Source: a virus. Taken from it: 64,000 bases of DNA. The notes under the pieces were generated by a model. It had not been told where the DNA came from. It saw only the letters and a list, made by a program, of their open reading frames with translations, and searched no databases. Made by a program: the position numbers and the translations under genes. This document shows, piece by piece, positions 1 to 64,000 of this stretch. The stretch spans positions 1 through 64,000 of IMG/VR virus record IMGVR_UViG_3300044617_000226; one strand, written 5' to 3'. The first letter of the stretch is position 1. Each line of letters begins with the position of its first letter.

Positions 1-645
1 CTCTCCGGCTCCATTAACATTAAGCACACCTCCGCGCATTGCTGTAAGCATGAACTTCGCAATAACTCTATCTTCAACATCAAGTGGCCCGTATACAGCA
101 CTAGGGCGAATGATAGTATGCTTAAAACAATCTCGGCGCGAGTAATCTTTAACAAGCCATTCTCCTGCAAGTTTCATGATGCCATATTGTCCTTGTGGAC
201 GACAGATTGCATCTTCCGTCACATCGTCAGTAAAGTCTCCATAGACCATGCTACTGCTGATGTATATAAATTTTTTAACACAGCCAATTCTGCTCTCTTC
301 AAGTAGATTGAGCAATCCTTCGCTCATCACTTTAGCACCGTAAGGTGGATTGCTGTTGACTACTTTCTGTCGTGGGAAACTTGCCATATGTATTACGATA
401 TCAGGCTGAAATCTTTTAAAGACGGTGTGCATCATAAATCGTTCGCTGATATCCCACTTGACATTTTCTACAATGCCAACTTTTCTCTTACGCTGTTCCA
501 TGAGATAATCGATCTCATCTTGAGGTATGATGCCATAATTAGTTTCAGTATCAACGACCATGACACGATGTTTCAAGTCTTTTAATTTTCTAACTACATT
601 GTGGCCTATAAGACCATAGCCACCGGTCACTAATATGTCACTCAT
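1..645 (-). CDS. NAD-dependent epimerase/dehydratase (partial, runs off left edge)
   Basis: The reading frame starts at ATG 645 and stays open for 215 codons to base 1, so the 3' end lies outside the window. The product is an extended short-chain dehydrogenase of the nucleotide-sugar epimerase/dehydratase type. Residues 7-13 (TGGYGLIG, a GxxGxxG motif) form the NAD(P)-binding Rossmann loop. An SSS(M)VYG segment and a YGIMK (YxxxK) motif supply the catalytic Ser/Tyr/Lys triad, and IRPSAVYGP is the usual following substrate-side motif. Such enzymes make or interconvert NDP-sugars in the cytoplasm. That fits the glycosyltransferases elsewhere in the window, but the exact substrate cannot be read from sequence. 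The start overlaps the stop of the upstream 79-aa gene by 8 nt (ATGAGTGA), so translation is probably coupled. Confidence 0.9.
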   Translation of the reverse strand, partial: MSDILVTGGYGLIGHNVVRKLKDLKHRVMVVDTETNYGIIPQDEIDYLMEQRKRKVGIVENVKWDISERFMMHTVFKRFQPDIVIHMASFPRQKVVNSNPPYGAKVMSEGLLNLLEESRIGCVKKFIYISSSMVYGDFTDDVTEDAICRPQGQYGIMKLAGEWLVKDYSRRDCFKHTIIRPSAVYGPLDVEDRVIAKFMLTAMRGGVLNVNGAGE

Positions 646-877
646 ACTTTAACTTCCAATATGTTAAATCTTGTCCATCTAGCCATGCATGTATCGTATA
701 CACATATCCATAAGTACTAGGATCGATATGTCTTTTCCACATAGGCTTTTCAACGCTACGATCCATGATCCACTTACCTTCATCTGATTGTTGCCACTTC
801 CAGATGGGTTCAGCGACAAAAAGATCAGGGTCTTCTACATCACCCATTTTTATTTGATGTACTATTACTTCTTGCAT
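638..877 (-). CDS. Hypothetical protein, 79 aa
   Basis: This is a small acidic/aromatic protein that I do not recognise. It has eight tryptophans or tyrosines in its second half (for example WKWQQSDEGKW) and no membrane segment or signal peptide. The ATG lies 1 nt after the thyA stop codon, and the gene overlaps the following epimerase gene by 8 nt. It is therefore firmly inside a thyA-epimerase operon. Length, packing and absence of stops support a real gene. Function is unknown. Confidence 0.75.
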   Translation of the reverse strand: MQEVIVHQIKMGDVEDPDLFVAEPIWKWQQSDEGKWIMDRSVEKPMWKRHIDPSTYGYVYTIHAWLDGQDLTYWKLKYE

Positions 878-878
878 A

Positions 879-1727
879 TTATACTGCCATCACAGCCTTG
901 ATACTATCATGACTCTGATAGTTTTGCAACTTGATGTCATCCATAGTGAAACTGTTGATATCTTTCACAGCAGGATTCAAATACAATGTAGGTAAAGGAT
1001 ATTCTTCACGGCTCAATTGTACATTGACCTGCTCTACATGATCTTTATAGATATGGGTATCGCCCGTTGATATTATTAATTCGCCAACCTTAAGATCACA
1101 TACTTGTGCTAACATGTGTGTCAATAATGCATAACTCGCTATGTTGAATGGCAAGCCCAAGAACACATCTACGCTACGCTGATACATATGGCAACTTAGC
1201 CTGTTGTCCTTGCTCACATAATATTGACTCATCACATGACAGGGAGGTAATGCCATGTCTTTTAGTTCGCCCACATTCCATGCGCTTATGATATGACGGC
1301 GACTGTTAGGATCATTCTTCAATGAATCAACTAGATTAGATACTTGATCAATCAGGCTACCCCATCTAGGACCTTCCCATTTGCGCCACTGCACTCCATA
1401 TACAGGACCTAAATCACCTTCAAACTTTGCTTTAGACTTCCAATAGGGTGCTAACGCATTTGGTGTCCATATGGTTACTTTACCTTCTTTCGACCCATGC
1501 GTAATCTCCGCCAGTCTACGCTCATCGTTACTACCTTCAAGAAACCAAAGTAACTCACCAACGCAAGCCTTCCAAGCCAACTTCTTTGTAGTGATTGCTG
1601 GAAAACCGGAATCAAGATCAAAACGAAGCTGGCGACCAAAAACACTAATAGTGCCCACGCCAGTTCGATCATCTCTTGACTCTCCATATGCTAAAATGTC
1701 TTTCAATAAATCGTGATACTGTTTCAT
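879..1727 (-). CDS. thyA: Thymidylate synthase (ThyA type)
   Basis: Converts dUMP and methylene-tetrahydrofolate to dTMP and dihydrofolate, supplying thymidylate for phage DNA synthesis. At 282 aa it has the normal ThyA length. Visible signatures are R21 in DRTGVG (phosphate binding), the RRHIISAWN segment at 143-151, the nucleophile Cys163 in LPPCHV, and GLPFNIASYALL, which contains the dUMP-binding Asn. The carboxyl end is KAVMAV where most family members have KAPMAV or KAPIAV. The terminal Val that closes the active site is kept, so the enzyme should be active. It overlaps the upstream 99-aa gene by 4 nt (ATGA) and is followed after 1 nt by a 79-aa gene. FlavoThyX is ruled out by the Cys-based motif. 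Confidence 0.97.
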   Translation of the reverse strand: MKQYHDLLKDILAYGESRDDRTGVGTISVFGRQLRFDLDSGFPAITTKKLAWKACVGELLWFLEGSNDERRLAEITHGSKEGKVTIWTPNALAPYWKSKAKFEGDLGPVYGVQWRKWEGPRWGSLIDQVSNLVDSLKNDPNSRRHIISAWNVGELKDMALPPCHVMSQYYVSKDNRLSCHMYQRSVDVFLGLPFNIASYALLTHMLAQVCDLKVGELIISTGDTHIYKDHVEQVNVQLSREEYPLPTLYLNPAVKDINSFTMDDIKLQNYQSHDSIKAVMAV

Positions 1728-2023
1728 TTGAATTTTCTTAGCAACTTGTCGGTTTCTGGTTGTACGGTTTCTGCTATACTTTCAATATTCAAAACGAATT
1801 CCACTCCCGTAATAAAATCATCGTATTCCGCTAATTTGCGGCTAACAGCCTCTTCTATCTGATGAGGCTCTAATCCTTGACTAAGGAAACGCTTAATATT
1901 GATTGTCTGCTGTCTTTTCCCGGAGAGTTTAATCACAAGTTTTGATATAAACTCTACGGGAATCTTTTGCTTGTCAACATCATCAATAATATGCTCCCAC
2001 TGTTTGATAAAGTCCGGGGACAT
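1724..2023 (-). CDS. Hypothetical protein, 99 aa
   Basis: Not recognised. The sequence looks all-helical with many charged residues (PHQIEEAVSRKLAEYDDF) and has no membrane segment, so it is probably a small cytoplasmic protein. Its stop overlaps the thyA start by 4 nt (ATGA), which indicates translational coupling to thymidylate synthesis, though a functional link is not shown. The gene is preceded by a 13-nt gap after the 227-aa gene. Confidence 0.75.
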   Translation of the reverse strand: MSPDFIKQWEHIIDDVDKQKIPVEFISKLVIKLSGKRQQTINIKRFLSQGLEPHQIEEAVSRKLAEYDDFITGVEFVLNIESIAETVQPETDKLLRKFK

Positions 2024-2036
2024 GATTTAGATGATC

Positions 2037-2720
2037 TTATGCAGTTGTTTTCGTTTTTACTTTTCTGGCTTTAGGTGCCGCGGCTTTGACAACTTTTTCA
2101 GGTTTAGCCTTTACTGGATCAAGAGTATTTGCTTCCTTCATCAAACGCTGTGCTTCAGCCATCAAACCTTTTGCTTCACGATCCATGCGCTCAGCCTGTT
2201 GACGCAAGTTAGCGGCAATACCATTATCATCAAGTGCCGCATTTAGCTCCGCATCTGAACCAGCCGGAGCAGGTCGCTGATTGCCGCGCAAACGTCTAGC
2301 AACTTGTAATGGATCTTGCATTCCCATGCTCTGATCCATCTCAGTCAATTTCCTGACTGCTTCTTCGCCTTGCTTCATTTCGTCAAGGATCTTGTTGAGT
2401 TCATCAAGTTTGATCTGTACATTTGGTTGAGGTGTCATGACAACAAGTTCAGTACGAATCTTCTTGAGCATACCTTCACCGTGTAACTTTTGAAGAATGA
2501 TTGTACCGTCTTTAGCATGAGTACGATTCAATGCTAATGCAAGGTCTTCGCTATTCTGACCAATGTCGCTTTCAATACAAGCCATAAGTGGATCATGAAT
2601 ATTCTGACCTAGTACCTCTGTATAAACAACCAATGCCATGTGTGGCTCGCCAGGTACTTCACGGAACACTACCGCTACTTTACGATCACCATGCTTTCCT
2701 ATATGTCTTAAAAACGCCAT
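2037..2720 (-). CDS. Conserved phage-type protein of unknown function, 227 aa
   Basis: An N-terminal compact domain of roughly 110 residues (starting MAFLRHIGKHGDRKVAVVF) is followed by a helical region with predicted coiled-coil character (about 115-200, rich in Glu, Lys, Met, Ala). The tail is Lys/Ala-rich and ends KTKTTA, suggesting nucleic-acid or protein binding. I recall proteins of similar layout in other T4-like aquatic phages but cannot name a function. AGGAG lies just upstream of the ATG. A TTAAATAC element at 2743-2750 resembles a weak T4-type late promoter. There is no signal peptide or catalytic motif that I can point to. Confidence 0.8.
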   Translation of the reverse strand: MAFLRHIGKHGDRKVAVVFREVPGEPHMALVVYTEVLGQNIHDPLMACIESDIGQNSEDLALALNRTHAKDGTIILQKLHGEGMLKKIRTELVVMTPQPNVQIKLDELNKILDEMKQGEEAVRKLTEMDQSMGMQDPLQVARRLRGNQRPAPAGSDAELNAALDDNGIAANLRQQAERMDREAKGLMAEAQRLMKEANTLDPVKAKPEKVVKAAAPKARKVKTKTTA

Positions 2721-2775
2721 ATGTATTCTCCTAATTTGTGAAGTATTTAACTAGCAAGTTAGACTTCAAATTATT

Positions 2776-3018
2776 TTAAGACCAAGTAAGTTCGTAAAGT
2801 ACGGCTTCTTGTGGATCTTCAAAATATATCATCACTACCTGTTCAAAAATAGTATTACGCTGTGCATTCAAACCAATGTAATATCTACCATGAAGTCTTT
2901 CTAATACCCAAAGTTTAGCCTCTTCATTAAGAGGAGTAGAAGTGGGTATAAAATGTTTTGGGCAAAAAGAAACTTCTCTAGCCTTATTCCAAGTATCAAT
3001 ATTGATGACTAAGTTCAT
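2776..3018 (-). CDS. Hypothetical protein, 80 aa
   Basis: Not recognised. This is a small soluble mixed alpha/beta protein ending ELTWS. Its ATG at 3018 lies inside the 3' end of the preceding 142-aa gene (23-nt overlap), typical of coupled phage genes. Two cysteines are not arranged as a metal site. The 55-nt space downstream holds the ribosome binding site and a weak late-promoter-like element of the next gene. Confidence 0.65.
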   Translation of the reverse strand: MNLVINIDTWNKAREVSFCPKHFIPTSTPLNEEAKLWVLERLHGRYYIGLNAQRNTIFEQVVMIYFEDPQEAVLYELTWS

Positions 3019-3424
3019 CTCTAGTTAACTCCAATAGCATCTTATAATGATTGTACGCATTTACTACGGCAGGATTATCGGTAGCCCTGGGTGCGATCTC
3101 AAGCCACAGTTGATCTCTGACAAGTTCAGGATGCACGAATCCTCCAACATTATTATACATTCTAGGTTGATGGATCTTACCTGCTTCCCATAACCAATGT
3201 GCAATCTCTTTTATTTTATCCAGATCATATTGACCCAAATCATAATTGGTACTGATCGTAGCGAAATGATTACCACTAGAATGATAATCTTCTACCACCT
3301 GCATCAAGCCCTGTTTATCAGTGCATTTAGTTCGTGTGATGATACACAATACATCATCGATATTGACTTCACCCGCCGCGATTGATTTGAGACAACCACC
3401 GAGACTAGTACCGATCAGCATCAT
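2996..3424 (-). CDS. Hypothetical protein, 142 aa
   Basis: Not recognised. The N-terminus (MMLIGTSLGGCLKSIA) is mildly hydrophobic but continues as a soluble protein containing DVLCIITRTKC and a Trp-rich middle (IAHWLWEAGK). The residues resemble a small alpha/beta enzyme or regulator, but no catalytic motif is convincing. The start overlaps the previous stop by 4 nt (ATGA), and the 3' end overlaps the next gene by 23 nt, so it is one link of a coupled chain of small genes between the metallopeptidase and thyA. Confidence 0.7.
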   Translation of the reverse strand: MMLIGTSLGGCLKSIAAGEVNIDDVLCIITRTKCTDKQGLMQVVEDYHSSGNHFATISTNYDLGQYDLDKIKEIAHWLWEAGKIHQPRMYNNVGGFVHPELVRDQLWLEIAPRATDNPAVVNAYNHYKMLLELTRDELSHQY

Positions 3425-3792
3425 ACGATCATCTTTCTTTCTGACTTAGTGTAGTCGCTATAAATCTTAGTACCATTTTCACGAATCCATTCTACCAACG
3501 GTTGTGGACACTCCGCAAAAATAGTCTGAACCTCTTTCTTATCAAATTCGCTAGCGAAAGTATAGATTTCATAACTACGCTGGCTGTTAGCCCTAGCCCG
3601 CATAATCAATTCATTGAGTGGGATGGGATTCCTCATTGGTAGAGTCTTTTCACCCTTGAGTGTATTCCATGTCTTTTGTTTGTCATGGTTGTTGATGAGT
3701 TCTAAAGCCTCATCAACATCCCACAATGATTCAAGGCCTAGCATGTCCCAAACAGCGAGGAACCTATACTCTTTCTTTTTTCTTGAGGGCAT
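3421..3792 (-). CDS. Hypothetical protein, 123 aa
   Basis: Not recognised. The N-terminus is basic (MPSRKKKEYR) and the rest is a mostly helical soluble protein. It overlaps the upstream 85-aa gene by 29 nt and the downstream gene by 4 nt. It has no cysteine pair and no membrane segment. The operon position, downstream of the VWA/metallopeptidase gene, is the only functional hint. Confidence 0.7.
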   Translation of the reverse strand: MPSRKKKEYRFLAVWDMLGLESLWDVDEALELINNHDKQKTWNTLKGEKTLPMRNPIPLNELIMRARANSQRSYEIYTFASEFDKKEVQTIFAECPQPLVEWIRENGTKIYSDYTKSERKMIV

Positions 3793-4021
3793 ACAATACT
3801 TCCACTTTGCTTATTGCATCATTTAATGTTGGATCAGTATCTGCCATAAACACGGCTTCTTTAAGATTGATCCAACGCTTGGATATCTCTTGTTCCTTTT
3901 GGTATGCAGGATCTAGATAGTGCAGAGACCTGACGGTCTCTCCCGACTTGCGAGAGTAGACCGTCTTGCCACCATCTGGACTTTCGTAGATGGTTACCTC
4001 TTCAACGCTTTTTATGATCAT
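3764..4021 (-). CDS. Hypothetical protein, 85 aa
   Basis: I place the start at ATG 4021 (MIIKSVEEVTIYESPDGGK). A longer frame exists upstream, but its first 36 codons overlie the VWA domain of the preceding gene and read as an unnatural hydrophobic stretch. With this start the overlap with the metallopeptidase gene is 20 nt. The protein has a beta-hairpin-like N-terminus (a YESPDGGKTVYSR pattern) and a charged helical C-terminus. Function is unknown. Confidence 0.65.
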   Translation of the reverse strand: MIIKSVEEVTIYESPDGGKTVYSRKSGETVRSLHYLDPAYQKEQEISKRWINLKEAVFMADTDPTLNDAISKVEVLYALKKKERV

Positions 4022-5309
4022 CGTAGAGTGCAAAAGTACCGAACGGGGGATTCGGATTAGGATCACCGTGAATGATCCATGTCGTATCACAATAATCACT
4101 ATCACCCCAACTACCGAAGGGGTAACCATCAGTGAACACGATCAATCGATTGGGCACTCGACCTTCTTCTTTAAGATGACGGAAGATGCAAGTGAAGTCA
4201 GTACCACCACCGCCCACCAATTCATACTGATCAACACTATCGAGGTTCTCGCTAGTGAAAGTTTGCGGGTTGTAAACTTCAGTATCGAAACATGCGACAT
4301 TGATACGATAGCCGTCGAATGCACTCATCATGCCTGCAACCTCAGTCAAGAATGCACGACCTTGTTCATCGCTAATACTACCTGACAAGTCGATGAAAAC
4401 ATCAACATCGATTTCTTCGCCGGGTGTCATAGCGGGCATGATAGCATCCATATGCCAGCCCCTGCGACTAGGGCGAATGAAACTAAAGTCAGTCTTGATA
4501 GCACTGGTCAGATTAGTCTGAATCAGTTCACGCCAAGGCATGACAGGGTTAGTGACATCTTTGATAAGACGCTCGACACCTTTAGGCAAACTACCTGCCT
4601 CAGCACTACTCGCGGCATTGATGATAGCCTGCTTGATTTCTTGCTTGAGTTGTTCACGCTCTTCAGCGGTCATCGTAGGACGCTTGCCCTTACCCTTCTT
4701 GTCTCCCTCACCACCTTCTTGATCACCGTCTTCGCCGTCACCATCACCATCGAGGTGATCGTCAAGGAGTTTGTTGACAAGATCATCGAGGCTGATCTTT
4801 TCTACATTCTTCATCAGGTCATCATAGATTTCTTCGCTAGCCTTGCCGTCATACTTTGCTTCGTACAAGCAAGGTACGCTAGTGATGAACTCGCCTACTT
4901 TGTGACGCTTCAAGTCAGCATTGACCGCATAGTCATTTGCGATATTAAAAATTTGTGGGTCACGATCACCGCGACGACCAAAGTGATCATAAACAACGTG
5001 CAACACTTCATGCGCAACCAAGAATTCAACTTCTTTAGGCTTGAGCAAGGTAACGAATCTTGAATTATAGTAAAACTTCTTACCGTCAGTCGCGGCAGTA
5101 GCACACCAGTCATCAGCATTGATCAACTGAAGTCTGGTAGCGAGGTTACCGAAAAACGAATGACGCAATAGCAAACCAATGCGGGCAGTCACCAGTCGTT
5201 CACGGGCCTGCATATCAATCTTAGGGTCAGTAGGACCGATCAGATTGTCAAACTTCTTATTGCGTTTAGATTTCTTAGCACCTTTAGTGCCGGGAATTAC
5301 ATCAGACAT
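4002..5309 (-). CDS. Putative metallopeptidase with VWA-like domain (MoxR partner)
   Basis: I choose ATG 5309 because AGGAG sits 7 nt upstream. A frame-mate ATG 7 codons earlier has no ribosome binding site. The 435-aa product has a zinc-peptidase-like N-terminal domain with HEVLH (HExxH) at about residues 100-104, followed by a NIANDYAVNADL segment. After this come an acidic Gly/Asp linker (about 185-215) and a C-terminal VWA domain with the MIDAS motif DLSGS. This is the architecture of DUF2201-type putative metallopeptidases. Their partner in bacteria is a MoxR-family AAA ATPase, and such an ATPase is encoded just upstream (6066-7160). The pair probably acts as a chaperone or metal-insertion/remodelling machine, with an unknown target. 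A sigma70-like promoter lies at 5339-5367. Confidence 0.88.
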   Translation of the reverse strand: MSDVIPGTKGAKKSKRNKKFDNLIGPTDPKIDMQARERLVTARIGLLLRHSFFGNLATRLQLINADDWCATAATDGKKFYYNSRFVTLLKPKEVEFLVAHEVLHVVYDHFGRRGDRDPQIFNIANDYAVNADLKRHKVGEFITSVPCLYEAKYDGKASEEIYDDLMKNVEKISLDDLVNKLLDDHLDGDGDGEDGDQEGGEGDKKGKGKRPTMTAEEREQLKQEIKQAIINAASSAEAGSLPKGVERLIKDVTNPVMPWRELIQTNLTSAIKTDFSFIRPSRRGWHMDAIMPAMTPGEEIDVDVFIDLSGSISDEQGRAFLTEVAGMMSAFDGYRINVACFDTEVYNPQTFTSENLDSVDQYELVGGGGTDFTCIFRHLKEEGRVPNRLIVFTDGYPFGSWGDSDYCDTTWIIHGDPNPNPPFGTFALYDDHKKR

Positions 5310-5338
5310 ATGTACACTCCTATCAGTCATATGTATAT

Positions 5339-5367
5339 ATTATACAGAAATTTACGGGTAGAGTCAA
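5339..5367 (-). promoter_or_regulatory. Sigma70-like promoter of the metallopeptidase gene
   Basis: Read on the minus strand, -35 TTGACT (5362-5367) and a perfect -10 TATAAT (5339-5344) are separated by exactly 17 nt. The ATG of the gene is about 30 nt downstream. The -35 is part of a longer box, AGGCTTGACT, shared with two other promoters in this window. Confidence 0.82.
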
Positions 5368-5379
5368 GCCTGCTAAGTT

Positions 5380-5395
5380 GTTGTTTTTAAACAAC
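5380..5395 (-). repeat. Short inverted repeat upstream of promoter
   Basis: GTTGTTT and AAACAAC form a 7-bp stem with a 2-nt centre, immediately upstream of the -35 box at 5362. A similar AT-rich inverted repeat stands in the same place before the promoter at 7517-7545, so it may be an operator or an UP-like element. No T-run follows on the minus strand, so it is a poor terminator. Confidence 0.4.
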
Positions 5396-5396
5396 A

Positions 5397-5990
5397 TTAT
5401 CCTGCATCAAACCAACGCATATACAGAATGCATACATTGTTGTTTTCCTTAGGTGCATACTCATGACCCAAGTGCATATTGTGGCCAAACAATTTATTGG
5501 AAGTAGCGACTGTCCTTACTCCCATTTTCCAAAAATCAGGACCTTCAGGGGTAGGTGATACCATGAATTCGCTATTGACATCATTTTTAGTCAAAGTCAA
5601 CATAGTGAACCATAATTTCAAAGGATCCTGTATGTGGTCTATGATATTGAAATCTTTATGCCAACCATATGATTTCATATCCGGTGTAGGGCGAGGACCT
5701 ACTAAAGTTGATAAATTAAATAAAACGGGCACTTGGACACCCGACTCAATTAACTTATTTTCAATTAACTCAATTGCTAGTAATGTATCTTTTGATACCT
5801 TTGATTTTAAAATACTATTATCATGATATCGATTCGATACCACATTACCTTGAGTTTCGGTAACAGTCCCTTCTTCATCAATAAAAAGGCTAGATTTAAA
5901 ACCTAATGAGAGTGATTCTACAAGTTGGCTATGGAGGCTATCTTCTAAAAAATCAGCCTGATAAAACCATTTGTAATCTGTCTTTTTCAT
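5397..5990 (-). CDS. Putative 2-oxoglutarate/Fe(II) dioxygenase-like protein, 197 aa
   Basis: The family assignment is tentative. The 197-aa protein has an HxD motif (H111-K-D113 in YGWHKDFN) followed about 60 residues later by candidate distal histidines (H170, H173, H176 in FGHNMHLGHEYAP), then R192 in MRWF. This is the order expected for iron and 2-oxoglutarate ligands of a double-stranded beta-helix oxygenase. Phage proteins of this type are common and usually uncharacterised. The gene stands between moxR and the metallopeptidase gene, although those two are partners, so it may belong to the same functional unit. A 14-bp inverted repeat lies directly before the start. No signal peptide is present. 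Confidence 0.55.
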   Translation of the reverse strand: MKKTDYKWFYQADFLEDSLHSQLVESLSLGFKSSLFIDEEGTVTETQGNVVSNRYHDNSILKSKVSKDTLLAIELIENKLIESGVQVPVLFNLSTLVGPRPTPDMKSYGWHKDFNIIDHIQDPLKLWFTMLTLTKNDVNSEFMVSPTPEGPDFWKMGVRTVATSNKLFGHNMHLGHEYAPKENNNVCILYMRWFDAG

Positions 5991-5999
5991 AAAAGGGTA

Positions 6000-6053
6000 C
6001 CTACCCGGTAGATGCCAATGACTCTCACATTATTTAGCGATCTACCGGGTAGG
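6000..6053. repeat. 14-bp perfect inverted repeat between moxR and the next gene
   Basis: The arms 6000-6013 and 6040-6053 are perfect reverse complements (CCTACCCGGTAGAT and its complement), with a 26-nt loop. A T-run (6055-6060) follows on the plus strand and a short TTTT on the minus strand. It could be a weak bidirectional terminator, an RNA processing stem or a paired operator, since each arm holds a CTACC/GGTAG half-palindrome. Confidence 0.6.
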
Positions 6054-6065
6054 ATTTTTTACTGA

Positions 6066-7160
6066 TTAGTTACCAGCCTCGACAATGTACTTGCCGTACT
6101 TCTTGTGGAACTCGTCAAAGTTCTTCAACTGACTAGGTTCGATCGGCAACTTGAAAGTCTTGAGTGCGATCTTAGCACCCATAACAACCAACTCAGTCTC
6201 AAAGTTAGCCATCATATAGTTGAAGAAATTATCAGCCATAGTGTGGAACTTCTTGCTATCAACCTTGTTCTCAACAGCATCACGCAGTTCGTAGCACATT
6301 GAAGTGGTCAACGAATACATAGCCGAGATTTCTTTGACATTGAGTTCTTTGACCTTACCGCTAAGGATATCGCTCGGGTTCGGCATCTTGCTAGAAACCT
6401 TACGGTGAGCCATAAACTTGACTGCAAGACCTTCACCGATAGCCGAGGCTACAAGATTGAACAAGGTATCGGTATCGGTATCTTCTTCATCTTCAAGAAT
6501 CTCGCTAACGAATGTCCAACTACGCGGTGTAGCGAATGCACGGCTAGACGATTTGTTGTCGAAATCGTACAAGTCATTCTTAGCGAACGACAAGTAACCT
6601 ACAACATCAGTGTGAATGCCTGCATTCACAGCCCAAGTCTGCCATGAAGCAAAGTCGGCTCGCATTTCGATATGCAAGAAACGATTAGCGAGGGGCATCG
6701 GCATGCGATATGTCACACCTTTGTCACTCTCACGATTACCTGCGGCAACGATAACAACATTATCGGGCAACACATACTTGCCTACGCGGCGATTGAGAAC
6801 CAACTGATAACCTGCTGCCTGTACAGCAGGAGCCGCACTATTCATCTCATCGAGGAACAACACGATGATGGGATACTTGCTAGCAAGTTCAGCATCGGGC
6901 AGATCGACCGGGGGAGCCCAGTCCATTTTGCCGAGGTCTTTGCTATAGAAAGGGATACCGCGCAAGTCAGTAGGCTCCATCTGTGCCATGCGCAGATCGA
7001 TCATGAACCCACCTAGTTCATTAGTGATGTCTTGAACAACCTCACTCTTACCGATGCCGGGAGGACCCCAGAGAAACATCGGGCGCTTAGCCTTGAATGC
7101 TTTGAGGATTGCTTTGCGAGCCTGAACCGAAGTAACGGTCAAATTGTCAGAAATAGCCAT
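6066..7160 (-). CDS. MoxR-family AAA+ ATPase
   Basis: A 364-aa AAA+ ATPase of the MoxR/RavA class. Visible motifs are Walker A GPPGIGKS (32-39), Walker B LFLDEMN (D104, E105), a sensor-1-like AAGNRESD segment and an ANRF motif with the likely arginine finger. The C-terminal 120 residues are helical. MoxR ATPases act with VWA-domain proteins to remodel or activate target complexes. A VWA/HExxH protein is encoded downstream at 4002-5309, with one small gene between. AGGAG lies 8 nt before the ATG. A promoter with TTGACA and TAAGAT boxes precedes it (7194-7222), and a stem-forming repeat follows. The pairing is seen here; the function is inferred from the family. Confidence 0.92.
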   Translation of the reverse strand: MAISDNLTVTSVQARKAILKAFKAKRPMFLWGPPGIGKSEVVQDITNELGGFMIDLRMAQMEPTDLRGIPFYSKDLGKMDWAPPVDLPDAELASKYPIIVLFLDEMNSAAPAVQAAGYQLVLNRRVGKYVLPDNVVIVAAGNRESDKGVTYRMPMPLANRFLHIEMRADFASWQTWAVNAGIHTDVVGYLSFAKNDLYDFDNKSSSRAFATPRSWTFVSEILEDEEDTDTDTLFNLVASAIGEGLAVKFMAHRKVSSKMPNPSDILSGKVKELNVKEISAMYSLTTSMCYELRDAVENKVDSKKFHTMADNFFNYMMANFETELVVMGAKIALKTFKLPIEPSQLKNFDEFHKKYGKYIVEAGN

Positions 7161-7193
7161 GTGAGAGTCTCCTATAAAAAACGATATGATGCT

Positions 7194-7222
7194 ATCTTAC
7201 ATCAAACAAAAGTGAATGTCAA
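7194..7222 (-). promoter_or_regulatory. Sigma70-like promoter of the MoxR gene
   Basis: On the minus strand, -35 TTGACA (7217-7222) and -10 TAAGAT (7194-7199) are separated by 17 nt, about 34 nt before the ATG. It overlaps the last codons of the upstream 88-aa gene. It carries the same AGGCTTGAC box as the promoters at 5339 and 7517. Confidence 0.78.
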
Positions 7223-7485
7223 GCCTTGTAGTAGTCATAACTACGAATTTTGCTTTGCCGATTTGTGTGGCTTTCGTTGAATTTGATTTCATAACCCTTT
7301 TCTTTGAGGGTGGTGATCAATACAGAAAGGTCACAGTCTTCTTCAAGGAAAGCATTAGAGCCATTTTGATAACTGTAAGTAGAAATCTTATCAGCGATAC
7401 CAAGTTTGGCTAGTTTTGCTTTTGGAAAACGAGCCCAAGCATGACCTGGGTCTGCGAAAACTTTGATACTGATTACTTTAGCCAT
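7219..7485 (-). CDS. Conserved small phage-type protein, 88 aa
   Basis: A soluble 88-aa protein with an N-terminal segment VFADPGHAWARFPK followed by a KISTYSYQNGSNAFLEEDCD region. Short proteins with this pattern occur in other phages, but I know of no function. It has its own promoter (7517-7545), and its 3' end contains the -35 region of the moxR promoter. It is the first of three single-gene units that share the AGGCTTGAC promoter box. Confidence 0.75.
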   Translation of the reverse strand: MAKVISIKVFADPGHAWARFPKAKLAKLGIADKISTYSYQNGSNAFLEEDCDLSVLITTLKEKGYEIKFNESHTNRQSKIRSYDYYKA

Positions 7486-7516
7486 TTCACACTCCGTGAA
7501 TCAACGATATGTATGT

Positions 7517-7545
7517 ATTATGAACCCAATCATACCTAAAGTCAA
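7517..7545 (-). promoter_or_regulatory. Sigma70-like promoter of the 88-aa gene
   Basis: On the minus strand, -35 TTGACT (7540-7545) and -10 CATAAT (7517-7522) are separated by 17 nt, about 32 nt before the ATG at 7485. It has the shared AGGCTTGACT box, preceded by an A-rich stretch and an inverted repeat at 7553-7574. Confidence 0.7.
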
Positions 7546-7552
7546 GCCTTTG

Positions 7553-7574
7553 AGTGTTGTTTTTGTGCAACACT
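7553..7574 (-). repeat. Inverted repeat upstream of promoter
   Basis: AGTGTTG and CAACACT form a 7-bp stem around an 8-nt loop, directly upstream of the -35 at 7545. The rest of the 7486-7608 gap holds the promoter and no gene. No T-run follows on the minus strand. It is similar in placement and composition to the repeat at 5380-5395. Confidence 0.45.
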
Positions 7575-7608
7575 AGTGGCTATGTAAGTTGTTGATTTAT
7601 ATAGGATT

Positions 7609-7869
7609 TTACTGAGAAAGGGTCTGAATTAGCACTAATTTTTCGAAATAATCGATAGCCAGTGCTAGTCTTTCACGGGGGACTTCTACTATGCTAGGTT
7701 TCTTGGACTGACGGGCAACGACCTCAGCCGAACTGAGGTCATTAATCATTTTTTCTAGATTTTTTAAAAAGACTTTGTATTGTGGATTGTAATTAAGTTT
7801 TTTAACTTGAATTGCTAAGCCGTCTACTATGTGTCTGGCTTCTAGTGCAGTCTCAAACTTACGGTCCAT
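7609..7869 (-). CDS. Hypothetical protein, 86 aa
   Basis: I place the start at ATG 7869, one base after the stop of the kinase-nucleotidyltransferase gene (TGATATG). A frame-mate ATG 20 codons earlier would force a 59-nt overlap. The product is a helical, Lys/Arg-rich soluble protein (KFETALEARHIVDGLAIQ is an example) with no recognisable motif. Function is unknown. The tight junction suggests re-initiation by ribosomes finishing the upstream gene. Confidence 0.65.
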   Translation of the reverse strand: MDRKFETALEARHIVDGLAIQVKKLNYNPQYKVFLKNLEKMINDLSSAEVVARQSKKPSIVEVPRERLALAIDYFEKLVLIQTLSQ

Positions 7870-7870
7870 A

Positions 7871-8728
7871 TCACTTGAGTCCCATCTCCTGTCTGATCTT
7901 AGTCGCAGATATTGAGTGTATTGAATCATCGAACACCTCTTGCTCTATCTTGTAACCTACATCACGCCCATATGTGATGTTCACAATATTGGGCACTACT
8001 TGTATAGTATACATTCCTTGATAGAGAGGGTCAAGATCCCTGCGTATACGATCGGTAACCTGTTCAATTGCAAATGGGTTACTACCATTCCAACCCTGGC
8101 AGTCACGGATCATGATACATACTTGACCAGTCTTAGCCAATGCTCTTTCAAAAAGGGCACGATGTCCCTTGTGCCATGGTTGCCAGCGTCCTAACATCTG
8201 TACTGTTTCTTTTTGATAATCAAACACGGGTCTGCGCTCATTGTTGAGAATCTTGTTACCAACAAACGGCACCCAGAAATCTGCATTCTGTTCATTGATA
8301 CGGAAGTCATAGACAGTGGGCGGCACAAACGCTTTGTTAGTATCTTCAAACCTACCCTGATCTATACTATCTATCCATATAACCCAGTCTGCTTTGAAAT
8401 TATTGCGCATCTCTGGCAATGGTGCTACGAAATCGCATATCACGAAATCGCCTGTTGAACTCACGGCAAAATCAAACATGCGAATACTTTGCCTGATTCG
8501 TCCTTCTTTACTGAAGTCCCAATCGTTGAATTTCTTGCGAACATCGTCAGCATTAAACCAATCTACTTTTGCTTGATAATATGCAGGCTGAACTTCATAT
8601 TGTGATAATCGTTCGAATGATACATGTTGTATCGTGCAATATTCTTCTAAGTATTTCTTCAATCTTTCTGAAAAATAAGTTTTACCTGATCCAGGTAAAC
8701 CCATCACTAAAATTCTTGTTGCTGCCAC
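7871..8728 (-). CDS. Bifunctional P-loop kinase (APS kinase-like) and HxGH nucleotidyltransferase
   Basis: The 285-aa protein joins two nucleotide enzymes. Residues 1-160 are a P-loop kinase with Walker A GLPGSGKT (10-17). A NADDVRKKFNDWDFS segment matches the region of adenylylsulfate-kinase-type enzymes that binds the acceptor. Residues 170-285 form a cytidylyl/adenylyltransferase-like Rossmann domain with GRWQPWHKGH (HxGH, H186 and H189) and a C-terminal ISATKIR motif, as in NMN adenylyltransferases and similar enzymes. The probable role is nucleotide-cofactor or activated-metabolite synthesis in the cytoplasm (for example NAD salvage), but substrates of neither half can be assigned. The gene follows the 965-aa gene by 9 nt and is coupled to the next gene. 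Confidence 0.82.
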   Translation of the reverse strand: MAATRILVMGLPGSGKTYFSERLKKYLEEYCTIQHVSFERLSQYEVQPAYYQAKVDWFNADDVRKKFNDWDFSKEGRIRQSIRMFDFAVSSTGDFVICDFVAPLPEMRNNFKADWVIWIDSIDQGRFEDTNKAFVPPTVYDFRINEQNADFWVPFVGNKILNNERRPVFDYQKETVQMLGRWQPWHKGHRALFERALAKTGQVCIMIRDCQGWNGSNPFAIEQVTDRIRRDLDPLYQGMYTIQVVPNIVNITYGRDVGYKIEQEVFDDSIHSISATKIRQEMGLK

Positions 8729-8737
8729 AATGTCTCC

Positions 8738-11635
8738 TTAAAATTTTCCGTTAGTATTTGCTTTAGGCGGAATGCCTGCTCTGCTTGTGAGCCAACTAAA
8801 CGCTTTTGCGTTCTTTTTGATACTATCAGGCTTCACATCTATAGTTAGTGCTGTTTTGAAGCGCGGATCATTTTTTTCTTTTTTGCTAGGGATATAACCG
8901 CTTGCTTCTACCACACTTTGTTCTTCTATATGAAATACTCTTCTTGCTTTGTCATCTAAATCACTAGGTTTAATAAGTTTAGCAGGTATTGTTTTTGCCT
9001 GAGACTTTATCGCTTTATGTAATCTATGATTGCCATCAAGTATCCAGTCTATCTGACCTTGCTTATCTAACATAACTAAAATGGGGAACTGGTTAGAGAC
9101 TGTTACTTGATTAATTCTTTCTATTTCTTTTGGGTTCCCGTCCCAATGAAGTAGTTTGCTTTTTAGATTATCGTTTATCGGAAGATCAATTTGGTTGATA
9201 TGTTTGGTTAATTCTAAAATATCCTGTAGTGTAACTTCCTCATCGCCGTCTGACCAACTTGTTTCGGCTCCGCCTTCTGCTACATCTTTCTTTATCTTAC
9301 TTAATTCATATATGACCTTGTCTCCCGCATCAGCACGGAAAGCACGGAAACCCCATGCCCTTGCATAACGCTGAACTAATCTATCATATAATGATGCACG
9401 ACTTTCACTATTCTGTTGTTGTTTTGCCCAGTTATCTTTGCTTGCTGAAAAGATTACTCTGTTAGGCTTGTACTTTTTAATGAATGTTTTTAAAGCACTT
9501 AGTACAGTAGCGAACACTCGTTGTGCGTCACCCTCACCTGTAACTTCTTGACTGTTGTTTCTGTAGAATTCAACATTCCATGCTTCTTCTTTTGTTCCTT
9601 GACTAAACCCCTTATTGAACATAATGCTTAGATAGTTACCATCATCCATTTTAGCATATGCGTCAACATCACCGTAATCACTCTTTTCCCACTTAAGTCT
9701 ATAGGGTTGGTCAAATGCTTCATTAACTTGCTGTTGTGCTTTATACCATTCCATAGCAATATCTGATAATTCTCTTGCGCCGAATGTTCTATAGGATTTT
9801 ATTTTATTTTCCAATTCTTGACTGAATGGTTTACCAATGAATGGTTTGAAATCAGGGCCGGCGGCATATTCCTTGCACTTCTGTCTAACTTTACTGCCAT
9901 CTGGATCATACTTTTGCCATATTCTATTGCTGGTCAATTCCATATCTATTTCGTCAAATAGCCACTGGGCAATACGAGCAGGAGTAACTACTTTTGATTC
10001 TTTACGATTAGCAATTGTCTTATGCTGTTTGATTATTCTTGGATCTAATACAACACCTTGTGTTGGCTCATTGTATGCGATCCAGCCATTGCCAGGATCA
10101 AATACGCTAGTAAAGCCTAATTCACGCAATACTTTATTCCAACGGATGATAGTAGTCTCGTCACCTTTGTTTAGCCTACTCAAACAATCATAGATATACC
10201 AATATGGTGTACCATCATAGTCACCATCTTCGTCTGCTTGTTGCATTATTTCAGGAGGACAATATTTACTCAATGCTTGTTTTAGTTTAGCACTATCAAC
10301 TTTGGTCTGCTGTGTCATTTGATTTGAACGGTCATATTGAAACAACTGAATGTAGGGCATGTTATCACCCCACGGCAAAGGTTTATTTCGTTTGATCTCG
10401 CCCAACGCATAATCTAATGGATAGAAATATATGCCCTTAGGTGTATCTTCGCTAACAGCCGGTTGTGGATTGACACCTAACTTAGGCTGACTAGTCATAC
10501 TGATAGCCCAGTTTTCAGGATCACTGATAGTTTTAGCAATAGATAATAATTCTTTCTTGCCAGACTCTTCTTTGACATTTTGTTCTGGATTACTTCTTGC
10601 TTCACCTACATTGTATGTAGGATCAACTTTCTGACGGGGCATTCCTTTAGGTTGCTTTGGATCAACTGGATCGATATCAGTCGTATCTAATCCTGTCTTC
10701 TTCAATGCTTGAATATATTGGTGTTCTAAATCTTCATCGCCGAATGATAATATCGTGCTGGGAGGCCCTTTACCAAAATCATGTTTGCCTAGACCTTTTA
10801 GATTGCTGATATGCTGACCTAACTTATACCAGTCATAGACATCACTAACATCAACTCTAACTGTGCCGGCGGGCATTGTTGGTGGAAACTCTGGCCCCGG
10901 TGGAGGCCCGTTTGGATCATAATCTTCTAAACTTAATTTCTCGCTACGCAATTCGTTTCGTAGGTCCCATAACTTCTGAATCAATCCTTGCTTACGCAAT
11001 GCCTTGAAGGCTAGATTCTCAGGACCAAACTCGCCGGTCTTTTCTAATCCTGCTTTGCGATATCGTTTTATGACATCTAATACTTTATCTACACGCTTGA
11101 GGCTTCGTGATTTGATCGCTAGTTCTAATAACTCGCCTAACTTCTCGTATTTTGCTTTAGTAGCAGATTGATCAAAGTTCGCTCTGCGCTTGACTGGCAT
11201 CTTGATCCAGTCTTTCTTTAATATACTATACTCACCTAAACTATGGTGTGGCTGATTGCTATCTTGAACATATAGTTCTACCGGGACACCATGTACTTTG
11301 ATATCGTGTGTATCATTGTATATGGTCTTTTTAGCATTGAACAGTTCTTTGTACACTTCGTCATCTGGTAGTTTGCTATGATCTACTAATATATGCAAGT
11401 CTAGATCGCTATGCGGAGTATATGAATATGCCGCATTGCTACCTGATATAGTGATGTCTTCTACTTTGAGGCTGCTTAACCCTAGATATGCCATGAAATC
11501 TTTGGCTATATCCATCAATCTCTCATACACTTCGGGATCTAGTTTACCCTTATCAGTCCATAGGGCAGGATTGAGTTTGTCATGAAACTTAACCGCGTCT
11601 GCTAACTTAAAACTCTCAAGTTCTTTAATGTCCAT
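8738..11635 (-). CDS. 965-aa multidomain protein: nucleotidyltransferase-like N-terminus, ParB/sulfiredoxin-like C-terminal segment
   Basis: Residues 60-90 (ISGSNAAYSYTPHSDLDLH) match the GS...DxD signature of the polymerase-beta-type nucleotidyltransferase fold, with G65-S66 and the metal aspartates D78 and D80. A helical region, a Pro/Gly linker (about 245-260) and two alpha/beta regions follow. Near the C-terminus, DGNHRLHKA (867-875) resembles the DGxHR motif of ParB/Srx-like domains. The last 60 residues (from GYIPSKKEK) form a basic tail. This looks like a fused phage protein, perhaps carried in the virion or acting on nucleic acid, but its activity is unknown. A CTAAATAC element and a terminator precede the start. 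Confidence 0.72.
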   Translation of the reverse strand: MDIKELESFKLADAVKFHDKLNPALWTDKGKLDPEVYERLMDIAKDFMAYLGLSSLKVEDITISGSNAAYSYTPHSDLDLHILVDHSKLPDDEVYKELFNAKKTIYNDTHDIKVHGVPVELYVQDSNQPHHSLGEYSILKKDWIKMPVKRRANFDQSATKAKYEKLGELLELAIKSRSLKRVDKVLDVIKRYRKAGLEKTGEFGPENLAFKALRKQGLIQKLWDLRNELRSEKLSLEDYDPNGPPPGPEFPPTMPAGTVRVDVSDVYDWYKLGQHISNLKGLGKHDFGKGPPSTILSFGDEDLEHQYIQALKKTGLDTTDIDPVDPKQPKGMPRQKVDPTYNVGEARSNPEQNVKEESGKKELLSIAKTISDPENWAISMTSQPKLGVNPQPAVSEDTPKGIYFYPLDYALGEIKRNKPLPWGDNMPYIQLFQYDRSNQMTQQTKVDSAKLKQALSKYCPPEIMQQADEDGDYDGTPYWYIYDCLSRLNKGDETTIIRWNKVLRELGFTSVFDPGNGWIAYNEPTQGVVLDPRIIKQHKTIANRKESKVVTPARIAQWLFDEIDMELTSNRIWQKYDPDGSKVRQKCKEYAAGPDFKPFIGKPFSQELENKIKSYRTFGARELSDIAMEWYKAQQQVNEAFDQPYRLKWEKSDYGDVDAYAKMDDGNYLSIMFNKGFSQGTKEEAWNVEFYRNNSQEVTGEGDAQRVFATVLSALKTFIKKYKPNRVIFSASKDNWAKQQQNSESRASLYDRLVQRYARAWGFRAFRADAGDKVIYELSKIKKDVAEGGAETSWSDGDEEVTLQDILELTKHINQIDLPINDNLKSKLLHWDGNPKEIERINQVTVSNQFPILVMLDKQGQIDWILDGNHRLHKAIKSQAKTIPAKLIKPSDLDDKARRVFHIEEQSVVEASGYIPSKKEKNDPRFKTALTIDVKPDSIKKNAKAFSWLTSRAGIPPKANTNGKF

Positions 11636-11649
11636 GCAAGTATTTAGTT

Positions 11650-11676
11650 AAAAAGAAAGGCCCCGAAAGGCCTTTC
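11650..11676 (-). terminator. Rho-independent terminator after the tmRNA
   Basis: On the minus strand, GAAAGGCC (11669-11676) and GGCCTTTC (11655-11662) pair over 8 bp around a 6-nt loop, followed by five T (11650-11654). It ends the transcript carrying the tmRNA coding piece and isolates the 965-aa gene. Confidence 0.9.
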
Positions 11677-11836
11677 CCGACTATTGGTTACAAGGTTGTC
11701 AACCCCGGCTTAGCCTCAAGCGGCTAGAGCGTATACGCTATCGTTTGCGTTTACTTTGTTTCGCTCTGATTACGTCAGTCGCCTCTCGGATCGTCCATTC
11801 CGTTACTCTTTGCCCTGTCGAAACCAGGTCCGGCCC
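11677..11836 (-). ncRNA. ssrA: Permuted two-piece tmRNA: coding piece (5' half, carries the tag frame)
   Basis: The 5' end at 11836 starts GGGCCGG, which pairs over 7 bp with CCGGTCC of the acceptor piece (11929-11935). Pair 3 is G-U, the alanine identity element. The D-like signature TGGTTTCGACAGG follows. The tag frame (11716-11748) reads ANDSVYALAA and stops with TGA inside a small stem (TAGCC with GGCTA). A second stem (GGTT with AACC) and the terminator follow. The coding half is transcribed after the acceptor half, so the gene is circularly permuted, as in alphaproteobacteria, cyanobacteria and some betaproteobacteria. The RNA would rescue stalled ribosomes with SmpB and tag proteins for proteolysis. 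The 3' end is approximate. Confidence 0.92.
11716..11748 (-). other. tmRNA proteolysis-tag reading frame (ANDSVYALAA)
   Basis: Ten codons from GCA at 11748 to the stop TGA at 11716-11718. The tag begins AND and ends ALAA, the usual start and ClpXP-recognised end of bacterial SsrA tags. The final codons and stop sit in a stem-loop, as in known tmRNAs. Confidence 0.92.
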
Positions 11837-11837
11837 A

Positions 11838-11912
11838 TCATAAAAGGACTATTGCAAAAACTAATAAAATCACACCTAGACCAAATAACCATTTTACTAT
11901 TTCGTCATTCAT
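11838..11912 (-). CDS. 24-codon membrane-peptide ORF inside the tmRNA intervening segment
   Basis: The 88 nt between the CCA end of the acceptor piece (11925) and the 5' end of the coding piece (11836) contain an ORF running from ATG 11912 to TGA at 11838-11840. It stops one base before the tmRNA 5' end. AAAGGG lies about 6 nt upstream of the ATG. The peptide starts MNDEIVKW and continues with about 16 hydrophobic residues (Leu, Val, Ile, Phe, Ala, Gly), so it would be one transmembrane helix with a charged N-terminus. The segment is normally removed during two-piece tmRNA maturation, so expression would have to come from the precursor or the excised fragment. The frame could be chance, but its fit to the segment and its composition are striking. 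Confidence 0.5.
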   Translation of the reverse strand: MNDEIVKWLFGLGVILLVFAIVLL

Positions 11913-11924
11913 ATAATCCCTTTA

Positions 11925-11984
11925 TGGTGGACCGGGCGGGAATCGAACCCGCGTCCAGAACACTTTTCTCTTCACTTCATACGA
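11925..11984 (-). ncRNA. ssrA: Permuted two-piece tmRNA: acceptor piece (3' half)
   Basis: On the minus strand the piece ends with GGACGCGGG, TTCGATT and CCCGC (T arm, 11936-11952), then CCGGTCC, A and an encoded CCA (11925-11927). GGACGCGGGTTCGA is a hallmark of tmRNA 3' halves. GTTCTG just before it can pair, with G-U pairs, with CAGGGC of the coding piece to start helix P2. The 5' boundary is not visible and could extend into the end of the 114-aa gene. It lies upstream in transcription of the coding piece, which is the permuted order. Confidence 0.88.
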
Positions 11985-12329
11985 TCATAATTCTTTACAA
12001 GTTCTTTCCTTGTAAATCTTTCCATCTTCAGTAATAATTTCTTTCCATTCAGTGCAAACTTGTCTCTTTTGTTGTTTATCTTCTTTGTCTTTTGCGTTAG
12101 CATCTGCAATAACCGCACCAAGAATAACACCGCCCACTAGTGGTGCAACCCAATTATCATTGTGACGGTGAATTATAACAGGAACATGATGGCGATGCCC
12201 ATGTAAATAGTGATGTCTATGATGATTATGTGAATGGCCATGATGTGCTCCATGACCTCCATGTGCATAGGTTGAAGTAGATGCTAATGCTAACATAAAT
12301 CCCAAGACAGTTGCTAATAATGTTTTCAT
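11985..12329 (-). CDS. Secreted histidine-rich protein, 114 aa
   Basis: The N-terminus is a typical Sec signal peptide (MKTLLATVLGFMLALASTS, predicted cleavage after TYA). The mature protein starts with about 35 residues of which roughly half are His (patterns HGGHGAHHGH and HHRHH), then a Gly-rich hydrophobic stretch (GGVILGAVIADANA), and ends with two Cys 18 residues apart that could form a disulfide. It probably works in the host periplasm and may bind metal ions. Similar small exported proteins occur in bacterial genomes, so host origin is possible. GGAG precedes the ATG. The stop lies next to the tmRNA acceptor piece, and the two may share a transcript. Confidence 0.8.
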   Translation of the reverse strand: MKTLLATVLGFMLALASTSTYAHGGHGAHHGHSHNHHRHHYLHGHRHHVPVIIHRHNDNWVAPLVGGVILGAVIADANAKDKEDKQQKRQVCTEWKEIITEDGKIYKERTCKEL

Positions 12330-12391
12330 GTTTTTCTCCAGAACATAATATTATTTAGACTTGAGATTGCTATTGTATATGAATATAAGTC

Positions 12392-12459
12392 GCTTCGGCT
12401 TGGATTCGAACCTTGTCCTAGTCTTGTCGATCTGTACTTCCCACAGTACTGACCGAAGC
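12392..12459 (-). tRNA. Degenerate tRNA-like element (anticodon not assignable)
   Basis: On the minus strand GCTTCGG (12453-12459) and CCGAAGC (12392-12398) form a perfect 7-bp acceptor-like stem 68 nt end to end. GTACT/AGTAC forms a D-arm-like hairpin, and GGTTCGAATCC gives a T-loop consensus. The T stem has two A-A mismatches and I find no 5-bp anticodon stem. It is thus either a decayed tRNA, an unusual tRNA-like RNA or chance. The rest of 12330-12573 holds another folded-looking stretch (12465-12555, with distant TTCTGG/CCAGAA pairing) and no ORF with support. Confidence 0.4.
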
Positions 12460-12563
12460 AGTTTTTTCTGGTTTATCTCTAGTACCTGCAGAGTACCTTG
12501 ATCCTTCAACAACACCATCGCTGTGCGACTAACACTACTCCAGAAGGTCGTGCGGCTGAATGT

Positions 12564-12571
12564 TATTTATA
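12564..12571 (-). promoter_or_regulatory. T4-type late promoter motif TATAAATA
   Basis: An exact TATAAATA on the minus strand, directly after the stop of the radical SAM gene at 12574. It would start a late transcript through the tRNA-like element, the His-rich gene and the tmRNA. The T4 late -10 consensus is TATAAATA, with no -35 needed. Confidence 0.55.
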
Positions 12572-12573
12572 CT

Positions 12574-13605
12574 TTACACATACAATCCTTCTAACAAACT
12601 AGGATCATCTATTATATTCTGTATCTCTATATTGTTCAAGTTGGGTCTGCATGGCTGACACAACTTAGTATTGATCTTGTTATAGATTTCATGATGTCTG
12701 TCGCTCAACCAATATTTTCTAAAATCATCACCGTGCCATGGGCCCAATTTAAAGTTAGGGTTTCCTCTATTCTCGCAACATAGATAAACAAAGCCATCAG
12801 CACAAAAGACAGGAAACTGAAACATCTGATGACATCTTTTGTAGTTTCGTTCTAGATGCTTAGTCTTGTTCACTTTATAGTTGACCGAATATTTTTTGCT
12901 TATAACTTCAATGTTGTTTAATAATTCATCGGTCAACGCAAACAATTGATCGTTGACGATCACCGGTCTAAAATAGACCATCCTAACCCCTATCTTTTTA
13001 GAAGTCTCAAATATGCTTTCTAGTTCACTAACAGTTGAGTTATGTTCAGTCAACAACACTTTGAAGTCTACCTTCACACCGATCTCTACTAAATTTTTAG
13101 CATTCGTCAATACACGATTGAACAGACTGGTTCTTGTCAAACTTTGCCTTATCAGTTCATATGTCTCTTCATTGCCAGCATCGATATCGATTCCTACCCA
13201 GGCTAGTTGTCGTAGTTTGTTGACACTCACTTTATCTATTAACGCTTCTAATTTGCTACCGTTCGTAGTGATGCTTGCTAAGAAACCCGAATCAATAGTG
13301 TGTTCGATCACTTTTTCATAACCAGGCAATATAGTTGGTTCTCCACCGCCCGGATAACTTATGCTATGTAATGTTCCGTAACTATTAGGTTTATAACTAC
13401 GCCAACTTGCAAGTTGGTCTAACAAAGTTATGTAGTCATTATATTTCTTTTGTACAGGCTCGGCTGCTCTAAAATCAGCACTATTACAATAAAAGCAATT
13501 TTGATTGCAAATGTTAGTGAGATCGATATCCACATGCGCAGGCATTATGGCATGAGTATCTTTGTGCCTCATCCAATGAACGATCTCAGCGTTATTATAT
13601 TTCAT
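12574..13605 (-). CDS. Radical SAM protein with C-terminal SPASM/twitch-like cysteines
   Basis: A 343-aa radical SAM enzyme with CNQNCFYC (Cx3Cx2C; C33, C37, C40) to bind the [4Fe-4S] cluster that cleaves S-adenosylmethionine. PGGGEPT is the GGE motif for SAM. A C-terminal cysteine set (FPVFCADGFVYLCCENRG, then CQPC near residue 320) fits an auxiliary SPASM/twitch cluster. This is the conventional order, unlike the eight N-terminal-twitch paralogues at 25.3-36.2 kb. The ATG is 1 nt after the speD-like stop (TGAAATG). SPASM enzymes commonly modify peptides or carbohydrates. The substrate is unknown here. Confidence 0.9.
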   Translation of the reverse strand: MKYNNAEIVHWMRHKDTHAIMPAHVDIDLTNICNQNCFYCNSADFRAAEPVQKKYNDYITLLDQLASWRSYKPNSYGTLHSISYPGGGEPTILPGYEKVIEHTIDSGFLASITTNGSKLEALIDKVSVNKLRQLAWVGIDIDAGNEETYELIRQSLTRTSLFNRVLTNAKNLVEIGVKVDFKVLLTEHNSTVSELESIFETSKKIGVRMVYFRPVIVNDQLFALTDELLNNIEVISKKYSVNYKVNKTKHLERNYKRCHQMFQFPVFCADGFVYLCCENRGNPNFKLGPWHGDDFRKYWLSDRHHEIYNKINTKLCQPCRPNLNNIEIQNIIDDPSLLEGLYV

Positions 13606-13606
13606 T

Positions 13607-13981
13607 TCATTTTAGTGGTAGTTCGCTTAATCCATTCTCGCGGTCAAGATATTTCATCTCGACCTTAGTTGGCTCAAACTCTTGTATAGCATTAACTACA
13701 TCATATGGATCTAGGTTACCACAAGTGTAAACATCTAGTTGCATTAATGCAGGATCATCCTCATCCCATACATGCAATGCGATATGACTTGTCTCTATGA
13801 TCGCTACGCATGTCAATCCGCGATTACCTTTGACATCAAGATATTTCGCATAGGGCCCCATCATCAACTTCATACCTATCTTTTCAATCAACTCACCCAT
13901 CCAGATTTTAACTGTTGCTTCCGCTTTAGGGGGATTTTTTATCTCAGCACGAACAATAAGATGCTTGTGGAAAACGGCCAT
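13607..13981 (-). CDS. speD: S-adenosylmethionine decarboxylase-like protein (SpeD family)
   Basis: At 124 aa it has the size of the short bacterial SpeD proenzyme. The motif IETSHIALHVWDE holds Ser65 (future pyruvoyl group) and His66, and DVYTCG holds the proton donor Cys87. Cleavage would be between Thr64 and Ser65, whereas classical family members cleave Glu-Ser. AdoMet decarboxylase makes decarboxylated SAM for spermidine synthesis. Some SpeD homologues are reported to act on arginine or ornithine instead, so the substrate is open. It lies between the repeat protein and a radical SAM gene, separated by 1-13 nt. Since radical SAM enzymes also use SAM, the context is notable, but a functional link is not established. 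Confidence 0.87.
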   Translation of the reverse strand: MAVFHKHLIVRAEIKNPPKAEATVKIWMGELIEKIGMKLMMGPYAKYLDVKGNRGLTCVAIIETSHIALHVWDEDDPALMQLDVYTCGNLDPYDVVNAIQEFEPTKVEMKYLDRENGLSELPLK

Positions 13982-13994
13982 TAGTGTAGTTACC

Positions 13995-16900
13995 TCATGT
14001 ATATTTCTTTCTATAATAATCTTGTAGCCAGGACCATTCGTAAGATTTCTTCAATTCTTCGATATCACCACTGACTTCATTGTAGTATTCTACAGCATCC
14101 TTAGCGCCCTGTATACAATTTTCGGCATACATGCCTTCGCCTACTGTAGTCCATATATTTAATCGTTCTGCAGCCATGTCACTATAATCGCTCTTTAACT
14201 TGATCACTTCGCGGAACGCTGTGCGCCATGCGGCATAAGGGTCTGTATTGAAGTTTGCGACTCCTGATAACATATCCACGCTCTCATGCGGATCATCTAA
14301 TGTGAAGTCAAGGCCCATGCCCTTGTTATTCAATGTTAACTTCTTATTGTATGCGATCATCGCTTGATGACCATAAGTAAGACCATTCACAGGATTCTTG
14401 GCTGTAAAGATATAGTGCTTAGGTATCTGCAATCTGTCAGGTTGCCAGTTCCAATCGAACTGTTCATTGACCTTGAGTTTAGCAAACACCGTGAACATCC
14501 ATGGTGTATTGCTTGCTTGAGCCGCGGCATGATATGCAGCCACGCGACCATTCACACCATCTACCCTCACTACCTTGTTGGGTAGATTCTTAGTGATCTT
14601 GACTAGATGTTGATAATTTTCTTCTGCGCACTTCTCACCGTTACTCAAAAACACGATGTCTAATGGCTTTGATCTGGCTACTCGCTTAGACTTAGTTATA
14701 TAAGGATAATCATATAACTCATTATCCACATATAGTTTCGCTTCTTTTGGCAAGGCAAGAATCGTGCCACCTGTGCTTAATATCTCAATATTCTTGGTAT
14801 GATCTGCCCATAAACTCACGGGCTCGTCATAGTTGACGACTATATCACTATTGTCCTTAGTCTTGAATATAGCATAGGGGAAATCATAATCTTGCTTGAC
14901 TGCATTGATATTCGTATCTTCGTCTATCACAAACTCAGGAGCAGGTAGTCTCTTAGGTCTCATATGATTATTATAATTGATCTTATCATAATCTTCTAAG
15001 AGATTCATGTCATCGACCAAACTCTTTAGTTTGTTGACATCGACTAAGAATGTGTCCCCAAACTTCTGCTTATCGCTAGGGAACACATGCAAATTTTCTT
15101 TAGCGAATGGATCGCAGATATATGTCACATCAAAGTTTTTATAGTCACAGACTGAACTACATACCCAGATATAATTCTCTTTATTCGGTTTGACCTTTGC
15201 CAATATGTCTTTGAATGTATCGAGGTAACTCTTTCTATATGGCACTGTGAATACATTCTTTCCTGTGGCTTTAGACAATAACTGTTCTTTAATCTTGTCT
15301 GTCTCACTGTTGCCATGGTCGATCAGATAGATATCGTACAAGCAGTTAGTCGCTTTGGCACTACGGTTCTTGACAAAGTTTAGATTGCTAAGATGCTCTA
15401 TGATCTTGATATACTTGGTATCTTCTGGGAAAGTTTCTTTGTTCAATAGATATGTGGTTCCCCAATGGCTCCACTGAGTGCCAAATATATGAACCATCTT
15501 CATCTGCCAAGGATTAGGATAATACTTGAAATCAAAATTACTATAATCTAATTCGCTGTTGAGTATCCATGCTAACTCAGTGGTGCTTCTATTCAAGCAA
15601 CGGTATATCGTATCTACCCAACTGTTCAGATATCTAGTCTTTTGTATGTTAGGGAATCGTTCTTGTAATCTCTCAAATCTTTCTTTAGATTCAATGTTGC
15701 CGCGATCAATCATAAACATATCAGGTTGTATGAACAACTCAGCAAGATATTCGTTCTCTGCTTTTATGTCGCCAGTAACGAAATTGTACTGCGTGAATCC
15801 TTGCTTATAGAGTTTGCTATTGACGAAATATGTCTGTGTCTCTTTTGCTTCGGGACTACCGAATACATGAACGAATCGTGCTTGTTCGATATTAGGACGC
15901 CAGCTGAAATTGAAACTGCTGTAATTGATGTTCTTATTCAATGCCCAGAACAATTCGTCACTATGTTGATCGATCAAATCTTCTAATGTAGTCTGTATGT
16001 AATATTTAGGAATCTCTACGAACTCGTCATCGTGCTTTTTAGTCACACGCAACAACTTTACAGCCTCTCCATTGTTCTTTTTAGGAACATAGAGAGGGCC
16101 ATCTTCGTCATTCAATAATGTACCGAACTGATAGATGTAAGGTGGGCTACCGGGATTAGGTCTCCAGCTAAAGTCGAAATCTTTAATGTCGATATCTTTA
16201 GGTATCATCCAGTTAGTCATATCGCTAGCGACTTCTGCTATGATGTCGTTGACATATTTTCTTTCTGTAGCACCTTCTACAACATATTCTAATGTTGGTT
16301 CTACTTCAGAACTATTCCACTGATTACCGAACACATAGATATATGGAGGGCTAGTGGGGTCTGGACGCCAACTATAATCAAAGTTTCCCCTAACTTTGAT
16401 CAATTCACGCCACTTACTATAATCAGGTAATACATTTGCTACTTGCGTCATATATTTGCGCTGTGTAGCATTCTTGACATGATATTCTAATGTAGGTTCT
16501 ATCTCAGCATTATTCCATTGATTGCCGAACACATAGATATAAGGATCATCGTGTGGATCAGGTACCCAACTATAGTCAAAACTTGTTCTGTCTACTGGTA
16601 TGATCTCTGTGAATCTGTCATAGTTTTGCGCTAATGATGCTTTGAGAGTGTTATCATACTTGTAGTCCGTACCACCGCTGACTCTATACAATACTGTAGG
16701 CATTTTTTCTGCTGGATACTGCGTGTTGCCGAAAGCATAGATATATGGATCTTCTTTAGGATTAGGTCTCCAACTAAAATCAAAACTCTCTTCTACGATA
16801 GGATGTAGTATCTTAAAGTTTTTCTTGTCAGGTAACACATGTGCTATGATGTCTTCTACATATTTGTATTCTGTAGCACCCGGCACGACATATTCTAATG

Positions 16901-19900
16901 TATGTTCTAGTGTTGCTTTATTCCATTGATTACCGAACACATAGATATAAGGAGGTGCTTTAGGATCAGGCACCCAACCAAAGTCGAATTTGTTCTTATC
17001 TACTGGTATCTTTTCTACCCAATTAGTCATGTTATTTGCTAACTTGGCTTTGATATCATCTACATATTTGATCTCTGTAGCGTTCTCTACAGCATAGCGA
17101 ACGGTAGGCATGACTTCGCCGGGATACTGATTGTTACCAAACACATATATGAATGGATCATCGTATGGGTCTGGTCTCCAACTGAAGTCGAACTCATTTT
17201 CAACTATAGGCAATAGTATCTCAAATTTTGATTTGTCTTGCGCTACCTTACCTATGATATCATGAACATACTTGTATTCTGTAGCACCTGCTACATGATA
17301 TTCAACAGTAGGTTCTTTCTCAGCACGGTTCCACTGATTACCGAACACATAGATATAAGGTGGTGCCTCTGGATGAGGTACCCAACTGAAATCAAAACTA
17401 TCAGGTTCTAATCTGATCTTTACTTTGAAATTCTTATTGTTAGGTAATGTCTTTGCTTCTATCTCTTTGATATATTTCTTTTGTGTAGCATTCTTAGTTT
17501 TGTATATAGGTCCGCCCACATCGTTCCATACAGTAGCGAACTCATAATCATATGGTTCTTCTGTGCTATCTGGATGCCAACTAAAATCGAAACTATCTTG
17601 ATCTATGTTACTAGGTATGAACCAGTTTTCTTTATTAGGTAACTTAGTGACTTTTTGTATGTCTACATATTTTGTTTCGGTAGCATTCTCTACGACATAT
17701 CTAGGGCCATCAGTCTTTTGATGCTGTGTGCCGAACTCATAGATATATGCCGATTCAGTATCATCGGGATGCCAACTAAAGTCAAACTTGCTAATATCAA
17801 CATCTATAGGCACTTGCCAATTACTATGGTCGGGCTTTCTAACTGCTCGTTGGCTGTCTACATACTTTGTCTCAGTCGCACCTGCCACGACATATCTAGG
17901 ACCACCTGTCTTCTGCCACTGTGTGCCGAACTGATAGATGTAAGGGGGACTGCCTGGATCAGGAACCCAACTAAAGTCAAAAGACTTTGTATCTATGTTA
18001 TCAGGTATTTGCCAGTTAGTCATGTTGATGTCTAATCTAGCAACAACATCATTGATATACTTGATTTCTGTAGCGCCGGGAGTCACATATCTTATAGTAG
18101 GCATCACTTCAGCAGGATACTGATTATTACCGAACACATAGATATATGGTTCTTCTGTATTATCGGGGTGCCAACTAAAATCAAAACTCTTTATTTTGAT
18201 ATCAGACAACTGCCAGTGTTGTTGAGTAGGACTGGCTTTGACCTTATCACTATGCATGTATTTTGTTTCAGTGGCTCCTTCTACTATATACTTAGGTCCA
18301 CCGTTCTTTTGCCACTGAGTATTGAATTCATAAATGTAGGATTGATCATGCGGATTAGGTATCCAACTATAATCGAATTCATTATCATCGATATTATCAG
18401 GTACTATCCAATTAGTCTTGTTTTGTTCTAATTCAGCAACGATGTCTGTTATATACTTTTCTTTAGTCGCGCCTTCTACCCTATATTCTATAGTAGGCAT
18501 CTGTCTAGCATCGTGGTGCTGATTACCAAACACATAGATGTATGGTTCTTCTGTATTGTCTGGATGCCAACTATAGTCAAAACTCTTTATCTTATAATCA
18601 GAAACGACATGCCAGTTTTTATTAGTAGGTAATGCTTTTATTTTGTCTGAAATCATATACTTGACTTCAGTAGCGTTAGGCATCTCATATCTAATACCGC
18701 AATTCTTTTGCCATTGAGTATTGAACTCATATATGTATGGAGGATCGTGCGGATTAGGGATCCAGTCGAAATCAAAATCTTCTACTGCTATATTATCAGG
18801 TACTACCCAATATTCACGGCTGTTAGTGATAGTCGCTATGATATCATGTACATATTTGATCTTGCTTGCGCCTGGCACATGATACTCAACTGTCGCCATG
18901 ATCTCGGCACTGTAATATTGATTGCCAAACACATAGATGTATGGTTCTTCTGTATCATCTGGATGCCAACTAAAATCAAAATCTTTTATGTTAATACCTT
19001 CTGGTATCTTCCAGTTATTTGTAGTAGGCAACGCAGTAGTTTGTTGCTCACTGATGAATTTGATTTCTGTAGCATTCTCTACAATATACTTAGGACCGCC
19101 TGTCTTTTGCCATTGTGTGCTAAATTGATAGATATATGGAGGATCATTAGGGTTAGGCTCCCAACTGAAATCAAAATCTTTAGTATCAATGTTGTCAGGT
19201 ATAGACCAATTAGTCATATCTGCAAGCCTGGTGACTCTATCAGGCATGTATTTGTATTCTGTTGCACCTTCTACTATAAACTGTACACTGATCTTGTCTT
19301 CAGGTTTATTCCACTGATTGCCCCATGCATAGATATAGGGAGGCGCACCTGGATCAGGACGCCATGTGTAATCCATGTCAGAGCATTTTTCAAATACATC
19401 AAATATCTTACTGTTGGAACTTAGTTTGACATGCCATGCATTGTCGATATACTTTCTATCAGTAGCGCCGTCTACATGAAATTCTATAGTAGGCATCTCT
19501 TCAGCAGAGTAATGCTGATTGCCCCATACATAGATATAAGGTGGGTTGGTAGGATCAGGAATCCATGACCAATCAAAAGTATTCTCGTCAATATCTTGTA
19601 ATATCTTATAATTGTTTTTGTTAGGCTTTAACTCTACAAATTTTTCCATGTATTTGTAGTCTGTCGCCCCGGGAACACGATATTCTATCGCAGGCTTATG
19701 CGTAGCAGGGAAATATCTACAGCCCCATGCATAGATATAGGGAGGATCTGTAGGATCTGGGTGCCAACTGAAATCAAACAGACTCTCTTCAACATCATAA
19801 TTCAATACCCAATTATTTGACCTATCTTCAGTTCTTACTAATTCAGGTACATCTTGTCTGTATATCGTATTGCCGCCAGTATTTTTAGCGCACAACCAAG

Positions 19901-20141
19901 TACCGCTATCTTTGTTATGCTGACTGGGCCATACATTATCATGCTCGCCTGTCCATACTTGATCGTCCGGCAAGAATTCAAAATCAAAGTCCCAATCAAA
20001 ACCTGCATAGTCACAAAACTCGTTGACTATCCAAAAATGTTCAGTGGTGGCTAATGCTCTCGCTTCTTCGAGGTTTTTAGCATATCGCTCTAGTGGGTGA
20101 ACATTGGGTTTTTTGCCGAAGTAGAATACATCTCGTATCAT
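13995..20141 (-). CDS. 2048-aa repeat protein with C-terminal degenerate glycosyltransferase-like domain
   Basis: Residues 1-115 form a diverged first domain. From residue 122 to about 1320, nineteen units of 60-70 aa follow, each with FDFSWxPDPxxPPYIYxFG and ending in GATExKYV. Two unit types occur: a long one (FGNQWNxAExEPTLEY) and a short one (FGTQWQKTGGPKY). Three or more degenerate units continue to about 1700. The last 290 residues are clearly related to the glycosyltransferase-like protein at 36186-37139 (shared RVDGVxG, AINGLxYG and AWRxxFRE patterns), but its DGD motif is replaced by FAK. The C-terminal domain itself contains a FDWNWQPD segment resembling the repeat core, so units may have arisen by duplication from it. 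No signal peptide is present. It may be a scaffold, a multi-site binding protein or a modification substrate. Confidence 0.85.
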   Translation of the reverse strand: MIRDVFYFGKKPNVHPLERYAKNLEEARALATTEHFWIVNEFCDYAGFDWDFDFEFLPDDQVWTGEHDNVWPSQHNKDSGTWLCAKNTGGNTIYRQDVPELVRTEDRSNNWVLNYDVEESLFDFSWHPDPTDPPYIYAWGCRYFPATHKPAIEYRVPGATDYKYMEKFVELKPNKNNYKILQDIDENTFDWSWIPDPTNPPYIYVWGNQHYSAEEMPTIEFHVDGATDRKYIDNAWHVKLSSNSKIFDVFEKCSDMDYTWRPDPGAPPYIYAWGNQWNKPEDKISVQFIVEGATEYKYMPDRVTRLADMTNWSIPDNIDTKDFDFSWEPNPNDPPYIYQFSTQWQKTGGPKYIVENATEIKFISEQQTTALPTTNNWKIPEGINIKDFDFSWHPDDTEEPYIYVFGNQYYSAEIMATVEYHVPGASKIKYVHDIIATITNSREYWVVPDNIAVEDFDFDWIPNPHDPPYIYEFNTQWQKNCGIRYEMPNATEVKYMISDKIKALPTNKNWHVVSDYKIKSFDYSWHPDNTEEPYIYVFGNQHHDARQMPTIEYRVEGATKEKYITDIVAELEQNKTNWIVPDNIDDNEFDYSWIPNPHDQSYIYEFNTQWQKNGGPKYIVEGATETKYMHSDKVKASPTQQHWQLSDIKIKSFDFSWHPDNTEEPYIYVFGNNQYPAEVMPTIRYVTPGATEIKYINDVVARLDINMTNWQIPDNIDTKSFDFSWVPDPGSPPYIYQFGTQWQKTGGPRYVVAGATETKYVDSQRAVRKPDHSNWQVPIDVDISKFDFSWHPDDTESAYIYEFGTQHQKTDGPRYVVENATETKYVDIQKVTKLPNKENWFIPSNIDQDSFDFSWHPDSTEEPYDYEFATVWNDVGGPIYKTKNATQKKYIKEIEAKTLPNNKNFKVKIRLEPDSFDFSWVPHPEAPPYIYVFGNQWNRAEKEPTVEYHVAGATEYKYVHDIIGKVAQDKSKFEILLPIVENEFDFSWRPDPYDDPFIYVFGNNQYPGEVMPTVRYAVENATEIKYVDDIKAKLANNMTNWVEKIPVDKNKFDFGWVPDPKAPPYIYVFGNQWNKATLEHTLEYVVPGATEYKYVEDIIAHVLPDKKNFKILHPIVEESFDFSWRPNPKEDPYIYAFGNTQYPAEKMPTVLYRVSGGTDYKYDNTLKASLAQNYDRFTEIIPVDRTSFDYSWVPDPHDDPYIYVFGNQWNNAEIEPTLEYHVKNATQRKYMTQVANVLPDYSKWRELIKVRGNFDYSWRPDPTSPPYIYVFGNQWNSSEVEPTLEYVVEGATERKYVNDIIAEVASDMTNWMIPKDIDIKDFDFSWRPNPGSPPYIYQFGTLLNDEDGPLYVPKKNNGEAVKLLRVTKKHDDEFVEIPKYYIQTTLEDLIDQHSDELFWALNKNINYSSFNFSWRPNIEQARFVHVFGSPEAKETQTYFVNSKLYKQGFTQYNFVTGDIKAENEYLAELFIQPDMFMIDRGNIESKERFERLQERFPNIQKTRYLNSWVDTIYRCLNRSTTELAWILNSELDYSNFDFKYYPNPWQMKMVHIFGTQWSHWGTTYLLNKETFPEDTKYIKIIEHLSNLNFVKNRSAKATNCLYDIYLIDHGNSETDKIKEQLLSKATGKNVFTVPYRKSYLDTFKDILAKVKPNKENYIWVCSSVCDYKNFDVTYICDPFAKENLHVFPSDKQKFGDTFLVDVNKLKSLVDDMNLLEDYDKINYNNHMRPKRLPAPEFVIDEDTNINAVKQDYDFPYAIFKTKDNSDIVVNYDEPVSLWADHTKNIEILSTGGTILALPKEAKLYVDNELYDYPYITKSKRVARSKPLDIVFLSNGEKCAEENYQHLVKITKNLPNKVVRVDGVNGRVAAYHAAAQASNTPWMFTVFAKLKVNEQFDWNWQPDRLQIPKHYIFTAKNPVNGLTYGHQAMIAYNKKLTLNNKGMGLDFTLDDPHESVDMLSGVANFNTDPYAAWRTAFREVIKLKSDYSDMAAERLNIWTTVGEGMYAENCIQGAKDAVEYYNEVSGDIEELKKSYEWSWLQDYYRKKYT
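16120..19778 (-). repeat. Tandem coding repeats, about 190-200 bp period
   Basis: Roughly nineteen in-frame units within the 2048-aa gene. Each unit encodes the FDFSW/PYIY/GATE pattern. DNA identity between units is partial, so they are old duplications kept as protein repeats, not fresh tandem copies. Confidence 0.85.
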
Positions 20142-20149
20142 GCATTTAC

Positions 20150-21631
20150 TTATGAAATGACTTTAAGGTTATAAAGTTTTTCAAAGCGATCGGCATCCAT
20201 TCTATCGTTGACCATAGGTTCCCCGCGTATGTTCAAACTTGTGTTCAACAACATGGGGCATCCAGTCTTATCATACCATGCTTCTAGTAACTGTCGTATC
20301 CCAGATCCATCTTTTGCAACTGTCTGTACACGACTGGTATTGTCGTGATGAACGATAGCAGGAAAAAAGTCAGGATGCCTGCACCTAGCGATGACTTGCA
20401 TATACCTACTATTACTGAAACCAGCAGGCATGTCAAAATAGTTATCAACATGCTCTTCCAAAATGACTGGAGCAAAGGGTCTGAACTTCTGTCTTCGTTT
20501 GATCTCATTGACTTTATCCTTTATCTCGGGTCCTCTTGGGTCAGCTAATAAACTACGATTGCCTAATGCGCGAGGCCCGAATTCTGCTCTTCCATTAGCA
20601 ACCCCTACCATCTTATTTTTCTTTAGTTCTTTGATGATCTTATCTACTGGATATGGCCCTTTGATGTCGTGACCTAAGAATGCATCAGTCCAGTTGATCT
20701 TTCTACCATAACCCAATGCGGCTGCGCCTAGGCTGTTACCTGCATCGCCCGGATTAGGCATTATCCATATGTTATTAAAATACTTACCTAATAGTCTATT
20801 TGCTAGACAGTTTAATGCTACGCCACCACCGTATACTAGATTTTTGCTAGAACCTAAACGAAAGGCTTTGTGCATGACTTTTTCTATTAGGGTCTCGCAT
20901 ACTAACTGTGCGCTAGACGCGATATCCATATCTTCTGCTTTGTCTAAGAAGTTATTTGGTTCTAAACCTATGTGTAGATTATGCCTGAAATCTAAGTCGA
21001 ATAGATTTTCTAGATAATGACTTACCATCCTATTAGCATGTTTAGGTTTACCGTATGCAGCCATACCCATGAGGATATATTCTTCTTCATTGGGCTTTAA
21101 TCCCACACGCTGTGTCATAGCACTATAGAATAGTCCTATGCTGTTGGGATATTTTTTGCTCCATAATTTAGTATAGTGGGCAGTACCATTCTTGTCATAA
21201 CATGCATCCCATATGCTGATGCAATCTAACTCACCTATAGCATCTATGATGACCACTGTAGCATGATCAAATGGACTAGTCTGAAACCCTGCCGCCGCAT
21301 GGCTCTTATGATGTGAATGTGTAGTGATAGGTTTGTCACCTAATAGATCGCATAGTTCAGGACCTATGATCTTCTTTGCGCTTAAAGAACTCATAGGTTG
21401 TCCCGCACGAAATTGTCTGAATGCTTTAAGCCAAGGCTTCTCATAATAATGCAATTCATAATTATATGTTGCATATGATAATGCATCTTTGATTATGCCT
21501 TCACACAAATCAGGATCATGCTTCTTTTTGCTATAGCGTTCGCTATGTCCAGCAAAGAGTATATTTCCGTTATCACTTATGACACTAATACCTGCATCGT
21601 GAAAGCCCGCGCTTATACCTATATAACTCAT
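20150..21631 (-). CDS. O-carbamoyltransferase, NodU/CmcH/TobZ family
   Basis: At 493 aa it is slightly shorter than typical family members. The N-terminal Kae1-like domain begins MSYIGISAGFHDAGISV and carries HSHHKSHAAAG, the histidines that bind the metal and carbamoyl-adenylate, then IDAIGE and NEEEYILMGMAAYG. The C-terminal domain has GRAEFGPRALGNRSLLADPR, the family hallmark. These enzymes transfer a carbamoyl group from carbamoyl phosphate, via carbamoyl-adenylate, to a hydroxyl, usually on a sugar. That places a decorated saccharide among the likely products of this block. The gene overlaps the SGNH-like gene before it by 4 nt and stands 8 nt from the repeat-protein gene. Confidence 0.93.
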   Translation of the reverse strand: MSYIGISAGFHDAGISVISDNGNILFAGHSERYSKKKHDPDLCEGIIKDALSYATYNYELHYYEKPWLKAFRQFRAGQPMSSLSAKKIIGPELCDLLGDKPITTHSHHKSHAAAGFQTSPFDHATVVIIDAIGELDCISIWDACYDKNGTAHYTKLWSKKYPNSIGLFYSAMTQRVGLKPNEEEYILMGMAAYGKPKHANRMVSHYLENLFDLDFRHNLHIGLEPNNFLDKAEDMDIASSAQLVCETLIEKVMHKAFRLGSSKNLVYGGGVALNCLANRLLGKYFNNIWIMPNPGDAGNSLGAAALGYGRKINWTDAFLGHDIKGPYPVDKIIKELKKNKMVGVANGRAEFGPRALGNRSLLADPRGPEIKDKVNEIKRRQKFRPFAPVILEEHVDNYFDMPAGFSNSRYMQVIARCRHPDFFPAIVHHDNTSRVQTVAKDGSGIRQLLEAWYDKTGCPMLLNTSLNIRGEPMVNDRMDADRFEKLYNLKVIS

Positions 21632-22479
21632 TGATATACCTGCTGTTCTATTTTATCGACCCAATGTGCATGGTGAGCCATGCCCGGATGCATGATATCT
21701 CTAGCCAAGTCATCCTGTATGTTTTCTGGAGTAGTCCACTGTTCTAGTAATACCATGTGATTCTTTTTTAAAGTCTTTAATAGTTCATATGTAGGGAGAT
21801 CCCATGAAGATATGTACAATTGTATATCATTCTTTTTAGCCATATGTTCCATTATGTAAATGTCTTCTTTCATCTTTCTTATAAATTCAACATCAGGAAT
21901 ATATTTATAAAACATATCATGATTGATGTTATAATTTTCTAGTACAGGAGGTTTATATTGCGGTAGTAGTCCGATTAAACGAACAGATTGATTTGACATA
22001 TTTTCTGCCGCTATCGTAGTTCTCATATATGTAGGGAACAATACTACTGCCTTGTCCATCTTGATGTTGTTAGCCACAATACAGAAAACATCAGATATAG
22101 TTTTAATGCTCGCGCCCGGCAAACCGAAATTGTATGTACTATATCCTTTTGATTTAGCCAAGAGTTTATGCCATAATGTATCTTCCGGTAACCCAGTACC
22201 GAAAGTATAACTACACCCAAAAGCTGCCAAGTTAATATGATTTATAAGATCAATATCCCTGAAGCCTAATTCAGAAATCTTATAATCAAAGTCTTTATGT
22301 TGCCATCGATATCGATGTGCTTCTTCTAGGGCTGAGAATGTAGAAACTTGCCTTCTAATACTACCATCTTTTAAAATCAAATCAGGCCTAGTAGCACAAA
22401 CGGTATAATTCGTGACTTCTTTTATGTCATCACTGTCTAGGACATTTAACTGTAACAAATTGTCAATGGAGTTAATCAC
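21628..22479 (-). CDS. SGNH/GDSL-like hydrolase, 283 aa
   Basis: The block I motif FGCSYTFG carries the likely nucleophile Ser (a GCSxT variant of GDS). FGLPGAS is block II with the oxyanion Gly, and DIMHPGMAHH near the C-terminus gives the Asp-x-x-His pair. About 90 residues precede block I, longer than usual, with no signal peptide. SGNH enzymes remove or transfer acyl groups, often O-acetyl groups on sugars. Being coupled by ATGA to the carbamoyltransferase gene, a glycan substrate is plausible but inferred. It is one of three divergent SGNH genes in the block. Confidence 0.8.
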   Translation of the reverse strand: MINSIDNLLQLNVLDSDDIKEVTNYTVCATRPDLILKDGSIRRQVSTFSALEEAHRYRWQHKDFDYKISELGFRDIDLINHINLAAFGCSYTFGTGLPEDTLWHKLLAKSKGYSTYNFGLPGASIKTISDVFCIVANNIKMDKAVVLFPTYMRTTIAAENMSNQSVRLIGLLPQYKPPVLENYNINHDMFYKYIPDVEFIRKMKEDIYIMEHMAKKNDIQLYISSWDLPTYELLKTLKKNHMVLLEQWTTPENIQDDLARDIMHPGMAHHAHWVDKIEQQVYQ

Positions 22480-22484
22480 TTTTA

Positions 22485-22586
22485 TTAATATATAAACGGG
22501 TCGCGCTTTTTCATGTCACGCAGTCTTTTTCTATATTGTATCTCTAGTTTGATTTTATTAAACCATTTTTTGATGAATTTGAACAT
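22485..22586 (-). CDS. Small basic peptide, 33 aa
   Basis: ATG 22586 is preceded by GGAGTG at a good distance (about 5 nt), and the stop TAA is at 22485-22487. The peptide is strongly basic (11 Lys/Arg in addition to aromatic residues, e.g. FKFIKKWFNKIK) and amphipathic. It fits exactly in the 111-nt space between the radical SAM gene upstream (4 nt away) and the SGNH gene downstream (5 nt). It has no Cys. It could be a structural mini-protein, a membrane-active peptide or a small substrate or partner of the adjacent radical SAM enzyme. None of these is shown. Confidence 0.6.
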   Translation of the reverse strand: MFKFIKKWFNKIKLEIQYRKRLRDMKKRDPFIY

Positions 22587-22590
22587 TTTA

Positions 22591-23802
22591 TCACTCCTTA
22601 GTTAATAGACTTGCATCTACCGTCTTGTTATTGTATAGTTTATCTATCGCGGATAGCTCACCGCAGGTCTCTACACAGAATAACAACCTACCGTCTTCTA
22701 CTGGTTTACCTTCCCATCCATCTAAAAAGAATTTCTGAAAGTATGGACCCTTCAATATATCAAGCACATTATTTTTACGCAAATCAAATTTATCTAAACC
22801 CAATTTATTGATCATATCATTAAATTGCCAACGACTATATGTTGTATTATTTGCGCCGAACACGCCACCTAAGAAACAGCAAGGTAATAGATAGCCGCCA
22901 GCTGAAACATATAATTCTTGTGTATAACTATTAACTGATTTACACTTTATGCACGATTTCTGAGCGAGGTCTTTGCTGAATTCTGTTAGTACAGGAATAT
23001 GTTTATTAACATATCCATCAGTTATTCCAGGGCTATGATGTCCTACCGGTATATTTGTTCTCTCGCCTGTGAAATTTACAGGATAAACGCTATATTCATA
23101 TCTTTGATTTTTATCATAGACATTCATGCCTATAGGCTTGCCTTGATATTCACCAAACCCCATTGGATTCTTAGTGACAAAATGAAAGCCTAACTTGTTT
23201 GCTAATTTTTTAGCCTCTTCTACTTGATGCTGGTTATGTTCGAATACTAAAAACTCCCATATACCGAATGCACCTGTACTAGCATATGCTTCCATGTTAG
23301 CGAACAATCTATCCCATTTAACTCCCCTGCGATATATGTGATTAGTATCTTCTAATCCATCAACGCTAAACACTACTGCAGGAAATGCGAAACTATCATA
23401 GTTACTTTCTTTCAATGATTTCCATGCGCTATTATCTCTGTTAGGAACACTTGCAAAAAACTCGCCAACTTGCTTCCAATACGCGGCATTTCTCATACCA
23501 CCATTAGTTCTAACCTGCTGTGCTATATTCTTCTCGCTGTTAGATTGAAAATATTCAAGTATGGGTAGTAAGTCCAATGCTACGCCCGGATCTCCTAAGT
23601 TACCGCAGAAATTGATAGCAGAGATATTTTTAGCAAATCCCGGCGGAAAGAATGTTTTGATATCATCGATAGAAAGTTCGGTCAATACTAGATCAGGAAC
23701 TACTGGTCCGCCGCCGAAATTTCTGCTACAGGCCGGACAACTAGCATTGCATCTAGTAGTCAATTCAATGTGTAGTCTTCCAATTTTAGATAAGTTGTAC
23801 AT
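22591..23802 (-). CDS. Radical SAM protein, 403 aa
   Basis: I place the start at ATG 23802, preceded by a GAGAG ribosome binding site. A TTG four codons earlier is possible but less likely. CNASCPACSR gives Cx3Cx2C (C18, C22, C25) near the N-terminus, and NFCGNLGDP replaces the usual GGEP SAM motif. C-terminal cysteines (CIKCKS; LPCCFLGG; FCVETCGE) suggest auxiliary iron-sulfur cluster(s) of the SPASM type. It differs from the eight tandem paralogues in having no N-terminal twitch domain. It follows an SGNH gene and precedes the 33-aa peptide gene by 4 nt. The substrate is unknown; peptides and sugars are usual for SPASM enzymes. Confidence 0.88.
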   Translation of the reverse strand: MYNLSKIGRLHIELTTRCNASCPACSRNFGGGPVVPDLVLTELSIDDIKTFFPPGFAKNISAINFCGNLGDPGVALDLLPILEYFQSNSEKNIAQQVRTNGGMRNAAYWKQVGEFFASVPNRDNSAWKSLKESNYDSFAFPAVVFSVDGLEDTNHIYRRGVKWDRLFANMEAYASTGAFGIWEFLVFEHNQHQVEEAKKLANKLGFHFVTKNPMGFGEYQGKPIGMNVYDKNQRYEYSVYPVNFTGERTNIPVGHHSPGITDGYVNKHIPVLTEFSKDLAQKSCIKCKSVNSYTQELYVSAGGYLLPCCFLGGVFGANNTTYSRWQFNDMINKLGLDKFDLRKNNVLDILKGPYFQKFFLDGWEGKPVEDGRLLFCVETCGELSAIDKLYNNKTVDASLLTKE

Positions 23803-23819
23803 GTTTTCTCTCAATTCAA

Positions 23820-24560
23820 TTACTTATAACTTTTTATAGTAGGTTCTATCACTCTATTAAAATATATCTGATGTCCTAACTCATTAACATGATTGTCTAT
23901 TGACCTATACGGTTTTTGTGTTTCAAGACTATGATCATGTTTACCTGAAAAATCATAATTTCTTATGTCAACCATCTGCTGAAATTTCATAGGTTTTAGT
24001 CCTTTTACAAAATCATATGTCGTGAATTCATAATTTCTTCTACAAAAAGACCAACGAAAATTGTATTTTTGTAGTGTTGCTAGTGCATAGGCTGATAATA
24101 ATGTCATCATTCCTAAATTTTGACCTATACTTTCATGGTACATGTATTTTATATATTGTCTTACTGCATCTCCCATACCATGATCATTATGGCTTCCTGC
24201 CATCGACAATACATAACTGGCAATTTGTTTTTCGTTATGTGAGGCAATTTCTATTCTATCAGGATTAGTAAGTTGAAAAAATATTAATTGTGACTCTTTC
24301 TCATCCGTGTCATTTTCACTGTATACTAAAAAATCTCTTAGTATCTGTTGATTTGATCTACCTGGGTTGGCATAATTTAAAACTTTCAACTCGGGATATT
24401 TTTTCTGTAGTAATGAGCCCCAGCAATATTCGCTAGGTGAATTTTCCGGTAGTACAGGTCCCACCATCGATTGAGTACTAGGATCATAGTGATATATACG
24501 GTCAGGACATCCATGACCATAATTAAAACTATCTCCGAAGATGACCACTTTATTAATCAT
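23820..24560 (-). CDS. SGNH/GDSL-like hydrolase, 246 aa
   Basis: The N-terminal FGDSFNYG is a clear block I with nucleophile Ser. NYANPGRSNQQ gives the block II Gly/Asn region, and DNHVNELGH supplies the C-terminal Asp/His. There is no signal peptide, so it acts in the cytoplasm or on the virion. It overlaps the previous SGNH gene by 4 nt (ATGA). The two neighbours share only the catalytic blocks, so this is not a recent duplication. A role in trimming or transferring acyl groups on a glycan is likely from the family and neighbours only. Confidence 0.82.
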   Translation of the reverse strand: MINKVVIFGDSFNYGHGCPDRIYHYDPSTQSMVGPVLPENSPSEYCWGSLLQKKYPELKVLNYANPGRSNQQILRDFLVYSENDTDEKESQLIFFQLTNPDRIEIASHNEKQIASYVLSMAGSHNDHGMGDAVRQYIKYMYHESIGQNLGMMTLLSAYALATLQKYNFRWSFCRRNYEFTTYDFVKGLKPMKFQQMVDIRNYDFSGKHDHSLETQKPYRSIDNHVNELGHQIYFNRVIEPTIKSYK

Positions 24561-25342
24561 AAACTTTTAATCATTCCAATTTCTCGCTGAAAATCATATC
24601 CCATATCAACATAGCGTTGGGTTATATCTTTACTATATATAAAATCCCCATCTTTAAATAGATCCATCAACACATTTTTACCTTCAGCGAATCTATCCAA
24701 TATGATATCAGCAAGTATCCTATTATTTTCATCTGTAAGATGTGTGCTACGAACATCTCCATATCCGCCCATATCCATTTCTTTTTCTGTGACTTTAAAC
24801 AAATTATACAGGCAATCACTATGTCTATTGGAAAAATCTAATTCATTGCCGGCGTTATCGATAAAAGGTAATATATTTACTAATTTTATATTCTTGTCTT
24901 TACATATTTGATTAACATCATCAAACATCTTTTGCTGTACCCAAAAATTGAACTGAAAATCACATAAAAATTTATAACCTAATAATATCTGTACGATCTC
25001 AGACTGTTCTTCTGCATTGAATTTTTTAAATGTAGATGTTTTGTAGAATGTTTCAACATCTGGAAATCCACTAACTACAGCGTATCGGTGAGGCATAGTC
25101 TGTATCCTATGCACAAATGACCAACAAAATACAATATGGTCAAATCTATGATGATGATCTTTAAAACAAGTAAAAGCATGATTACTAGCACTACCGCTTA
25201 AACCATATGATGATACTTTATGTCCTTTAGACACGATATGCGCCATCCAACTTTCATCTGTTTTAAACTTTGACAATGGTGCAGATATATTTCTATCCGC
25301 ATAACTGTCGCCGAATACTCCTATATGCAACTTATCCATCAT
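24557..25342 (-). CDS. SGNH/GDSL-like hydrolase, 261 aa
   Basis: Block I FGDSYADR, block II YGLSGSASNHAF and a C-terminal DVRSTHLTDENN (Asp, His) identify the family. It starts by a 4-nt overlap with the last of the eight tandem radical SAM genes, and it overlaps the next SGNH gene by 4 nt. It is therefore co-translated with both. No export signal is present. Specificity is unknown. Confidence 0.82.
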   Translation of the reverse strand: MMDKLHIGVFGDSYADRNISAPLSKFKTDESWMAHIVSKGHKVSSYGLSGSASNHAFTCFKDHHHRFDHIVFCWSFVHRIQTMPHRYAVVSGFPDVETFYKTSTFKKFNAEEQSEIVQILLGYKFLCDFQFNFWVQQKMFDDVNQICKDKNIKLVNILPFIDNAGNELDFSNRHSDCLYNLFKVTEKEMDMGGYGDVRSTHLTDENNRILADIILDRFAEGKNVLMDLFKDGDFIYSKDITQRYVDMGYDFQREIGMIKSL

Positions 25343-26592
25343 TTAAGTCCTATATATTTTGCTAGATTGTCAGGTTTATTTCTGCGCTTAGTATACTGCT
25401 CAAAAAAGATGTCACTATCTCTACGCATCTCTGCCTGATTCTCTCTTATGAATCCTTCATCCAAAAACTTGATCAATCTATTACAATGCTCATGTTCTAT
25501 AGGTAATAGATCATCTTTGATAGTTTCATAAAATTTTGTATATTTGTTAATATAGAAATCTCGCTCACTTCTAGTCAAACAAGCAAAACCTTGAAACTCT
25601 GGTTTATCTACCATGTTGATAGATATATAAGGCTTGACTTTAGTTCGCTTTCTGATATCAATTATATCCAGATACATCTGATCTAATGACTGTAATGCTA
25701 TCGCGCTTACTGTGGTACTGATGCTAAACTCTTTGACTGTGCTATTACCCAGTCTTTCAATGTTCGTTAACCATTCACTATAAACCATACCTTCCCGTAT
25801 GAACTCGGCAGTCTCACCCGCACTTTCATTGCTGATGTTCATGCGTAAGTTATTCAATCCTTTGATTTTTTCAAAGAATCTATCCATTACTACTGGTTTC
25901 TGACATAGATTGCTGTGTATCACAGTCTCAATATTAGGATTGATTCTAGTCATCATAGCGAACAACTGAAACACTTCTTCATGCATCAATGGTTCACCTC
26001 CGCTTACACGGATGCTCTCAAGTCCGGACATGACTGTCTCAAACCACTTCCAGAACAATTCCATGTGAGGTGGCTTGATCATCTCGTTCAATTCAGCCAT
26101 GTCTTTCTGATAATGTCTACGATCATCAGTTTTGATGTTTGTATAGACACCATTGACTCTTATATCATTTATCCAACTAGTGCTAAATTGTGGACTGCAA
26201 TAACTACAGGCTAAGTTACAAGTATTATTGAATGCTAACTCTAATGCTTTGGGCTTGAATACGAAATTAGGATTCTTATAATCTTCAGCAGTCAAATGAT
26301 CTTTGAAACTTAAACTCTTTCTAGTTCTGTCGCTAGTCAATCCTAGATTTTCATAGCGCCAGCAACTATCACATGCAGGGGGTTGTTCGCCTGCTAACAT
26401 TCTTTTTTGTTGGTCGCGCTTTTCTGCTGGATTATAGAATGTATCTACTGTGTCACCTACTTGCAAGAAAGGGGTATAATGGCAACTGGCGATCTTGCCG
26501 CTATATACCCATATACTTGCCTCATGAAACTTAGCCAAACAGAATGTGGGGCTAGTCTCATCTCTGATTTTTAATAACTTATTCAATTCCAT
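25339..26592 (-). CDS. Radical SAM protein with N-terminal twitch domain, subtype A (array member 8)
   Basis: In this 417-aa protein an N-terminal four-Cys domain (C18, C37, C74, C77; pattern FCLAKF, SCHYTP, CDSCW) looks like a twitch/SPASM cluster placed before the core. The radical SAM core has CNLACSYC (C125, C129, C132) and SGGEPL. Subtype A features are SCHxxP in the twitch domain and CSPQFSTSW after the core cysteines. The C-terminal QYTKRRNK is a shorter form of the RR motif seen in other A members. Numbering follows transcription order, so this is the last of eight. It shares one base with the upstream gene's stop (TGATG). The substrate is unknown. Confidence 0.9.
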   Translation of the reverse strand: MELNKLLKIRDETSPTFCLAKFHEASIWVYSGKIASCHYTPFLQVGDTVDTFYNPAEKRDQQKRMLAGEQPPACDSCWRYENLGLTSDRTRKSLSFKDHLTAEDYKNPNFVFKPKALELAFNNTCNLACSYCSPQFSTSWINDIRVNGVYTNIKTDDRRHYQKDMAELNEMIKPPHMELFWKWFETVMSGLESIRVSGGEPLMHEEVFQLFAMMTRINPNIETVIHSNLCQKPVVMDRFFEKIKGLNNLRMNISNESAGETAEFIREGMVYSEWLTNIERLGNSTVKEFSISTTVSAIALQSLDQMYLDIIDIRKRTKVKPYISINMVDKPEFQGFACLTRSERDFYINKYTKFYETIKDDLLPIEHEHCNRLIKFLDEGFIRENQAEMRRDSDIFFEQYTKRRNKPDNLAKYIGLK

Positions 26593-27923
26593 CAGTAGTC
26601 AAACTCATCGTCTAATTTGTTATGTATCAGATAGTTTTTAATGTTGTTGTGTTCTGGATAGATAGTGAAAAAATCTTCTTCCCTTATCTCGTCTAATTTC
26701 TTCGTGATCTTGCTGAACATCTTTAAAGATTCATGCATGTTAGGAGCACGATCTAATTCAGAGTACATGAACTTTATAGCATTATCATATCTGTGTAATG
26801 TATTACTTATTGTGGAATATTGATCCTGGAACTTTTTGAGCCATTCCATCTGATCTAAAAACAATAATTCGATCTCACGCTTTTTCCACTCGGGTATGTT
26901 TTTAAGGTTATAATATGGTGGAGTATCTAATGGGTTAATCATTATATCGTCTGGTTTTATCAGACCCAATTCCACCCACTCTTTATGAAATTCTACTAGA
27001 TTATGCGCATTAGGCCAACTCAATGTGAAGCCGATATTAAAGTCTACATGAGGACATTCTTGCATCAACAACTTTCTGTTCTCAACTATAGTAGCCCATT
27101 CTGTTCCCTTGCGCCAGTATTCGCCCTTGCTATAACTTCCATCTAAACTAGCATTGATTTGTACTCTAGTAAACTTCTTCCAGTACTCTAATACATTGTC
27201 GAAACCCTTGAGTTTGAAGTTTGAGAAGTTAGTATTATATTGTAATGATACATCTAGTTTATCTAGTTCTATCAATCTGTCAAGCATCTTATAATGATCT
27301 TCTTGCATCAATGGTTCCCCGCCTGCGAAATAGATTAATTCTGCTGTTGCTAGGTGGGGTAATATCTCTTCTAGTGCATGAACCTCAGTCTTACCGGCAA
27401 ACTGAAAACCATTATCAGTATCCTTGAACTTATCGCTTGGATATAACTTTCTATTATCTCCTACCCAACTTGTGCTATAATAAGGCCCGCATGTTCTACA
27501 TCGTAGATTACATAAATTGTTGAATCTAACATCGATATAAAAAAGTTTATGCTCTGCAAGTGATCCGTCAGGTCTAGTATTTGCTACGATGTCTTGCACT
27601 ACCTTGTTGTCTTTGAAGAACCTGTCATTGTATGCATTATAAAACTGATCACCTATAGTATGACGATTATTGCATATCGCACAGTGGGGGTGTTTTTCCC
27701 CGCGCAAAAACTGCAATCGCATGTTTCTTGTCTCTTCGTTATTCCATATTTCTGCTAATGAGTTTTCTTTCAAATTGCCGATCTGTTGCTGGTTCTCATA
27801 ACCATAAACACAGCAAGGTTTGACATCACCTCTAGTTCCTACATGTTGATGTACCCATGGAAAGATGCAAAAAGTCTTGCTAGTCTTTGCCATCTCTAAT
27901 GGATTAAATTCTTGATCGCTCAT
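26592..27923 (-). CDS. Radical SAM protein with N-terminal twitch domain, subtype B (array member 7)
   Basis: A 443-aa protein. The N-terminal cysteines FCIFPWVHQH (C19), CC at 37-38 and CAIC (C81, C84) give a twitch-like domain of the PWxH/CC kind, my subtype B. The core has CNLRCRTC (C138, C142, C145) followed by GPYYSTSW, and AGGEPL for SAM. The C-terminal part ends with a KLDEIREEDFFTIYPEH segment shared in outline with array member 6. The start overlaps the previous gene by 20 nt. It probably carries two [4Fe-4S] clusters. The reaction is unassigned. Confidence 0.9.
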   Translation of the reverse strand: MSDQEFNPLEMAKTSKTFCIFPWVHQHVGTRGDVKPCCVYGYENQQQIGNLKENSLAEIWNNEETRNMRLQFLRGEKHPHCAICNNRHTIGDQFYNAYNDRFFKDNKVVQDIVANTRPDGSLAEHKLFYIDVRFNNLCNLRCRTCGPYYSTSWVGDNRKLYPSDKFKDTDNGFQFAGKTEVHALEEILPHLATAELIYFAGGEPLMQEDHYKMLDRLIELDKLDVSLQYNTNFSNFKLKGFDNVLEYWKKFTRVQINASLDGSYSKGEYWRKGTEWATIVENRKLLMQECPHVDFNIGFTLSWPNAHNLVEFHKEWVELGLIKPDDIMINPLDTPPYYNLKNIPEWKKREIELLFLDQMEWLKKFQDQYSTISNTLHRYDNAIKFMYSELDRAPNMHESLKMFSKITKKLDEIREEDFFTIYPEHNNIKNYLIHNKLDDEFDY

Positions 27924-29214
27924 ATTCTATAAAATCCCTGTGTAATTCTGGGAAGAGGATCTTGAAATCTTCATTCCTTATAGTATCTAGTTTTTGTGTC
28001 TCTTTGAAAAATAATGGAATCAATTTAGATTCGTCTTTGCTATTCATCATAGTCATAGCATTTTTCCAAACATCTACATAATGATAGTAATCGTAATTCT
28101 TTACTTGTGTCTGATCTAGAAACTCTAGGTGAGCCAATATTTTTTCTGATACTCTTTGTTTTGTCTTAGGAGGTAATATAGTAGTCTGCATCCATATAGG
28201 TGCATGTAGCACATTCAAGTTAAAGTTGAATTTGTTTCCATTATTGTTAGTGAAAATATCACTCTCGCACATATGTCTGTGTAAGTCTATGGCTGCTTCA
28301 CAATTAAAGATGCTGTATACTGCGCTGACTCCATAATTAGCATTTGGTGCTTGTTCTTTGCTAGCCTTGATCCAATCTTGTGCAAGTTGCCAGTCAAAGC
28401 CTTTGCGTATATATTCTCCTTGCAGGCCCATTGCATCGATGCTGCCTATTATGAATACATTATAGAACTTGTCTAGTAATTTGAATGCGTTATAATGTTT
28501 TAATTCATAGACGCTTAAGTTGGTATTATATCTGATCTTTATATTAGTTTTACCCATGTCTATCAATAGTTGCAAGAATTCATAATGTTCTTCTTGCATC
28601 ATGGGCTCCCCGCCACTGAAATGTATCTCTGTATATTCATCACACATATTGACCATATCGATAAGATCAGTAGTCATATGTGGAATTTTTGTATTAGTCA
28701 ATAAACTTGCTTTGACGGGTAATCCCATCTTCATCACTTCAACCGCCCAACTTGTGCTAAGACCTGGGCCGCAACTACGACATTTGAAATTGCAAAGACT
28801 GTTGAATATGATATCTATGGTACCTAACTTTATATTTTTCACACTGCCGTCGGCATTTGTTTGTTCAACTATATCTTTAAATTTATTATAACCATTAAAA
28901 TTGGTATGATCCGGATAATCACGATAACGCTTATTGAATATATTGCGCATACTATCGATGCCGCTATCTTCTTCTTTCCAGCATCGTGAACATGAATCCG
29001 GTTTCTTACCTTCTAAGAAATCTTTCCTCAATTTATTCCATTGATCACCATGAAATATATCTGTGATTTTATTGTCATTCCAATTACCCAACTGGTGCTG
29101 ATGATTGTGGCTATAATAACAGCATGGCATCACCTTACCATCAGGTTCGGTGTGTATCTGTAGCCAGGGAAGACTGCAAAAATGCTCGGGAAAGTTGTCG
29201 TTTTCTAATGCCAT
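27904..29214 (-). CDS. Radical SAM protein with N-terminal twitch domain, subtype B (array member 6)
   Basis: A 436-aa protein. FCSLPWLQIH (C13), CC at 31-32 and CSRCW (C75, C78) form the N-terminal cluster domain. CNFKCRSC (C141, C145, C148) with GPGLSTSW and SGGEPM forms the radical SAM core. The C-terminus KLDTIRNEDFKILFPEL matches member 7 closely, so these two are the nearest relatives in the array and look like a local duplication that has diverged. Six nt separate it from the upstream gene. The substrate is unknown. Confidence 0.9.
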   Translation of the reverse strand: MALENDNFPEHFCSLPWLQIHTEPDGKVMPCCYYSHNHQHQLGNWNDNKITDIFHGDQWNKLRKDFLEGKKPDSCSRCWKEEDSGIDSMRNIFNKRYRDYPDHTNFNGYNKFKDIVEQTNADGSVKNIKLGTIDIIFNSLCNFKCRSCGPGLSTSWAVEVMKMGLPVKASLLTNTKIPHMTTDLIDMVNMCDEYTEIHFSGGEPMMQEEHYEFLQLLIDMGKTNIKIRYNTNLSVYELKHYNAFKLLDKFYNVFIIGSIDAMGLQGEYIRKGFDWQLAQDWIKASKEQAPNANYGVSAVYSIFNCEAAIDLHRHMCESDIFTNNNGNKFNFNLNVLHAPIWMQTTILPPKTKQRVSEKILAHLEFLDQTQVKNYDYYHYVDVWKNAMTMMNSKDESKLIPLFFKETQKLDTIRNEDFKILFPELHRDFIEYERSRI

Positions 29215-29220
29215 GATGTA

Positions 29221-30513
29221 TTAGTAAATCCATCCATCAAGTTCGGGGAACACATTAGTAAAGTTTCTATCTCTACGATTGTCATATTCAGTAGTGAACT
29301 TCTTGAACTGATCTGTTCTCCATTCACGCTCAGTATCATTCATAGTTGACTTGCGGGCTTTCCAGAAATCATAGACCATAGCCCATGTTTCTTTCTCTAC
29401 GCTCTTTATCAAACTATCATTTTCTTTCATGAAGTTGTTAGTATCTTCAAAATAACTATCAGCACTATCTGGTAGTATGCGCAAATCGAACTGTTTAGGG
29501 TCAACTAATCGTGCGCAGTTGAACATGATATCGATACCATCTTTACGAAACTCAATAACTTTCTTAATAAATGTCTTAAAGTTGAAAACGCTCAACAATC
29601 CAAATGTGACCATGATACGAATAGGTACATGGAATGTTGTGCTGACTTTGCGAACAGTATCTTCCCACTGTGCTACATCTAGACCATCACGGATATACTC
29701 TGCTTGTGGTCCCCATGTATCCATGCTTGTATATACTTCAAGACCCTTGATAGTTTTAGCATTCAATAATGTCGTAGCCTTCTCAAAGAACATCTTTAGA
29801 TTCTTCTCAGGTACGCATAAGTTGGTGTTGATAACTAATGTCAAGTTAGGATTGTGGTTCTGTGCTACGAAATCTAATAGTTTCATGAAGTTGCGTGTGG
29901 CGAGTGGTTCACCACCGGTGATTCTTAGATAACGCAAATCTTTGTATGCGTCGGGTAACCACTTCCAGAATGCATCGATATATGGGTTATCATCTTCTGG
30001 CAACATGTCGTGCATCTTGTCTTTATGCACAGTAGGATCTTCGATAGGATAACTACCGAATTTACGAACTTCATGCTCCCATCGTGAACTCTGTCCCGGA
30101 CTGCAATAACTACATGCAAAGTTACAAGTGTTTGCGAAACTAATCTCTAAGTAGCTAGGATTGATCGGCTTGTCATAAGGTGCATTCAATATTTCTGCTC
30201 TGCGCTCAATAGCCCAGGACTCGTTAGTAAAACGCTTTCTATCGCTGATGACATCGGGGTTAATCGCTTCCATGTCAAAACAGTAGTAGCACTCTTTAGG
30301 CTTCTCACCATTCATCATCTGACGGCGTTGCTCAATCTTATGTCCAGTATTATGTAATGCTGAAGGGTCTTTGTCAGTCTCTTCACGCTTCCAACGATGT
30401 ATCGGTGGATGATAACAACTGTGGTTCTCGCCCATACCGAAATGCATAGTGACCATAAGCCATTTTGCCGCACAAAAACTGTTTTGAATCTTAATTGGAA
30501 TTTCTACACTCAT
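29221..30513 (-). CDS. Radical SAM protein with N-terminal twitch domain, subtype A (array member 5)
   Basis: A 430-aa protein. FCAAKWLMVT (C14), SCYHPP (C33) and CYYCF (C75, C78) form the twitch domain. A SALHNTGHK segment follows, which is shared with members 1 and 2. CNFACSYC (C130, C134, C137), SPGQSSRW and TGGEPL give the core. The C-terminal YDNRRDRNFTNVFPEL is the subtype A tail. The start overlaps the previous stop by 4 nt. Residue patterns agree with a two-cluster enzyme. The reaction is unassigned. Confidence 0.9.
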   Translation of the reverse strand: MSVEIPIKIQNSFCAAKWLMVTMHFGMGENHSCYHPPIHRWKREETDKDPSALHNTGHKIEQRRQMMNGEKPKECYYCFDMEAINPDVISDRKRFTNESWAIERRAEILNAPYDKPINPSYLEISFANTCNFACSYCSPGQSSRWEHEVRKFGSYPIEDPTVHKDKMHDMLPEDDNPYIDAFWKWLPDAYKDLRYLRITGGEPLATRNFMKLLDFVAQNHNPNLTLVINTNLCVPEKNLKMFFEKATTLLNAKTIKGLEVYTSMDTWGPQAEYIRDGLDVAQWEDTVRKVSTTFHVPIRIMVTFGLLSVFNFKTFIKKVIEFRKDGIDIMFNCARLVDPKQFDLRILPDSADSYFEDTNNFMKENDSLIKSVEKETWAMVYDFWKARKSTMNDTEREWRTDQFKKFTTEYDNRRDRNFTNVFPELDGWIY

Positions 30514-31688
30514 AATATTTCACCTAATTCTGGTATATAATCTTTGTAACTTAAAGTTCTTGCCTTGTCTACTGCGTTGATGAACTGACTTGCCTTCGTC
30601 AATAACTTGGGATCATGCTCTATCATTAATTTAGCATACAATTCATTACGCTGCCATTCATGCAATTTATCTTTATAATAATCCCTGATCTTGTCTTTAT
30701 AACTCTCAGGTAATGCGGCGAGACTTAGATAGTCTGGATACAATACATAATTGTGATGAGGTATCTTGTTATAATTTGTTTCTAGCCAAGTATTTAACAC
30801 ATCCAAATTCAATATGTTTAGTATGCTTACAGTCTGTGTGACATGCCAATATACATTATCTACTTTGTTTAATTTCTCTATGCTAGTGACAGTTTCATCC
30901 CATTGTGTAGGATATCTGATATAATAGTTTCTAATATCGTAATCATCGATGCTTGCATTGACTGTGACTTTCATGAATGACTTCCACAATTCTATCAGAT
31001 TATCAGGAATGTCCATCATGTTTAGGCTATATACAAGATGTACTTTTTGTGCTGTACCATTATCGATTAGATTTTGCAGATAGCGGAAGTGTGCTTTGAT
31101 CAATGTGGGTTCACCACCATTGATGTATATTTCTTCTACACCTTCGCTATACTTTGTCAACTCGTCATAGAACTCTGGATCTTCGAACCACTTAAAGTTC
31201 TCTACGGGTCTTAGAACGAACCAAGGTAAGTCTTTGCTTATTTTCTTTTCGTCTGGATACCATTTGCTACTACTATAACTGTTACAAGTCAAGCAGGCAT
31301 TATTACACACATTGCCTAAACGCAATTCGATATAACGATAATTAGGTCTCTTGATGAAAGATGTTTTCTCAAGTTGATCTATGATGTGTGCCCAGCGTTT
31401 GTTTTCGTACTGTCTTTTGCTTTCTAGTCCTGCATCTTCATCACGCCAGCATCCTTCACATTCGATAGGGCGTCTGCCGTCGATCATATCTTGTCTTACT
31501 TTGATAAACTTATCGCTGTTGATGACATCATCGAGGCTGTCATTATCTAATGTAACAAGGCTGTTAGTACCTTGTTTCTTAGCCCAACTAACTGCATCAT
31601 TATGATTGCTACGGCAACAAAGGCTGACACCACCGTTAGGGTGTGTCGCTAGATGCATCCAAGGTAGCACACATAATGTTTTACTCAT
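30510..31688 (-). CDS. Radical SAM protein with N-terminal twitch domain, subtype B (array member 4)
   Basis: At 392 aa it is the shortest array member. LCVLPWMHLATHPNGG (C6), CC at 24-25 and CEGCW (C77, C80) form the N-terminal domain. CNNACLTC (C128, C132, C135) is followed by NSYSSSKW instead of GPxxSTSW, and NGGEPT replaces GGEPL. It is thus the most divergent B member, perhaps with a different substrate pocket. It overlaps both neighbours by 4 nt, so translation is coupled. Confidence 0.9.
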   Translation of the reverse strand: MSKTLCVLPWMHLATHPNGGVSLCCRSNHNDAVSWAKKQGTNSLVTLDNDSLDDVINSDKFIKVRQDMIDGRRPIECEGCWRDEDAGLESKRQYENKRWAHIIDQLEKTSFIKRPNYRYIELRLGNVCNNACLTCNSYSSSKWYPDEKKISKDLPWFVLRPVENFKWFEDPEFYDELTKYSEGVEEIYINGGEPTLIKAHFRYLQNLIDNGTAQKVHLVYSLNMMDIPDNLIELWKSFMKVTVNASIDDYDIRNYYIRYPTQWDETVTSIEKLNKVDNVYWHVTQTVSILNILNLDVLNTWLETNYNKIPHHNYVLYPDYLSLAALPESYKDKIRDYYKDKLHEWQRNELYAKLMIEHDPKLLTKASQFINAVDKARTLSYKDYIPELGEIL

Positions 31689-33082
31689 ATCTTATCCCAC
31701 CATTCTAACAATTTAGGATGACGGCTATAGATATCACGCAATGTTAATTTAGCCTCGCGTATCTGTTCTAGTCTATGAACCCAACCTTTACCGTTCTTAG
31801 CTGCCTGGCGGAATGTGTCGGGCCATTCTTCTTCGTGTGTTTTTCTAGTATATTTCAATGCTTCTAAGTTAGCGATCAAAGTACCATGACGCCATTCATC
31901 TGCTTTAGGTCTGATATAATCAAGTATATCATCGCATACTTCATTCAGTACTTCTCTAGGCCAACTAGTTGGACTCCACATGATGTCAGGATGGAACGCG
32001 AATGTGATCTTTGTCTCAATCTTTACGCCCAACTCATTACTCAAATCAAACAAATCTTTCAATGCGAACATACCGGGTGCTGTGATAGTCAAATCTAATA
32101 CCATCTTTTGTCTGCCACCGGGCAATTCACAACCACGCTTGAAGTTTTCTAACCAACGATCCCACTTGATACCTGTGCGTATATATTCAACGATTTCACC
32201 CGTGCCGTCAATACTTGCGCACATCATCCAATCTTTGAAATGCGGTAGATAATCAAATAAGTTCTTATCACCAAATTGAACGCGGCTTAAGTTACTATTG
32301 TATCGCATGAAACAATTCTTTGCGCTACCATTCTTTAACATTTCTTCCAATGTCCACCAATGCACATCATACATCAATGGCTCGCCACCTACCCAGTACA
32401 TTTCTTCAACGATACCGCGACTTACTGCATCACGAAACTCTGGCTCGACAACCTCAGTCTGGAACTTCTCCATAGCAGTCTTGATCTCTGGGACCATGAA
32501 TGGTTGATTCTTGGGAGTCCACATATTGTTGATCTTCTTTTCAGATTCCCATGAACTGCTTAACTGCTCACCGCACATGCGGCATTTGAAATTACATAGA
32601 TTGCTGAAACGGTAATCGAATGATATAGGTTCCATAGTGGTATGACCTGTATCATCGGTCTTGTCGAATGCCTCTTGTATCTTATGCTTGAATAGTGTGC
32701 CTGTGAACCATCCGCGATAACTGTGACCTTCCATCAATAGATTCTTGTTACAGACATCGCATTGTGGAATCTCTTCTCCGCGCATTAACTTTACACGGAT
32801 ATCACGCATATATGGACTGTTCCAATGTTCTTTCAATGACATTGGTCTATATTTGTCTAGTGATGTCTCACTATCCTTTACTGCGCCATAACGCTCATCA
32901 TTACTGCTGTCGATATATTGCTTTTGAAAACTATGTTCTTCACGGCTAGCACAACATAATCTGCGTTCGCTTTGTGGACTTATGTATGTGTGCGTCCATG
33001 GAGCCATGCAAAAGACTTTGTTTTCGCTGTCTTTTGCTGGCTTCGCATCATCACCCCATATCGGAATTATCTTATTTGTCAT
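31685..33082 (-). CDS. Radical SAM protein with N-terminal twitch domain, subtype B (array member 3)
   Basis: A 465-aa protein. FCMAPWTHTYISP (C25), CC at 43-44 and CDVC (C108, C111) form the twitch domain, with an extra insertion between the CC and CxxC parts. CNFKCRMC (C163, C167, C170), GEQLSSSW and VGGEPL form the core. The C-terminal REAKLTLRDIYSRHP is an altered B-type tail. The start lies within the last codons of the upstream gene (11-nt overlap). The substrate is unknown. Confidence 0.9.
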   Translation of the reverse strand: MTNKIIPIWGDDAKPAKDSENKVFCMAPWTHTYISPQSERRLCCASREEHSFQKQYIDSSNDERYGAVKDSETSLDKYRPMSLKEHWNSPYMRDIRVKLMRGEEIPQCDVCNKNLLMEGHSYRGWFTGTLFKHKIQEAFDKTDDTGHTTMEPISFDYRFSNLCNFKCRMCGEQLSSSWESEKKINNMWTPKNQPFMVPEIKTAMEKFQTEVVEPEFRDAVSRGIVEEMYWVGGEPLMYDVHWWTLEEMLKNGSAKNCFMRYNSNLSRVQFGDKNLFDYLPHFKDWMMCASIDGTGEIVEYIRTGIKWDRWLENFKRGCELPGGRQKMVLDLTITAPGMFALKDLFDLSNELGVKIETKITFAFHPDIMWSPTSWPREVLNEVCDDILDYIRPKADEWRHGTLIANLEALKYTRKTHEEEWPDTFRQAAKNGKGWVHRLEQIREAKLTLRDIYSRHPKLLEWWDKI

Positions 33083-34613
33083 TTTCTAAGTCAGGGTTGA
33101 CGAACACTTCCTTGCTAGGATCTTCAGGTGGATGCTCTGGTACTAAGTCCATACCTTCACGATAGTTACCTGTGATGATCTCTGCACTAGTAGGTACTTC
33201 AGTATCGATACTGTCGAACCAATCAACGAATTCCTGGGGGAAAGTCTCACGGAAATTCTTTGCACGGCGTACATCATACTGACTATAGAACTGTTTGAAG
33301 TCTCGTTTATTCTGCTCAGGATCCTTCACATTCTTGTGAGGAGTCTTGATGACGTCAAGATAGTCAATCAATCTTTGAGTCTGCTCACGCTCAATAGCAG
33401 TCAACAATGGTTCACCGTTTGTAGTCTTCTCGTTGAGATGAACATAATGATTCAACCAATGTTGTAATTTTTCGCTATACTTCTGACGAATCTCCATAGG
33501 CAACATCGCGCAACTCTGGAAACTTGGGAAACGCAAGATGTTCAATGACATAGTTGGATATGTAGAATCATGCTTACGCTTGAAGTTCATGATCTCTGTC
33601 ATGAATTCTGTGATGCTCGACAAGCAGAGGCTATTGATAGTCATCATGATATGTGTGCGCTTGACATTGCCTTCTGTGTGCAATCTTTCTAGGTTGCGCA
33701 ACCATATATCCCAATTGAATCCATCGCGGATATACTCAGCATGTTTGCCGGTCGCTTCACAGCTAGTATAAACTTCTAGCCAAGGAACATAATGGCTCAA
33801 TTCGATAAAACGATCCATGATGTCATCTTTAGGTACGAGGTTACTATTGATAGCATAACGCATGACCTTGCCGTCTGGACGATTCTTTACACGCTCTTGA
33901 TTTGCTTTGAACCATTCGAACAACTTCCATACACCGGCAGCCATTAATGGCTCACCGCCAGTGATACGAATCTCTTCTAGGTTATCAGCAAGACCATTCT
34001 CTTGTTCCCACCAGCGCCAGAACGCTTGTGTGTATGGGTTCACATCATCAGGCAGTGGCTTGGCATGATCTGCTTTGTTGATGAAGTGACTACGGGCGTC
34101 ACCGTTGATGTTACGATATGGTCCGAACTTGACGATATCCTTTACCCATGTCGTGCTGAAACTTGGATTGCAGTATGAACATGCGAAATTACAAGTTCTA
34201 TCGAATGCGATCTCAAGTGTACGCAACATAGTATTTTCTTGCCAGTCTGCTTTGGCAGTCTGTGCGATATACTCTTCTTGGTGTACAGCAGTCTTATATA
34301 CACGGTCTGAGATAGATCCGCGACCTAGGTCTTCGATCTTCCAACAATATTCACATTCTTGTGGACGAGTACCTTCCTGCATCATTTTACGCATCAATTT
34401 CTTGTGCGGAGTATTATGAATAGCAGTTGGGTTATCTTTCAACTCATTAGCATCGATCTGATGTCCTAATGGGTGGTGACAACTTGCTGTCTGTCCATTG
34501 CCTAACCAAATAGTAGCGTTTAGCCACTTGGCTGCACAATAACTATCGCTAACGATGTCAATGACTCGCTTCTTATAGTCTGCGTATGTTTCTTCCGGTC
34601 TTTTACCTGCCAT
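33072..34613 (-). CDS. Radical SAM protein with N-terminal twitch domain, subtype A (array member 2)
   Basis: A 513-aa protein. YCAAKWLNATIWLGNG (C26), SCHHPLGH (C45), AIHNTPHKK and CEYCW (C87, C90) form the N-terminal domain. CNFACSYC (C141, C145, C148), NPSFSTTW and TGGEPL form the core. The tail YDVRRAKNFRETFPQEF is the subtype A ending, followed by an acidic, Pro-rich extension of about 50 residues not found in shorter members. Seven nt separate it from the upstream paralogue. Confidence 0.9.
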   Translation of the reverse strand: MAGKRPEETYADYKKRVIDIVSDSYCAAKWLNATIWLGNGQTASCHHPLGHQIDANELKDNPTAIHNTPHKKLMRKMMQEGTRPQECEYCWKIEDLGRGSISDRVYKTAVHQEEYIAQTAKADWQENTMLRTLEIAFDRTCNFACSYCNPSFSTTWVKDIVKFGPYRNINGDARSHFINKADHAKPLPDDVNPYTQAFWRWWEQENGLADNLEEIRITGGEPLMAAGVWKLFEWFKANQERVKNRPDGKVMRYAINSNLVPKDDIMDRFIELSHYVPWLEVYTSCEATGKHAEYIRDGFNWDIWLRNLERLHTEGNVKRTHIMMTINSLCLSSITEFMTEIMNFKRKHDSTYPTMSLNILRFPSFQSCAMLPMEIRQKYSEKLQHWLNHYVHLNEKTTNGEPLLTAIEREQTQRLIDYLDVIKTPHKNVKDPEQNKRDFKQFYSQYDVRRAKNFRETFPQEFVDWFDSIDTEVPTSAEIITGNYREGMDLVPEHPPEDPSKEVFVNPDLENDK

Positions 34614-34620
34614 ATTATCC

Positions 34621-36186
34621 TCAATTTTGTGTATATGCTTTCACACACTCTTTCCAATAGTTCTTAAACTCAGGAAAGGTGAGTAAAAAGTTAGTGCCCC
34701 GTCTTTTGTCAAACTCTTTAATGAAAAGATAGAAATTTCTTTTATTTATAGACTTTTGATTTTGGGGTAAAGATTCCTTCATCACAGCCAAATCTCGCTT
34801 GACTTTAAGAATCTCATAGGGCTTGAACCCCTCGAATGTCTCAAGGTAATCATCACCCTGTACATTATCTTCCATGAACTTTAAGCAACGCTCTACTTCT
34901 TCTATCTCTTTCTCCGTCGCATTGGTCACGCTGAACCAAGGAGGGAAACGCAGTATAGGGATGTCAAAGAACACTCTTTGGAACTTCTTTTGTGTGTAAA
35001 CTTTATGCACGATTCCATGCTCTTTTTCTGTTTCAGTTTGCTCGGGCGCTATAGTGAATTCTGTCTGCGCACGACCACCGAATTCACGGCGTAGTTCCAA
35101 TATCATCTCTAAGAACTTGTATAGGCTAGGGATGCTCAACAAGTTAAAAGTATTGATGAAACTCACAGTGGTATACTTTGTTTCACGCAAGAAAGTCCTG
35201 ATATTATTCAGCATCCTATCAAATTCTAGGCCTGTACGCATATATTCTGCTTGTGGGCCTACACCGTCTAGTGATACGAATAACCAGAAATGCTTGAAGC
35301 CTTTGTCTACATACCAGTGATTTCCGCTGAACTCATTGAAGTTTTCCTTGTCTTCATATGTACGCAACTCTTCGATAGCCTTGACCTTCTCAAGGAACTT
35401 GTCGAATAGTTTCTGATCGGGCGGGCACATGTTGCTTGTGATGCTCAACTCAAGTTGACCATGTGGATTATTGTTCACATAGTCTAATACCTTGAATGTG
35501 TTCTTATCCATGAGTGGCTCACCACCTGTCATGCGGAACACACGCAACTTTCTATAGATAGTAGGCCACCATTTCCAGAATGCCTCGACATAAGGATTTT
35601 CCTTCTGTGCTACTCTGATGGGCATGAGTCCCTTTTGTTCTAATGATGGTAGATCATTATGAACATAATTATCTAATACGAATCCGCCATACTTTCGTAC
35701 TTCTTCTTCCCATGATGTTGACAAATGTGGGCTACAATACATACACTTGAAATTACATGCTTGATTAAAGTTCACTTCAACATAGCGGGGAGTCACATCA
35801 TAGTCCCAAGGATTACCGGTGACTTCATCAAATGTAGGTGCGTTCCACCATTCACTACTGCGATAATGACGATCACTCAAATGTCCTTTGGGGTCTTCAC
35901 TTTGTGCGTCTTCTACTCGCCAGCAATATGCGCAGCCATCAGGGCGTTTGCCCTCAATCATCATCTTGCGCTCTGCTATCTTCTGCGGCGTGTTGTGTAG
36001 TGCGCTTGGTTGCTTTTCTAGTAATTCGACAGGTATCTTGTGTGTAGGTGGATGATAACAACTCTGTGTCAATCCTTGCGGTAAGTGTAAACTAACCTGT
36101 TGCCATTTTGCTAGGCATAAAGAAGGACTGACCGCATTTAAGCGGTCTCGCATGTCCCTAGCAAATTGATCGTATTCTCCTGCCAT
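34621..36186 (-). CDS. Radical SAM protein with N-terminal twitch domain, subtype A (array member 1)
   Basis: At 521 aa it is the longest and the first transcribed array member. LCLAKWQQVSLHLPQG (C24), SCYHPPTH (C43), SALHNTPQK and CAYCW (C85, C88) form the twitch domain. CNFKCMYC (C144, C148, C151), SPHLSTSW and TGGEPL form the core. The tail FDKRRGTNFLLTFPEFKNYW is the clearest version of the A-type ending. Its ATG shares one base with the stop of the glycosyltransferase-like gene upstream, linking the radical SAM array to that group. Confidence 0.9.
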   Translation of the reverse strand: MAGEYDQFARDMRDRLNAVSPSLCLAKWQQVSLHLPQGLTQSCYHPPTHKIPVELLEKQPSALHNTPQKIAERKMMIEGKRPDGCAYCWRVEDAQSEDPKGHLSDRHYRSSEWWNAPTFDEVTGNPWDYDVTPRYVEVNFNQACNFKCMYCSPHLSTSWEEEVRKYGGFVLDNYVHNDLPSLEQKGLMPIRVAQKENPYVEAFWKWWPTIYRKLRVFRMTGGEPLMDKNTFKVLDYVNNNPHGQLELSITSNMCPPDQKLFDKFLEKVKAIEELRTYEDKENFNEFSGNHWYVDKGFKHFWLFVSLDGVGPQAEYMRTGLEFDRMLNNIRTFLRETKYTTVSFINTFNLLSIPSLYKFLEMILELRREFGGRAQTEFTIAPEQTETEKEHGIVHKVYTQKKFQRVFFDIPILRFPPWFSVTNATEKEIEEVERCLKFMEDNVQGDDYLETFEGFKPYEILKVKRDLAVMKESLPQNQKSINKRNFYLFIKEFDKRRGTNFLLTFPEFKNYWKECVKAYTQN

Positions 36187-37139
36187 TACCAGCCTTCGAT
36201 CCTTCTGATCACATCCATCTCTGTGACAAGCGGTCCTAGATTATGCTTATCACTATTATAATGACGCTTGAAGAATTTGCTTTGCTCAGGTGACAATGTA
36301 CAGATAGGCAAGCCTAACTTATTTTCTAAGTGCGCGCCTGCATCTTCCATAGCGACTTTAGGATCTTTACCTTCAGCATATTCTTTCCATAACTCAGGAT
36401 AGTTATCGAACCACTGAACATTTGTGTGATCCCATTCACTCAACATAGTTAAGTATGTTCCCAATCTTGCGCCATACATAGCCCAATAACCGTTCTCAAC
36501 ATCACTACCAACATTCTGCCAGATAGTGAGATTATTCAAGTTTCTGCTAGCCACTGTCTCTTTGAATTCTTCTACTGTAGGTACAGCGCCTTTATTCAAG
36601 CACATCTTGACACCTTCACGAAAGCCTGCACGCCATGCTTGAAAAGGTGTATAGTTAGGATATGTTGTTGAATAGCAATCATACATAGCCCAATAGAGGC
36701 TGTCTTTGCTATCTAAACAGAAATCAGCGATTCGTGATACATCGCCTTCAGTCTGATGCTCATGTGTCTTCATCTCACGCACATAAGTCTTAGTCCAACT
36801 GCTCATGCCACCATTGCCATAACGCAGTCCATTGATAGCATTGATCGCTTTCCAGCGAAACTGTGCTAATTTGAATTTAGGATCTTTGTCTGTGAAGTCT
36901 AACTGAATGTTGAAGAAACTCTCGTCAGGCATATTGTCGCCGTCGATCAATATGAATCTTTCTGTGTCGCTTGCTTCACCTGCGGCTTTGTGTGCGGCAT
37001 CGCTACCCTTGACACCGTCTACGCGCTTTGCCCAAGGAACCATGTTTTGAATTTGTAGCCAGAATTCTTCTTTCTGTGGCTCATCATAACTTAGGTAAAT
37101 GCAGTCGAGTTCTGCAACATCTACAATATCATAACTCAT
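36186..37139 (-). CDS. Glycosyltransferase-like protein, 317 aa (intact DGD motif)
   Basis: I place the start at ATG 37139, which overlaps the previous stop by 11 nt. The in-frame GTG 13 codons earlier lies inside the upstream gene. After a Rossmann-like N-terminus, RVDGVKGSDAAHKAAGEA is followed by FILIDGDNMPDE. Its DGD is placed like the DxD metal/nucleotide-sugar motif of GT-A enzymes. AINGLRYGNGG and AFQAWRAGFREG-like segments are shared with the C-terminal domain of the 2048-aa protein, which lacks the DGD. It is probably cytoplasmic and transfers a sugar to an unknown acceptor. It is the gene directly before the eight radical SAM genes. Confidence 0.72.
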   Translation of the reverse strand: MSYDIVDVAELDCIYLSYDEPQKEEFWLQIQNMVPWAKRVDGVKGSDAAHKAAGEASDTERFILIDGDNMPDESFFNIQLDFTDKDPKFKLAQFRWKAINAINGLRYGNGGMSSWTKTYVREMKTHEHQTEGDVSRIADFCLDSKDSLYWAMYDCYSTTYPNYTPFQAWRAGFREGVKMCLNKGAVPTVEEFKETVASRNLNNLTIWQNVGSDVENGYWAMYGARLGTYLTMLSEWDHTNVQWFDNYPELWKEYAEGKDPKVAMEDAGAHLENKLGLPICTLSPEQSKFFKRHYNSDKHNLGPLVTEMDVIRRIEGW

Positions 37140-37485
37140 GTGTATGTAACTTCCATTTTTGTTGATCTGCGTAGTCACTATTTACTACCACGCTGACATC
37201 TGTTTTTGCAGTAGGTTGACCTTCATCGTCTGGCTTGAGTTTAGAGTAAGTCATACCTGGAATGATCTTTTTGATCTGACCATCAACTACTTTGATATCG
37301 TAGCGCATCTCGGCAAAAGTATTCTTATCGATTATGATATACTTGCCTTCTGGTTTTTCGCAGGTATAAAAGTCTACACTACCATCGTCTTTGTAGTATA
37401 GTCTAAATTCAACGGGTTCTGGTACAGTCTCTTCAGCCACTAGATATTCTACCCCGTTTATCTCTATTACTTTAAGTCTTTCCAT
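37129..37485 (-). CDS. Hypothetical protein, 118 aa
   Basis: Not recognised. A beta-rich small protein (VEFRLYYKDDGSVDFYTCEKPEGKY pattern in part) with a Lys-rich end. There is no signal peptide. It overlaps the upstream glycosyltransferase-like gene by 14 nt and the downstream one by 11 nt, so it is co-translated with two glycosyltransferase-like genes. It may be a small partner of these or a fibre-related factor. Confidence 0.7.
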   Translation of the reverse strand: MERLKVIEINGVEYLVAEETVPEPVEFRLYYKDDGSVDFYTCEKPEGKYIIIDKNTFAEMRYDIKVVDGQIKKIIPGMTYSKLKPDDEGQPTAKTDVSVVVNSDYADQQKWKLHTHEL

Positions 37486-38275
37486 ATACTTTTTCTATTT
37501 TACTACAAAAGTCCTTGATATGATAATGAAAAGGATACATTTGTGGTATAGTATTGACTCTTAGTGTATCAGGTAATATTTCATAGATCAACTCATTAGT
37601 CCAATCTTCGGTCTTGAGATGGTTGATCATCTGTTTCATATGTACCATACTGAATTCGGTAAACATAGGCATCGTTGTTTTCTCTCTGCCTATGATATTG
37701 CAAGCGATGGCATATACCCAATCAGTAGTCGCTTCTTCGTCTACTTTACATTGCAGTAAAGATTTATAATCATCCCAATTCTCAAATATATGTCTGACCA
37801 ACTTGAAAAAATATTCAGCAGTTTCGCTTTTCTTGAAATAAGTTATGGCATTGTAGCAATCAGGAAGATTGTTATTGTCGATGAATTTTCTATAATATCT
37901 GACATTAGATAATTTCTGATTGTAACTTCTGATGTTAGTGCTGACTACCACATCAAGTTGTGAACAAACATCAAAATAATATTCTATATTTTGAGGTATG
38001 AATAAGTCTGCTTCTAATTTGATAGTATGATCATATGGACTGGCTTCATATACTTGCCAGTCGTTTATCAGTTTCCACTTGCTATCTTTTGCTAGATCGC
38101 CATATGGTAATGCAATAACACTGTCAAAGTAAGGACTCGCTTCTATATCATCTGTAAGTAATGAAACATGCATGTTTGGCATAGTTTTCTTTATGCTTCT
38201 TGCCAACACTTCTGCGCATTTGATATAATCGACATCAGTGGTGTTTTGTGCTAAGACTAAAAAGCCCTTGTTCAT
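37472..38275 (-). CDS. Glycosyltransferase-like protein, 267 aa
   Basis: I place the start at ATG 38275, giving a 4-nt ATGA overlap with the upstream gene. The longer frame has an extra 31 residues lying over the preceding gene. MNKGFLVLAQNTTDVDYIKCA opens a Rossmann-like fold. KWKLINDWQVYEASPYDHTIKLEADLFIP-like order places E88-A-D90 where GT-A enzymes such as GT8 have DxD. It is a diverged paralogue of the next gene (shared SPYDxT and L-[ED]xD elements). The acceptor is unknown. Confidence 0.65.
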   Translation of the reverse strand: MNKGFLVLAQNTTDVDYIKCAEVLARSIKKTMPNMHVSLLTDDIEASPYFDSVIALPYGDLAKDSKWKLINDWQVYEASPYDHTIKLEADLFIPQNIEYYFDVCSQLDVVVSTNIRSYNQKLSNVRYYRKFIDNNNLPDCYNAITYFKKSETAEYFFKLVRHIFENWDDYKSLLQCKVDEEATTDWVYAIACNIIGREKTTMPMFTEFSMVHMKQMINHLKTEDWTNELIYEILPDTLRVNTIPQMYPFHYHIKDFCSKIEKVYGKT

Positions 38276-39084
38276 TTTGTTAACTCCACAAATATGTCTT
38301 TGTTTATCACATGGAAGTCCATGTCTTTTAATATGATGTATTCTTTTTTGATCTTGCCGCGCATCCACTTGTCATAAATGACTGTGTATTCTGTGCAAAA
38401 TTCATCATCGTTATTTTTATAAACGAATGTCTTGGGACCTATATGTGTAAGATTCCAAGGTATGATATCTGATCTAACATCGCTATGACCATTCACGATC
38501 CTGTGTGCTAATGTCAATCCATAATCGTTGCGGTATGTGTCGCAGGAGAACTTATGTATATTTCCATAATGACGATAGTTCTCTTGAACCATCTTTAAAC
38601 ATTCAAAGATGTTTTGTACTCGTTTTGTCTTTTTGAAGCCTACTACTGTAGCCCATAATGCAGGTATCGTCAAATCATTTGAGAAATCTAAATGTTCTTT
38701 TTTATCATACCCATTCATCAAAAAATTTATTGATTCGTGGCAACAGAAATCATCCATGACATCAAAAACTTTTAATAATGAATCGCTGTTTACTACATAA
38801 TCCACATCTAACAATATTGTCTCATCGTATGGGCTAAGTTCATAACTGCGGTAACGACCTTTGTTCAACCATACTCTTCCCTGAAAAGTATTATTGGGAT
38901 CGCTGTCTATCGTATACACATTATCGAATTTATAACCAGTGTTAGTTGCTACAGAATTGTTATCTGTTACTATGCTTACTGGAAGATTGAGGAAGTGGTT
39001 CACACGCTTTGCAGTGAATTCTGCCATGTGATAGTAATTGTATTCTGGAGAATTGAAGGCGAAGAGCAGTACACCTTTAGTCAT
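38272..39084 (-). CDS. Glycosyltransferase-like protein, 270 aa
   Basis: MTKGVLLFAFNSPEYNYYHMA begins an alpha/beta fold. SYELSPYDETILLDVDYVV contains D93-V-D95, the DxD position of GT-A glycosyltransferases. It shares layout with the 267-aa protein just downstream, so both likely derive from one duplication and may act in sequence. It overlaps both neighbours by 4 nt. No membrane segment is visible. Confidence 0.7.
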   Translation of the reverse strand: MTKGVLLFAFNSPEYNYYHMAEFTAKRVNHFLNLPVSIVTDNNSVATNTGYKFDNVYTIDSDPNNTFQGRVWLNKGRYRSYELSPYDETILLDVDYVVNSDSLLKVFDVMDDFCCHESINFLMNGYDKKEHLDFSNDLTIPALWATVVGFKKTKRVQNIFECLKMVQENYRHYGNIHKFSCDTYRNDYGLTLAHRIVNGHSDVRSDIIPWNLTHIGPKTFVYKNNDDEFCTEYTVIYDKWMRGKIKKEYIILKDMDFHVINKDIFVELTK

Positions 39085-39386
39085 CGTTTAGTCTCTGTCT
39101 CTTTAAACTCTTTAAGATATGCTGCCATATTTTCTTGATAAACAGATTTTAGTTTATCTAACAGAGAAAGTCTATCGACTTCTACAGGTCTATTATGCGT
39201 GTCTAATAATACAACCTTTTCACTATCAAAACTCTGTAAAAAGGTAATGGTCGTGGCGTCTGCTATCCACAAACCATTTTGATCGGCTACTAGAAATTTG
39301 TTTTTGTATTTTTCCCTAAGGTAATCTTTAGCGGAATTATGTGCGAATCTTGCTTTTGCTTCAGATAGAAGACTTTGGATATCCAT
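39081..39386 (-). CDS. Hypothetical protein, 101 aa (first gene of the block)
   Basis: A soluble alpha/beta protein with a helical N-terminus (AKDYLREKYKNKF) and a Lys-rich end, not recognised. GAGAGG lies before the ATG, and a perfect T4-type late promoter (39405-39412) stands about 20 nt upstream. This makes it the leading gene of the transcription unit that continues into the glycosyltransferase and radical SAM genes. It overlaps the next gene by 4 nt. Confidence 0.72.
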   Translation of the reverse strand: MDIQSLLSEAKARFAHNSAKDYLREKYKNKFLVADQNGLWIADATTITFLQSFDSEKVVLLDTHNRPVEVDRLSLLDKLKSVYQENMAAYLKEFKETETKR

Positions 39387-39404
39387 ATAAACCTCTCTTC
39401 CGAG

Positions 39405-39412
39405 TATTTATA
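39405..39412 (-). promoter_or_regulatory. T4-type late promoter TATAAATA
   Basis: The minus strand reads TATAAATACT, identical to the core of the T4 late promoter consensus, in the only intergenic space between the fibre gene (39443) and the 101-aa gene. It would drive the whole 12.6-39.4 kb block late in infection. Confidence 0.68.
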
Positions 39413-39442
39413 TGGTGCTAGACTACGCTAAAAATTAGGTGA

Positions 39443-40390
39443 TCAGGATACTACGTTAGAGCCGGCTAATGTGATAGTGCCCCAGCTATTTGCAATATTA
39501 GTTGTTGATGGAGGAACTAAAGTACAAGTGACGCTTGATCCGCTACCTAAAGTACCGTTACCGCTGATCTTGTCGAACAAGCAATGTACTGTAACTACTG
39601 AACCGTTGTCACCATTTGAACCTTGTACACCATTAGTTCTTGCTAGATATTGAATCTGAACAGTAGTAGTGTACGGCGCTGTACCTGAATCTTGGTCAAA
39701 GATTGTTGTGTTTCCAGTGCTTAGTCCGAAATAACCTGAGTTAGTTGAGACTGTTGCTGAACCGCTACCGCCTGTCTTTGTTACACCGGTGTATGATGTA
39801 CCTGCGATTGTGCGTGAACCTGAGTTTTGACCGCTAATGTTCAATGTACCACATGCAGTTGCCAATGTATTCATGGCTGCATTGATACCTGCTTCAGTAT
39901 TTGAGTGTGAAGCTGAAAACTTCAACTGACCGCCTGCATTAAAGAAATAACGAGCGGCATCACCGTTTGCGAATGTGCAAGTGAATGTGAAGTTCGCATA
40001 GTCTGTCCATGCTGAAACTGTTGTCTGTGTGTTTGAACTTGTAGTACCTTGAGCAGCGGCGTTGCCTTTGCTTGCCCAAATTGTTTGTAAGTTTGTAGGA
40101 ATTGCGGCGATATAAGTTACTAGACCACCTGCTACCGGAGCAGTTACGCTTGTGATGCTACTGCCTTGGTGTGCCGCGGCGCTTGCTGTGTTGTTTACTA
40201 GGCTAGCCCAACTAGTAGCGGCGACCACTTGACCAGTTGCGACGTTTGCTACAGCAGTCTGACCATACCCGCCCTGACCGCTACCCGTTGCCCAAGTAGC
40301 ATTCAATGTATTAGCAGTACTGGTAGGGTTACCTCCAACCAAGGTGTTAAAGTCTGTTGCTTCAATCAAATTAAATTGTGCGTAGCTCAT
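39443..40390 (-). CDS. Tail fibre/adhesin-like structural protein, 315 aa
   Basis: A Gly/Ser/Thr/Ala/Asn-rich, low-Lys protein with many short beta-strand patterns, typical of phage tail fibre or collar proteins. MSYAQFNLIEATDFNTLVGG opens a region like the start of many fibre proteins of T4-like aquatic phages. An NGVQGSNGDNGS segment is collagen-like. Two Cys are present but no export signal. AGGAA lies before the ATG. A GATAAATA late motif is at 40419-40426. The exact virion position is unknown. Confidence 0.68.
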   Translation of the reverse strand: MSYAQFNLIEATDFNTLVGGNPTSTANTLNATWATGSGQGGYGQTAVANVATGQVVAATSWASLVNNTASAAAHQGSSITSVTAPVAGGLVTYIAAIPTNLQTIWASKGNAAAQGTTSSNTQTTVSAWTDYANFTFTCTFANGDAARYFFNAGGQLKFSASHSNTEAGINAAMNTLATACGTLNISGQNSGSRTIAGTSYTGVTKTGGSGSATVSTNSGYFGLSTGNTTIFDQDSGTAPYTTTVQIQYLARTNGVQGSNGDNGSVVTVHCLFDKISGNGTLGSGSSVTCTLVPPSTTNIANSWGTITLAGSNVVS

Positions 40391-40418
40391 GTTTTAAATT
40401 CCTATCAATCTATAGTTT

Positions 40419-40426
40419 TATTTATC
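40419..40426 (-). promoter_or_regulatory. Late-promoter-like GATAAATA
   Basis: GATAAATA on the minus strand, overlapping the end of the 316-aa gene and about 30 nt before the ATG of the 315-aa fibre gene. It differs from T4 consensus only at the first base and is repeated before two more structural genes here. Confidence 0.5.
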
Positions 40427-41372
40427 TTATTATGACGATTGCTTCGACCTCACCCAAGTCTTGGGTAGCCTTGTCTTCTAGACTTCGTCCTATAGTGTTA
40501 AATGCTGTGGCCTCACCATTTTTAGCTGATCTTGCGGTACCTTCGCCCGCGCTTACTAGACGATCACCCTTGGCTACTGTGCCTATAACTTTGACTTTTA
40601 CTCGTCCGGATACTGCTACAGCAGGGTGTGTCTTATCTGATCCTGCCCCTGCGTTCATGAGATATGCGGCTGTGTTTGATATAACCCCGAACACATCTTC
40701 ACTTAATTCATAGCGTACTGCTCTGATCTCTTTTTGACCGCCCAATTCTACTACTGTACCCGGAGACAATTCTGTTTCTGATTCAAATCTCTCAGCCAAG
40801 TCAGCGTATGTCGCTTCCATTCTGGAGTTTCCTACTAAAGACCATGTACCTGTGATAGTACCTGCAGTAGTGTTTCCGCCGGTCGTAATCACAGAAGTCA
40901 AAACTGTAGTAGCATTTGCTATCGTGCAATTGATGTTACCTGCGTTGACATTTCCTGATGCTGTAAGACCTACAGTTGCGATATTACCTGAAACAGACAG
41001 ATTACCGGCTGCGGACATGTCACCGCCTACCGTCAAGTCTGAACCTATCGATACATTACCGAAACTTGTAGTACCAGTTGAACTAGTTGCAGTCAATACT
41101 AACCAGTTGCTAGTAATTGTTTCGCCATCTGATGGGCATACGCAAAGAGTATTGTTGTTGGTATTAAACCATAACTGACCGCGTATTGGATTTGGGGGAG
41201 GGGTGCTGTCTGCGAAATTCTCTAAGACATGCACGAAATTAGTGTCAAGCACTTGGCCGTATCCTGCGTAGTTACGACCAGGAAGCCCTAAAGAAGTACT
41301 TGTTGTGTTAATTTGTCCGTCAGCGATGGTTGTAAGTACTTGTCCGTCGCTTTTAACAATCGTATATGCCAT
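40422..41372 (-). CDS. Tail fibre protein with YADLAE-type C-terminal module, 316 aa
   Basis: The N-terminal half has the TNFVHVLENFADSTPPPNP / GQLWFNT pattern common in fibres of T4-like aquatic phages. The middle is a low-complexity stretch of Gly/Asn/Ser/Thr repeats with the -G(N/D)xSV- rhythm of trimeric fibre shafts. The C-terminus has MEATYADLAERFE followed by a GRVKVKVIGTVAKGDRL segment, a module shared by many phage and prophage fibres, where it forms the tip or an autocleaving domain. The function is host attachment or fibre assembly. ATG 41372 is preceded by a GATAAATA late motif. Confidence 0.78.
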   Translation of the reverse strand: MAYTIVKSDGQVLTTIADGQINTTSTSLGLPGRNYAGYGQVLDTNFVHVLENFADSTPPPNPIRGQLWFNTNNNTLCVCPSDGETITSNWLVLTATSSTGTTSFGNVSIGSDLTVGGDMSAAGNLSVSGNIATVGLTASGNVNAGNINCTIANATTVLTSVITTGGNTTAGTITGTWSLVGNSRMEATYADLAERFESETELSPGTVVELGGQKEIRAVRYELSEDVFGVISNTAAYLMNAGAGSDKTHPAVAVSGRVKVKVIGTVAKGDRLVSAGEGTARSAKNGEATAFNTIGRSLEDKATQDLGEVEAIVIIR

Positions 41373-41392
41373 AGTTTATTATCCGCTAATTT

Positions 41393-41400
41393 TATTTATC
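41393..41400 (-). promoter_or_regulatory. Late-promoter-like GATAAATA
   Basis: GATAAATA on the minus strand in the 29-nt gap between the 204-aa gene and the 316-aa fibre gene, about 20 nt before the ATG. Confidence 0.5.
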
Positions 41401-41401
41401 A

Positions 41402-42016
41402 TCACAAAGTTATCTGATTTGTGAGGCTTTGTATTCTCACTGTATAGTCAATCTGTATCTGACGGTTCAATGATTTCTGCACTGGGTGGAATATGACATG
41501 GGTCAACAATCGTGTTATGATGTTTCCATCACTGTCAGTTCCATAATTTGCAAGTAATCCCAATTCGTCAAAAATGTAATCTGAGTCAGTCTGTGTGCTG
41601 TTATCGAATGCTCCTTGACCTGAAGGCTCACCGTAATCTAACAAACACTGCACTAAGATATCTGTGTACAATCTACCTGAAGTATGATTGACAGTCATCT
41701 TGTTTCTTGTAGGGTCTTGGTTGAAGACGCTGGTATCGTCAACGATCTTAGCATAGGTTTCGTTATAAAGAGCGGCGTTTTGCCCTGTTGTATTGGGCGG
41801 CAGATATGTAATGATACCTGTTTCGTCTACGCTAGCACCACCGTTGCCGAAGGCCATTTGATAAATCTCGCCGAACCCGCGATTGCTAAGTGTGTCGGCA
41901 AGAGCCTCACTCATATTTTCATAATTGATGGCATTTTTCTTATCTACGAATACTTCCAAACTATTTGGATCATAGATTTTCAAAAATCCCTCAATCTTAT
42001 AAGATAGTGTTATCAT
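41402..42016 (-). CDS. Probable tail/baseplate structural protein, 204 aa
   Basis: Its N-terminus GFLKIYDPNSLEVFVDKK is shared in outline with the 54-aa protein next to it, followed by AINYENMSEALADTLSNRG. The rest is Asn/Gly/Thr-rich with beta patterns, like small baseplate or fibre-attachment proteins. Its ATG shares one base with the stop of the 54-aa gene (TAATG). It lies between the giant baseplate-region gene and the fibre genes. The specific T4 counterpart cannot be assigned. Confidence 0.62.
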   Translation of the reverse strand: MITLSYKIEGFLKIYDPNSLEVFVDKKNAINYENMSEALADTLSNRGFGEIYQMAFGNGGASVDETGIITYLPPNTTGQNAALYNETYAKIVDDTSVFNQDPTRNKMTVNHTSGRLYTDILVQCLLDYGEPSGQGAFDNSTQTDSDYIFDELGLLANYGTDSDGNIITRLLTHVIFHPVQKSLNRQIQIDYTVRIQSLTNQITL

Positions 42017-42180
42017 TAATCGTCAGCCCTCTTTTGCACAAAAACTTCCTTTGTGTTAGGATCATAAATCTTTATATGTGACGACAGATAAACCCCGTTA
42101 TTTTCATTGGGTTTCTTGGGCTGGATTTCCGGCTTTTTATCGTCTGATTCCGATTTTTTTCCTACAGAATTATTTATCAT
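42016..42180 (-). CDS. Small tail-region protein, 54 aa
   Basis: ATG 42180 directly follows the TAA of the giant gene (TAAATG), and the stop overlaps the next ATG by one base. The N-terminal half is a Lys/Asp/Pro-rich tail, and the C-terminal half reads HIKIYDPNTKEVFVQKRAD. This KIYDPNxxEVFVxK pattern is repeated at the start of the 204-aa protein. It is either a small homologue of its neighbour's N-terminal strand module or a peptide that competes or co-assembles with it. GATAAATA (42171-42178) lies within its first codons and may be the late promoter of the 204-aa gene. Confidence 0.7.
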   Translation of the reverse strand: MINNSVGKKSESDDKKPEIQPKKPNENNGVYLSSHIKIYDPNTKEVFVQKRADD

Positions 42181-45100
42181 TTAAGTAACATCCACTTTTA
42201 AGAATCTTGCCCCTGCAGTATCAGCGATCTGCAATGGATCTCCTTGTGTCTCGTTATATATGCCCGGGATAGGGTTCCATACACTAATATAGTTAGATTC
42301 TGTCATCTTGTTGTATTCAAGCAAACCAAACACAGTCGTGTATATCGGTATATTTGGACTGATGATCGATCCTAATACGCCTCTTTGTACGCTTATTATG
42401 TTGGCTTCTTCATCGACATTCAATATCTGCATATATTCACCGTTGACATATAACAATTTACCTTCCAATGAAGTGATGGTTAAATTATCGCCGGTTTCTA
42501 TCCAGATACCTGCTTGTATCGATACGAATGCTCCTTGACCGCTTGAACTCAATATCAGATAATCTTGATCTATATACTGACCCTTAGTGTCGTTATATAC
42601 CGTGACTTGTATTAAGTCTAGTCTGTTAGCGATCAACGGTACCTTATGATATCCATATTCTTGAGCAGGAGTTACTGATTCCTGAGTCACAGTATTTGTC
42701 AACTTTGAAGCATCCCCTACTTTTATAGAAGTGCTATATTCACCTACTGCCTCACGCAACCAAGTTCTTGTCTCTGTGTTTGCGCGGTATACATCTGCTT
42801 GTCCTGCAACATTGACGATCTGTAGATAAGTCTGTTGATCAGGTGTTGATGAAGGCATCATGCTTGTGATGATGACATCATCGCCGGGCAATACTTCAGT
42901 CAATATGCATACTTCGTTAGCATCATGGAGTTTTAGATTACTGCTTGCAACGCGCTTGCCGTTAACAGTTACCCACAATCTGTCAACATTAGTCTGCTCC
43001 CACTGTGTGACCTTGATGTTCAAACCACTTTGTACTGACAATGTTTTTGTGACACCGTTTCTAGTCTCAGAGATGCTAAACTTATCATCGAGGCTATCGA
43101 TCTCAACAACCTGTTTGATATAATACTTCTGACCAGCAATGATTTGCGGTATGTTTGTTGGCTTACCAAGATCGATACCATCTTCTGTGAAGTATACCGG
43201 AGTGCCTTCTACTAATCCTGTCACTTTACCAACTGTTATGAACTCGCTATCGCTGGCAGTTGCTGTCTTATTGTACAACACATAACTTTGATGTAATGAA
43301 ACATAACCGCCACTCACATAAGTGTTGACATCAGTTAATGGAACTGATGCAGTATATGGTACATCTGCGATATACTCGTACAATGCAAATTCGTTAGGAC
43401 CTAATACATTGATAGTAAACATTTGACCGTTCAACTGTACAGAACCCTGAACTCCTTCGATTCTCACTACATCGTTATCTGATAAGTTGTGAGGTATGCT
43501 TGTAGTTACTGTTGCAGGTATCACTACATTATTGACATATGATATAGGTGATACTTGTTGTCCTGTATATTCATTAGTAAACAAGTATTGTCTTTCTGTA
43601 TCATTGTAAGTAGTCACAGCGATAGTATCTGATATACTTGGAGCCAATGAATTGAACACCAATGTTGATGTTGTATAGTTTACATTATATTCTGTAGGAC
43701 TTCTTCTTTCGCCATTTACTTCAACGATAGCATTTTGCGGATTATCGCCTTCTAGATTATTGACTAATGTGTATGGTCCAACTGTACCATTACCTAAGAA
43801 CTGCTGTGTCTGAGGTACTGCATATCCATACTGTACAGGTTGTGTCTCACCAAAGAATGAATATGAGATATAATCTGTCTCTGGATCATAATGATCTGCA
43901 AATACGATCTTAGCATTGATCTGATTATCAGCAGGCATAGCCGCATAGTCTTGTGTGACGAATACTGCTGTTCCTGTAGCACCTGTCAATGTCACAGGAT
44001 TACCAAACTGATCCTTGATAGTGAATGTAGTTGGTGACAACACTTGATCGATATAATAACTTGTCAATGGAGTGATATCCCCGAATATAGTATCGCTGAA
44101 AGTGACTCTTTGATCAGATGCTAAACCAACTGTGCTGAATACTGTGACGGAGTTATTGACTGCGCTAGTAGCGATAACATAGTTCGCTAATCCAGGTACT
44201 AACTTCTGTCCGTTATAGAATACTGCTGGTTCTGTATAAAACACACCATCAGTATCAACTTGTACGATACCACCACCGTTGTAATCTAAATTAGTATAAT
44301 TGCAATCAAGTGAAATCTCATCAAAACCTGTAGTTGTATTGATCTCTATAGGATCGTTGTCAGTATTTGATTTGACTAACTGATCGCCATTGCCGATCTC
44401 GTAAACATCTATGCGTAATTGCTGTCCTGATGTCAATGGATTGATCAATGTGACAGTCTTGTTATACCAGTTAACTGTATAATCATTGTTTTCATATAGT
44501 GTCACGCTCAAGCCGTCTATCAACAAGAACACATTGATCTGCGCAGGAGTCTGCGTGGCAGAACTGAAATCATATTCGTTTGATGTTTCTAAATCTAATT
44601 CAAGTGATACAACTTTATAACCAACATGTGCATATTCACTTGCTGGCCAGTTAGTGCCAGGTCTTGTGTTTACAGTCATCACTAATTGATCTGATACGAT
44701 GCCAGGAACCATTTCTTCTGGACCATAACCGAACATGAATGGATCACCTTGTACAACATATTCACTCTGTCTTTCTTGGAACACATTAGTGTTGCTCCAA
44801 TATACGGGAGTACTTGCTATATCGCCGGTCTGCAATACTGTGTTATTATCTCCGACTATAGTATATTCATTCTTTTCTTGTACATATATCACGCTGTTCA
44901 AGTTTTCTGTTACACCAGTGGTTACAGTCGTGAAGTTTAATCCATCACTTGATCTCTTTACGACACCGTTGTTTCCTGCAAGAACTAATACACCGTTTGC
45001 AAAGTATACATCATTGTAAACTATACCTGTCTCTGTTATGTCAGTCCAAGTAGTACCATTAGTACTATAAGAGATTATCTGGTTACCTACAGCATAGATT

Positions 45101-48100
45101 CTACCAAACGCAGAAGTTACCGCATTGTATGCTCTGTTGAATGTACCTGATACCTGATTCCAATTTAGTCCATCTAGACTTCTATAGATTATACCACCTG
45201 TTGCTGTGCTACCTACAGTGATGAATCCATTGAATCCTGAAGCCGTAACATAAGAAACATCATTCAAACTATTTGTGGATACTACAGCAGGCAATCTTGC
45301 TTGCCAGTTTACTAAATCAGTACTTGTGACAATATTTGGATTTACTGCTATCCATAAACCATTGTGATAAGTTACTGCCTTGAATGCCTGATTTGCGGAG
45401 ATCATCTTTATCTTGAAGAAATCGATCAAATTCGCACTAGTACCAAACGGTATATAGAATGAATCTGTTCTCCATGTCATTTGATCATCACTAGTGAATA
45501 ATGGAATCGCGCTATTTGATGATGTCATAACATAATTGTTATCTTGCTTGACGATATCAGTTATAGATAAAGTCTCGTCTGCCAATTTGAACAATGACCA
45601 ATCATTTTGTATCTCAATGTCAGCGATCACACCTGAGTAATTAGGTAGATTTGCAGGTGCTACATAATTCGTACCATCAAATGTTATAGCAGGTATGTTT
45701 ACATTAGTTGCATTGAATGATTGATTGATGAGTTGTGTATCTAGTGGATACTGCTCATCAGGATTGAATTCATTGCCCTTGTATGTAGTGTTAGGATAGA
45801 CCAATCCAGTGAACAACTGTGTCAAATCACGACCAGGCATGTTGATGCTAGGTGCATACCAACCTTCTGCTCTGTCAAGTGCATTCAATCTGCGATCACC
45901 TGCGTTCAATTCTTCCCACTTACCAAACACGAATGTTGGATCATTGTTTGATACTACGCAGATATAGACTCTATTATTGTATCTAACAATGCTTGGATCG
46001 AAATAGAACGGTTCTGGCAACGTCATGAATGAGCCTGCTCTTGCTACAGTCATATTTGTGAGTTGTCCGCTTATTATAGTTAGCGGTGCGCCGCCCGGGT
46101 TAGTTGTGATAGTTATAGTGTTTAATAATGGCGTGTCAACCGTCTTCACATAGTAAACAACACCCATCTCTATTTCTGTCGGTAATGTTGTTCCAGTAAA
46201 GACGACTGGATCATTGACTGAGAATCCTGCAGTGCTTGTCACTACTATAGCGTTACCTGAAGTAGTGCTAGATGATGTAGTCAATGTATAACCATTATAT
46301 GTGAAATCATCCCCGCTGACTGGTACTTGGAACAACGGATCATTATAAACTTCTAATGTGTTCGCGTTGATTACCTTCAAGTAGTATTCAGCAGTTTCAC
46401 CTATAGGTGTTCCTTCAGTAATTAACTTAGTGATAGCACCGTCACTAGTGACCGGCAATGACCAACTATATGCGCCTGGCACTATAGGATTGATTCTTGA
46501 TACAGTCAAAGTCAAATCGTTTGTTGGGCTAGTTCCGCCTAAATCATTACCTAGTATAGTGATAGTATTATTCTGAGTGAATCCTAGACCACCTGAACCT
46601 ATCAATACATTATATCCGCCTAGAACATAACCAATATCGAATATAGGATCTGCTATGATCTCTTGTGTCATAGTGACATTGCCTGATTCATCATTCAATA
46701 TAACTGTTGCTTGTCCTGTGCCTGTTTGTGCGACATTGTTGCAAGTAAAGTTTGCAACATAGGCATCGCCAGTACCTGAACCAATTCCTGTAGCTACGAA
46801 TATTACATCAATCTCATTTGCTTCTGCACCTATAGCGGTGAAATCAGTATTACCTAAACTGTTGATGATATAAGTATTTCCGATTACGAACGACCCAGCA
46901 TTAACTAATGTTGAACCAACATCGTCCCAGTTACCTGTACCTACTTGCTTGATCTGATAATCTTTGTTGAATACTAGATCGCCCATGTTTTGATAAACTT
47001 TGAACGATGCGCTGCCTTTAGCAGTCAATGATCCTGCGCCTGTGACTAGGTTCAATGCGCCTTGATTCTTTTGCTCAGAGATAGTGAATGTTGAGCCATT
47101 AATGATATGTCTCACATAATAATCCGTATCCAGTTCTAATCCACCGAATACTAGACCACCTGTGAATGTGAATGGCATACCTACATATATGTTATCTGTG
47201 TTATAATCTGATGACAATGTTACTATGCCATTATCTGCGGCTAGGTCTGTTCCTAATGTTGATGGTAGATATGGTTTGTTTATGATATAGTCACCGTTTC
47301 CACCTGGACCTGACAAGATATAAGTATTATCTTCTATCTCTGTTCCCGTGAACACACTTCCTGGATATAGATTTCCACCACTGATGTTAGATACTGACAT
47401 CACATTTCCATTAAATGTAGCATCGAAAGTTACAATACTATCTGTGCTTAATGTACATACGAATGGGATCTTACCCACATCATAAGCATAGTAAGTATTA
47501 TTAGTTTCTAACTCACCTATGTTATCGCTAACTGTGAATGAGAATCCATTATAAAGTTGGCTAGTGTTTCCAGTTATTGCTACTGTGTTATCTACCAATG
47601 TCTGTTCTATAGTCTTGGTCGCAAGATTACCATAAATCAGTTTAGATCCCGTAATATCAGCATAATTGTTTGATGATGGGTAGAAAGTGAACTTCTGACC
47701 ATTCACTTGACCAGGGCTTACTGGTAATGATATATTGACTATCATGCTACCGCTAGCCGCTGATAGATCAACGACTTGTGATTGACTTGTGATGAAGCAA
47801 TAGTTACCAGAACCTGCTGTCTGAGTAGTGGTTGTGAATACTGCTCCGCCCGGTGTAGTGCTGATAGTGATCGTGTTGTTTACACCGATCTCCTTGACAT
47901 AGTAAATCGTCTTAGGACTGATTCCACCAAAACTAGTTACCGCTATATTATCGACATACATCGTGTCAAATACTATAGCATCTCCTACTTCTAATCCATT
48001 AGTAGTCTCGACACCAATATTGCCGAATGCGTCAGTAGCAGTAACTCTGATATATGTTGAATCTGTGTTCTCGCTAATAGTAAATGACTCAGCACTTAGT

Positions 48101-51100
48101 ACCGATACTACATAATAAATCTTGTTTTCTTCGATACCGCCGAACACATCACCTGTGAACACTACTGGTGCATTTAAGTATAGACCAGTCGCGCCACCTG
48201 TACCTATAGGATTCAATGGGACGATCACAGTATTGTTGCTTGAGTTAGTACCTGTGACTGTTCTAATACCAGGATATGCTGTAGTGATTCTGGCAGCATT
48301 AGTGACCTTGGCAGTATAGCATTTCATATCTGCAGGACCTGACGGACCTAATACTAATGGTGCACCATCAGGTGTTGCGCTGACAAAGAATCTTGTTAGA
48401 CTTGTGATAGAACTCACATAATAGACAGTATTCGCTGATAGACCACCGCTAGCACTAGAGAACTTCACTGGCATATTGACTGTCATGCCTAATGTAGAAC
48501 CTGAAGGATTGCTTATGCTTGGTTCTACTGCAAGTTCTATACCTAACGGACCGGTGCTTGCTACTCTTCTTTCAAATCCTGACCATACAACACCTGCGCT
48601 ATCTGAAGTAGTGATCGTTGTAGGATTATTAGACACCGAGATGATTGGGAATACGGTCCCGCCTGCGCTTGACAATATGTTATTGATATCTGGCTGTGTG
48701 CTTGACATCAACATGCTTGAGCCAGAACTATCTTGGTAATAACCTACGAATTCGCTAGCATAGAATGAGTTTGGAGCCCAGTCTGTGATTTGAGTATCAT
48801 AACTTGTTCTATCAAATTTGATAGTGATATTGTTTTCTCTTACAGGACTACTTGATGTTACTGCTAATGCTCTAGCACCAACCTTGAAACTCTGCGTGCC
48901 TGAACCTTGAGAAGAATACTCAACTCTGTTTTTATCTTCTATAGCATCTAGGTAACTATCATATAGTGCTATGATTGTGACTGGACTTGAATCTAATACA
49001 TTGATATAGTAATATTCATTGTCAGCGAGGTTACCTATGTTAGTAGTACCTTCTACATATCTTACCATATCACCAGTAACGAATGTAGGTGCATCCAATG
49101 TTATAGTGTTTGTTTCTATGTTGACATTACCACTAGCAAATGTATATGTGGCTGCTTCTTCGATCACAATATCAGGTGTTACTGCATATCCTTCACCTGG
49201 ATTTATGATGTTGATCGTAGATACTTTGTCAAGGCTCATAGTAACTTCTAACTGAGCCTGAACTCTTGGTTCTGGATATATACTTGTATCTATGATCGCC
49301 AATGCTCTTGGTGGGTTAGCATAGTTCTTACCGCCATCCAACACTATGACAGGAGGTAAATCCATGTATACATTAGTGCCAGGCAAGTGTACTGCTACAG
49401 TTGTCTGGTTTATACCTCTCGTTAATCCTGATAGTTCGCCGGTAGCTCTGTTCACGCTAGCATAACTTATCAATTCATCGTTGATCTTGATAGTACCGTT
49501 GATTGGATATCCTTGAGCATTATCAACAATGATAGAATTGCTTACCAAAGTAACATAAGATAACAATTCGCCCATGAGATAATCTGGTTGACCTGTGAGG
49601 CTTAATCCATAATTGTTAAACCATTCTTTATATTTTTCAGTCTTCCATATTGGGCTGTCTGGTAAGAATTCGTATTCTGTATCAGCATTGTTGTAAACTA
49701 ATTGTGGGCTTACAAACTTATCTATGTTAGTATCATATTCTGCAGGAACATCAAAGTCTGTGATAGTACCTGGATATACATCGCCACCTGTGTAATCAAA
49801 CAAGAATTCTTTGATAACCACATGATATGGCTTAGTCTCATTGACATAGCCACTTAAGAACTCTTGATTGTCTGATATGAAATTCTGCAATGGTTTCAAT
49901 TCACGAATCTTATGTGAGACATCTACTAATGATGTCTTGTTTAGCCATGGCAGATAATTTTGATTTTCAATAGTCTCTTCTTGGATGTATTCAAACATCA
50001 ATATGAGGCTCTTGTTTCTATGAATCAACAATTCATCAGTATAAATCTGTTCGTTCAATGATCTAATGATCCAGCGTGTAGGCTGACTTGGGAACACATC
50101 ATAACTGTCTGTATCGTAGAATGTGCCACCGAATCCAAATCCACCTGCATCATAGTCATATAGTTCAGATTTAAATCTGATAGTGCCGTTTTCAAGGCCT
50201 ATTCTAGTCCAAACATTGTCACCATCATAAATATAAGTTTCACTTAAACCTAAACCGTTCTTAGATACTGTTACTATAGTACCTGCCGCAACATTCAATG
50301 TTGATAGATCGGCGTATACAGGCACTTGCAATACTGATCGTGTGTTGTTGTCAAAGCCGACTGCCCACCAGTTTACATATTCCCAGTAATCTGCTGTGTC
50401 ATAATATGTGCCTGATTCGAATAAGAAATCAAATGAACGAATCTCGGCTATAGGATATTGCTCCATTATGCTGTTAGCATACTGCAAGTAATTCTTTAAT
50501 GCCGCGAATCTGTCATAGAAGAAAGTCTGTCTTGGTCTTGCTAATACACCTGACTGTACAGCCTTAGGTAAGAACGGATCAGGTACTGAGTTGCCTGATT
50601 CATCTACACCGCTGAAACTATCTAAGAATCTATCATATAATGATTCTGGTTGTGTGATACCAAATGAGCCGGGTACGCCAGGCAAGAAATCATCAGCAAA
50701 GTTGCTTCTAATCAAATCAAACTGCTGGTGTGCTGGATTGTTTTCTTGACCTGTAGTGAATCCAACATGCAATACACTACTGTTAGCGTTGATGAACGGT
50801 TTGCAATTATAGATAGCAAATATGTTTGTTGACAATGTGGCAAGATAACTTATACCGGAACCTTGTGGGTTGCTGATATAGTTGGCGATATTGATATCTG
50901 CTAGATTTTTGTTAGATGCTATCACCCCAGTATTTCTAGCCCAGAAATAGTACACAGGAACAACAGTGTTATTTGAATTTAATGCTGTTTGTACTGTGAA
51001 TCTTGATATATCTTTTGGTATGCCAGGACCTTGATATGCTGTAGGAGGTACAGTACTTGCTACCCATGTGCATACTGCAACATCACTGCCTGGGAACAAT

Positions 51101-54100
51101 TGTCCCCAATATCTTGCATTATATTCATTATCATTTTGATGATAGTTTAAGAATCTAATGTTAGTTGTGTCGAACCATATCTTACCAACTTGATCTGCAC
51201 CCCATACTAAGTTAGGTGCTACTGCGTTAGTATTGTTATAACCTGCAGGATCAATGTTGCTGATATAATCTATGTTTTGTCTTACAGCACCTAAGATTTT
51301 GCCTTGTAATGGGTCGATATAATCTAGGTTTATTAAAGTATTATTAGTCTCGGCGTCGAATATCTGTAGATTCTCAACACGGTCGATATCAACGACCGGG
51401 CTAGTTTGTCTAAACACTGTCCAGTTTTGTTCACCTACATTGTTGATGTAAGTCACTACTTGACCATCTATCACAGTAGGTCTGAAACCAGGCGCACCGA
51501 TCACAATTCTATCTTCGTTCCAGTCTAACGCATAACCATAAGTTGGTTGTGCGCCGTATACTAGATTCTTAGCATTAACACTTTGACCATATGTATATGA
51601 TCCTATGTTGTTCAACGATTCGTTGTAATTGCCTAGATAATCGAAAATGTATACTGCGCCAGCATTGTCGAATACATCAGTAAATTGTGTTGAGTTGTTA
51701 TCAAAGATAGTATCGTTGTCGTTTATATTGTCATCAACGAAATCAAAAGTAGTTAATGTATATCTGTCACCTACTGGTGCGCTTACTGCTACACTGTTGA
51801 ATTCATTGAATTTAACTGTCGTACCAAACTGGCTAGCACCCACTGGATGTGGGCAACTTATGATTTGAGTTTGAGTGTAAAGTTTTAATCCAAGTTCAGT
51901 TAATGTGACTGGATTATTAGTTGATACTAACAACTCTTGATTGATATTTGCAAGATTTTGATTTGCTAGTGTGATCACTAATCTGTTTTCTTGAGCCGAT
52001 GCGATAATATTAGGTACATTGGCTGTGTTGATTGCTGTCGCCGCTACAGTAGCATTACCTGCAGGTATAGTGACTAAGAAACCATTTATCAATATTTGTC
52101 TGGTTGCAGTAACATCGACTTCTTCGACACCTATCACAGTGCCGAATCTCGCGCCACCACAAGTATATCTAAACACAGCACCTTCTGCGTTAGTTGCGCT
52201 CAAGTAGAAAGGAGCACCTACTAATATCTCAGTACCGAAATTGTTAGCATCTAGGCTATATCCAAACTGTACACCTATTCTTGGTGTCTGCTCGTTAGTC
52301 AATGTTTGTACTAATACAAATTCATTGCCGCCGATAGTTAATATATCACCGTAATCAAACTCGCCACTATATGTGAAAGTAGTACCTGATACTGAGTATA
52401 ATGAAGTGTCTACTAATATACCATTCTTAGTTACTGTCAATGGTAATAGAGGATTTGGGCTCCATATCAAAGTGAATGTAGCAGGAGTATCTTCATCGTA
52501 TGCTTGATTGATCTCAATGTTTTGTACCAATCTGTCATAGATATAACTGTTACCATAATTTGCTAATGCACCTTCATCAACATTTGGTGCGCCGACAACT
52601 AATGTTGTACCATAATGATTTGTACTAATTGAGTGGCCGAACTTATCAACAACTGTTGAAGGGCCGTTTATAGTAGTCATGTACTGATAATCACACTGTG
52701 TAGCAGAACCAGTACCTGAGCCAACTCCAGTGGCTCTGAAGTATATACCTACTTCGTTTGATACTGCGCCTATCGATGTAAATTGAGGGTTGCTTCCTAA
52801 TGAAGTTATTTGATATGTGGCTCCAGATACAAAACTTCCAGCATTTGTTTCTACATTTCTTCTACGATAAACATGAACCTTGTTTCTTGCAACAGGTGTT
52901 GTTTCATTATAATCGCTGATGTATAACCAATTCAAATCACCAGACAATGCTAGACTGCTACCGAAATTAGTTGAACCTGATGTTGCTGATTCTGATGAAG
53001 CAGATATCAACTGATACAACTCTAATTCGTCACTTACTGTTGTGTTGTTTAATGTATAAATCTCTACCTTAGGGCTTGTAGTAGGTTGGCTGATGACATA
53101 CAAATTGTCTTGATGTATGACCGCTGTACCAAAACTTGCACTGCCTGATAATGTTTCGGTATTTGTATATTCATTTGTGATGACATCTAGGCTATATCTG
53201 TAAACATCGCCTTCACCGCTATCAGCGAATAGATAACCAACATCTGAATCATATGCCACTGCATTACCGAAATTGATACTGCTTGGCTGATAATATTCAT
53301 TATCATACAGATAATTGATGCTCTTCAAATATACTGCCCAGCTACCGTCAGTATTAGTATCTACCCAAACTTTGTTCTTGACGAATTCTGTGTCAGTCAA
53401 TGGTAGTGAGTTCACATCGCCGGGTTGTTCTACTCGTTGTGTGCCAAATTTCAATCCTATACCTTGACCAGTCAATATTTTAGTTGATCCTGGCAATGAT
53501 AGTGTGATTAATATCTGTCTAGGATTGATGATAGTATTCGCTACAAAGTATCCGTTCACCGCAGTATCAAAGTTGATGATAGCAAAGATATCATACTGTG
53601 ATAGATTATGTTCTTCTTTGAATGTTACCGTGCAAGTACCGTTTAAGTTGCTACGAACTTGTAATACTTGTCCAACGCTAGTAGGAGTCAATACTTGCCA
53701 GTTTGACTGATAATCAGCGATCCATATAAAATCATTGACATAAAGATTACCTAACGGTACGACTATGCCATTTTTATCTACAGCAGTCGGTAAATTGCTG
53801 TAGAAGTATGCTGACATCTTGACATCATCGATGTTTACATATCCTGCGTTTGGATATACTCTGTTAGGTGTATCTAACGCTAAAGTAGGTAATATGTAAG
53901 GGGTCGTTATCGGTCTACCATAGTTATATAAACTGTATAGAGGAACTAATTGTTGTGCATCAGGCACATCATTACCATTAGTCAATCCTATGATACCTGG
54001 ATTACCGGTTAACTGACTCTCATTCAATTTGAATTCAATGAAATTATCGTTTAGTGTACCACCGAATGTACCTTGCAATATAGCCCAGTTTTCATAGACA

Positions 54101-57100
54101 TCGTAATCGATACCGCCCTGAGGCAAGTTTGCGCCCTTGAATGCTTTGACAGAATTCAAAGTACCTTTTTCTTTGATTAGGTTCTTATAAACATTGACCT
54201 GAGTGATGTCTGTCAAGTCTGCGCTTGCCATGTATTCTCTTGGTCTGAAACCGATCAAACTAAATGATAACAGATCGGCATCTGTCTCTAAATTGGCTGA
54301 ATCACTGTTATAGTACAATGCGCTTTCGAAACTGCGTGTGCTACTGTTAGGCAACAATCCTTTTTGTATCTCATCATAATCAGTTACCTTCCACTGATTC
54401 TGATTGAACTTAGGATTAGGCTGAATTATCTCTAGTGCTGTGAAATATTTGTTCTTGTACTTGACGATCTCGCCCTTAGTATATTTGAGATCACCAGTCC
54501 ATTCTTGTATATTATCCTGATTGTATATGAAGCCGCTAGCAAACACAGTGCCGTTCCACTCTGCGCTCTTAGTTCCGCGAACAAATATACGGCTCTGTCT
54601 CAAACCTGATACTAGATTATAGATCACATCATTGAACAATGTCTCGTTCTGGAACACGATACCATGTTCGATGTTGCTTAGATTGAATTGTCCATAACCT
54701 ATAGCGTCGCCCTCGTTCAATGGTTTGATAGAAAAATATGTTGAATCTCTTTCAATACACAAATCTTTATTTTGTATTGGATATAAATTATTATTCAACA
54801 CAAAATTTGTTTGATTGTAAGTCAACGGTTGAACAATATAATTTTCTTTATCGATTGATAACTTCTTGGCAGAAGGATTTAATGTTATCACGCTACCTGA
54901 AGTGAATCCTATCTGTGTCCAATATAGGAACTCAGCAGCCATCTGATTCCAGTTGATTACGACATCTTGTATTTGATCATCAAATATTGCACCTCTGCTA
55001 GTTAACCATGCACCATAATCGATCAAGAATTGACATACATCATTTATTGTATAATAAGTCGTTCCATATGGTACTAATATTTCAGACTGATAATGATCTA
55101 TTGCGACCTGCACAGTCAAATCTTGTACTGTGATTTTGTCTTTAGGTCCGCTGATGATAGGACGCAATGTTCTGAAATAGGCGCTGTTCTGACTATTGCC
55201 GAATACAGAATATCCGTTAGTAGTTTTTTGTACGACTACTCCAGAATATACAAGTTTGAAACTTGGTTGATTTTCATACAACAACACCTGATAACTTTCA
55301 TCAGGAATCATCAAACTACTGTTATTTGAGCCCGGTGTGCCTTTTTCAACAAAGAACTTCAACAAGGCTTTATCACTAAAGCCTGCAAGTCTGTGTACTA
55401 GTCTTACATCAAGGTTGTTGAGCAACTTAGTGATATTATCAGTAGCATTTATACCTAATTGTTTTGTATAATCTACTATCCAATTGATATAACTCGTCTT
55501 TGCTGTGCCATTACCATATATCTGAATCTGATTTGGAACGAGGTGAGTTCTACCATTCACTAAGAATTGGTTGAATTCTGCATCGTATTTGTAATTGTCT
55601 AGGTCAACACCTAAGTTATAAAAGTCTGCTGGCTTCAATAATGATTGCAAGCGCATCAAGTCGAATGGATATGTAGAACTCTTTCTATATGAGAATTCTA
55701 CGGGAGCATCATCACCTACAATCCAATCACGCTTGAATGTCAATTGATTGTAATTTGCGATCAATGTTTCTAGTGGTGCTTTAAGATTTCCTTGATCATC
55801 TACTGGGATGATGTTCAGCAATCCAGGTCTTGCATACAATGGTCTTACTACAGGGTTGCCGCCGTTATAGTCTATACCATCCTGTAAATCATTCCATAAT
55901 ATCAAGTTTTGATTTGTCCATGGTGCGGGACCATAACGATCTACCCACCAGTCAGGTTGAATAGCATAACCGATCATTGCCCATGGCGTCAAGTTTGGAG
56001 TAGAAGTATCATATACATACTGGTATATGCCTCTCCAATTGCCTTGCAATACTAAACTATTATCAAGTTTTAATGTGCTTTCTCTATAGTTGTAAGTATA
56101 CTCATCGGTCGATCTATATAATTGAGTCTTGTAATCTAATCTGTTCTGTCCTACCCAATCAAGGAAATTTTTGCTATAAATTTCTGTGTATTCGACATAA
56201 CTCAATGTGTTAGTTCTGAAATAACCAGGAGTAGTCAATGCAAGATCGATAGGTAATGATCTGCTTAATTTAATATTATTGTAAACTCTAGTCTCATATT
56301 CAAGCAATGCTTGATCTCTAAAGTCTAATGGCATTCCATATACTTCGCTATATTCTCCGTATAGTTTATTATATGAACCATCGTGTCCTTGTATGAAATA
56401 AGTAGGCTCAGAGTAAGTATCGTCTATCAATACTTTTGGTGTATATAGAGGATATAAGCCTAACTTAGATGGTGTGTTTGGTATATAAGAACCATAAGTC
56501 TGATTATACTCTTTAACGATGATGCTATCGTTCGCCTGCAAGAATACATTCACTCTAACGCTTGGGCTATCTGTGCTGACCACATATTCTGTGCCGCGCA
56601 ACAACTGTTTTATGACTGATACTCCATTTATCTTTCTAGAAAGATAAACTAACACACCGTCATAATTTGCAGTAGTAAAATCATAAATCTTGCTTAATGG
56701 GAAGTTGCTTACTTCTGCTTGGTTAGCAAAATTATAACTATTGGTTGCGAACGGTGCCTTGCTTGGTATCATGTCTGACCAGAAGAAAGGTTGTTCTTGA
56801 TTCTTTACACTTGTAATAATATCGATGGCTTCGTCAAGCAACATTGCAGGATCGAATTTTTGATCTGCCGCTATCTGATTTACTGTATCAACTAACAAAT
56901 TCTTAAACTTGATGTATTCTCTGCTGTTGAATAGTAATGCATCTGATAGATTATATTGAGGATCGCGCAAGAATGCGCCGGGTAATACAAGGCTCGCGCT
57001 ATTCTGTATGATCGCTGTTCCCCATGGTACTAAGTTTCCTAGATCACGGAAGTTGTTAGGACCGAATACAGGACCTGTAGTATCAGGGTTATTTTGGAAA

Positions 57101-60100
57101 ATAGATTGATATTGACCTCTGATATCTCCGATGTCTACACTTGTTGGATCAGTATTGAATGGGTTATTAGCGAGGTTGATAGGTATAGTGTAATATGCGT
57201 TCTCACTAGTCTCGTTGCTTAATATCAATACTTCAATAGGAGTATCGACATCTTCAGTCAACTTGATAGTGATGATAGTTTCTGTCGCAGTATTTTCTAC
57301 AGTATAATCTGTGCCTAAAGTTAATATATTATTATTATTGAATACTTGCAAACTAGGCCAAGTAGTATCTTCTACACTTGCTTGAGGAATATCGACTACA
57401 ACTGTATAATCTATGCTTTCATCAGCATTCAATATTAATGGAGGATTATTGGCTGTATAATCAAATTGGAATACTTGATATTGGCCGCTTTGTGCTACGG
57501 CAGTCTGCCAGCCGGTTAATCTTGTATATTCAGTTCTTGAACTATAATCATAAACGAAACCATTCTTAACATCGCTAGTGATTGAATTACCACCGGTCAC
57601 ATAATCAAATTGTTGTGTATATAATGATATTTCAAAACTTATATCACCCACATTGTTGATAGAACTATAACTGATAGGGAAACCTAATACGCTATCACTT
57701 ATACCAACACCTAATTTATAATTGAATAATTTGCAACCATCAAATGTAGTTGATGGATATACAGAATTATTTCCATAACTAATTCCGTTTTCATCGAACA
57801 AGTCAAATCTTGGTGCTTGGTTTACAGTAGTCTTTTGCTGTGCCTCAGCAAAATCGTTTACTGTACCTGAATAGTATTCGCCGTTAAAGTATACTACTAG
57901 ACCTTCAAAATTAAATCCATTTTTAACTGAGAACTGATCATCTATTAATACTGGGCTATCCACAGCTTCAGTCAATGTGATTACCGGAAAACTTGCTGCA
58001 CCGGTATTATTGAACTCAGCGACATATATTTTGTTTCTTACATTTAAGTTAGTATCTTTTGCGAAAACAACTCTTGCTCCCGGGAACAATTGCAAATCTG
58101 CATTATCTCTTGGGTTCGCTATAAAAGAAACATTTGCGCTTGATGATACTGAATCGCTAGGTATAGGCCAATATACAGTCATCTCAAAGTTAGGACTGGT
58201 ATCTTGGATAGATAGTATTCTTGTGCCTGTTGGTAATACACTAGCGGCATCGATCTTTACATCGTTGATCCATAACCCTTGACTAAATGTACCTGAAACA
58301 ATATCGGCAGCAGGGATAGTCACTGTTGTAGTAGTCTTTTGTAGTACTTGACCAGTACCTTGAGTTGCTAGGCCTGTACCATATACAGTTAATGTTGTTC
58401 CTAAACCTATAGGCCAATTTGCAGTAAATGTATCACCTACTTGAGGTGCATCACCGGGATAGTCCGCTATCCATCCTATATTTGTCCATAATGTGTTGCC
58501 TACTTCTGCGATAGTATATTGATAACCATATACGAAAGTATTTTGAGTGTAGCCTTGACCTGTTGCTTTAAACAATAACTTGAATGCTTCGCCGTCGCCG
58601 ACAGTATCACCTGTTGGTGCGCCGCAAGTGAATATCTCGTCTACAACATAAGGGCTATACCCTACTGCTGTATATCTTTTAACTTTACCTGTTCCCCCTG
58701 CAGGGCCGGTCGCTTGGAATCTAACGCCGGGAGCAGGAGTAGTAAAGCATCCAGCAGATGTCCAATCTGTGCTGCCTACGATCAATATCTCATACCATAC
58801 TCCGGCAACGATCTCATCACTGAATATATTGTTAGTACCGGCTATAATGCTCCAGTCATCTTGTGTTGTAGTGCCTAGATTATAGATTACATATTCAGTG
58901 CCGGTTAAAAAGTTACCATCAACATCTAATTCTGCGCCTAGATTTAACCAAGTATCTTTTTGTGTATTTCCTAGACTATCAATCTGATAATATTGATCTT
59001 GTAATATACCTGATAGACCTATAGATGCTGAGTTTGAATTTACTGTGCCTGTATATTCAGTATATGTCTGAACATCAGGGTAATAAGTCTGCTGACCTTC
59101 TACGAAATCGAAAGCATTCTCAGTTCTATTATCTAAGAAATCGATGTTATCTTTACCGATTATACCATTGTTGAATAATCTTAAGTTAGGATAAAATTCA
59201 ATGATAGGTCTTTTTGCTTTATTTTCAGGCAATGCTAAATCAGTCGCTATTTGCGGATTATTATTATAATCTGCGGTCGCATTGATGACATCAATATGGA
59301 ACCAGCGATTACTTCTTGACCATGCATTTTTATTGATACTATTTCTTGCTATAGTGATATAGTCAGGTGTTGTAGGAATATTCAAGCCTTCATCATAAGG
59401 ACCAATATCATAGTTCAATATGTCATATGGGCTTGCTGCCTGAGTAGTGAATGGTTCTGGCACATTCAATGATTCTACTGGAATCAATTCAATCGCGGTG
59501 CCTACACCTTCTACATAATATTCACCTTGCAAGTAACTTACAGGTATCACATCACCGTCAAATTCAACTTTTAAACCATTAGTGAATACTACACCATTTT
59601 TACTTGTATAATTCTTTTTACCTAATATGTCATTGTTGACATCAATAGTATTTGTTTCGTTGTTTTCAATTAACTGTATAGTGCCAACTCTATTAGCATT
59701 AGTACCGTCTTGATAATACAAGGTATCTAGTACTGCTGATATATAAGGAACCTGTGTGATAACACCGGCTGCTGATTTGTAGAAATTCAATCCAGCGTAA
59801 TCATTACCATATAACACAGTTATTTTTTGTTCTGTCGGTATCAATCCCGCCGGGGTGATGAATGAGAGCAATCCTCCGAACACTCGTATAGTAAAGAAAT
59901 AATCACTGACTTTATAATCTATACCGCCTATAGTTACAACTTCATCGGGATCTCCTGTGTTATAGAACATCACTGTTCTTAAGTTAAGGAAGGTTACTCC
60001 ATCGATACCGTCACCTACAGGTTGACCAATCAGTTCACTATATGGTTTAGTGCTGACTAAACCTACAGTATTGTTCCCTGGAAAATTGTATTCGTCTTGC

Positions 60101-60831
60101 GCATCTTTTTCGGGAACAGTAAATGTCACTACCCCTTGGCTTGCGCCGTTATTAGTGACCCCGAACACATCTCTTACATATAGATTTTCTTGAGTGGCGC
60201 TATAACCGCTTAATCCTGGTTCACCTTGTATCCAAAATTGACTATCTTGATCTACTATAAAGTTATATGTACCGCCACGCAATAATACAAGATTAGGATT
60301 GTTTGTAGCCTCTGCACTACCTAAGGCCTTGATGCTGTATGAACTGGCTTCAGGCGTGACTATGAAATCATCAGTGTTATAAACTGTTGATGCTGACACA
60401 CTTACTGCGGGAGGTCCTGTTGGAATCCAGTAGTACTGGTTGTAATTAATGATCTTATCAAGATCAGTGAAACTATCCCAACTATAAAACTGGCTAGAAA
60501 ATAGATTGGTGTTGTTAGTTGTTATAGAACCTTGCTGTTGTAAAGCGTCTAGTATTCCTGGATAACTTATGAAATCTTTAGCAGTAGTCTCATTTTCTTT
60601 GACAAAGACTACACCAGGATCTAACTGATAATCGCGTCTGACTTTGTTTGGTTCTGTTACATAATAATCTTTGGCATCTACGCCATAACCAACTTTACTT
60701 CCTATGAAACCTTGTATCTTTTTAGTGACTGGTGGATTGACCAATTGGTCAAGAGTCGCGCCCAAGAACTGACTATTTGTTTCAGTCTGGAATATCTGCG
60801 GTAAAAACTCAAGTGTTCTTATTCTAGTCAT
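42181..60831 (-). CDS. Giant structural protein, 6216 aa, in T4 gene 7 position
   Basis: The gene directly follows the gp6-like gene (TAA, one base, ATG), where T4 has gene 7 (about 1030 aa), so it is probably a baseplate-peripheral or whisker-like tail protein. It starts MTRIRTLEFLPQIFQTETN and then reads as alternating beta modules. Several copies of a YxIxSLGNTDFTxIGA...GVGSGTG module lie near 46.8, 52.7 and 58.4-59.0 kb. Many copies of a xNTxYYVxxV...FTIS module cover about 44.0-48.5 kb. There is a seven-unit FG-GAP propeller at 51.5-53.3 kb and an Asp-box propeller at 44.8-45.5 kb. No signal peptide and few Cys, as for virion proteins. Which host surface it touches is unknown. Confidence 0.78.
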   Translation of the reverse strand: MTRIRTLEFLPQIFQTETNSQFLGATLDQLVNPPVTKKIQGFIGSKVGYGVDAKDYYVTEPNKVRRDYQLDPGVVFVKENETTAKDFISYPGILDALQQQGSITTNNTNLFSSQFYSWDSFTDLDKIINYNQYYWIPTGPPAVSVSASTVYNTDDFIVTPEASSYSIKALGSAEATNNPNLVLLRGGTYNFIVDQDSQFWIQGEPGLSGYSATQENLYVRDVFGVTNNGASQGVVTFTVPEKDAQDEYNFPGNNTVGLVSTKPYSELIGQPVGDGIDGVTFLNLRTVMFYNTGDPDEVVTIGGIDYKVSDYFFTIRVFGGLLSFITPAGLIPTEQKITVLYGNDYAGLNFYKSAAGVITQVPYISAVLDTLYYQDGTNANRVGTIQLIENNETNTIDVNNDILGKKNYTSKNGVVFTNGLKVEFDGDVIPVSYLQGEYYVEGVGTAIELIPVESLNVPEPFTTQAASPYDILNYDIGPYDEGLNIPTTPDYITIARNSINKNAWSRSNRWFHIDVINATADYNNNPQIATDLALPENKAKRPIIEFYPNLRLFNNGIIGKDNIDFLDNRTENAFDFVEGQQTYYPDVQTYTEYTGTVNSNSASIGLSGILQDQYYQIDSLGNTQKDTWLNLGAELDVDGNFLTGTEYVIYNLGTTTQDDWSIIAGTNNIFSDEIVAGVWYEILIVGSTDWTSAGCFTTPAPGVRFQATGPAGGTGKVKRYTAVGYSPYVVDEIFTCGAPTGDTVGDGEAFKLLFKATGQGYTQNTFVYGYQYTIAEVGNTLWTNIGWIADYPGDAPQVGDTFTANWPIGLGTTLTVYGTGLATQGTGQVLQKTTTTVTIPAADIVSGTFSQGLWINDVKIDAASVLPTGTRILSIQDTSPNFEMTVYWPIPSDSVSSSANVSFIANPRDNADLQLFPGARVVFAKDTNLNVRNKIYVAEFNNTGAASFPVITLTEAVDSPVLIDDQFSVKNGFNFEGLVVYFNGEYYSGTVNDFAEAQQKTTVNQAPRFDLFDENGISYGNNSVYPSTTFDGCKLFNYKLGVGISDSVLGFPISYSSINNVGDISFEISLYTQQFDYVTGGNSITSDVKNGFVYDYSSRTEYTRLTGWQTAVAQSGQYQVFQFDYTANNPPLILNADESIDYTVVVDIPQASVEDTTWPSLQVFNNNNILTLGTDYTVENTATETIITIKLTEDVDTPIEVLILSNETSENAYYTIPINLANNPFNTDPTSVDIGDIRGQYQSIFQNNPDTTGPVFGPNNFRDLGNLVPWGTAIIQNSASLVLPGAFLRDPQYNLSDALLFNSREYIKFKNLLVDTVNQIAADQKFDPAMLLDEAIDIITSVKNQEQPFFWSDMIPSKAPFATNSYNFANQAEVSNFPLSKIYDFTTANYDGVLVYLSRKINGVSVIKQLLRGTEYVVSTDSPSVRVNVFLQANDSIIVKEYNQTYGSYIPNTPSKLGLYPLYTPKVLIDDTYSEPTYFIQGHDGSYNKLYGEYSEVYGMPLDFRDQALLEYETRVYNNIKLSRSLPIDLALTTPGYFRTNTLSYVEYTEIYSKNFLDWVGQNRLDYKTQLYRSTDEYTYNYRESTLKLDNSLVLQGNWRGIYQYVYDTSTPNLTPWAMIGYAIQPDWWVDRYGPAPWTNQNLILWNDLQDGIDYNGGNPVVRPLYARPGLLNIIPVDDQGNLKAPLETLIANYNQLTFKRDWIVGDDAPVEFSYRKSSTYPFDLMRLQSLLKPADFYNLGVDLDNYKYDAEFNQFLVNGRTHLVPNQIQIYGNGTAKTSYINWIVDYTKQLGINATDNITKLLNNLDVRLVHRLAGFSDKALLKFFVEKGTPGSNNSSLMIPDESYQVLLYENQPSFKLVYSGVVVQKTTNGYSVFGNSQNSAYFRTLRPIISGPKDKITVQDLTVQVAIDHYQSEILVPYGTTYYTINDVCQFLIDYGAWLTSRGAIFDDQIQDVVINWNQMAAEFLYWTQIGFTSGSVITLNPSAKKLSIDKENYIVQPLTYNQTNFVLNNNLYPIQNKDLCIERDSTYFSIKPLNEGDAIGYGQFNLSNIEHGIVFQNETLFNDVIYNLVSGLRQSRIFVRGTKSAEWNGTVFASGFIYNQDNIQEWTGDLKYTKGEIVKYKNKYFTALEIIQPNPKFNQNQWKVTDYDEIQKGLLPNSSTRSFESALYYNSDSANLETDADLLSFSLIGFRPREYMASADLTDITQVNVYKNLIKEKGTLNSVKAFKGANLPQGGIDYDVYENWAILQGTFGGTLNDNFIEFKLNESQLTGNPGIIGLTNGNDVPDAQQLVPLYSLYNYGRPITTPYILPTLALDTPNRVYPNAGYVNIDDVKMSAYFYSNLPTAVDKNGIVVPLGNLYVNDFIWIADYQSNWQVLTPTSVGQVLQVRSNLNGTCTVTFKEEHNLSQYDIFAIINFDTAVNGYFVANTIINPRQILITLSLPGSTKILTGQGIGLKFGTQRVEQPGDVNSLPLTDTEFVKNKVWVDTNTDGSWAVYLKSINYLYDNEYYQPSSINFGNAVAYDSDVGYLFADSGEGDVYRYSLDVITNEYTNTETLSGSASFGTAVIHQDNLYVISQPTTSPKVEIYTLNNTTVSDELELYQLISASSESATSGSTNFGSSLALSGDLNWLYISDYNETTPVARNKVHVYRRRNVETNAGSFVSGATYQITSLGSNPQFTSIGAVSNEVGIYFRATGVGSGTGSATQCDYQYMTTINGPSTVVDKFGHSISTNHYGTTLVVGAPNVDEGALANYGNSYIYDRLVQNIEINQAYDEDTPATFTLIWSPNPLLPLTVTKNGILVDTSLYSVSGTTFTYSGEFDYGDILTIGGNEFVLVQTLTNEQTPRIGVQFGYSLDANNFGTEILVGAPFYLSATNAEGAVFRYTCGGARFGTVIGVEEVDVTATRQILINGFLVTIPAGNATVAATAINTANVPNIIASAQENRLVITLANQNLANINQELLVSTNNPVTLTELGLKLYTQTQIISCPHPVGASQFGTTVKFNEFNSVAVSAPVGDRYTLTTFDFVDDNINDNDTIFDNNSTQFTDVFDNAGAVYIFDYLGNYNESLNNIGSYTYGQSVNAKNLVYGAQPTYGYALDWNEDRIVIGAPGFRPTVIDGQVVTYINNVGEQNWTVFRQTSPVVDIDRVENLQIFDAETNNTLINLDYIDPLQGKILGAVRQNIDYISNIDPAGYNNTNAVAPNLVWGADQVGKIWFDTTNIRFLNYHQNDNEYNARYWGQLFPGSDVAVCTWVASTVPPTAYQGPGIPKDISRFTVQTALNSNNTVVPVYYFWARNTGVIASNKNLADINIANYISNPQGSGISYLATLSTNIFAIYNCKPFINANSSVLHVGFTTGQENNPAHQQFDLIRSNFADDFLPGVPGSFGITQPESLYDRFLDSFSGVDESGNSVPDPFLPKAVQSGVLARPRQTFFYDRFAALKNYLQYANSIMEQYPIAEIRSFDFLFESGTYYDTADYWEYVNWWAVGFDNNTRSVLQVPVYADLSTLNVAAGTIVTVSKNGLGLSETYIYDGDNVWTRIGLENGTIRFKSELYDYDAGGFGFGGTFYDTDSYDVFPSQPTRWIIRSLNEQIYTDELLIHRNKSLILMFEYIQEETIENQNYLPWLNKTSLVDVSHKIRELKPLQNFISDNQEFLSGYVNETKPYHVVIKEFLFDYTGGDVYPGTITDFDVPAEYDTNIDKFVSPQLVYNNADTEYEFLPDSPIWKTEKYKEWFNNYGLSLTGQPDYLMGELLSYVTLVSNSIIVDNAQGYPINGTIKINDELISYASVNRATGELSGLTRGINQTTVAVHLPGTNVYMDLPPVIVLDGGKNYANPPRALAIIDTSIYPEPRVQAQLEVTMSLDKVSTINIINPGEGYAVTPDIVIEEAATYTFASGNVNIETNTITLDAPTFVTGDMVRYVEGTTNIGNLADNEYYYINVLDSSPVTIIALYDSYLDAIEDKNRVEYSSQGSGTQSFKVGARALAVTSSSPVRENNITIKFDRTSYDTQITDWAPNSFYASEFVGYYQDSSGSSMLMSSTQPDINNILSSAGGTVFPIISVSNNPTTITTSDSAGVVWSGFERRVASTGPLGIELAVEPSISNPSGSTLGMTVNMPVKFSSASGGLSANTVYYVSSITSLTRFFVSATPDGAPLVLGPSGPADMKCYTAKVTNAARITTAYPGIRTVTGTNSSNNTVIVPLNPIGTGGATGLYLNAPVVFTGDVFGGIEENKIYYVVSVLSAESFTISENTDSTYIRVTATDAFGNIGVETTNGLEVGDAIVFDTMYVDNIAVTSFGGISPKTIYYVKEIGVNNTITISTTPGGAVFTTTTQTAGSGNYCFITSQSQVVDLSAASGSMIVNISLPVSPGQVNGQKFTFYPSSNNYADITGSKLIYGNLATKTIEQTLVDNTVAITGNTSQLYNGFSFTVSDNIGELETNNTYYAYDVGKIPFVCTLSTDSIVTFDATFNGNVMSVSNISGGNLYPGSVFTGTEIEDNTYILSGPGGNGDYIINKPYLPSTLGTDLAADNGIVTLSSDYNTDNIYVGMPFTFTGGLVFGGLELDTDYYVRHIINGSTFTISEQKNQGALNLVTGAGSLTAKGSASFKVYQNMGDLVFNKDYQIKQVGTGNWDDVGSTLVNAGSFVIGNTYIINSLGNTDFTAIGAEANEIDVIFVATGIGSGTGDAYVANFTCNNVAQTGTGQATVILNDESGNVTMTQEIIADPIFDIGYVLGGYNVLIGSGGLGFTQNNTITILGNDLGGTSPTNDLTLTVSRINPIVPGAYSWSLPVTSDGAITKLITEGTPIGETAEYYLKVINANTLEVYNDPLFQVPVSGDDFTYNGYTLTTSSSTTSGNAIVVTSTAGFSVNDPVVFTGTTLPTEIEMGVVYYVKTVDTPLLNTITITTNPGGAPLTIISGQLTNMTVARAGSFMTLPEPFYFDPSIVRYNNRVYICVVSNNDPTFVFGKWEELNAGDRRLNALDRAEGWYAPSINMPGRDLTQLFTGLVYPNTTYKGNEFNPDEQYPLDTQLINQSFNATNVNIPAITFDGTNYVAPANLPNYSGVIADIEIQNDWSLFKLADETLSITDIVKQDNNYVMTSSNSAIPLFTSDDQMTWRTDSFYIPFGTSANLIDFFKIKMISANQAFKAVTYHNGLWIAVNPNIVTSTDLVNWQARLPAVVSTNSLNDVSYVTASGFNGFITVGSTATGGIIYRSLDGLNWNQVSGTFNRAYNAVTSAFGRIYAVGNQIISYSTNGTTWTDITETGIVYNDVYFANGVLVLAGNNGVVKRSSDGLNFTTVTTGVTENLNSVIYVQEKNEYTIVGDNNTVLQTGDIASTPVYWSNTNVFQERQSEYVVQGDPFMFGYGPEEMVPGIVSDQLVMTVNTRPGTNWPASEYAHVGYKVVSLELDLETSNEYDFSSATQTPAQINVFLLIDGLSVTLYENNDYTVNWYNKTVTLINPLTSGQQLRIDVYEIGNGDQLVKSNTDNDPIEINTTTGFDEISLDCNYTNLDYNGGGIVQVDTDGVFYTEPAVFYNGQKLVPGLANYVIATSAVNNSVTVFSTVGLASDQRVTFSDTIFGDITPLTSYYIDQVLSPTTFTIKDQFGNPVTLTGATGTAVFVTQDYAAMPADNQINAKIVFADHYDPETDYISYSFFGETQPVQYGYAVPQTQQFLGNGTVGPYTLVNNLEGDNPQNAIVEVNGERRSPTEYNVNYTTSTLVFNSLAPSISDTIAVTTYNDTERQYLFTNEYTGQQVSPISYVNNVVIPATVTTSIPHNLSDNDVVRIEGVQGSVQLNGQMFTINVLGPNEFALYEYIADVPYTASVPLTDVNTYVSGGYVSLHQSYVLYNKTATASDSEFITVGKVTGLVEGTPVYFTEDGIDLGKPTNIPQIIAGQKYYIKQVVEIDSLDDKFSISETRNGVTKTLSVQSGLNIKVTQWEQTNVDRLWVTVNGKRVASSNLKLHDANEVCILTEVLPGDDVIITSMMPSSTPDQQTYLQIVNVAGQADVYRANTETRTWLREAVGEYSTSIKVGDASKLTNTVTQESVTPAQEYGYHKVPLIANRLDLIQVTVYNDTKGQYIDQDYLILSSSGQGAFVSIQAGIWIETGDNLTITSLEGKLLYVNGEYMQILNVDEEANIISVQRGVLGSIISPNIPIYTTVFGLLEYNKMTESNYISVWNPIPGIYNETQGDPLQIADTAGARFLKVDVT
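44800..45540 (-). repeat. Asp-box/BNR-like beta-propeller repeats in the giant protein
   Basis: Five or so units of the type SLDGLNWNQV, STNGTTWTDI, SSDGLNFTTV (Sx(D/N)GxxW patterns), each followed by a yVGxxxxI/YRS strand. This is the Asp-box pattern of sialidase-like propellers. No sialidase Arg triad is seen. Confidence 0.6.
51480..53285 (-). repeat. Seven FG-GAP-like propeller units in the giant protein
   Basis: Seven segments begin FG or YG, continue as a short strand with a hydrophobic/Asp loop, and several end in a VGAP or VSAP motif (for example FGYSLDANNFGTEILVGAP and YGYALDWNEDRIVIGAP). Seven is the blade number of integrin-alpha-type propellers. The Ca-binding DxDxDG form is only partly kept. 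Confidence 0.6.
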
Positions 60832-60832
60832 T

Positions 60833-63800
60833 TTATGCTACTTGCAATTGGTCTGGTGTTAAAGCTGCGATAACTCTAATGTCATTCGCTGTTGCCGCGT
60901 TTACAAAAATCTCAAATGGTTTACATTTGATCTCATATAATGTGCCGAATGGTTCTGTTGGATCGTTAGGTACTAATACAGCACTACTGATGATATCACC
61001 TAATTGATTGTGTAGATAGGCGCTGAGTTCACTAAAGAAGAATGTATCGCCGAAATTCCAATTATTGATATCAAAATAATTATTCATGGCTGTCAATACC
61101 GCACTCTTAATGTCACTGTCACTGGCAGTAGTATCGCTGGTCTTGATGACTTTGATAGTACCACGCAATGCGCTTTGTGCTTTAGGACCAAATAATGGTT
61201 TAAACACTACACTATTTAATACCACAGAATCACTCAACATTTTGTAATCTTGCAATTGTCCATACTCTGCATTCAACTCATTGATAGTTGGTCTGCTTGG
61301 CATAGGCACAGTGTTTGCAGTGTCTTGAATATAATTTTGATATGCGGTATAATATGCCTGTGTCACTACATACAAATCGATTATGTTTGTAGTCGATGGA
61401 TCTATTCGTGTAGTGTTGTTACTATTATGTCTATATAGGTAACTCAAGCCTTGTCTACCTGGCTTGACCGAATAATTAGTCTGTTCTACAAGAGTGTAAC
61501 TTGTTTGTGTTACTGTAGCATCTTGAACTGACTTATAGAATTTATTATCTGTCGTAGCATAGTACAATTGTCCGACAGGATAATCATACTTGATCACTTC
61601 GATTTGACTCTTGATGGCATATGAATATATGATATCGGTGCTAGGAACTATCTGCTCTCTAGTTAGATTTACTGCATCTTGTATAGTTTCAAAGAACACA
61701 TATTTACCAGTATTTGCTGATCCCGGAACTACTCCTGTTATCTCAGTAAAGAAATCAGGATTCACAACAAGCAAATTATTGTTTACATCTGTGCTTGCTA
61801 CTTCAACTTCAAAATCATTTACATAACCGTCACTTTGTGTTGTTTGACCAATGATGTTTACTGGTATGTCATTGCCCAATGCAGTAGCACTATTTGGTTG
61901 AGTGTTTATACCCAATACATTAATGAAGTCTTGTAAAATCTTACCAGAGAATGGATCGTATACAAGTTCGTTCAATGCATATGTAAAGCGTGTCTCATCT
62001 ACGCTACCAAAATAATAACGCAATGAACGGAACTGTACCACATATGTATTGTCTGCTATATTATTAAAATATACGAACCAGTCACTATCTTGCCCCAACT
62101 CGATAGACCAGCGACCATTGTCGATTCTGCTATTGTTATATACCAAACTAAAATCTTGTTGTAACTCTATTCTTAATATGGCTTCTTGTATGATGCTAAC
62201 AGGTAAACTGTTATCCCAAGCAGGTATCACGCTATTGAGTACTGAACCGTCAGGCACATAACCATTTAGTGTCACAGGACCTACTCCATTACTGAAGTTA
62301 CCTTGACCAGTATTGCTACCATCACCTGATACATTTAATACAGTAGTCCATATATAAGATTTATTTGTGGCGCTTGCTGTAGTAGTCAATCTATTATTCT
62401 GATCGAAACTATAACCTATAGGTGCTACAAATTTACACAAAGCACCCTTAGAGATATACTTTCTGTTGCTATCTGTATTTGCGCCTAGCATAACAGGAGT
62501 TTCGATAGTATTATCTAAAATATAGAAATAACCATTGACGCTATTTCCATTTACATTACTAGTATTGAAATAAGTGACATTAGTTCCTGATGGGAAACTA
62601 TAGCGTTTATACCAAGTCTGTGAAGAATCTGCGGTAGCGTTTATATAATATTGTATAGTTCTGTTGTCAGATAATATAGCAGCCAGAGTTTCTGTAAAGA
62701 ATGATATGACGCTACTTGAGTTTAAAACATTTAAGTTTACTGACCCAGGAGTATCATCTTCCCATAATCCACCGTCATTGCCTAGATTATTGATGCTACT
62801 ATATTTGCCAGTTGGATCTAATAGATCAAGGTTCTTGCTGACACCTATACTTGAGCGATTTACTGCTTTTGATTTGATGATTGATGAATATAATGTGAAT
62901 GGGAAGTTATTATAATCTTCACCATTTACCATTCTATTCTGTGTATAATATCTTGTAGGTGCTCTTTGCTTTATGCTAGCGATACTTTCACGCGCCTGAC
63001 CATTACTTACAGGCTGTGTCAAAGATAGACCTAAAGTCAAAGTCTCTGATCTACCTGTGCGGCTGATGTAAGTGAACGCCACGCTTATACCTTGCATCTC
63101 ATTGATGTCAATAGTATATGTCAAGCCATTACTTGCACGAACATATGCTCTGAAAGTACCTACTGGGATATTGCTGAATACGCCATCTCCAAACACATAT
63201 GTTACTTGATCGTTGAATCGTGAGTTGACGCTAAAAATATTCTTTTTGCTTGTCTCAGTTTGTAGATATGCGTCGGCATAAACATTATCGACCTTTTCCC
63301 AAACTAATCTACTGTTGTTATTGAGATTCAATTGATATAACCAAGTATCTGTATTATTGATACCTTCGATATCAATATTCACAGCCTGGTTGCTAATCTG
63401 CTGTTCTAATACAAAATCATAATTATTCAATATACCTTGCTTGAAGTATACGAAATATCCTGTGTTACTACTAGCAAAACCCAACTTATCATTCTTATAT
63501 AAGAAATTAAATTTACCTGTTGGTGCAGGTGGAATCTCATATAGATAGTCCTCATCAACACTAGTCACGCTGACAAGTTCAAAATTCATAGTCGTGCCAT
63601 CTACTGTGCTAGTGAATGGTACGATAGGTAAACTTCCGTCCGGTATCTGCATACTATATTCAGCAGTAGTGACTCCTAATATATCAGAAACATTGCTAGG
63701 GCGACCTATTCTCTGAGAACTGATTAATGTAGCATTTAAAATAGTGTTGAACTGTTCGAACCAGTTAGCATTAGCAGGGTCATTCCATAATATAGGAACA

Positions 63801-64000
63801 TTGCTTAGATTGACCCCATTGAAATCTGTGATATCCTGACTAGTCTGTATGCTAGTGATCTTCAGTGTGCCCTCAGCACATATATTTCTTTTAGGTGTAT
63901 AACTGACAAGATTGGCTAACTTGATCACGCTATCACGGCGTTCGGCAGTGTCTATAAAGTTTTCACGCGCATTCAAGTCATTTCTAAAAGCAAGACCTTG
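60833..64000 (-). CDS. Baseplate wedge protein, T4 gp6-like (partial, runs off right edge)
   Basis: No stop separates the ATG-less frame from base 64000. The frame before a TTG at 63976 reads on as QGLAFRND then LNARENFIDTAERRDSVIKLA, the gp6-like N-terminal helix, so the true start is outside. At least 1056 codons are present. An IxRPSxVSDILGVT segment, extended beta regions, and the C-terminal FGxxYEIKCKPFEIFVNAA fit the T4 gp6/baseplate J family. gp6 builds the inner baseplate ring around the hub and links neighbouring wedges. The next gene in transcription is the giant protein, as gene 7 follows gene 6 in T4. Assembly is cytoplasmic. Confidence 0.85.
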   Translation of the reverse strand, partial: QGLAFRNDLNARENFIDTAERRDSVIKLANLVSYTPKRNICAEGTLKITSIQTSQDITDFNGVNLSNVPILWNDPANANWFEQFNTILNATLISSQRIGRPSNVSDILGVTTAEYSMQIPDGSLPIVPFTSTVDGTTMNFELVSVTSVDEDYLYEIPPAPTGKFNFLYKNDKLGFASSNTGYFVYFKQGILNNYDFVLEQQISNQAVNIDIEGINNTDTWLYQLNLNNNSRLVWEKVDNVYADAYLQTETSKKNIFSVNSRFNDQVTYVFGDGVFSNIPVGTFRAYVRASNGLTYTIDINEMQGISVAFTYISRTGRSETLTLGLSLTQPVSNGQARESIASIKQRAPTRYYTQNRMVNGEDYNNFPFTLYSSIIKSKAVNRSSIGVSKNLDLLDPTGKYSSINNLGNDGGLWEDDTPGSVNLNVLNSSSVISFFTETLAAILSDNRTIQYYINATADSSQTWYKRYSFPSGTNVTYFNTSNVNGNSVNGYFYILDNTIETPVMLGANTDSNRKYISKGALCKFVAPIGYSFDQNNRLTTTASATNKSYIWTTVLNVSGDGSNTGQGNFSNGVGPVTLNGYVPDGSVLNSVIPAWDNSLPVSIIQEAILRIELQQDFSLVYNNSRIDNGRWSIELGQDSDWFVYFNNIADNTYVVQFRSLRYYFGSVDETRFTYALNELVYDPFSGKILQDFINVLGINTQPNSATALGNDIPVNIIGQTTQSDGYVNDFEVEVASTDVNNNLLVVNPDFFTEITGVVPGSANTGKYVFFETIQDAVNLTREQIVPSTDIIYSYAIKSQIEVIKYDYPVGQLYYATTDNKFYKSVQDATVTQTSYTLVEQTNYSVKPGRQGLSYLYRHNSNNTTRIDPSTTNIIDLYVVTQAYYTAYQNYIQDTANTVPMPSRPTINELNAEYGQLQDYKMLSDSVVLNSVVFKPLFGPKAQSALRGTIKVIKTSDTTASDSDIKSAVLTAMNNYFDINNWNFGDTFFFSELSAYLHNQLGDIISSAVLVPNDPTEPFGTLYEIKCKPFEIFVNAATANDIRVIAALTPDQLQVA

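Follow-up and report, generated by a model that had tools for sequence, protein, structure and literature searches.

A phage-encoded permuted tmRNA gene of betaproteobacterial type with a putative micropeptide reading frame in its spacer

IMG/VR record IMGVR_UViG_3300044617_000226 is a linear viral contig of 78,988 bp, and the window analyzed here comprises its first 64,000 nucleotides. ARAGORN and the Rfam models identify an entire tmRNA gene of the circularly permuted, two-piece kind on the minus strand at 11646-11986. The ARAGORN prediction, a permuted tmRNA spanning 11625-12017(-) with the tag ANDSVYALAA, is the sole tRNA or tmRNA gene in the window, and two covariance models score far above chance. 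RF04321 (tmRNA_permuted) gives 139.8 bits over 11716-11986(-) (gathering threshold 47, E 3.5e-29), and RF01850 (beta_tmRNA) gives 135.9 bits over 11652-12034(-) (E 3.9e-43); the latter exceeds the subtype's gathering threshold of 84 bits, which assigns the gene to the betaproteobacterial subtype. The gene order is the one that a permuted two-piece tmRNA requires, with an acceptor half ending in an encoded CCA (11925-11927), a spacer, and a coding half whose first nucleotide is the G at 11836. The tag frame has a degradation-type C terminus ending in LAA, and downstream of it lies a terminator, at a site where relatives form other hairpins. Sigma-70-like sites were not clearly above shuffles in a promoter scan. 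Together these features support reading the gene as a phage-encoded, circularly permuted two-piece tmRNA of betaproteobacterial type, and its parts are listed in Table 1.

Table 1. Coordinates of the permuted tmRNA gene, its spacer and the adjoining genes in the window.
Feature	Position	Strand	Basis or remark
Permuted tmRNA core, both halves and spacer	11716..11986	-	RF04321; ARAGORN tmRNA*
Distal P2 helix, 5' strand GATCGT, acceptor half	11981..11986	-	Sequence, covariation
T arm of acceptor half, GCGGG TTCGATT CCCGC	11936..11952	-	Sequence; stem covaries, 40 phage sequences
Acceptor stem, 3' strand CCGGUCC + ACCA	11925..11935	-	Sequence
Intervening segment (spacer), 88 nt	11837..11924	-	Ends pair over 12 bp, leaving UGAU as 3' tail
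Shine-Dalgarno-like AAAGGG, 5' of spacer ORF, within spacer-closing helix	11918..11923	-	Sequence
Spacer ORF, 24 codons, MNDEIVKWLFGLGVILLVFAIVLL*, putative single-TM micropeptide	11838..11912	-	15 family variants, pN/pS 0.38
Acceptor stem, 5' strand GGGCCGG (G3-U70), start of coding half	11830..11836	-	Sequence, covariation
Distal P2 helix, 3' strand ACGATC, pairs with GATCGT	11789..11794	-	Covaries across phages
Tag reading frame ANDSVYALAA*	11716..11748	-	ARAGORN, sequence
Intrinsic terminator GGGAAAGGCCUUUCGGGGCCUUUCUUUUU	11646..11678	-	Fold -15.7 kcal/mol, z -3.2
965-aa gene, directly downstream of tmRNA	8738..11635	-	Conserved neighbour, synteny in relatives
114-aa His-rich ORF, signal-peptide-like N terminus, ends where acceptor half begins	11985..12329	-	Homologs in 7/80 related loci

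The initial annotation of this locus had proposed such a gene from the letters alone, and its anatomy holds up well. The CCA at 11925 and the start of the coding half at 11836, both on the minus strand, are where it placed them, and the gap between the halves is exactly 88 nt (11837-11924). We likewise recover the 7-bp pairing of CCGGUCC with GGGCCGG, G3-U70 included, the D-like signature TGGTTTCGACAGG and the tag at 11716-11748. The covariance-model and permuted-mode ARAGORN searches on which it had made the proposal depend both return the gene, at the scores and with the tag given above. Its interval of 11677-11984 is correctly located but slightly short, as P2 reaches 11986 and the terminator about 11646.

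Relatives were collected in viral contigs by the tag, by the 965-aa neighbour and later by T-arm sequence. Among 40 distinct sequences, pairing in the T stem and in the acceptor stem that joins the halves is complete (100% of 480 cells), with both-sided changes at eight of the 12 pairs, and all 40 keep the 7 bp with G3-U70. The covariation score is 0.477 vs. 0.090 for shuffled alignments, and slid registers are only 47-64% paired. The distal P2 helix, GATCGT/ACGATC in the window, occurs elsewhere as TGCTGT/ACAGCA, GACTGT/ACAGTC, and GGCTGT/ACAGCC, and its self-pairing beats swapped pairing (5.93 vs. 5.09 ± 0.10). G3-U70 is present in every one of the 173 viral permuted tmRNA genes that we parsed. 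The two halves are one gene. It has to be considered that integration or imprecise excision could have left this gene as an inert remnant of a host ssrA: ssrA is a frequent integration site of prophages and islands, and Buchholz et al. (PMC9004378) discuss this kind of origin for the phage genes. However, both halves, the tag, the CCA, and the terminator are intact, the pairing covaries without one broken pair in 40 sequences, and the record yields no PF00589 tyrosine integrase and hence no scar in the form of a truncated gene beside an integrase. The nearest relatives are also all phage genes, and the three bacterial betaproteobacterial-type genes compared lie far away in the tree. We regard a remnant as largely refuted and extremely improbable.

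The tag was also followed across these relatives. ANDSVYALAA is encoded by 23 codon strings, TCN and AGY serines among them, a diversity that is supportive only because the loci were picked by peptide. The loci found through the 965-aa neighbour carry ANDSVYALAA, ANDDVYALAA, ANDETFALAA, ANDSTYALAA, and VAANDNNVDLALAA. The possibility that the phage RNA is a decoy, titrating SmpB or alanyl-tRNA synthetase and blocking host trans-translation, draws on a proposal made for the tRNA-like-domain-only gene of mycobacteriophage DS6A and on the inhibition of endogenous tmRNA by the tRNA-like domain of tmRNA (PMC11915505 and PMC4131195). Set against this, the window gene has its full coding half and tag, and related phage tags change yet mostly keep an ALAA-type end, as expected if the tag is used; a decoy is accordingly rated very unlikely. 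SmpB was found neither in this record nor in 25 other tmRNA-bearing phage records, therefore the RNA, if working, must rely on host SmpB. Among divergent phage tmRNAs (L122-L186) ANDSVYALAA recurs many times with differing synonymous codons, and some phage permuted tmRNAs (L336-L454) have very long tags, such as ANADTFDFSAMSFTGNTVRGAANESRFALAA.

Comparing the tag with candidate host genomes, as the initial annotation had advised, gave no match: ANDSVYALAA was not found in about 665 bacterial genomes around a betaproteobacterial centre (300 of the order and 369 of the class). Matches to it in the genome collection were rejected as host tmRNAs, as almost all are conserved protein-coding sequence (...ANDSVYALAAG...). 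Permuted genes are themselves rare in the sampled bacteria of the likely host order and class, which offers a comparative handle on why phages carry them. Five passed the cut-off among 120 genomes of the order, one of which ARAGORN calls standard, while another comes from a genome with a standard gene as well, where it lies on a small contig; in the class, two of 143 genomes passed, one being the genome with the small-contig copy. A Herbaspirillum MAG (L209, G010 contig C138) has a permuted tmRNA on a 5.4-kb contig and a standard tmRNA elsewhere, and the permuted copy is probably phage or contaminant DNA.

Phage permuted tmRNAs are already known. Buchholz et al. (2022; PMC9004378) counted 53 two-piece tmRNAs among phage genomes collected in 2021, of which 50 are marine or aquatic, a 2025 tmRNA database lists 79 tmRNAs from bacteriophages, all forms included (PMC11915505), and we parsed 173 permuted ones in viral records. 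The initial annotation was right to call a phage-encoded permuted tmRNA, but not to expect it to be unusual; the unusual part of the locus is the spacer ORF, which that annotation lacked. The marine phages, phage Melnitz among them, likewise encode permuted tmRNA, however, the Melnitz gene is of alphaproteobacterial type with a glutamine riboswitch, and a spacer ORF is unmentioned in the portion of the report that we drew on (PMC9004378). Mycobacteriophages and Bacillus phage G also encode ssrA, with the permuted form unmentioned in the corresponding portion of that source (PMC4131195). Permuted tmRNAs above the Rfam threshold were found in Stenotrophomonas phages DLP6, Marzo, and QDWS359, in Xanthomonas phages X1 and Rb1, in Bordetella phage PHB04, and in Alcaligenes phage QDWS595. 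Stenotrophomonas, Xanthomonas, Bordetella, and Alcaligenes hosts are expected to have one-piece tmRNA. The window gene resembles RF04321 and RF01850 members in gene order, the 7-bp acceptor stem with G3-U70, T arm, P2, the ten-residue AND...ALAA tag, and the spacer-closing helix, but differs in having an 88-nt spacer with an ORF, where sampled bacterial spacers measure 4-57 nt.

The spacer reads TAAAGGGATTAT ATG...TTA TGA T, and by analogy with known two-piece tmRNA processing its 88 nt would be excised at maturation. It combines an open frame beyond chance with a predicted ribosome-binding site, and a single nucleotide separates the ORF stop from the coding half and its mature 5' end. This position was rejected as evidence by itself because TGAT often precedes the 5' G in ORF-less spacers as well and is seen in a bacterial spacer too. 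The spacer-closing helix was similarly rejected as a phage speciality: it covaries in phage spacers with an ORF, in those without one, and in bacterial spacers, and is therefore a general feature of permuted genes. In the window the helix buries the Shine-Dalgarno sequence and may also control translation.

The frequency of such ORFs was assessed in similarity clusters of phage spacers 80 nt or longer, by counting ATG-ORFs that start near the CCA and fill at least 70% of the spacer; the expectation came from dinucleotide shuffles and the reverse complement served as control. In the T-arm sample, which is ORF-blind in that its members were chosen regardless of spacer or tag, 16 of 36 clusters have a spacer-filling ORF vs. 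1.2 expected (Poisson p 3e-13), and in the sample collected by tag or neighbour the count is 8/28 vs. 0.94 expected (p 7e-6). The control yields ORFs in 1/36 and 0/28 clusters, respectively. Only spacers with such an ORF show strong predicted Shine-Dalgarno pairing: in the T-arm sample the median energy is -6.5 kcal/mol with an ORF vs. -0.9 kcal/mol without one. None of the 26 unique bacterial spacers (4-57 nt) reaches 80 nt, therefore none can carry an ORF of the window's size. The arrangement is found in many environmental phages and in none of the sampled bacteria; the tmRNAs of phage isolates examined have no spacer-filling ORF.

The window peptide belongs to a family of 15 distinct variants, all of 24 codons, a count that is not free of bias because the patterns used to retrieve eight of them extended from the CCA to the start of the ORF, the start included, although most of the ORF was free to vary. 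The ORF is under purifying selection, with a pN/pS of 0.38 over the 15 variants and 0.19 within the IGV subgroup. Differences at codon positions 1/2/3 number 727/327/1048, frame +1 is closed in 15/15 variants, and frame +2 is closed in 9/15. Two unrelated spacer ORFs are also under purifying selection, with a pN/pS of 0.31 for a 52-aa pair and 0.15 for a 65-aa pair. The 65-aa spacer protein has relatives in 33 viral loci, mostly outside any tmRNA, and in two of the 33 its gene closely precedes a tmRNA or tmRNA-like acceptor sequence. Members of this phage family of about 65 aa (MILEDLEYIFKPQVDEGT...PMLDSFQYAG...PRF; L455-L487) occupy tmRNA spacers in four contigs; in most of the remaining contigs they lie elsewhere. 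A transmembrane-like hydropathy stretch of 17 residues occurs in 22 of 34 distinct spacer peptides, so that most spacer-ORF peptides look transmembrane. A PHROGs search with eight spacer peptides gave weak matches only (best E 0.014), and tblastn with one family member against 50,697 phage records gave no match, with no cultured phage carrying the peptide found.

Could the tmRNA be real and working while its spacer ORF goes untranslated, the frame being open by chance or the spacer kept for RNA structure? The closing helix, covarying regardless of an ORF and in bacteria too, means that the spacer sequence is constrained by structure, and several long phage spacers have no ORF. Yet neither chance nor structure accounts well for the excess of ORFs over both dinucleotide shuffles and the reverse-complement control, for stronger Shine-Dalgarno pairing only where an ORF exists, for changes biased to third positions with low pN/pS, or for the homologs of the 65-aa spacer protein outside tmRNA. 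We consider an untranslated spacer ORF unlikely.

The spacer also has a history of its own. Between the window and locus L127, 86 of 88 spacer positions are identical vs. only 102 of 148 aligned positions of the coding half. The reverse is observed with L225, the nearest tmRNA relative, where stretches of the acceptor half are identical at 35/37 and 31/31 positions and the spacers are unrelated. These two comparisons indicate that the spacer moves independently of the rest of the gene, as a cassette passed between tmRNA bodies. The L225 spacer has no ORF, therefore the peptide is dispensable for the tmRNA.

Taken as a whole, the locus is probably a working phage permuted ssrA of betaproteobacterial type with a mobile, protein-coding micropeptide cassette nested in its spacer. 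Established tmRNA biology would have one transcript run through acceptor half, spacer, and coding half to its own terminator, after which host tRNA-processing enzymes (RNase P and those acting at the 3' end) would cut out the spacer and leave two RNAs joined by the acceptor stem and P2. The mature RNA would be charged with alanine, bound by host SmpB, and used to rescue stalled ribosomes, with the added ANDSVYALAA directing products to degradation by host proteases. The spacer would double as a tiny mRNA, in which a Shine-Dalgarno sequence just after the CCA leads into the 24-codon ORF for a putative single-pass membrane peptide, and such spacers are exchanged as cassettes among tmRNA genes. 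A more speculative extension, to which we give a rather low probability, is that micropeptide and tmRNA form one regulatory unit with feedback modelled on ArfA of E. coli. The UGA stop lies within the 4-nt unpaired tail beside the expected 5' processing site, and if the UGAU tail is trimmed, the excised spacer would become a nonstop mRNA and its peptide would be tagged. Spare trans-translation capacity would then lead to destruction of the peptide, whereas saturation would let it build up in the membrane.

Cargo in tmRNA genes has been described before, namely homing endonucleases in group I introns, and a tRNA-Ala and a repeat element in permuted spacers (PMC11915505). The window resembles these in holding an extra element in the non-mature part of the gene, but the element is a very small protein-coding gene, recurrent in phages and without intron or endonuclease. 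Searches of the open-access literature yielded no description of a permuted tmRNA whose spacer codes for protein, therefore the novelty of the spacer ORF is likely, though not proven. The spacer of two-piece tmRNA genes has so far been treated as waste. Should phages use it to encode membrane micropeptides and other small proteins, an entire category of small genes would have gone unnoticed, since frames this short are usually passed over by ORF callers and masked by RNA annotation. Ribosome rescue would then also be linked to membrane-peptide production during infection.

The wider setting marks the contig as viral. A baseplate wedge protein is related to those of RaK2-like and Atu_ph07-like jumbo phages, therefore the 78,988-bp record is probably a fragment. 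Homologs of the 965-aa gene have a permuted tmRNA upstream in 27 loci, a count that includes some contigs twice; the 965-aa neighbour itself has no PDB match and matches only unknown PHROGs, and synteny with the upstream radical-SAM gene is not conserved. Two giant ORFs are also present: one of 6216 aa at 42181-60831(-) adjoins the baseplate wedge gene and matches only the E1_FCCH domain in Pfam, and the other, of 2048 aa (13995-20141), drew no hit from either Pfam or PHROGs. Upstream of the tmRNA lies a COG2908 RNA motif (RF02939; 12513-12557(-), 59.7 bits), also present in the related phage contigs L277 (2236-2280) and L225 (3216-3260), at 73.0 and 71.9 bits. Seven radical-SAM-like ORFs of 417, 443, 430, 392, 465, 513, and 521 aa, most of which match radical SAM profiles, run along 25339-36186(-). 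A further radical SAM gene (12574-13605(-)), an S-adenosylmethionine decarboxylase (13607-13981(-)), and a Nol-like carbamoyltransferase (20150-21631(-)) are also encoded, and together these genes make up a cluster that is unusually dense and biosynthesis-like for a phage.
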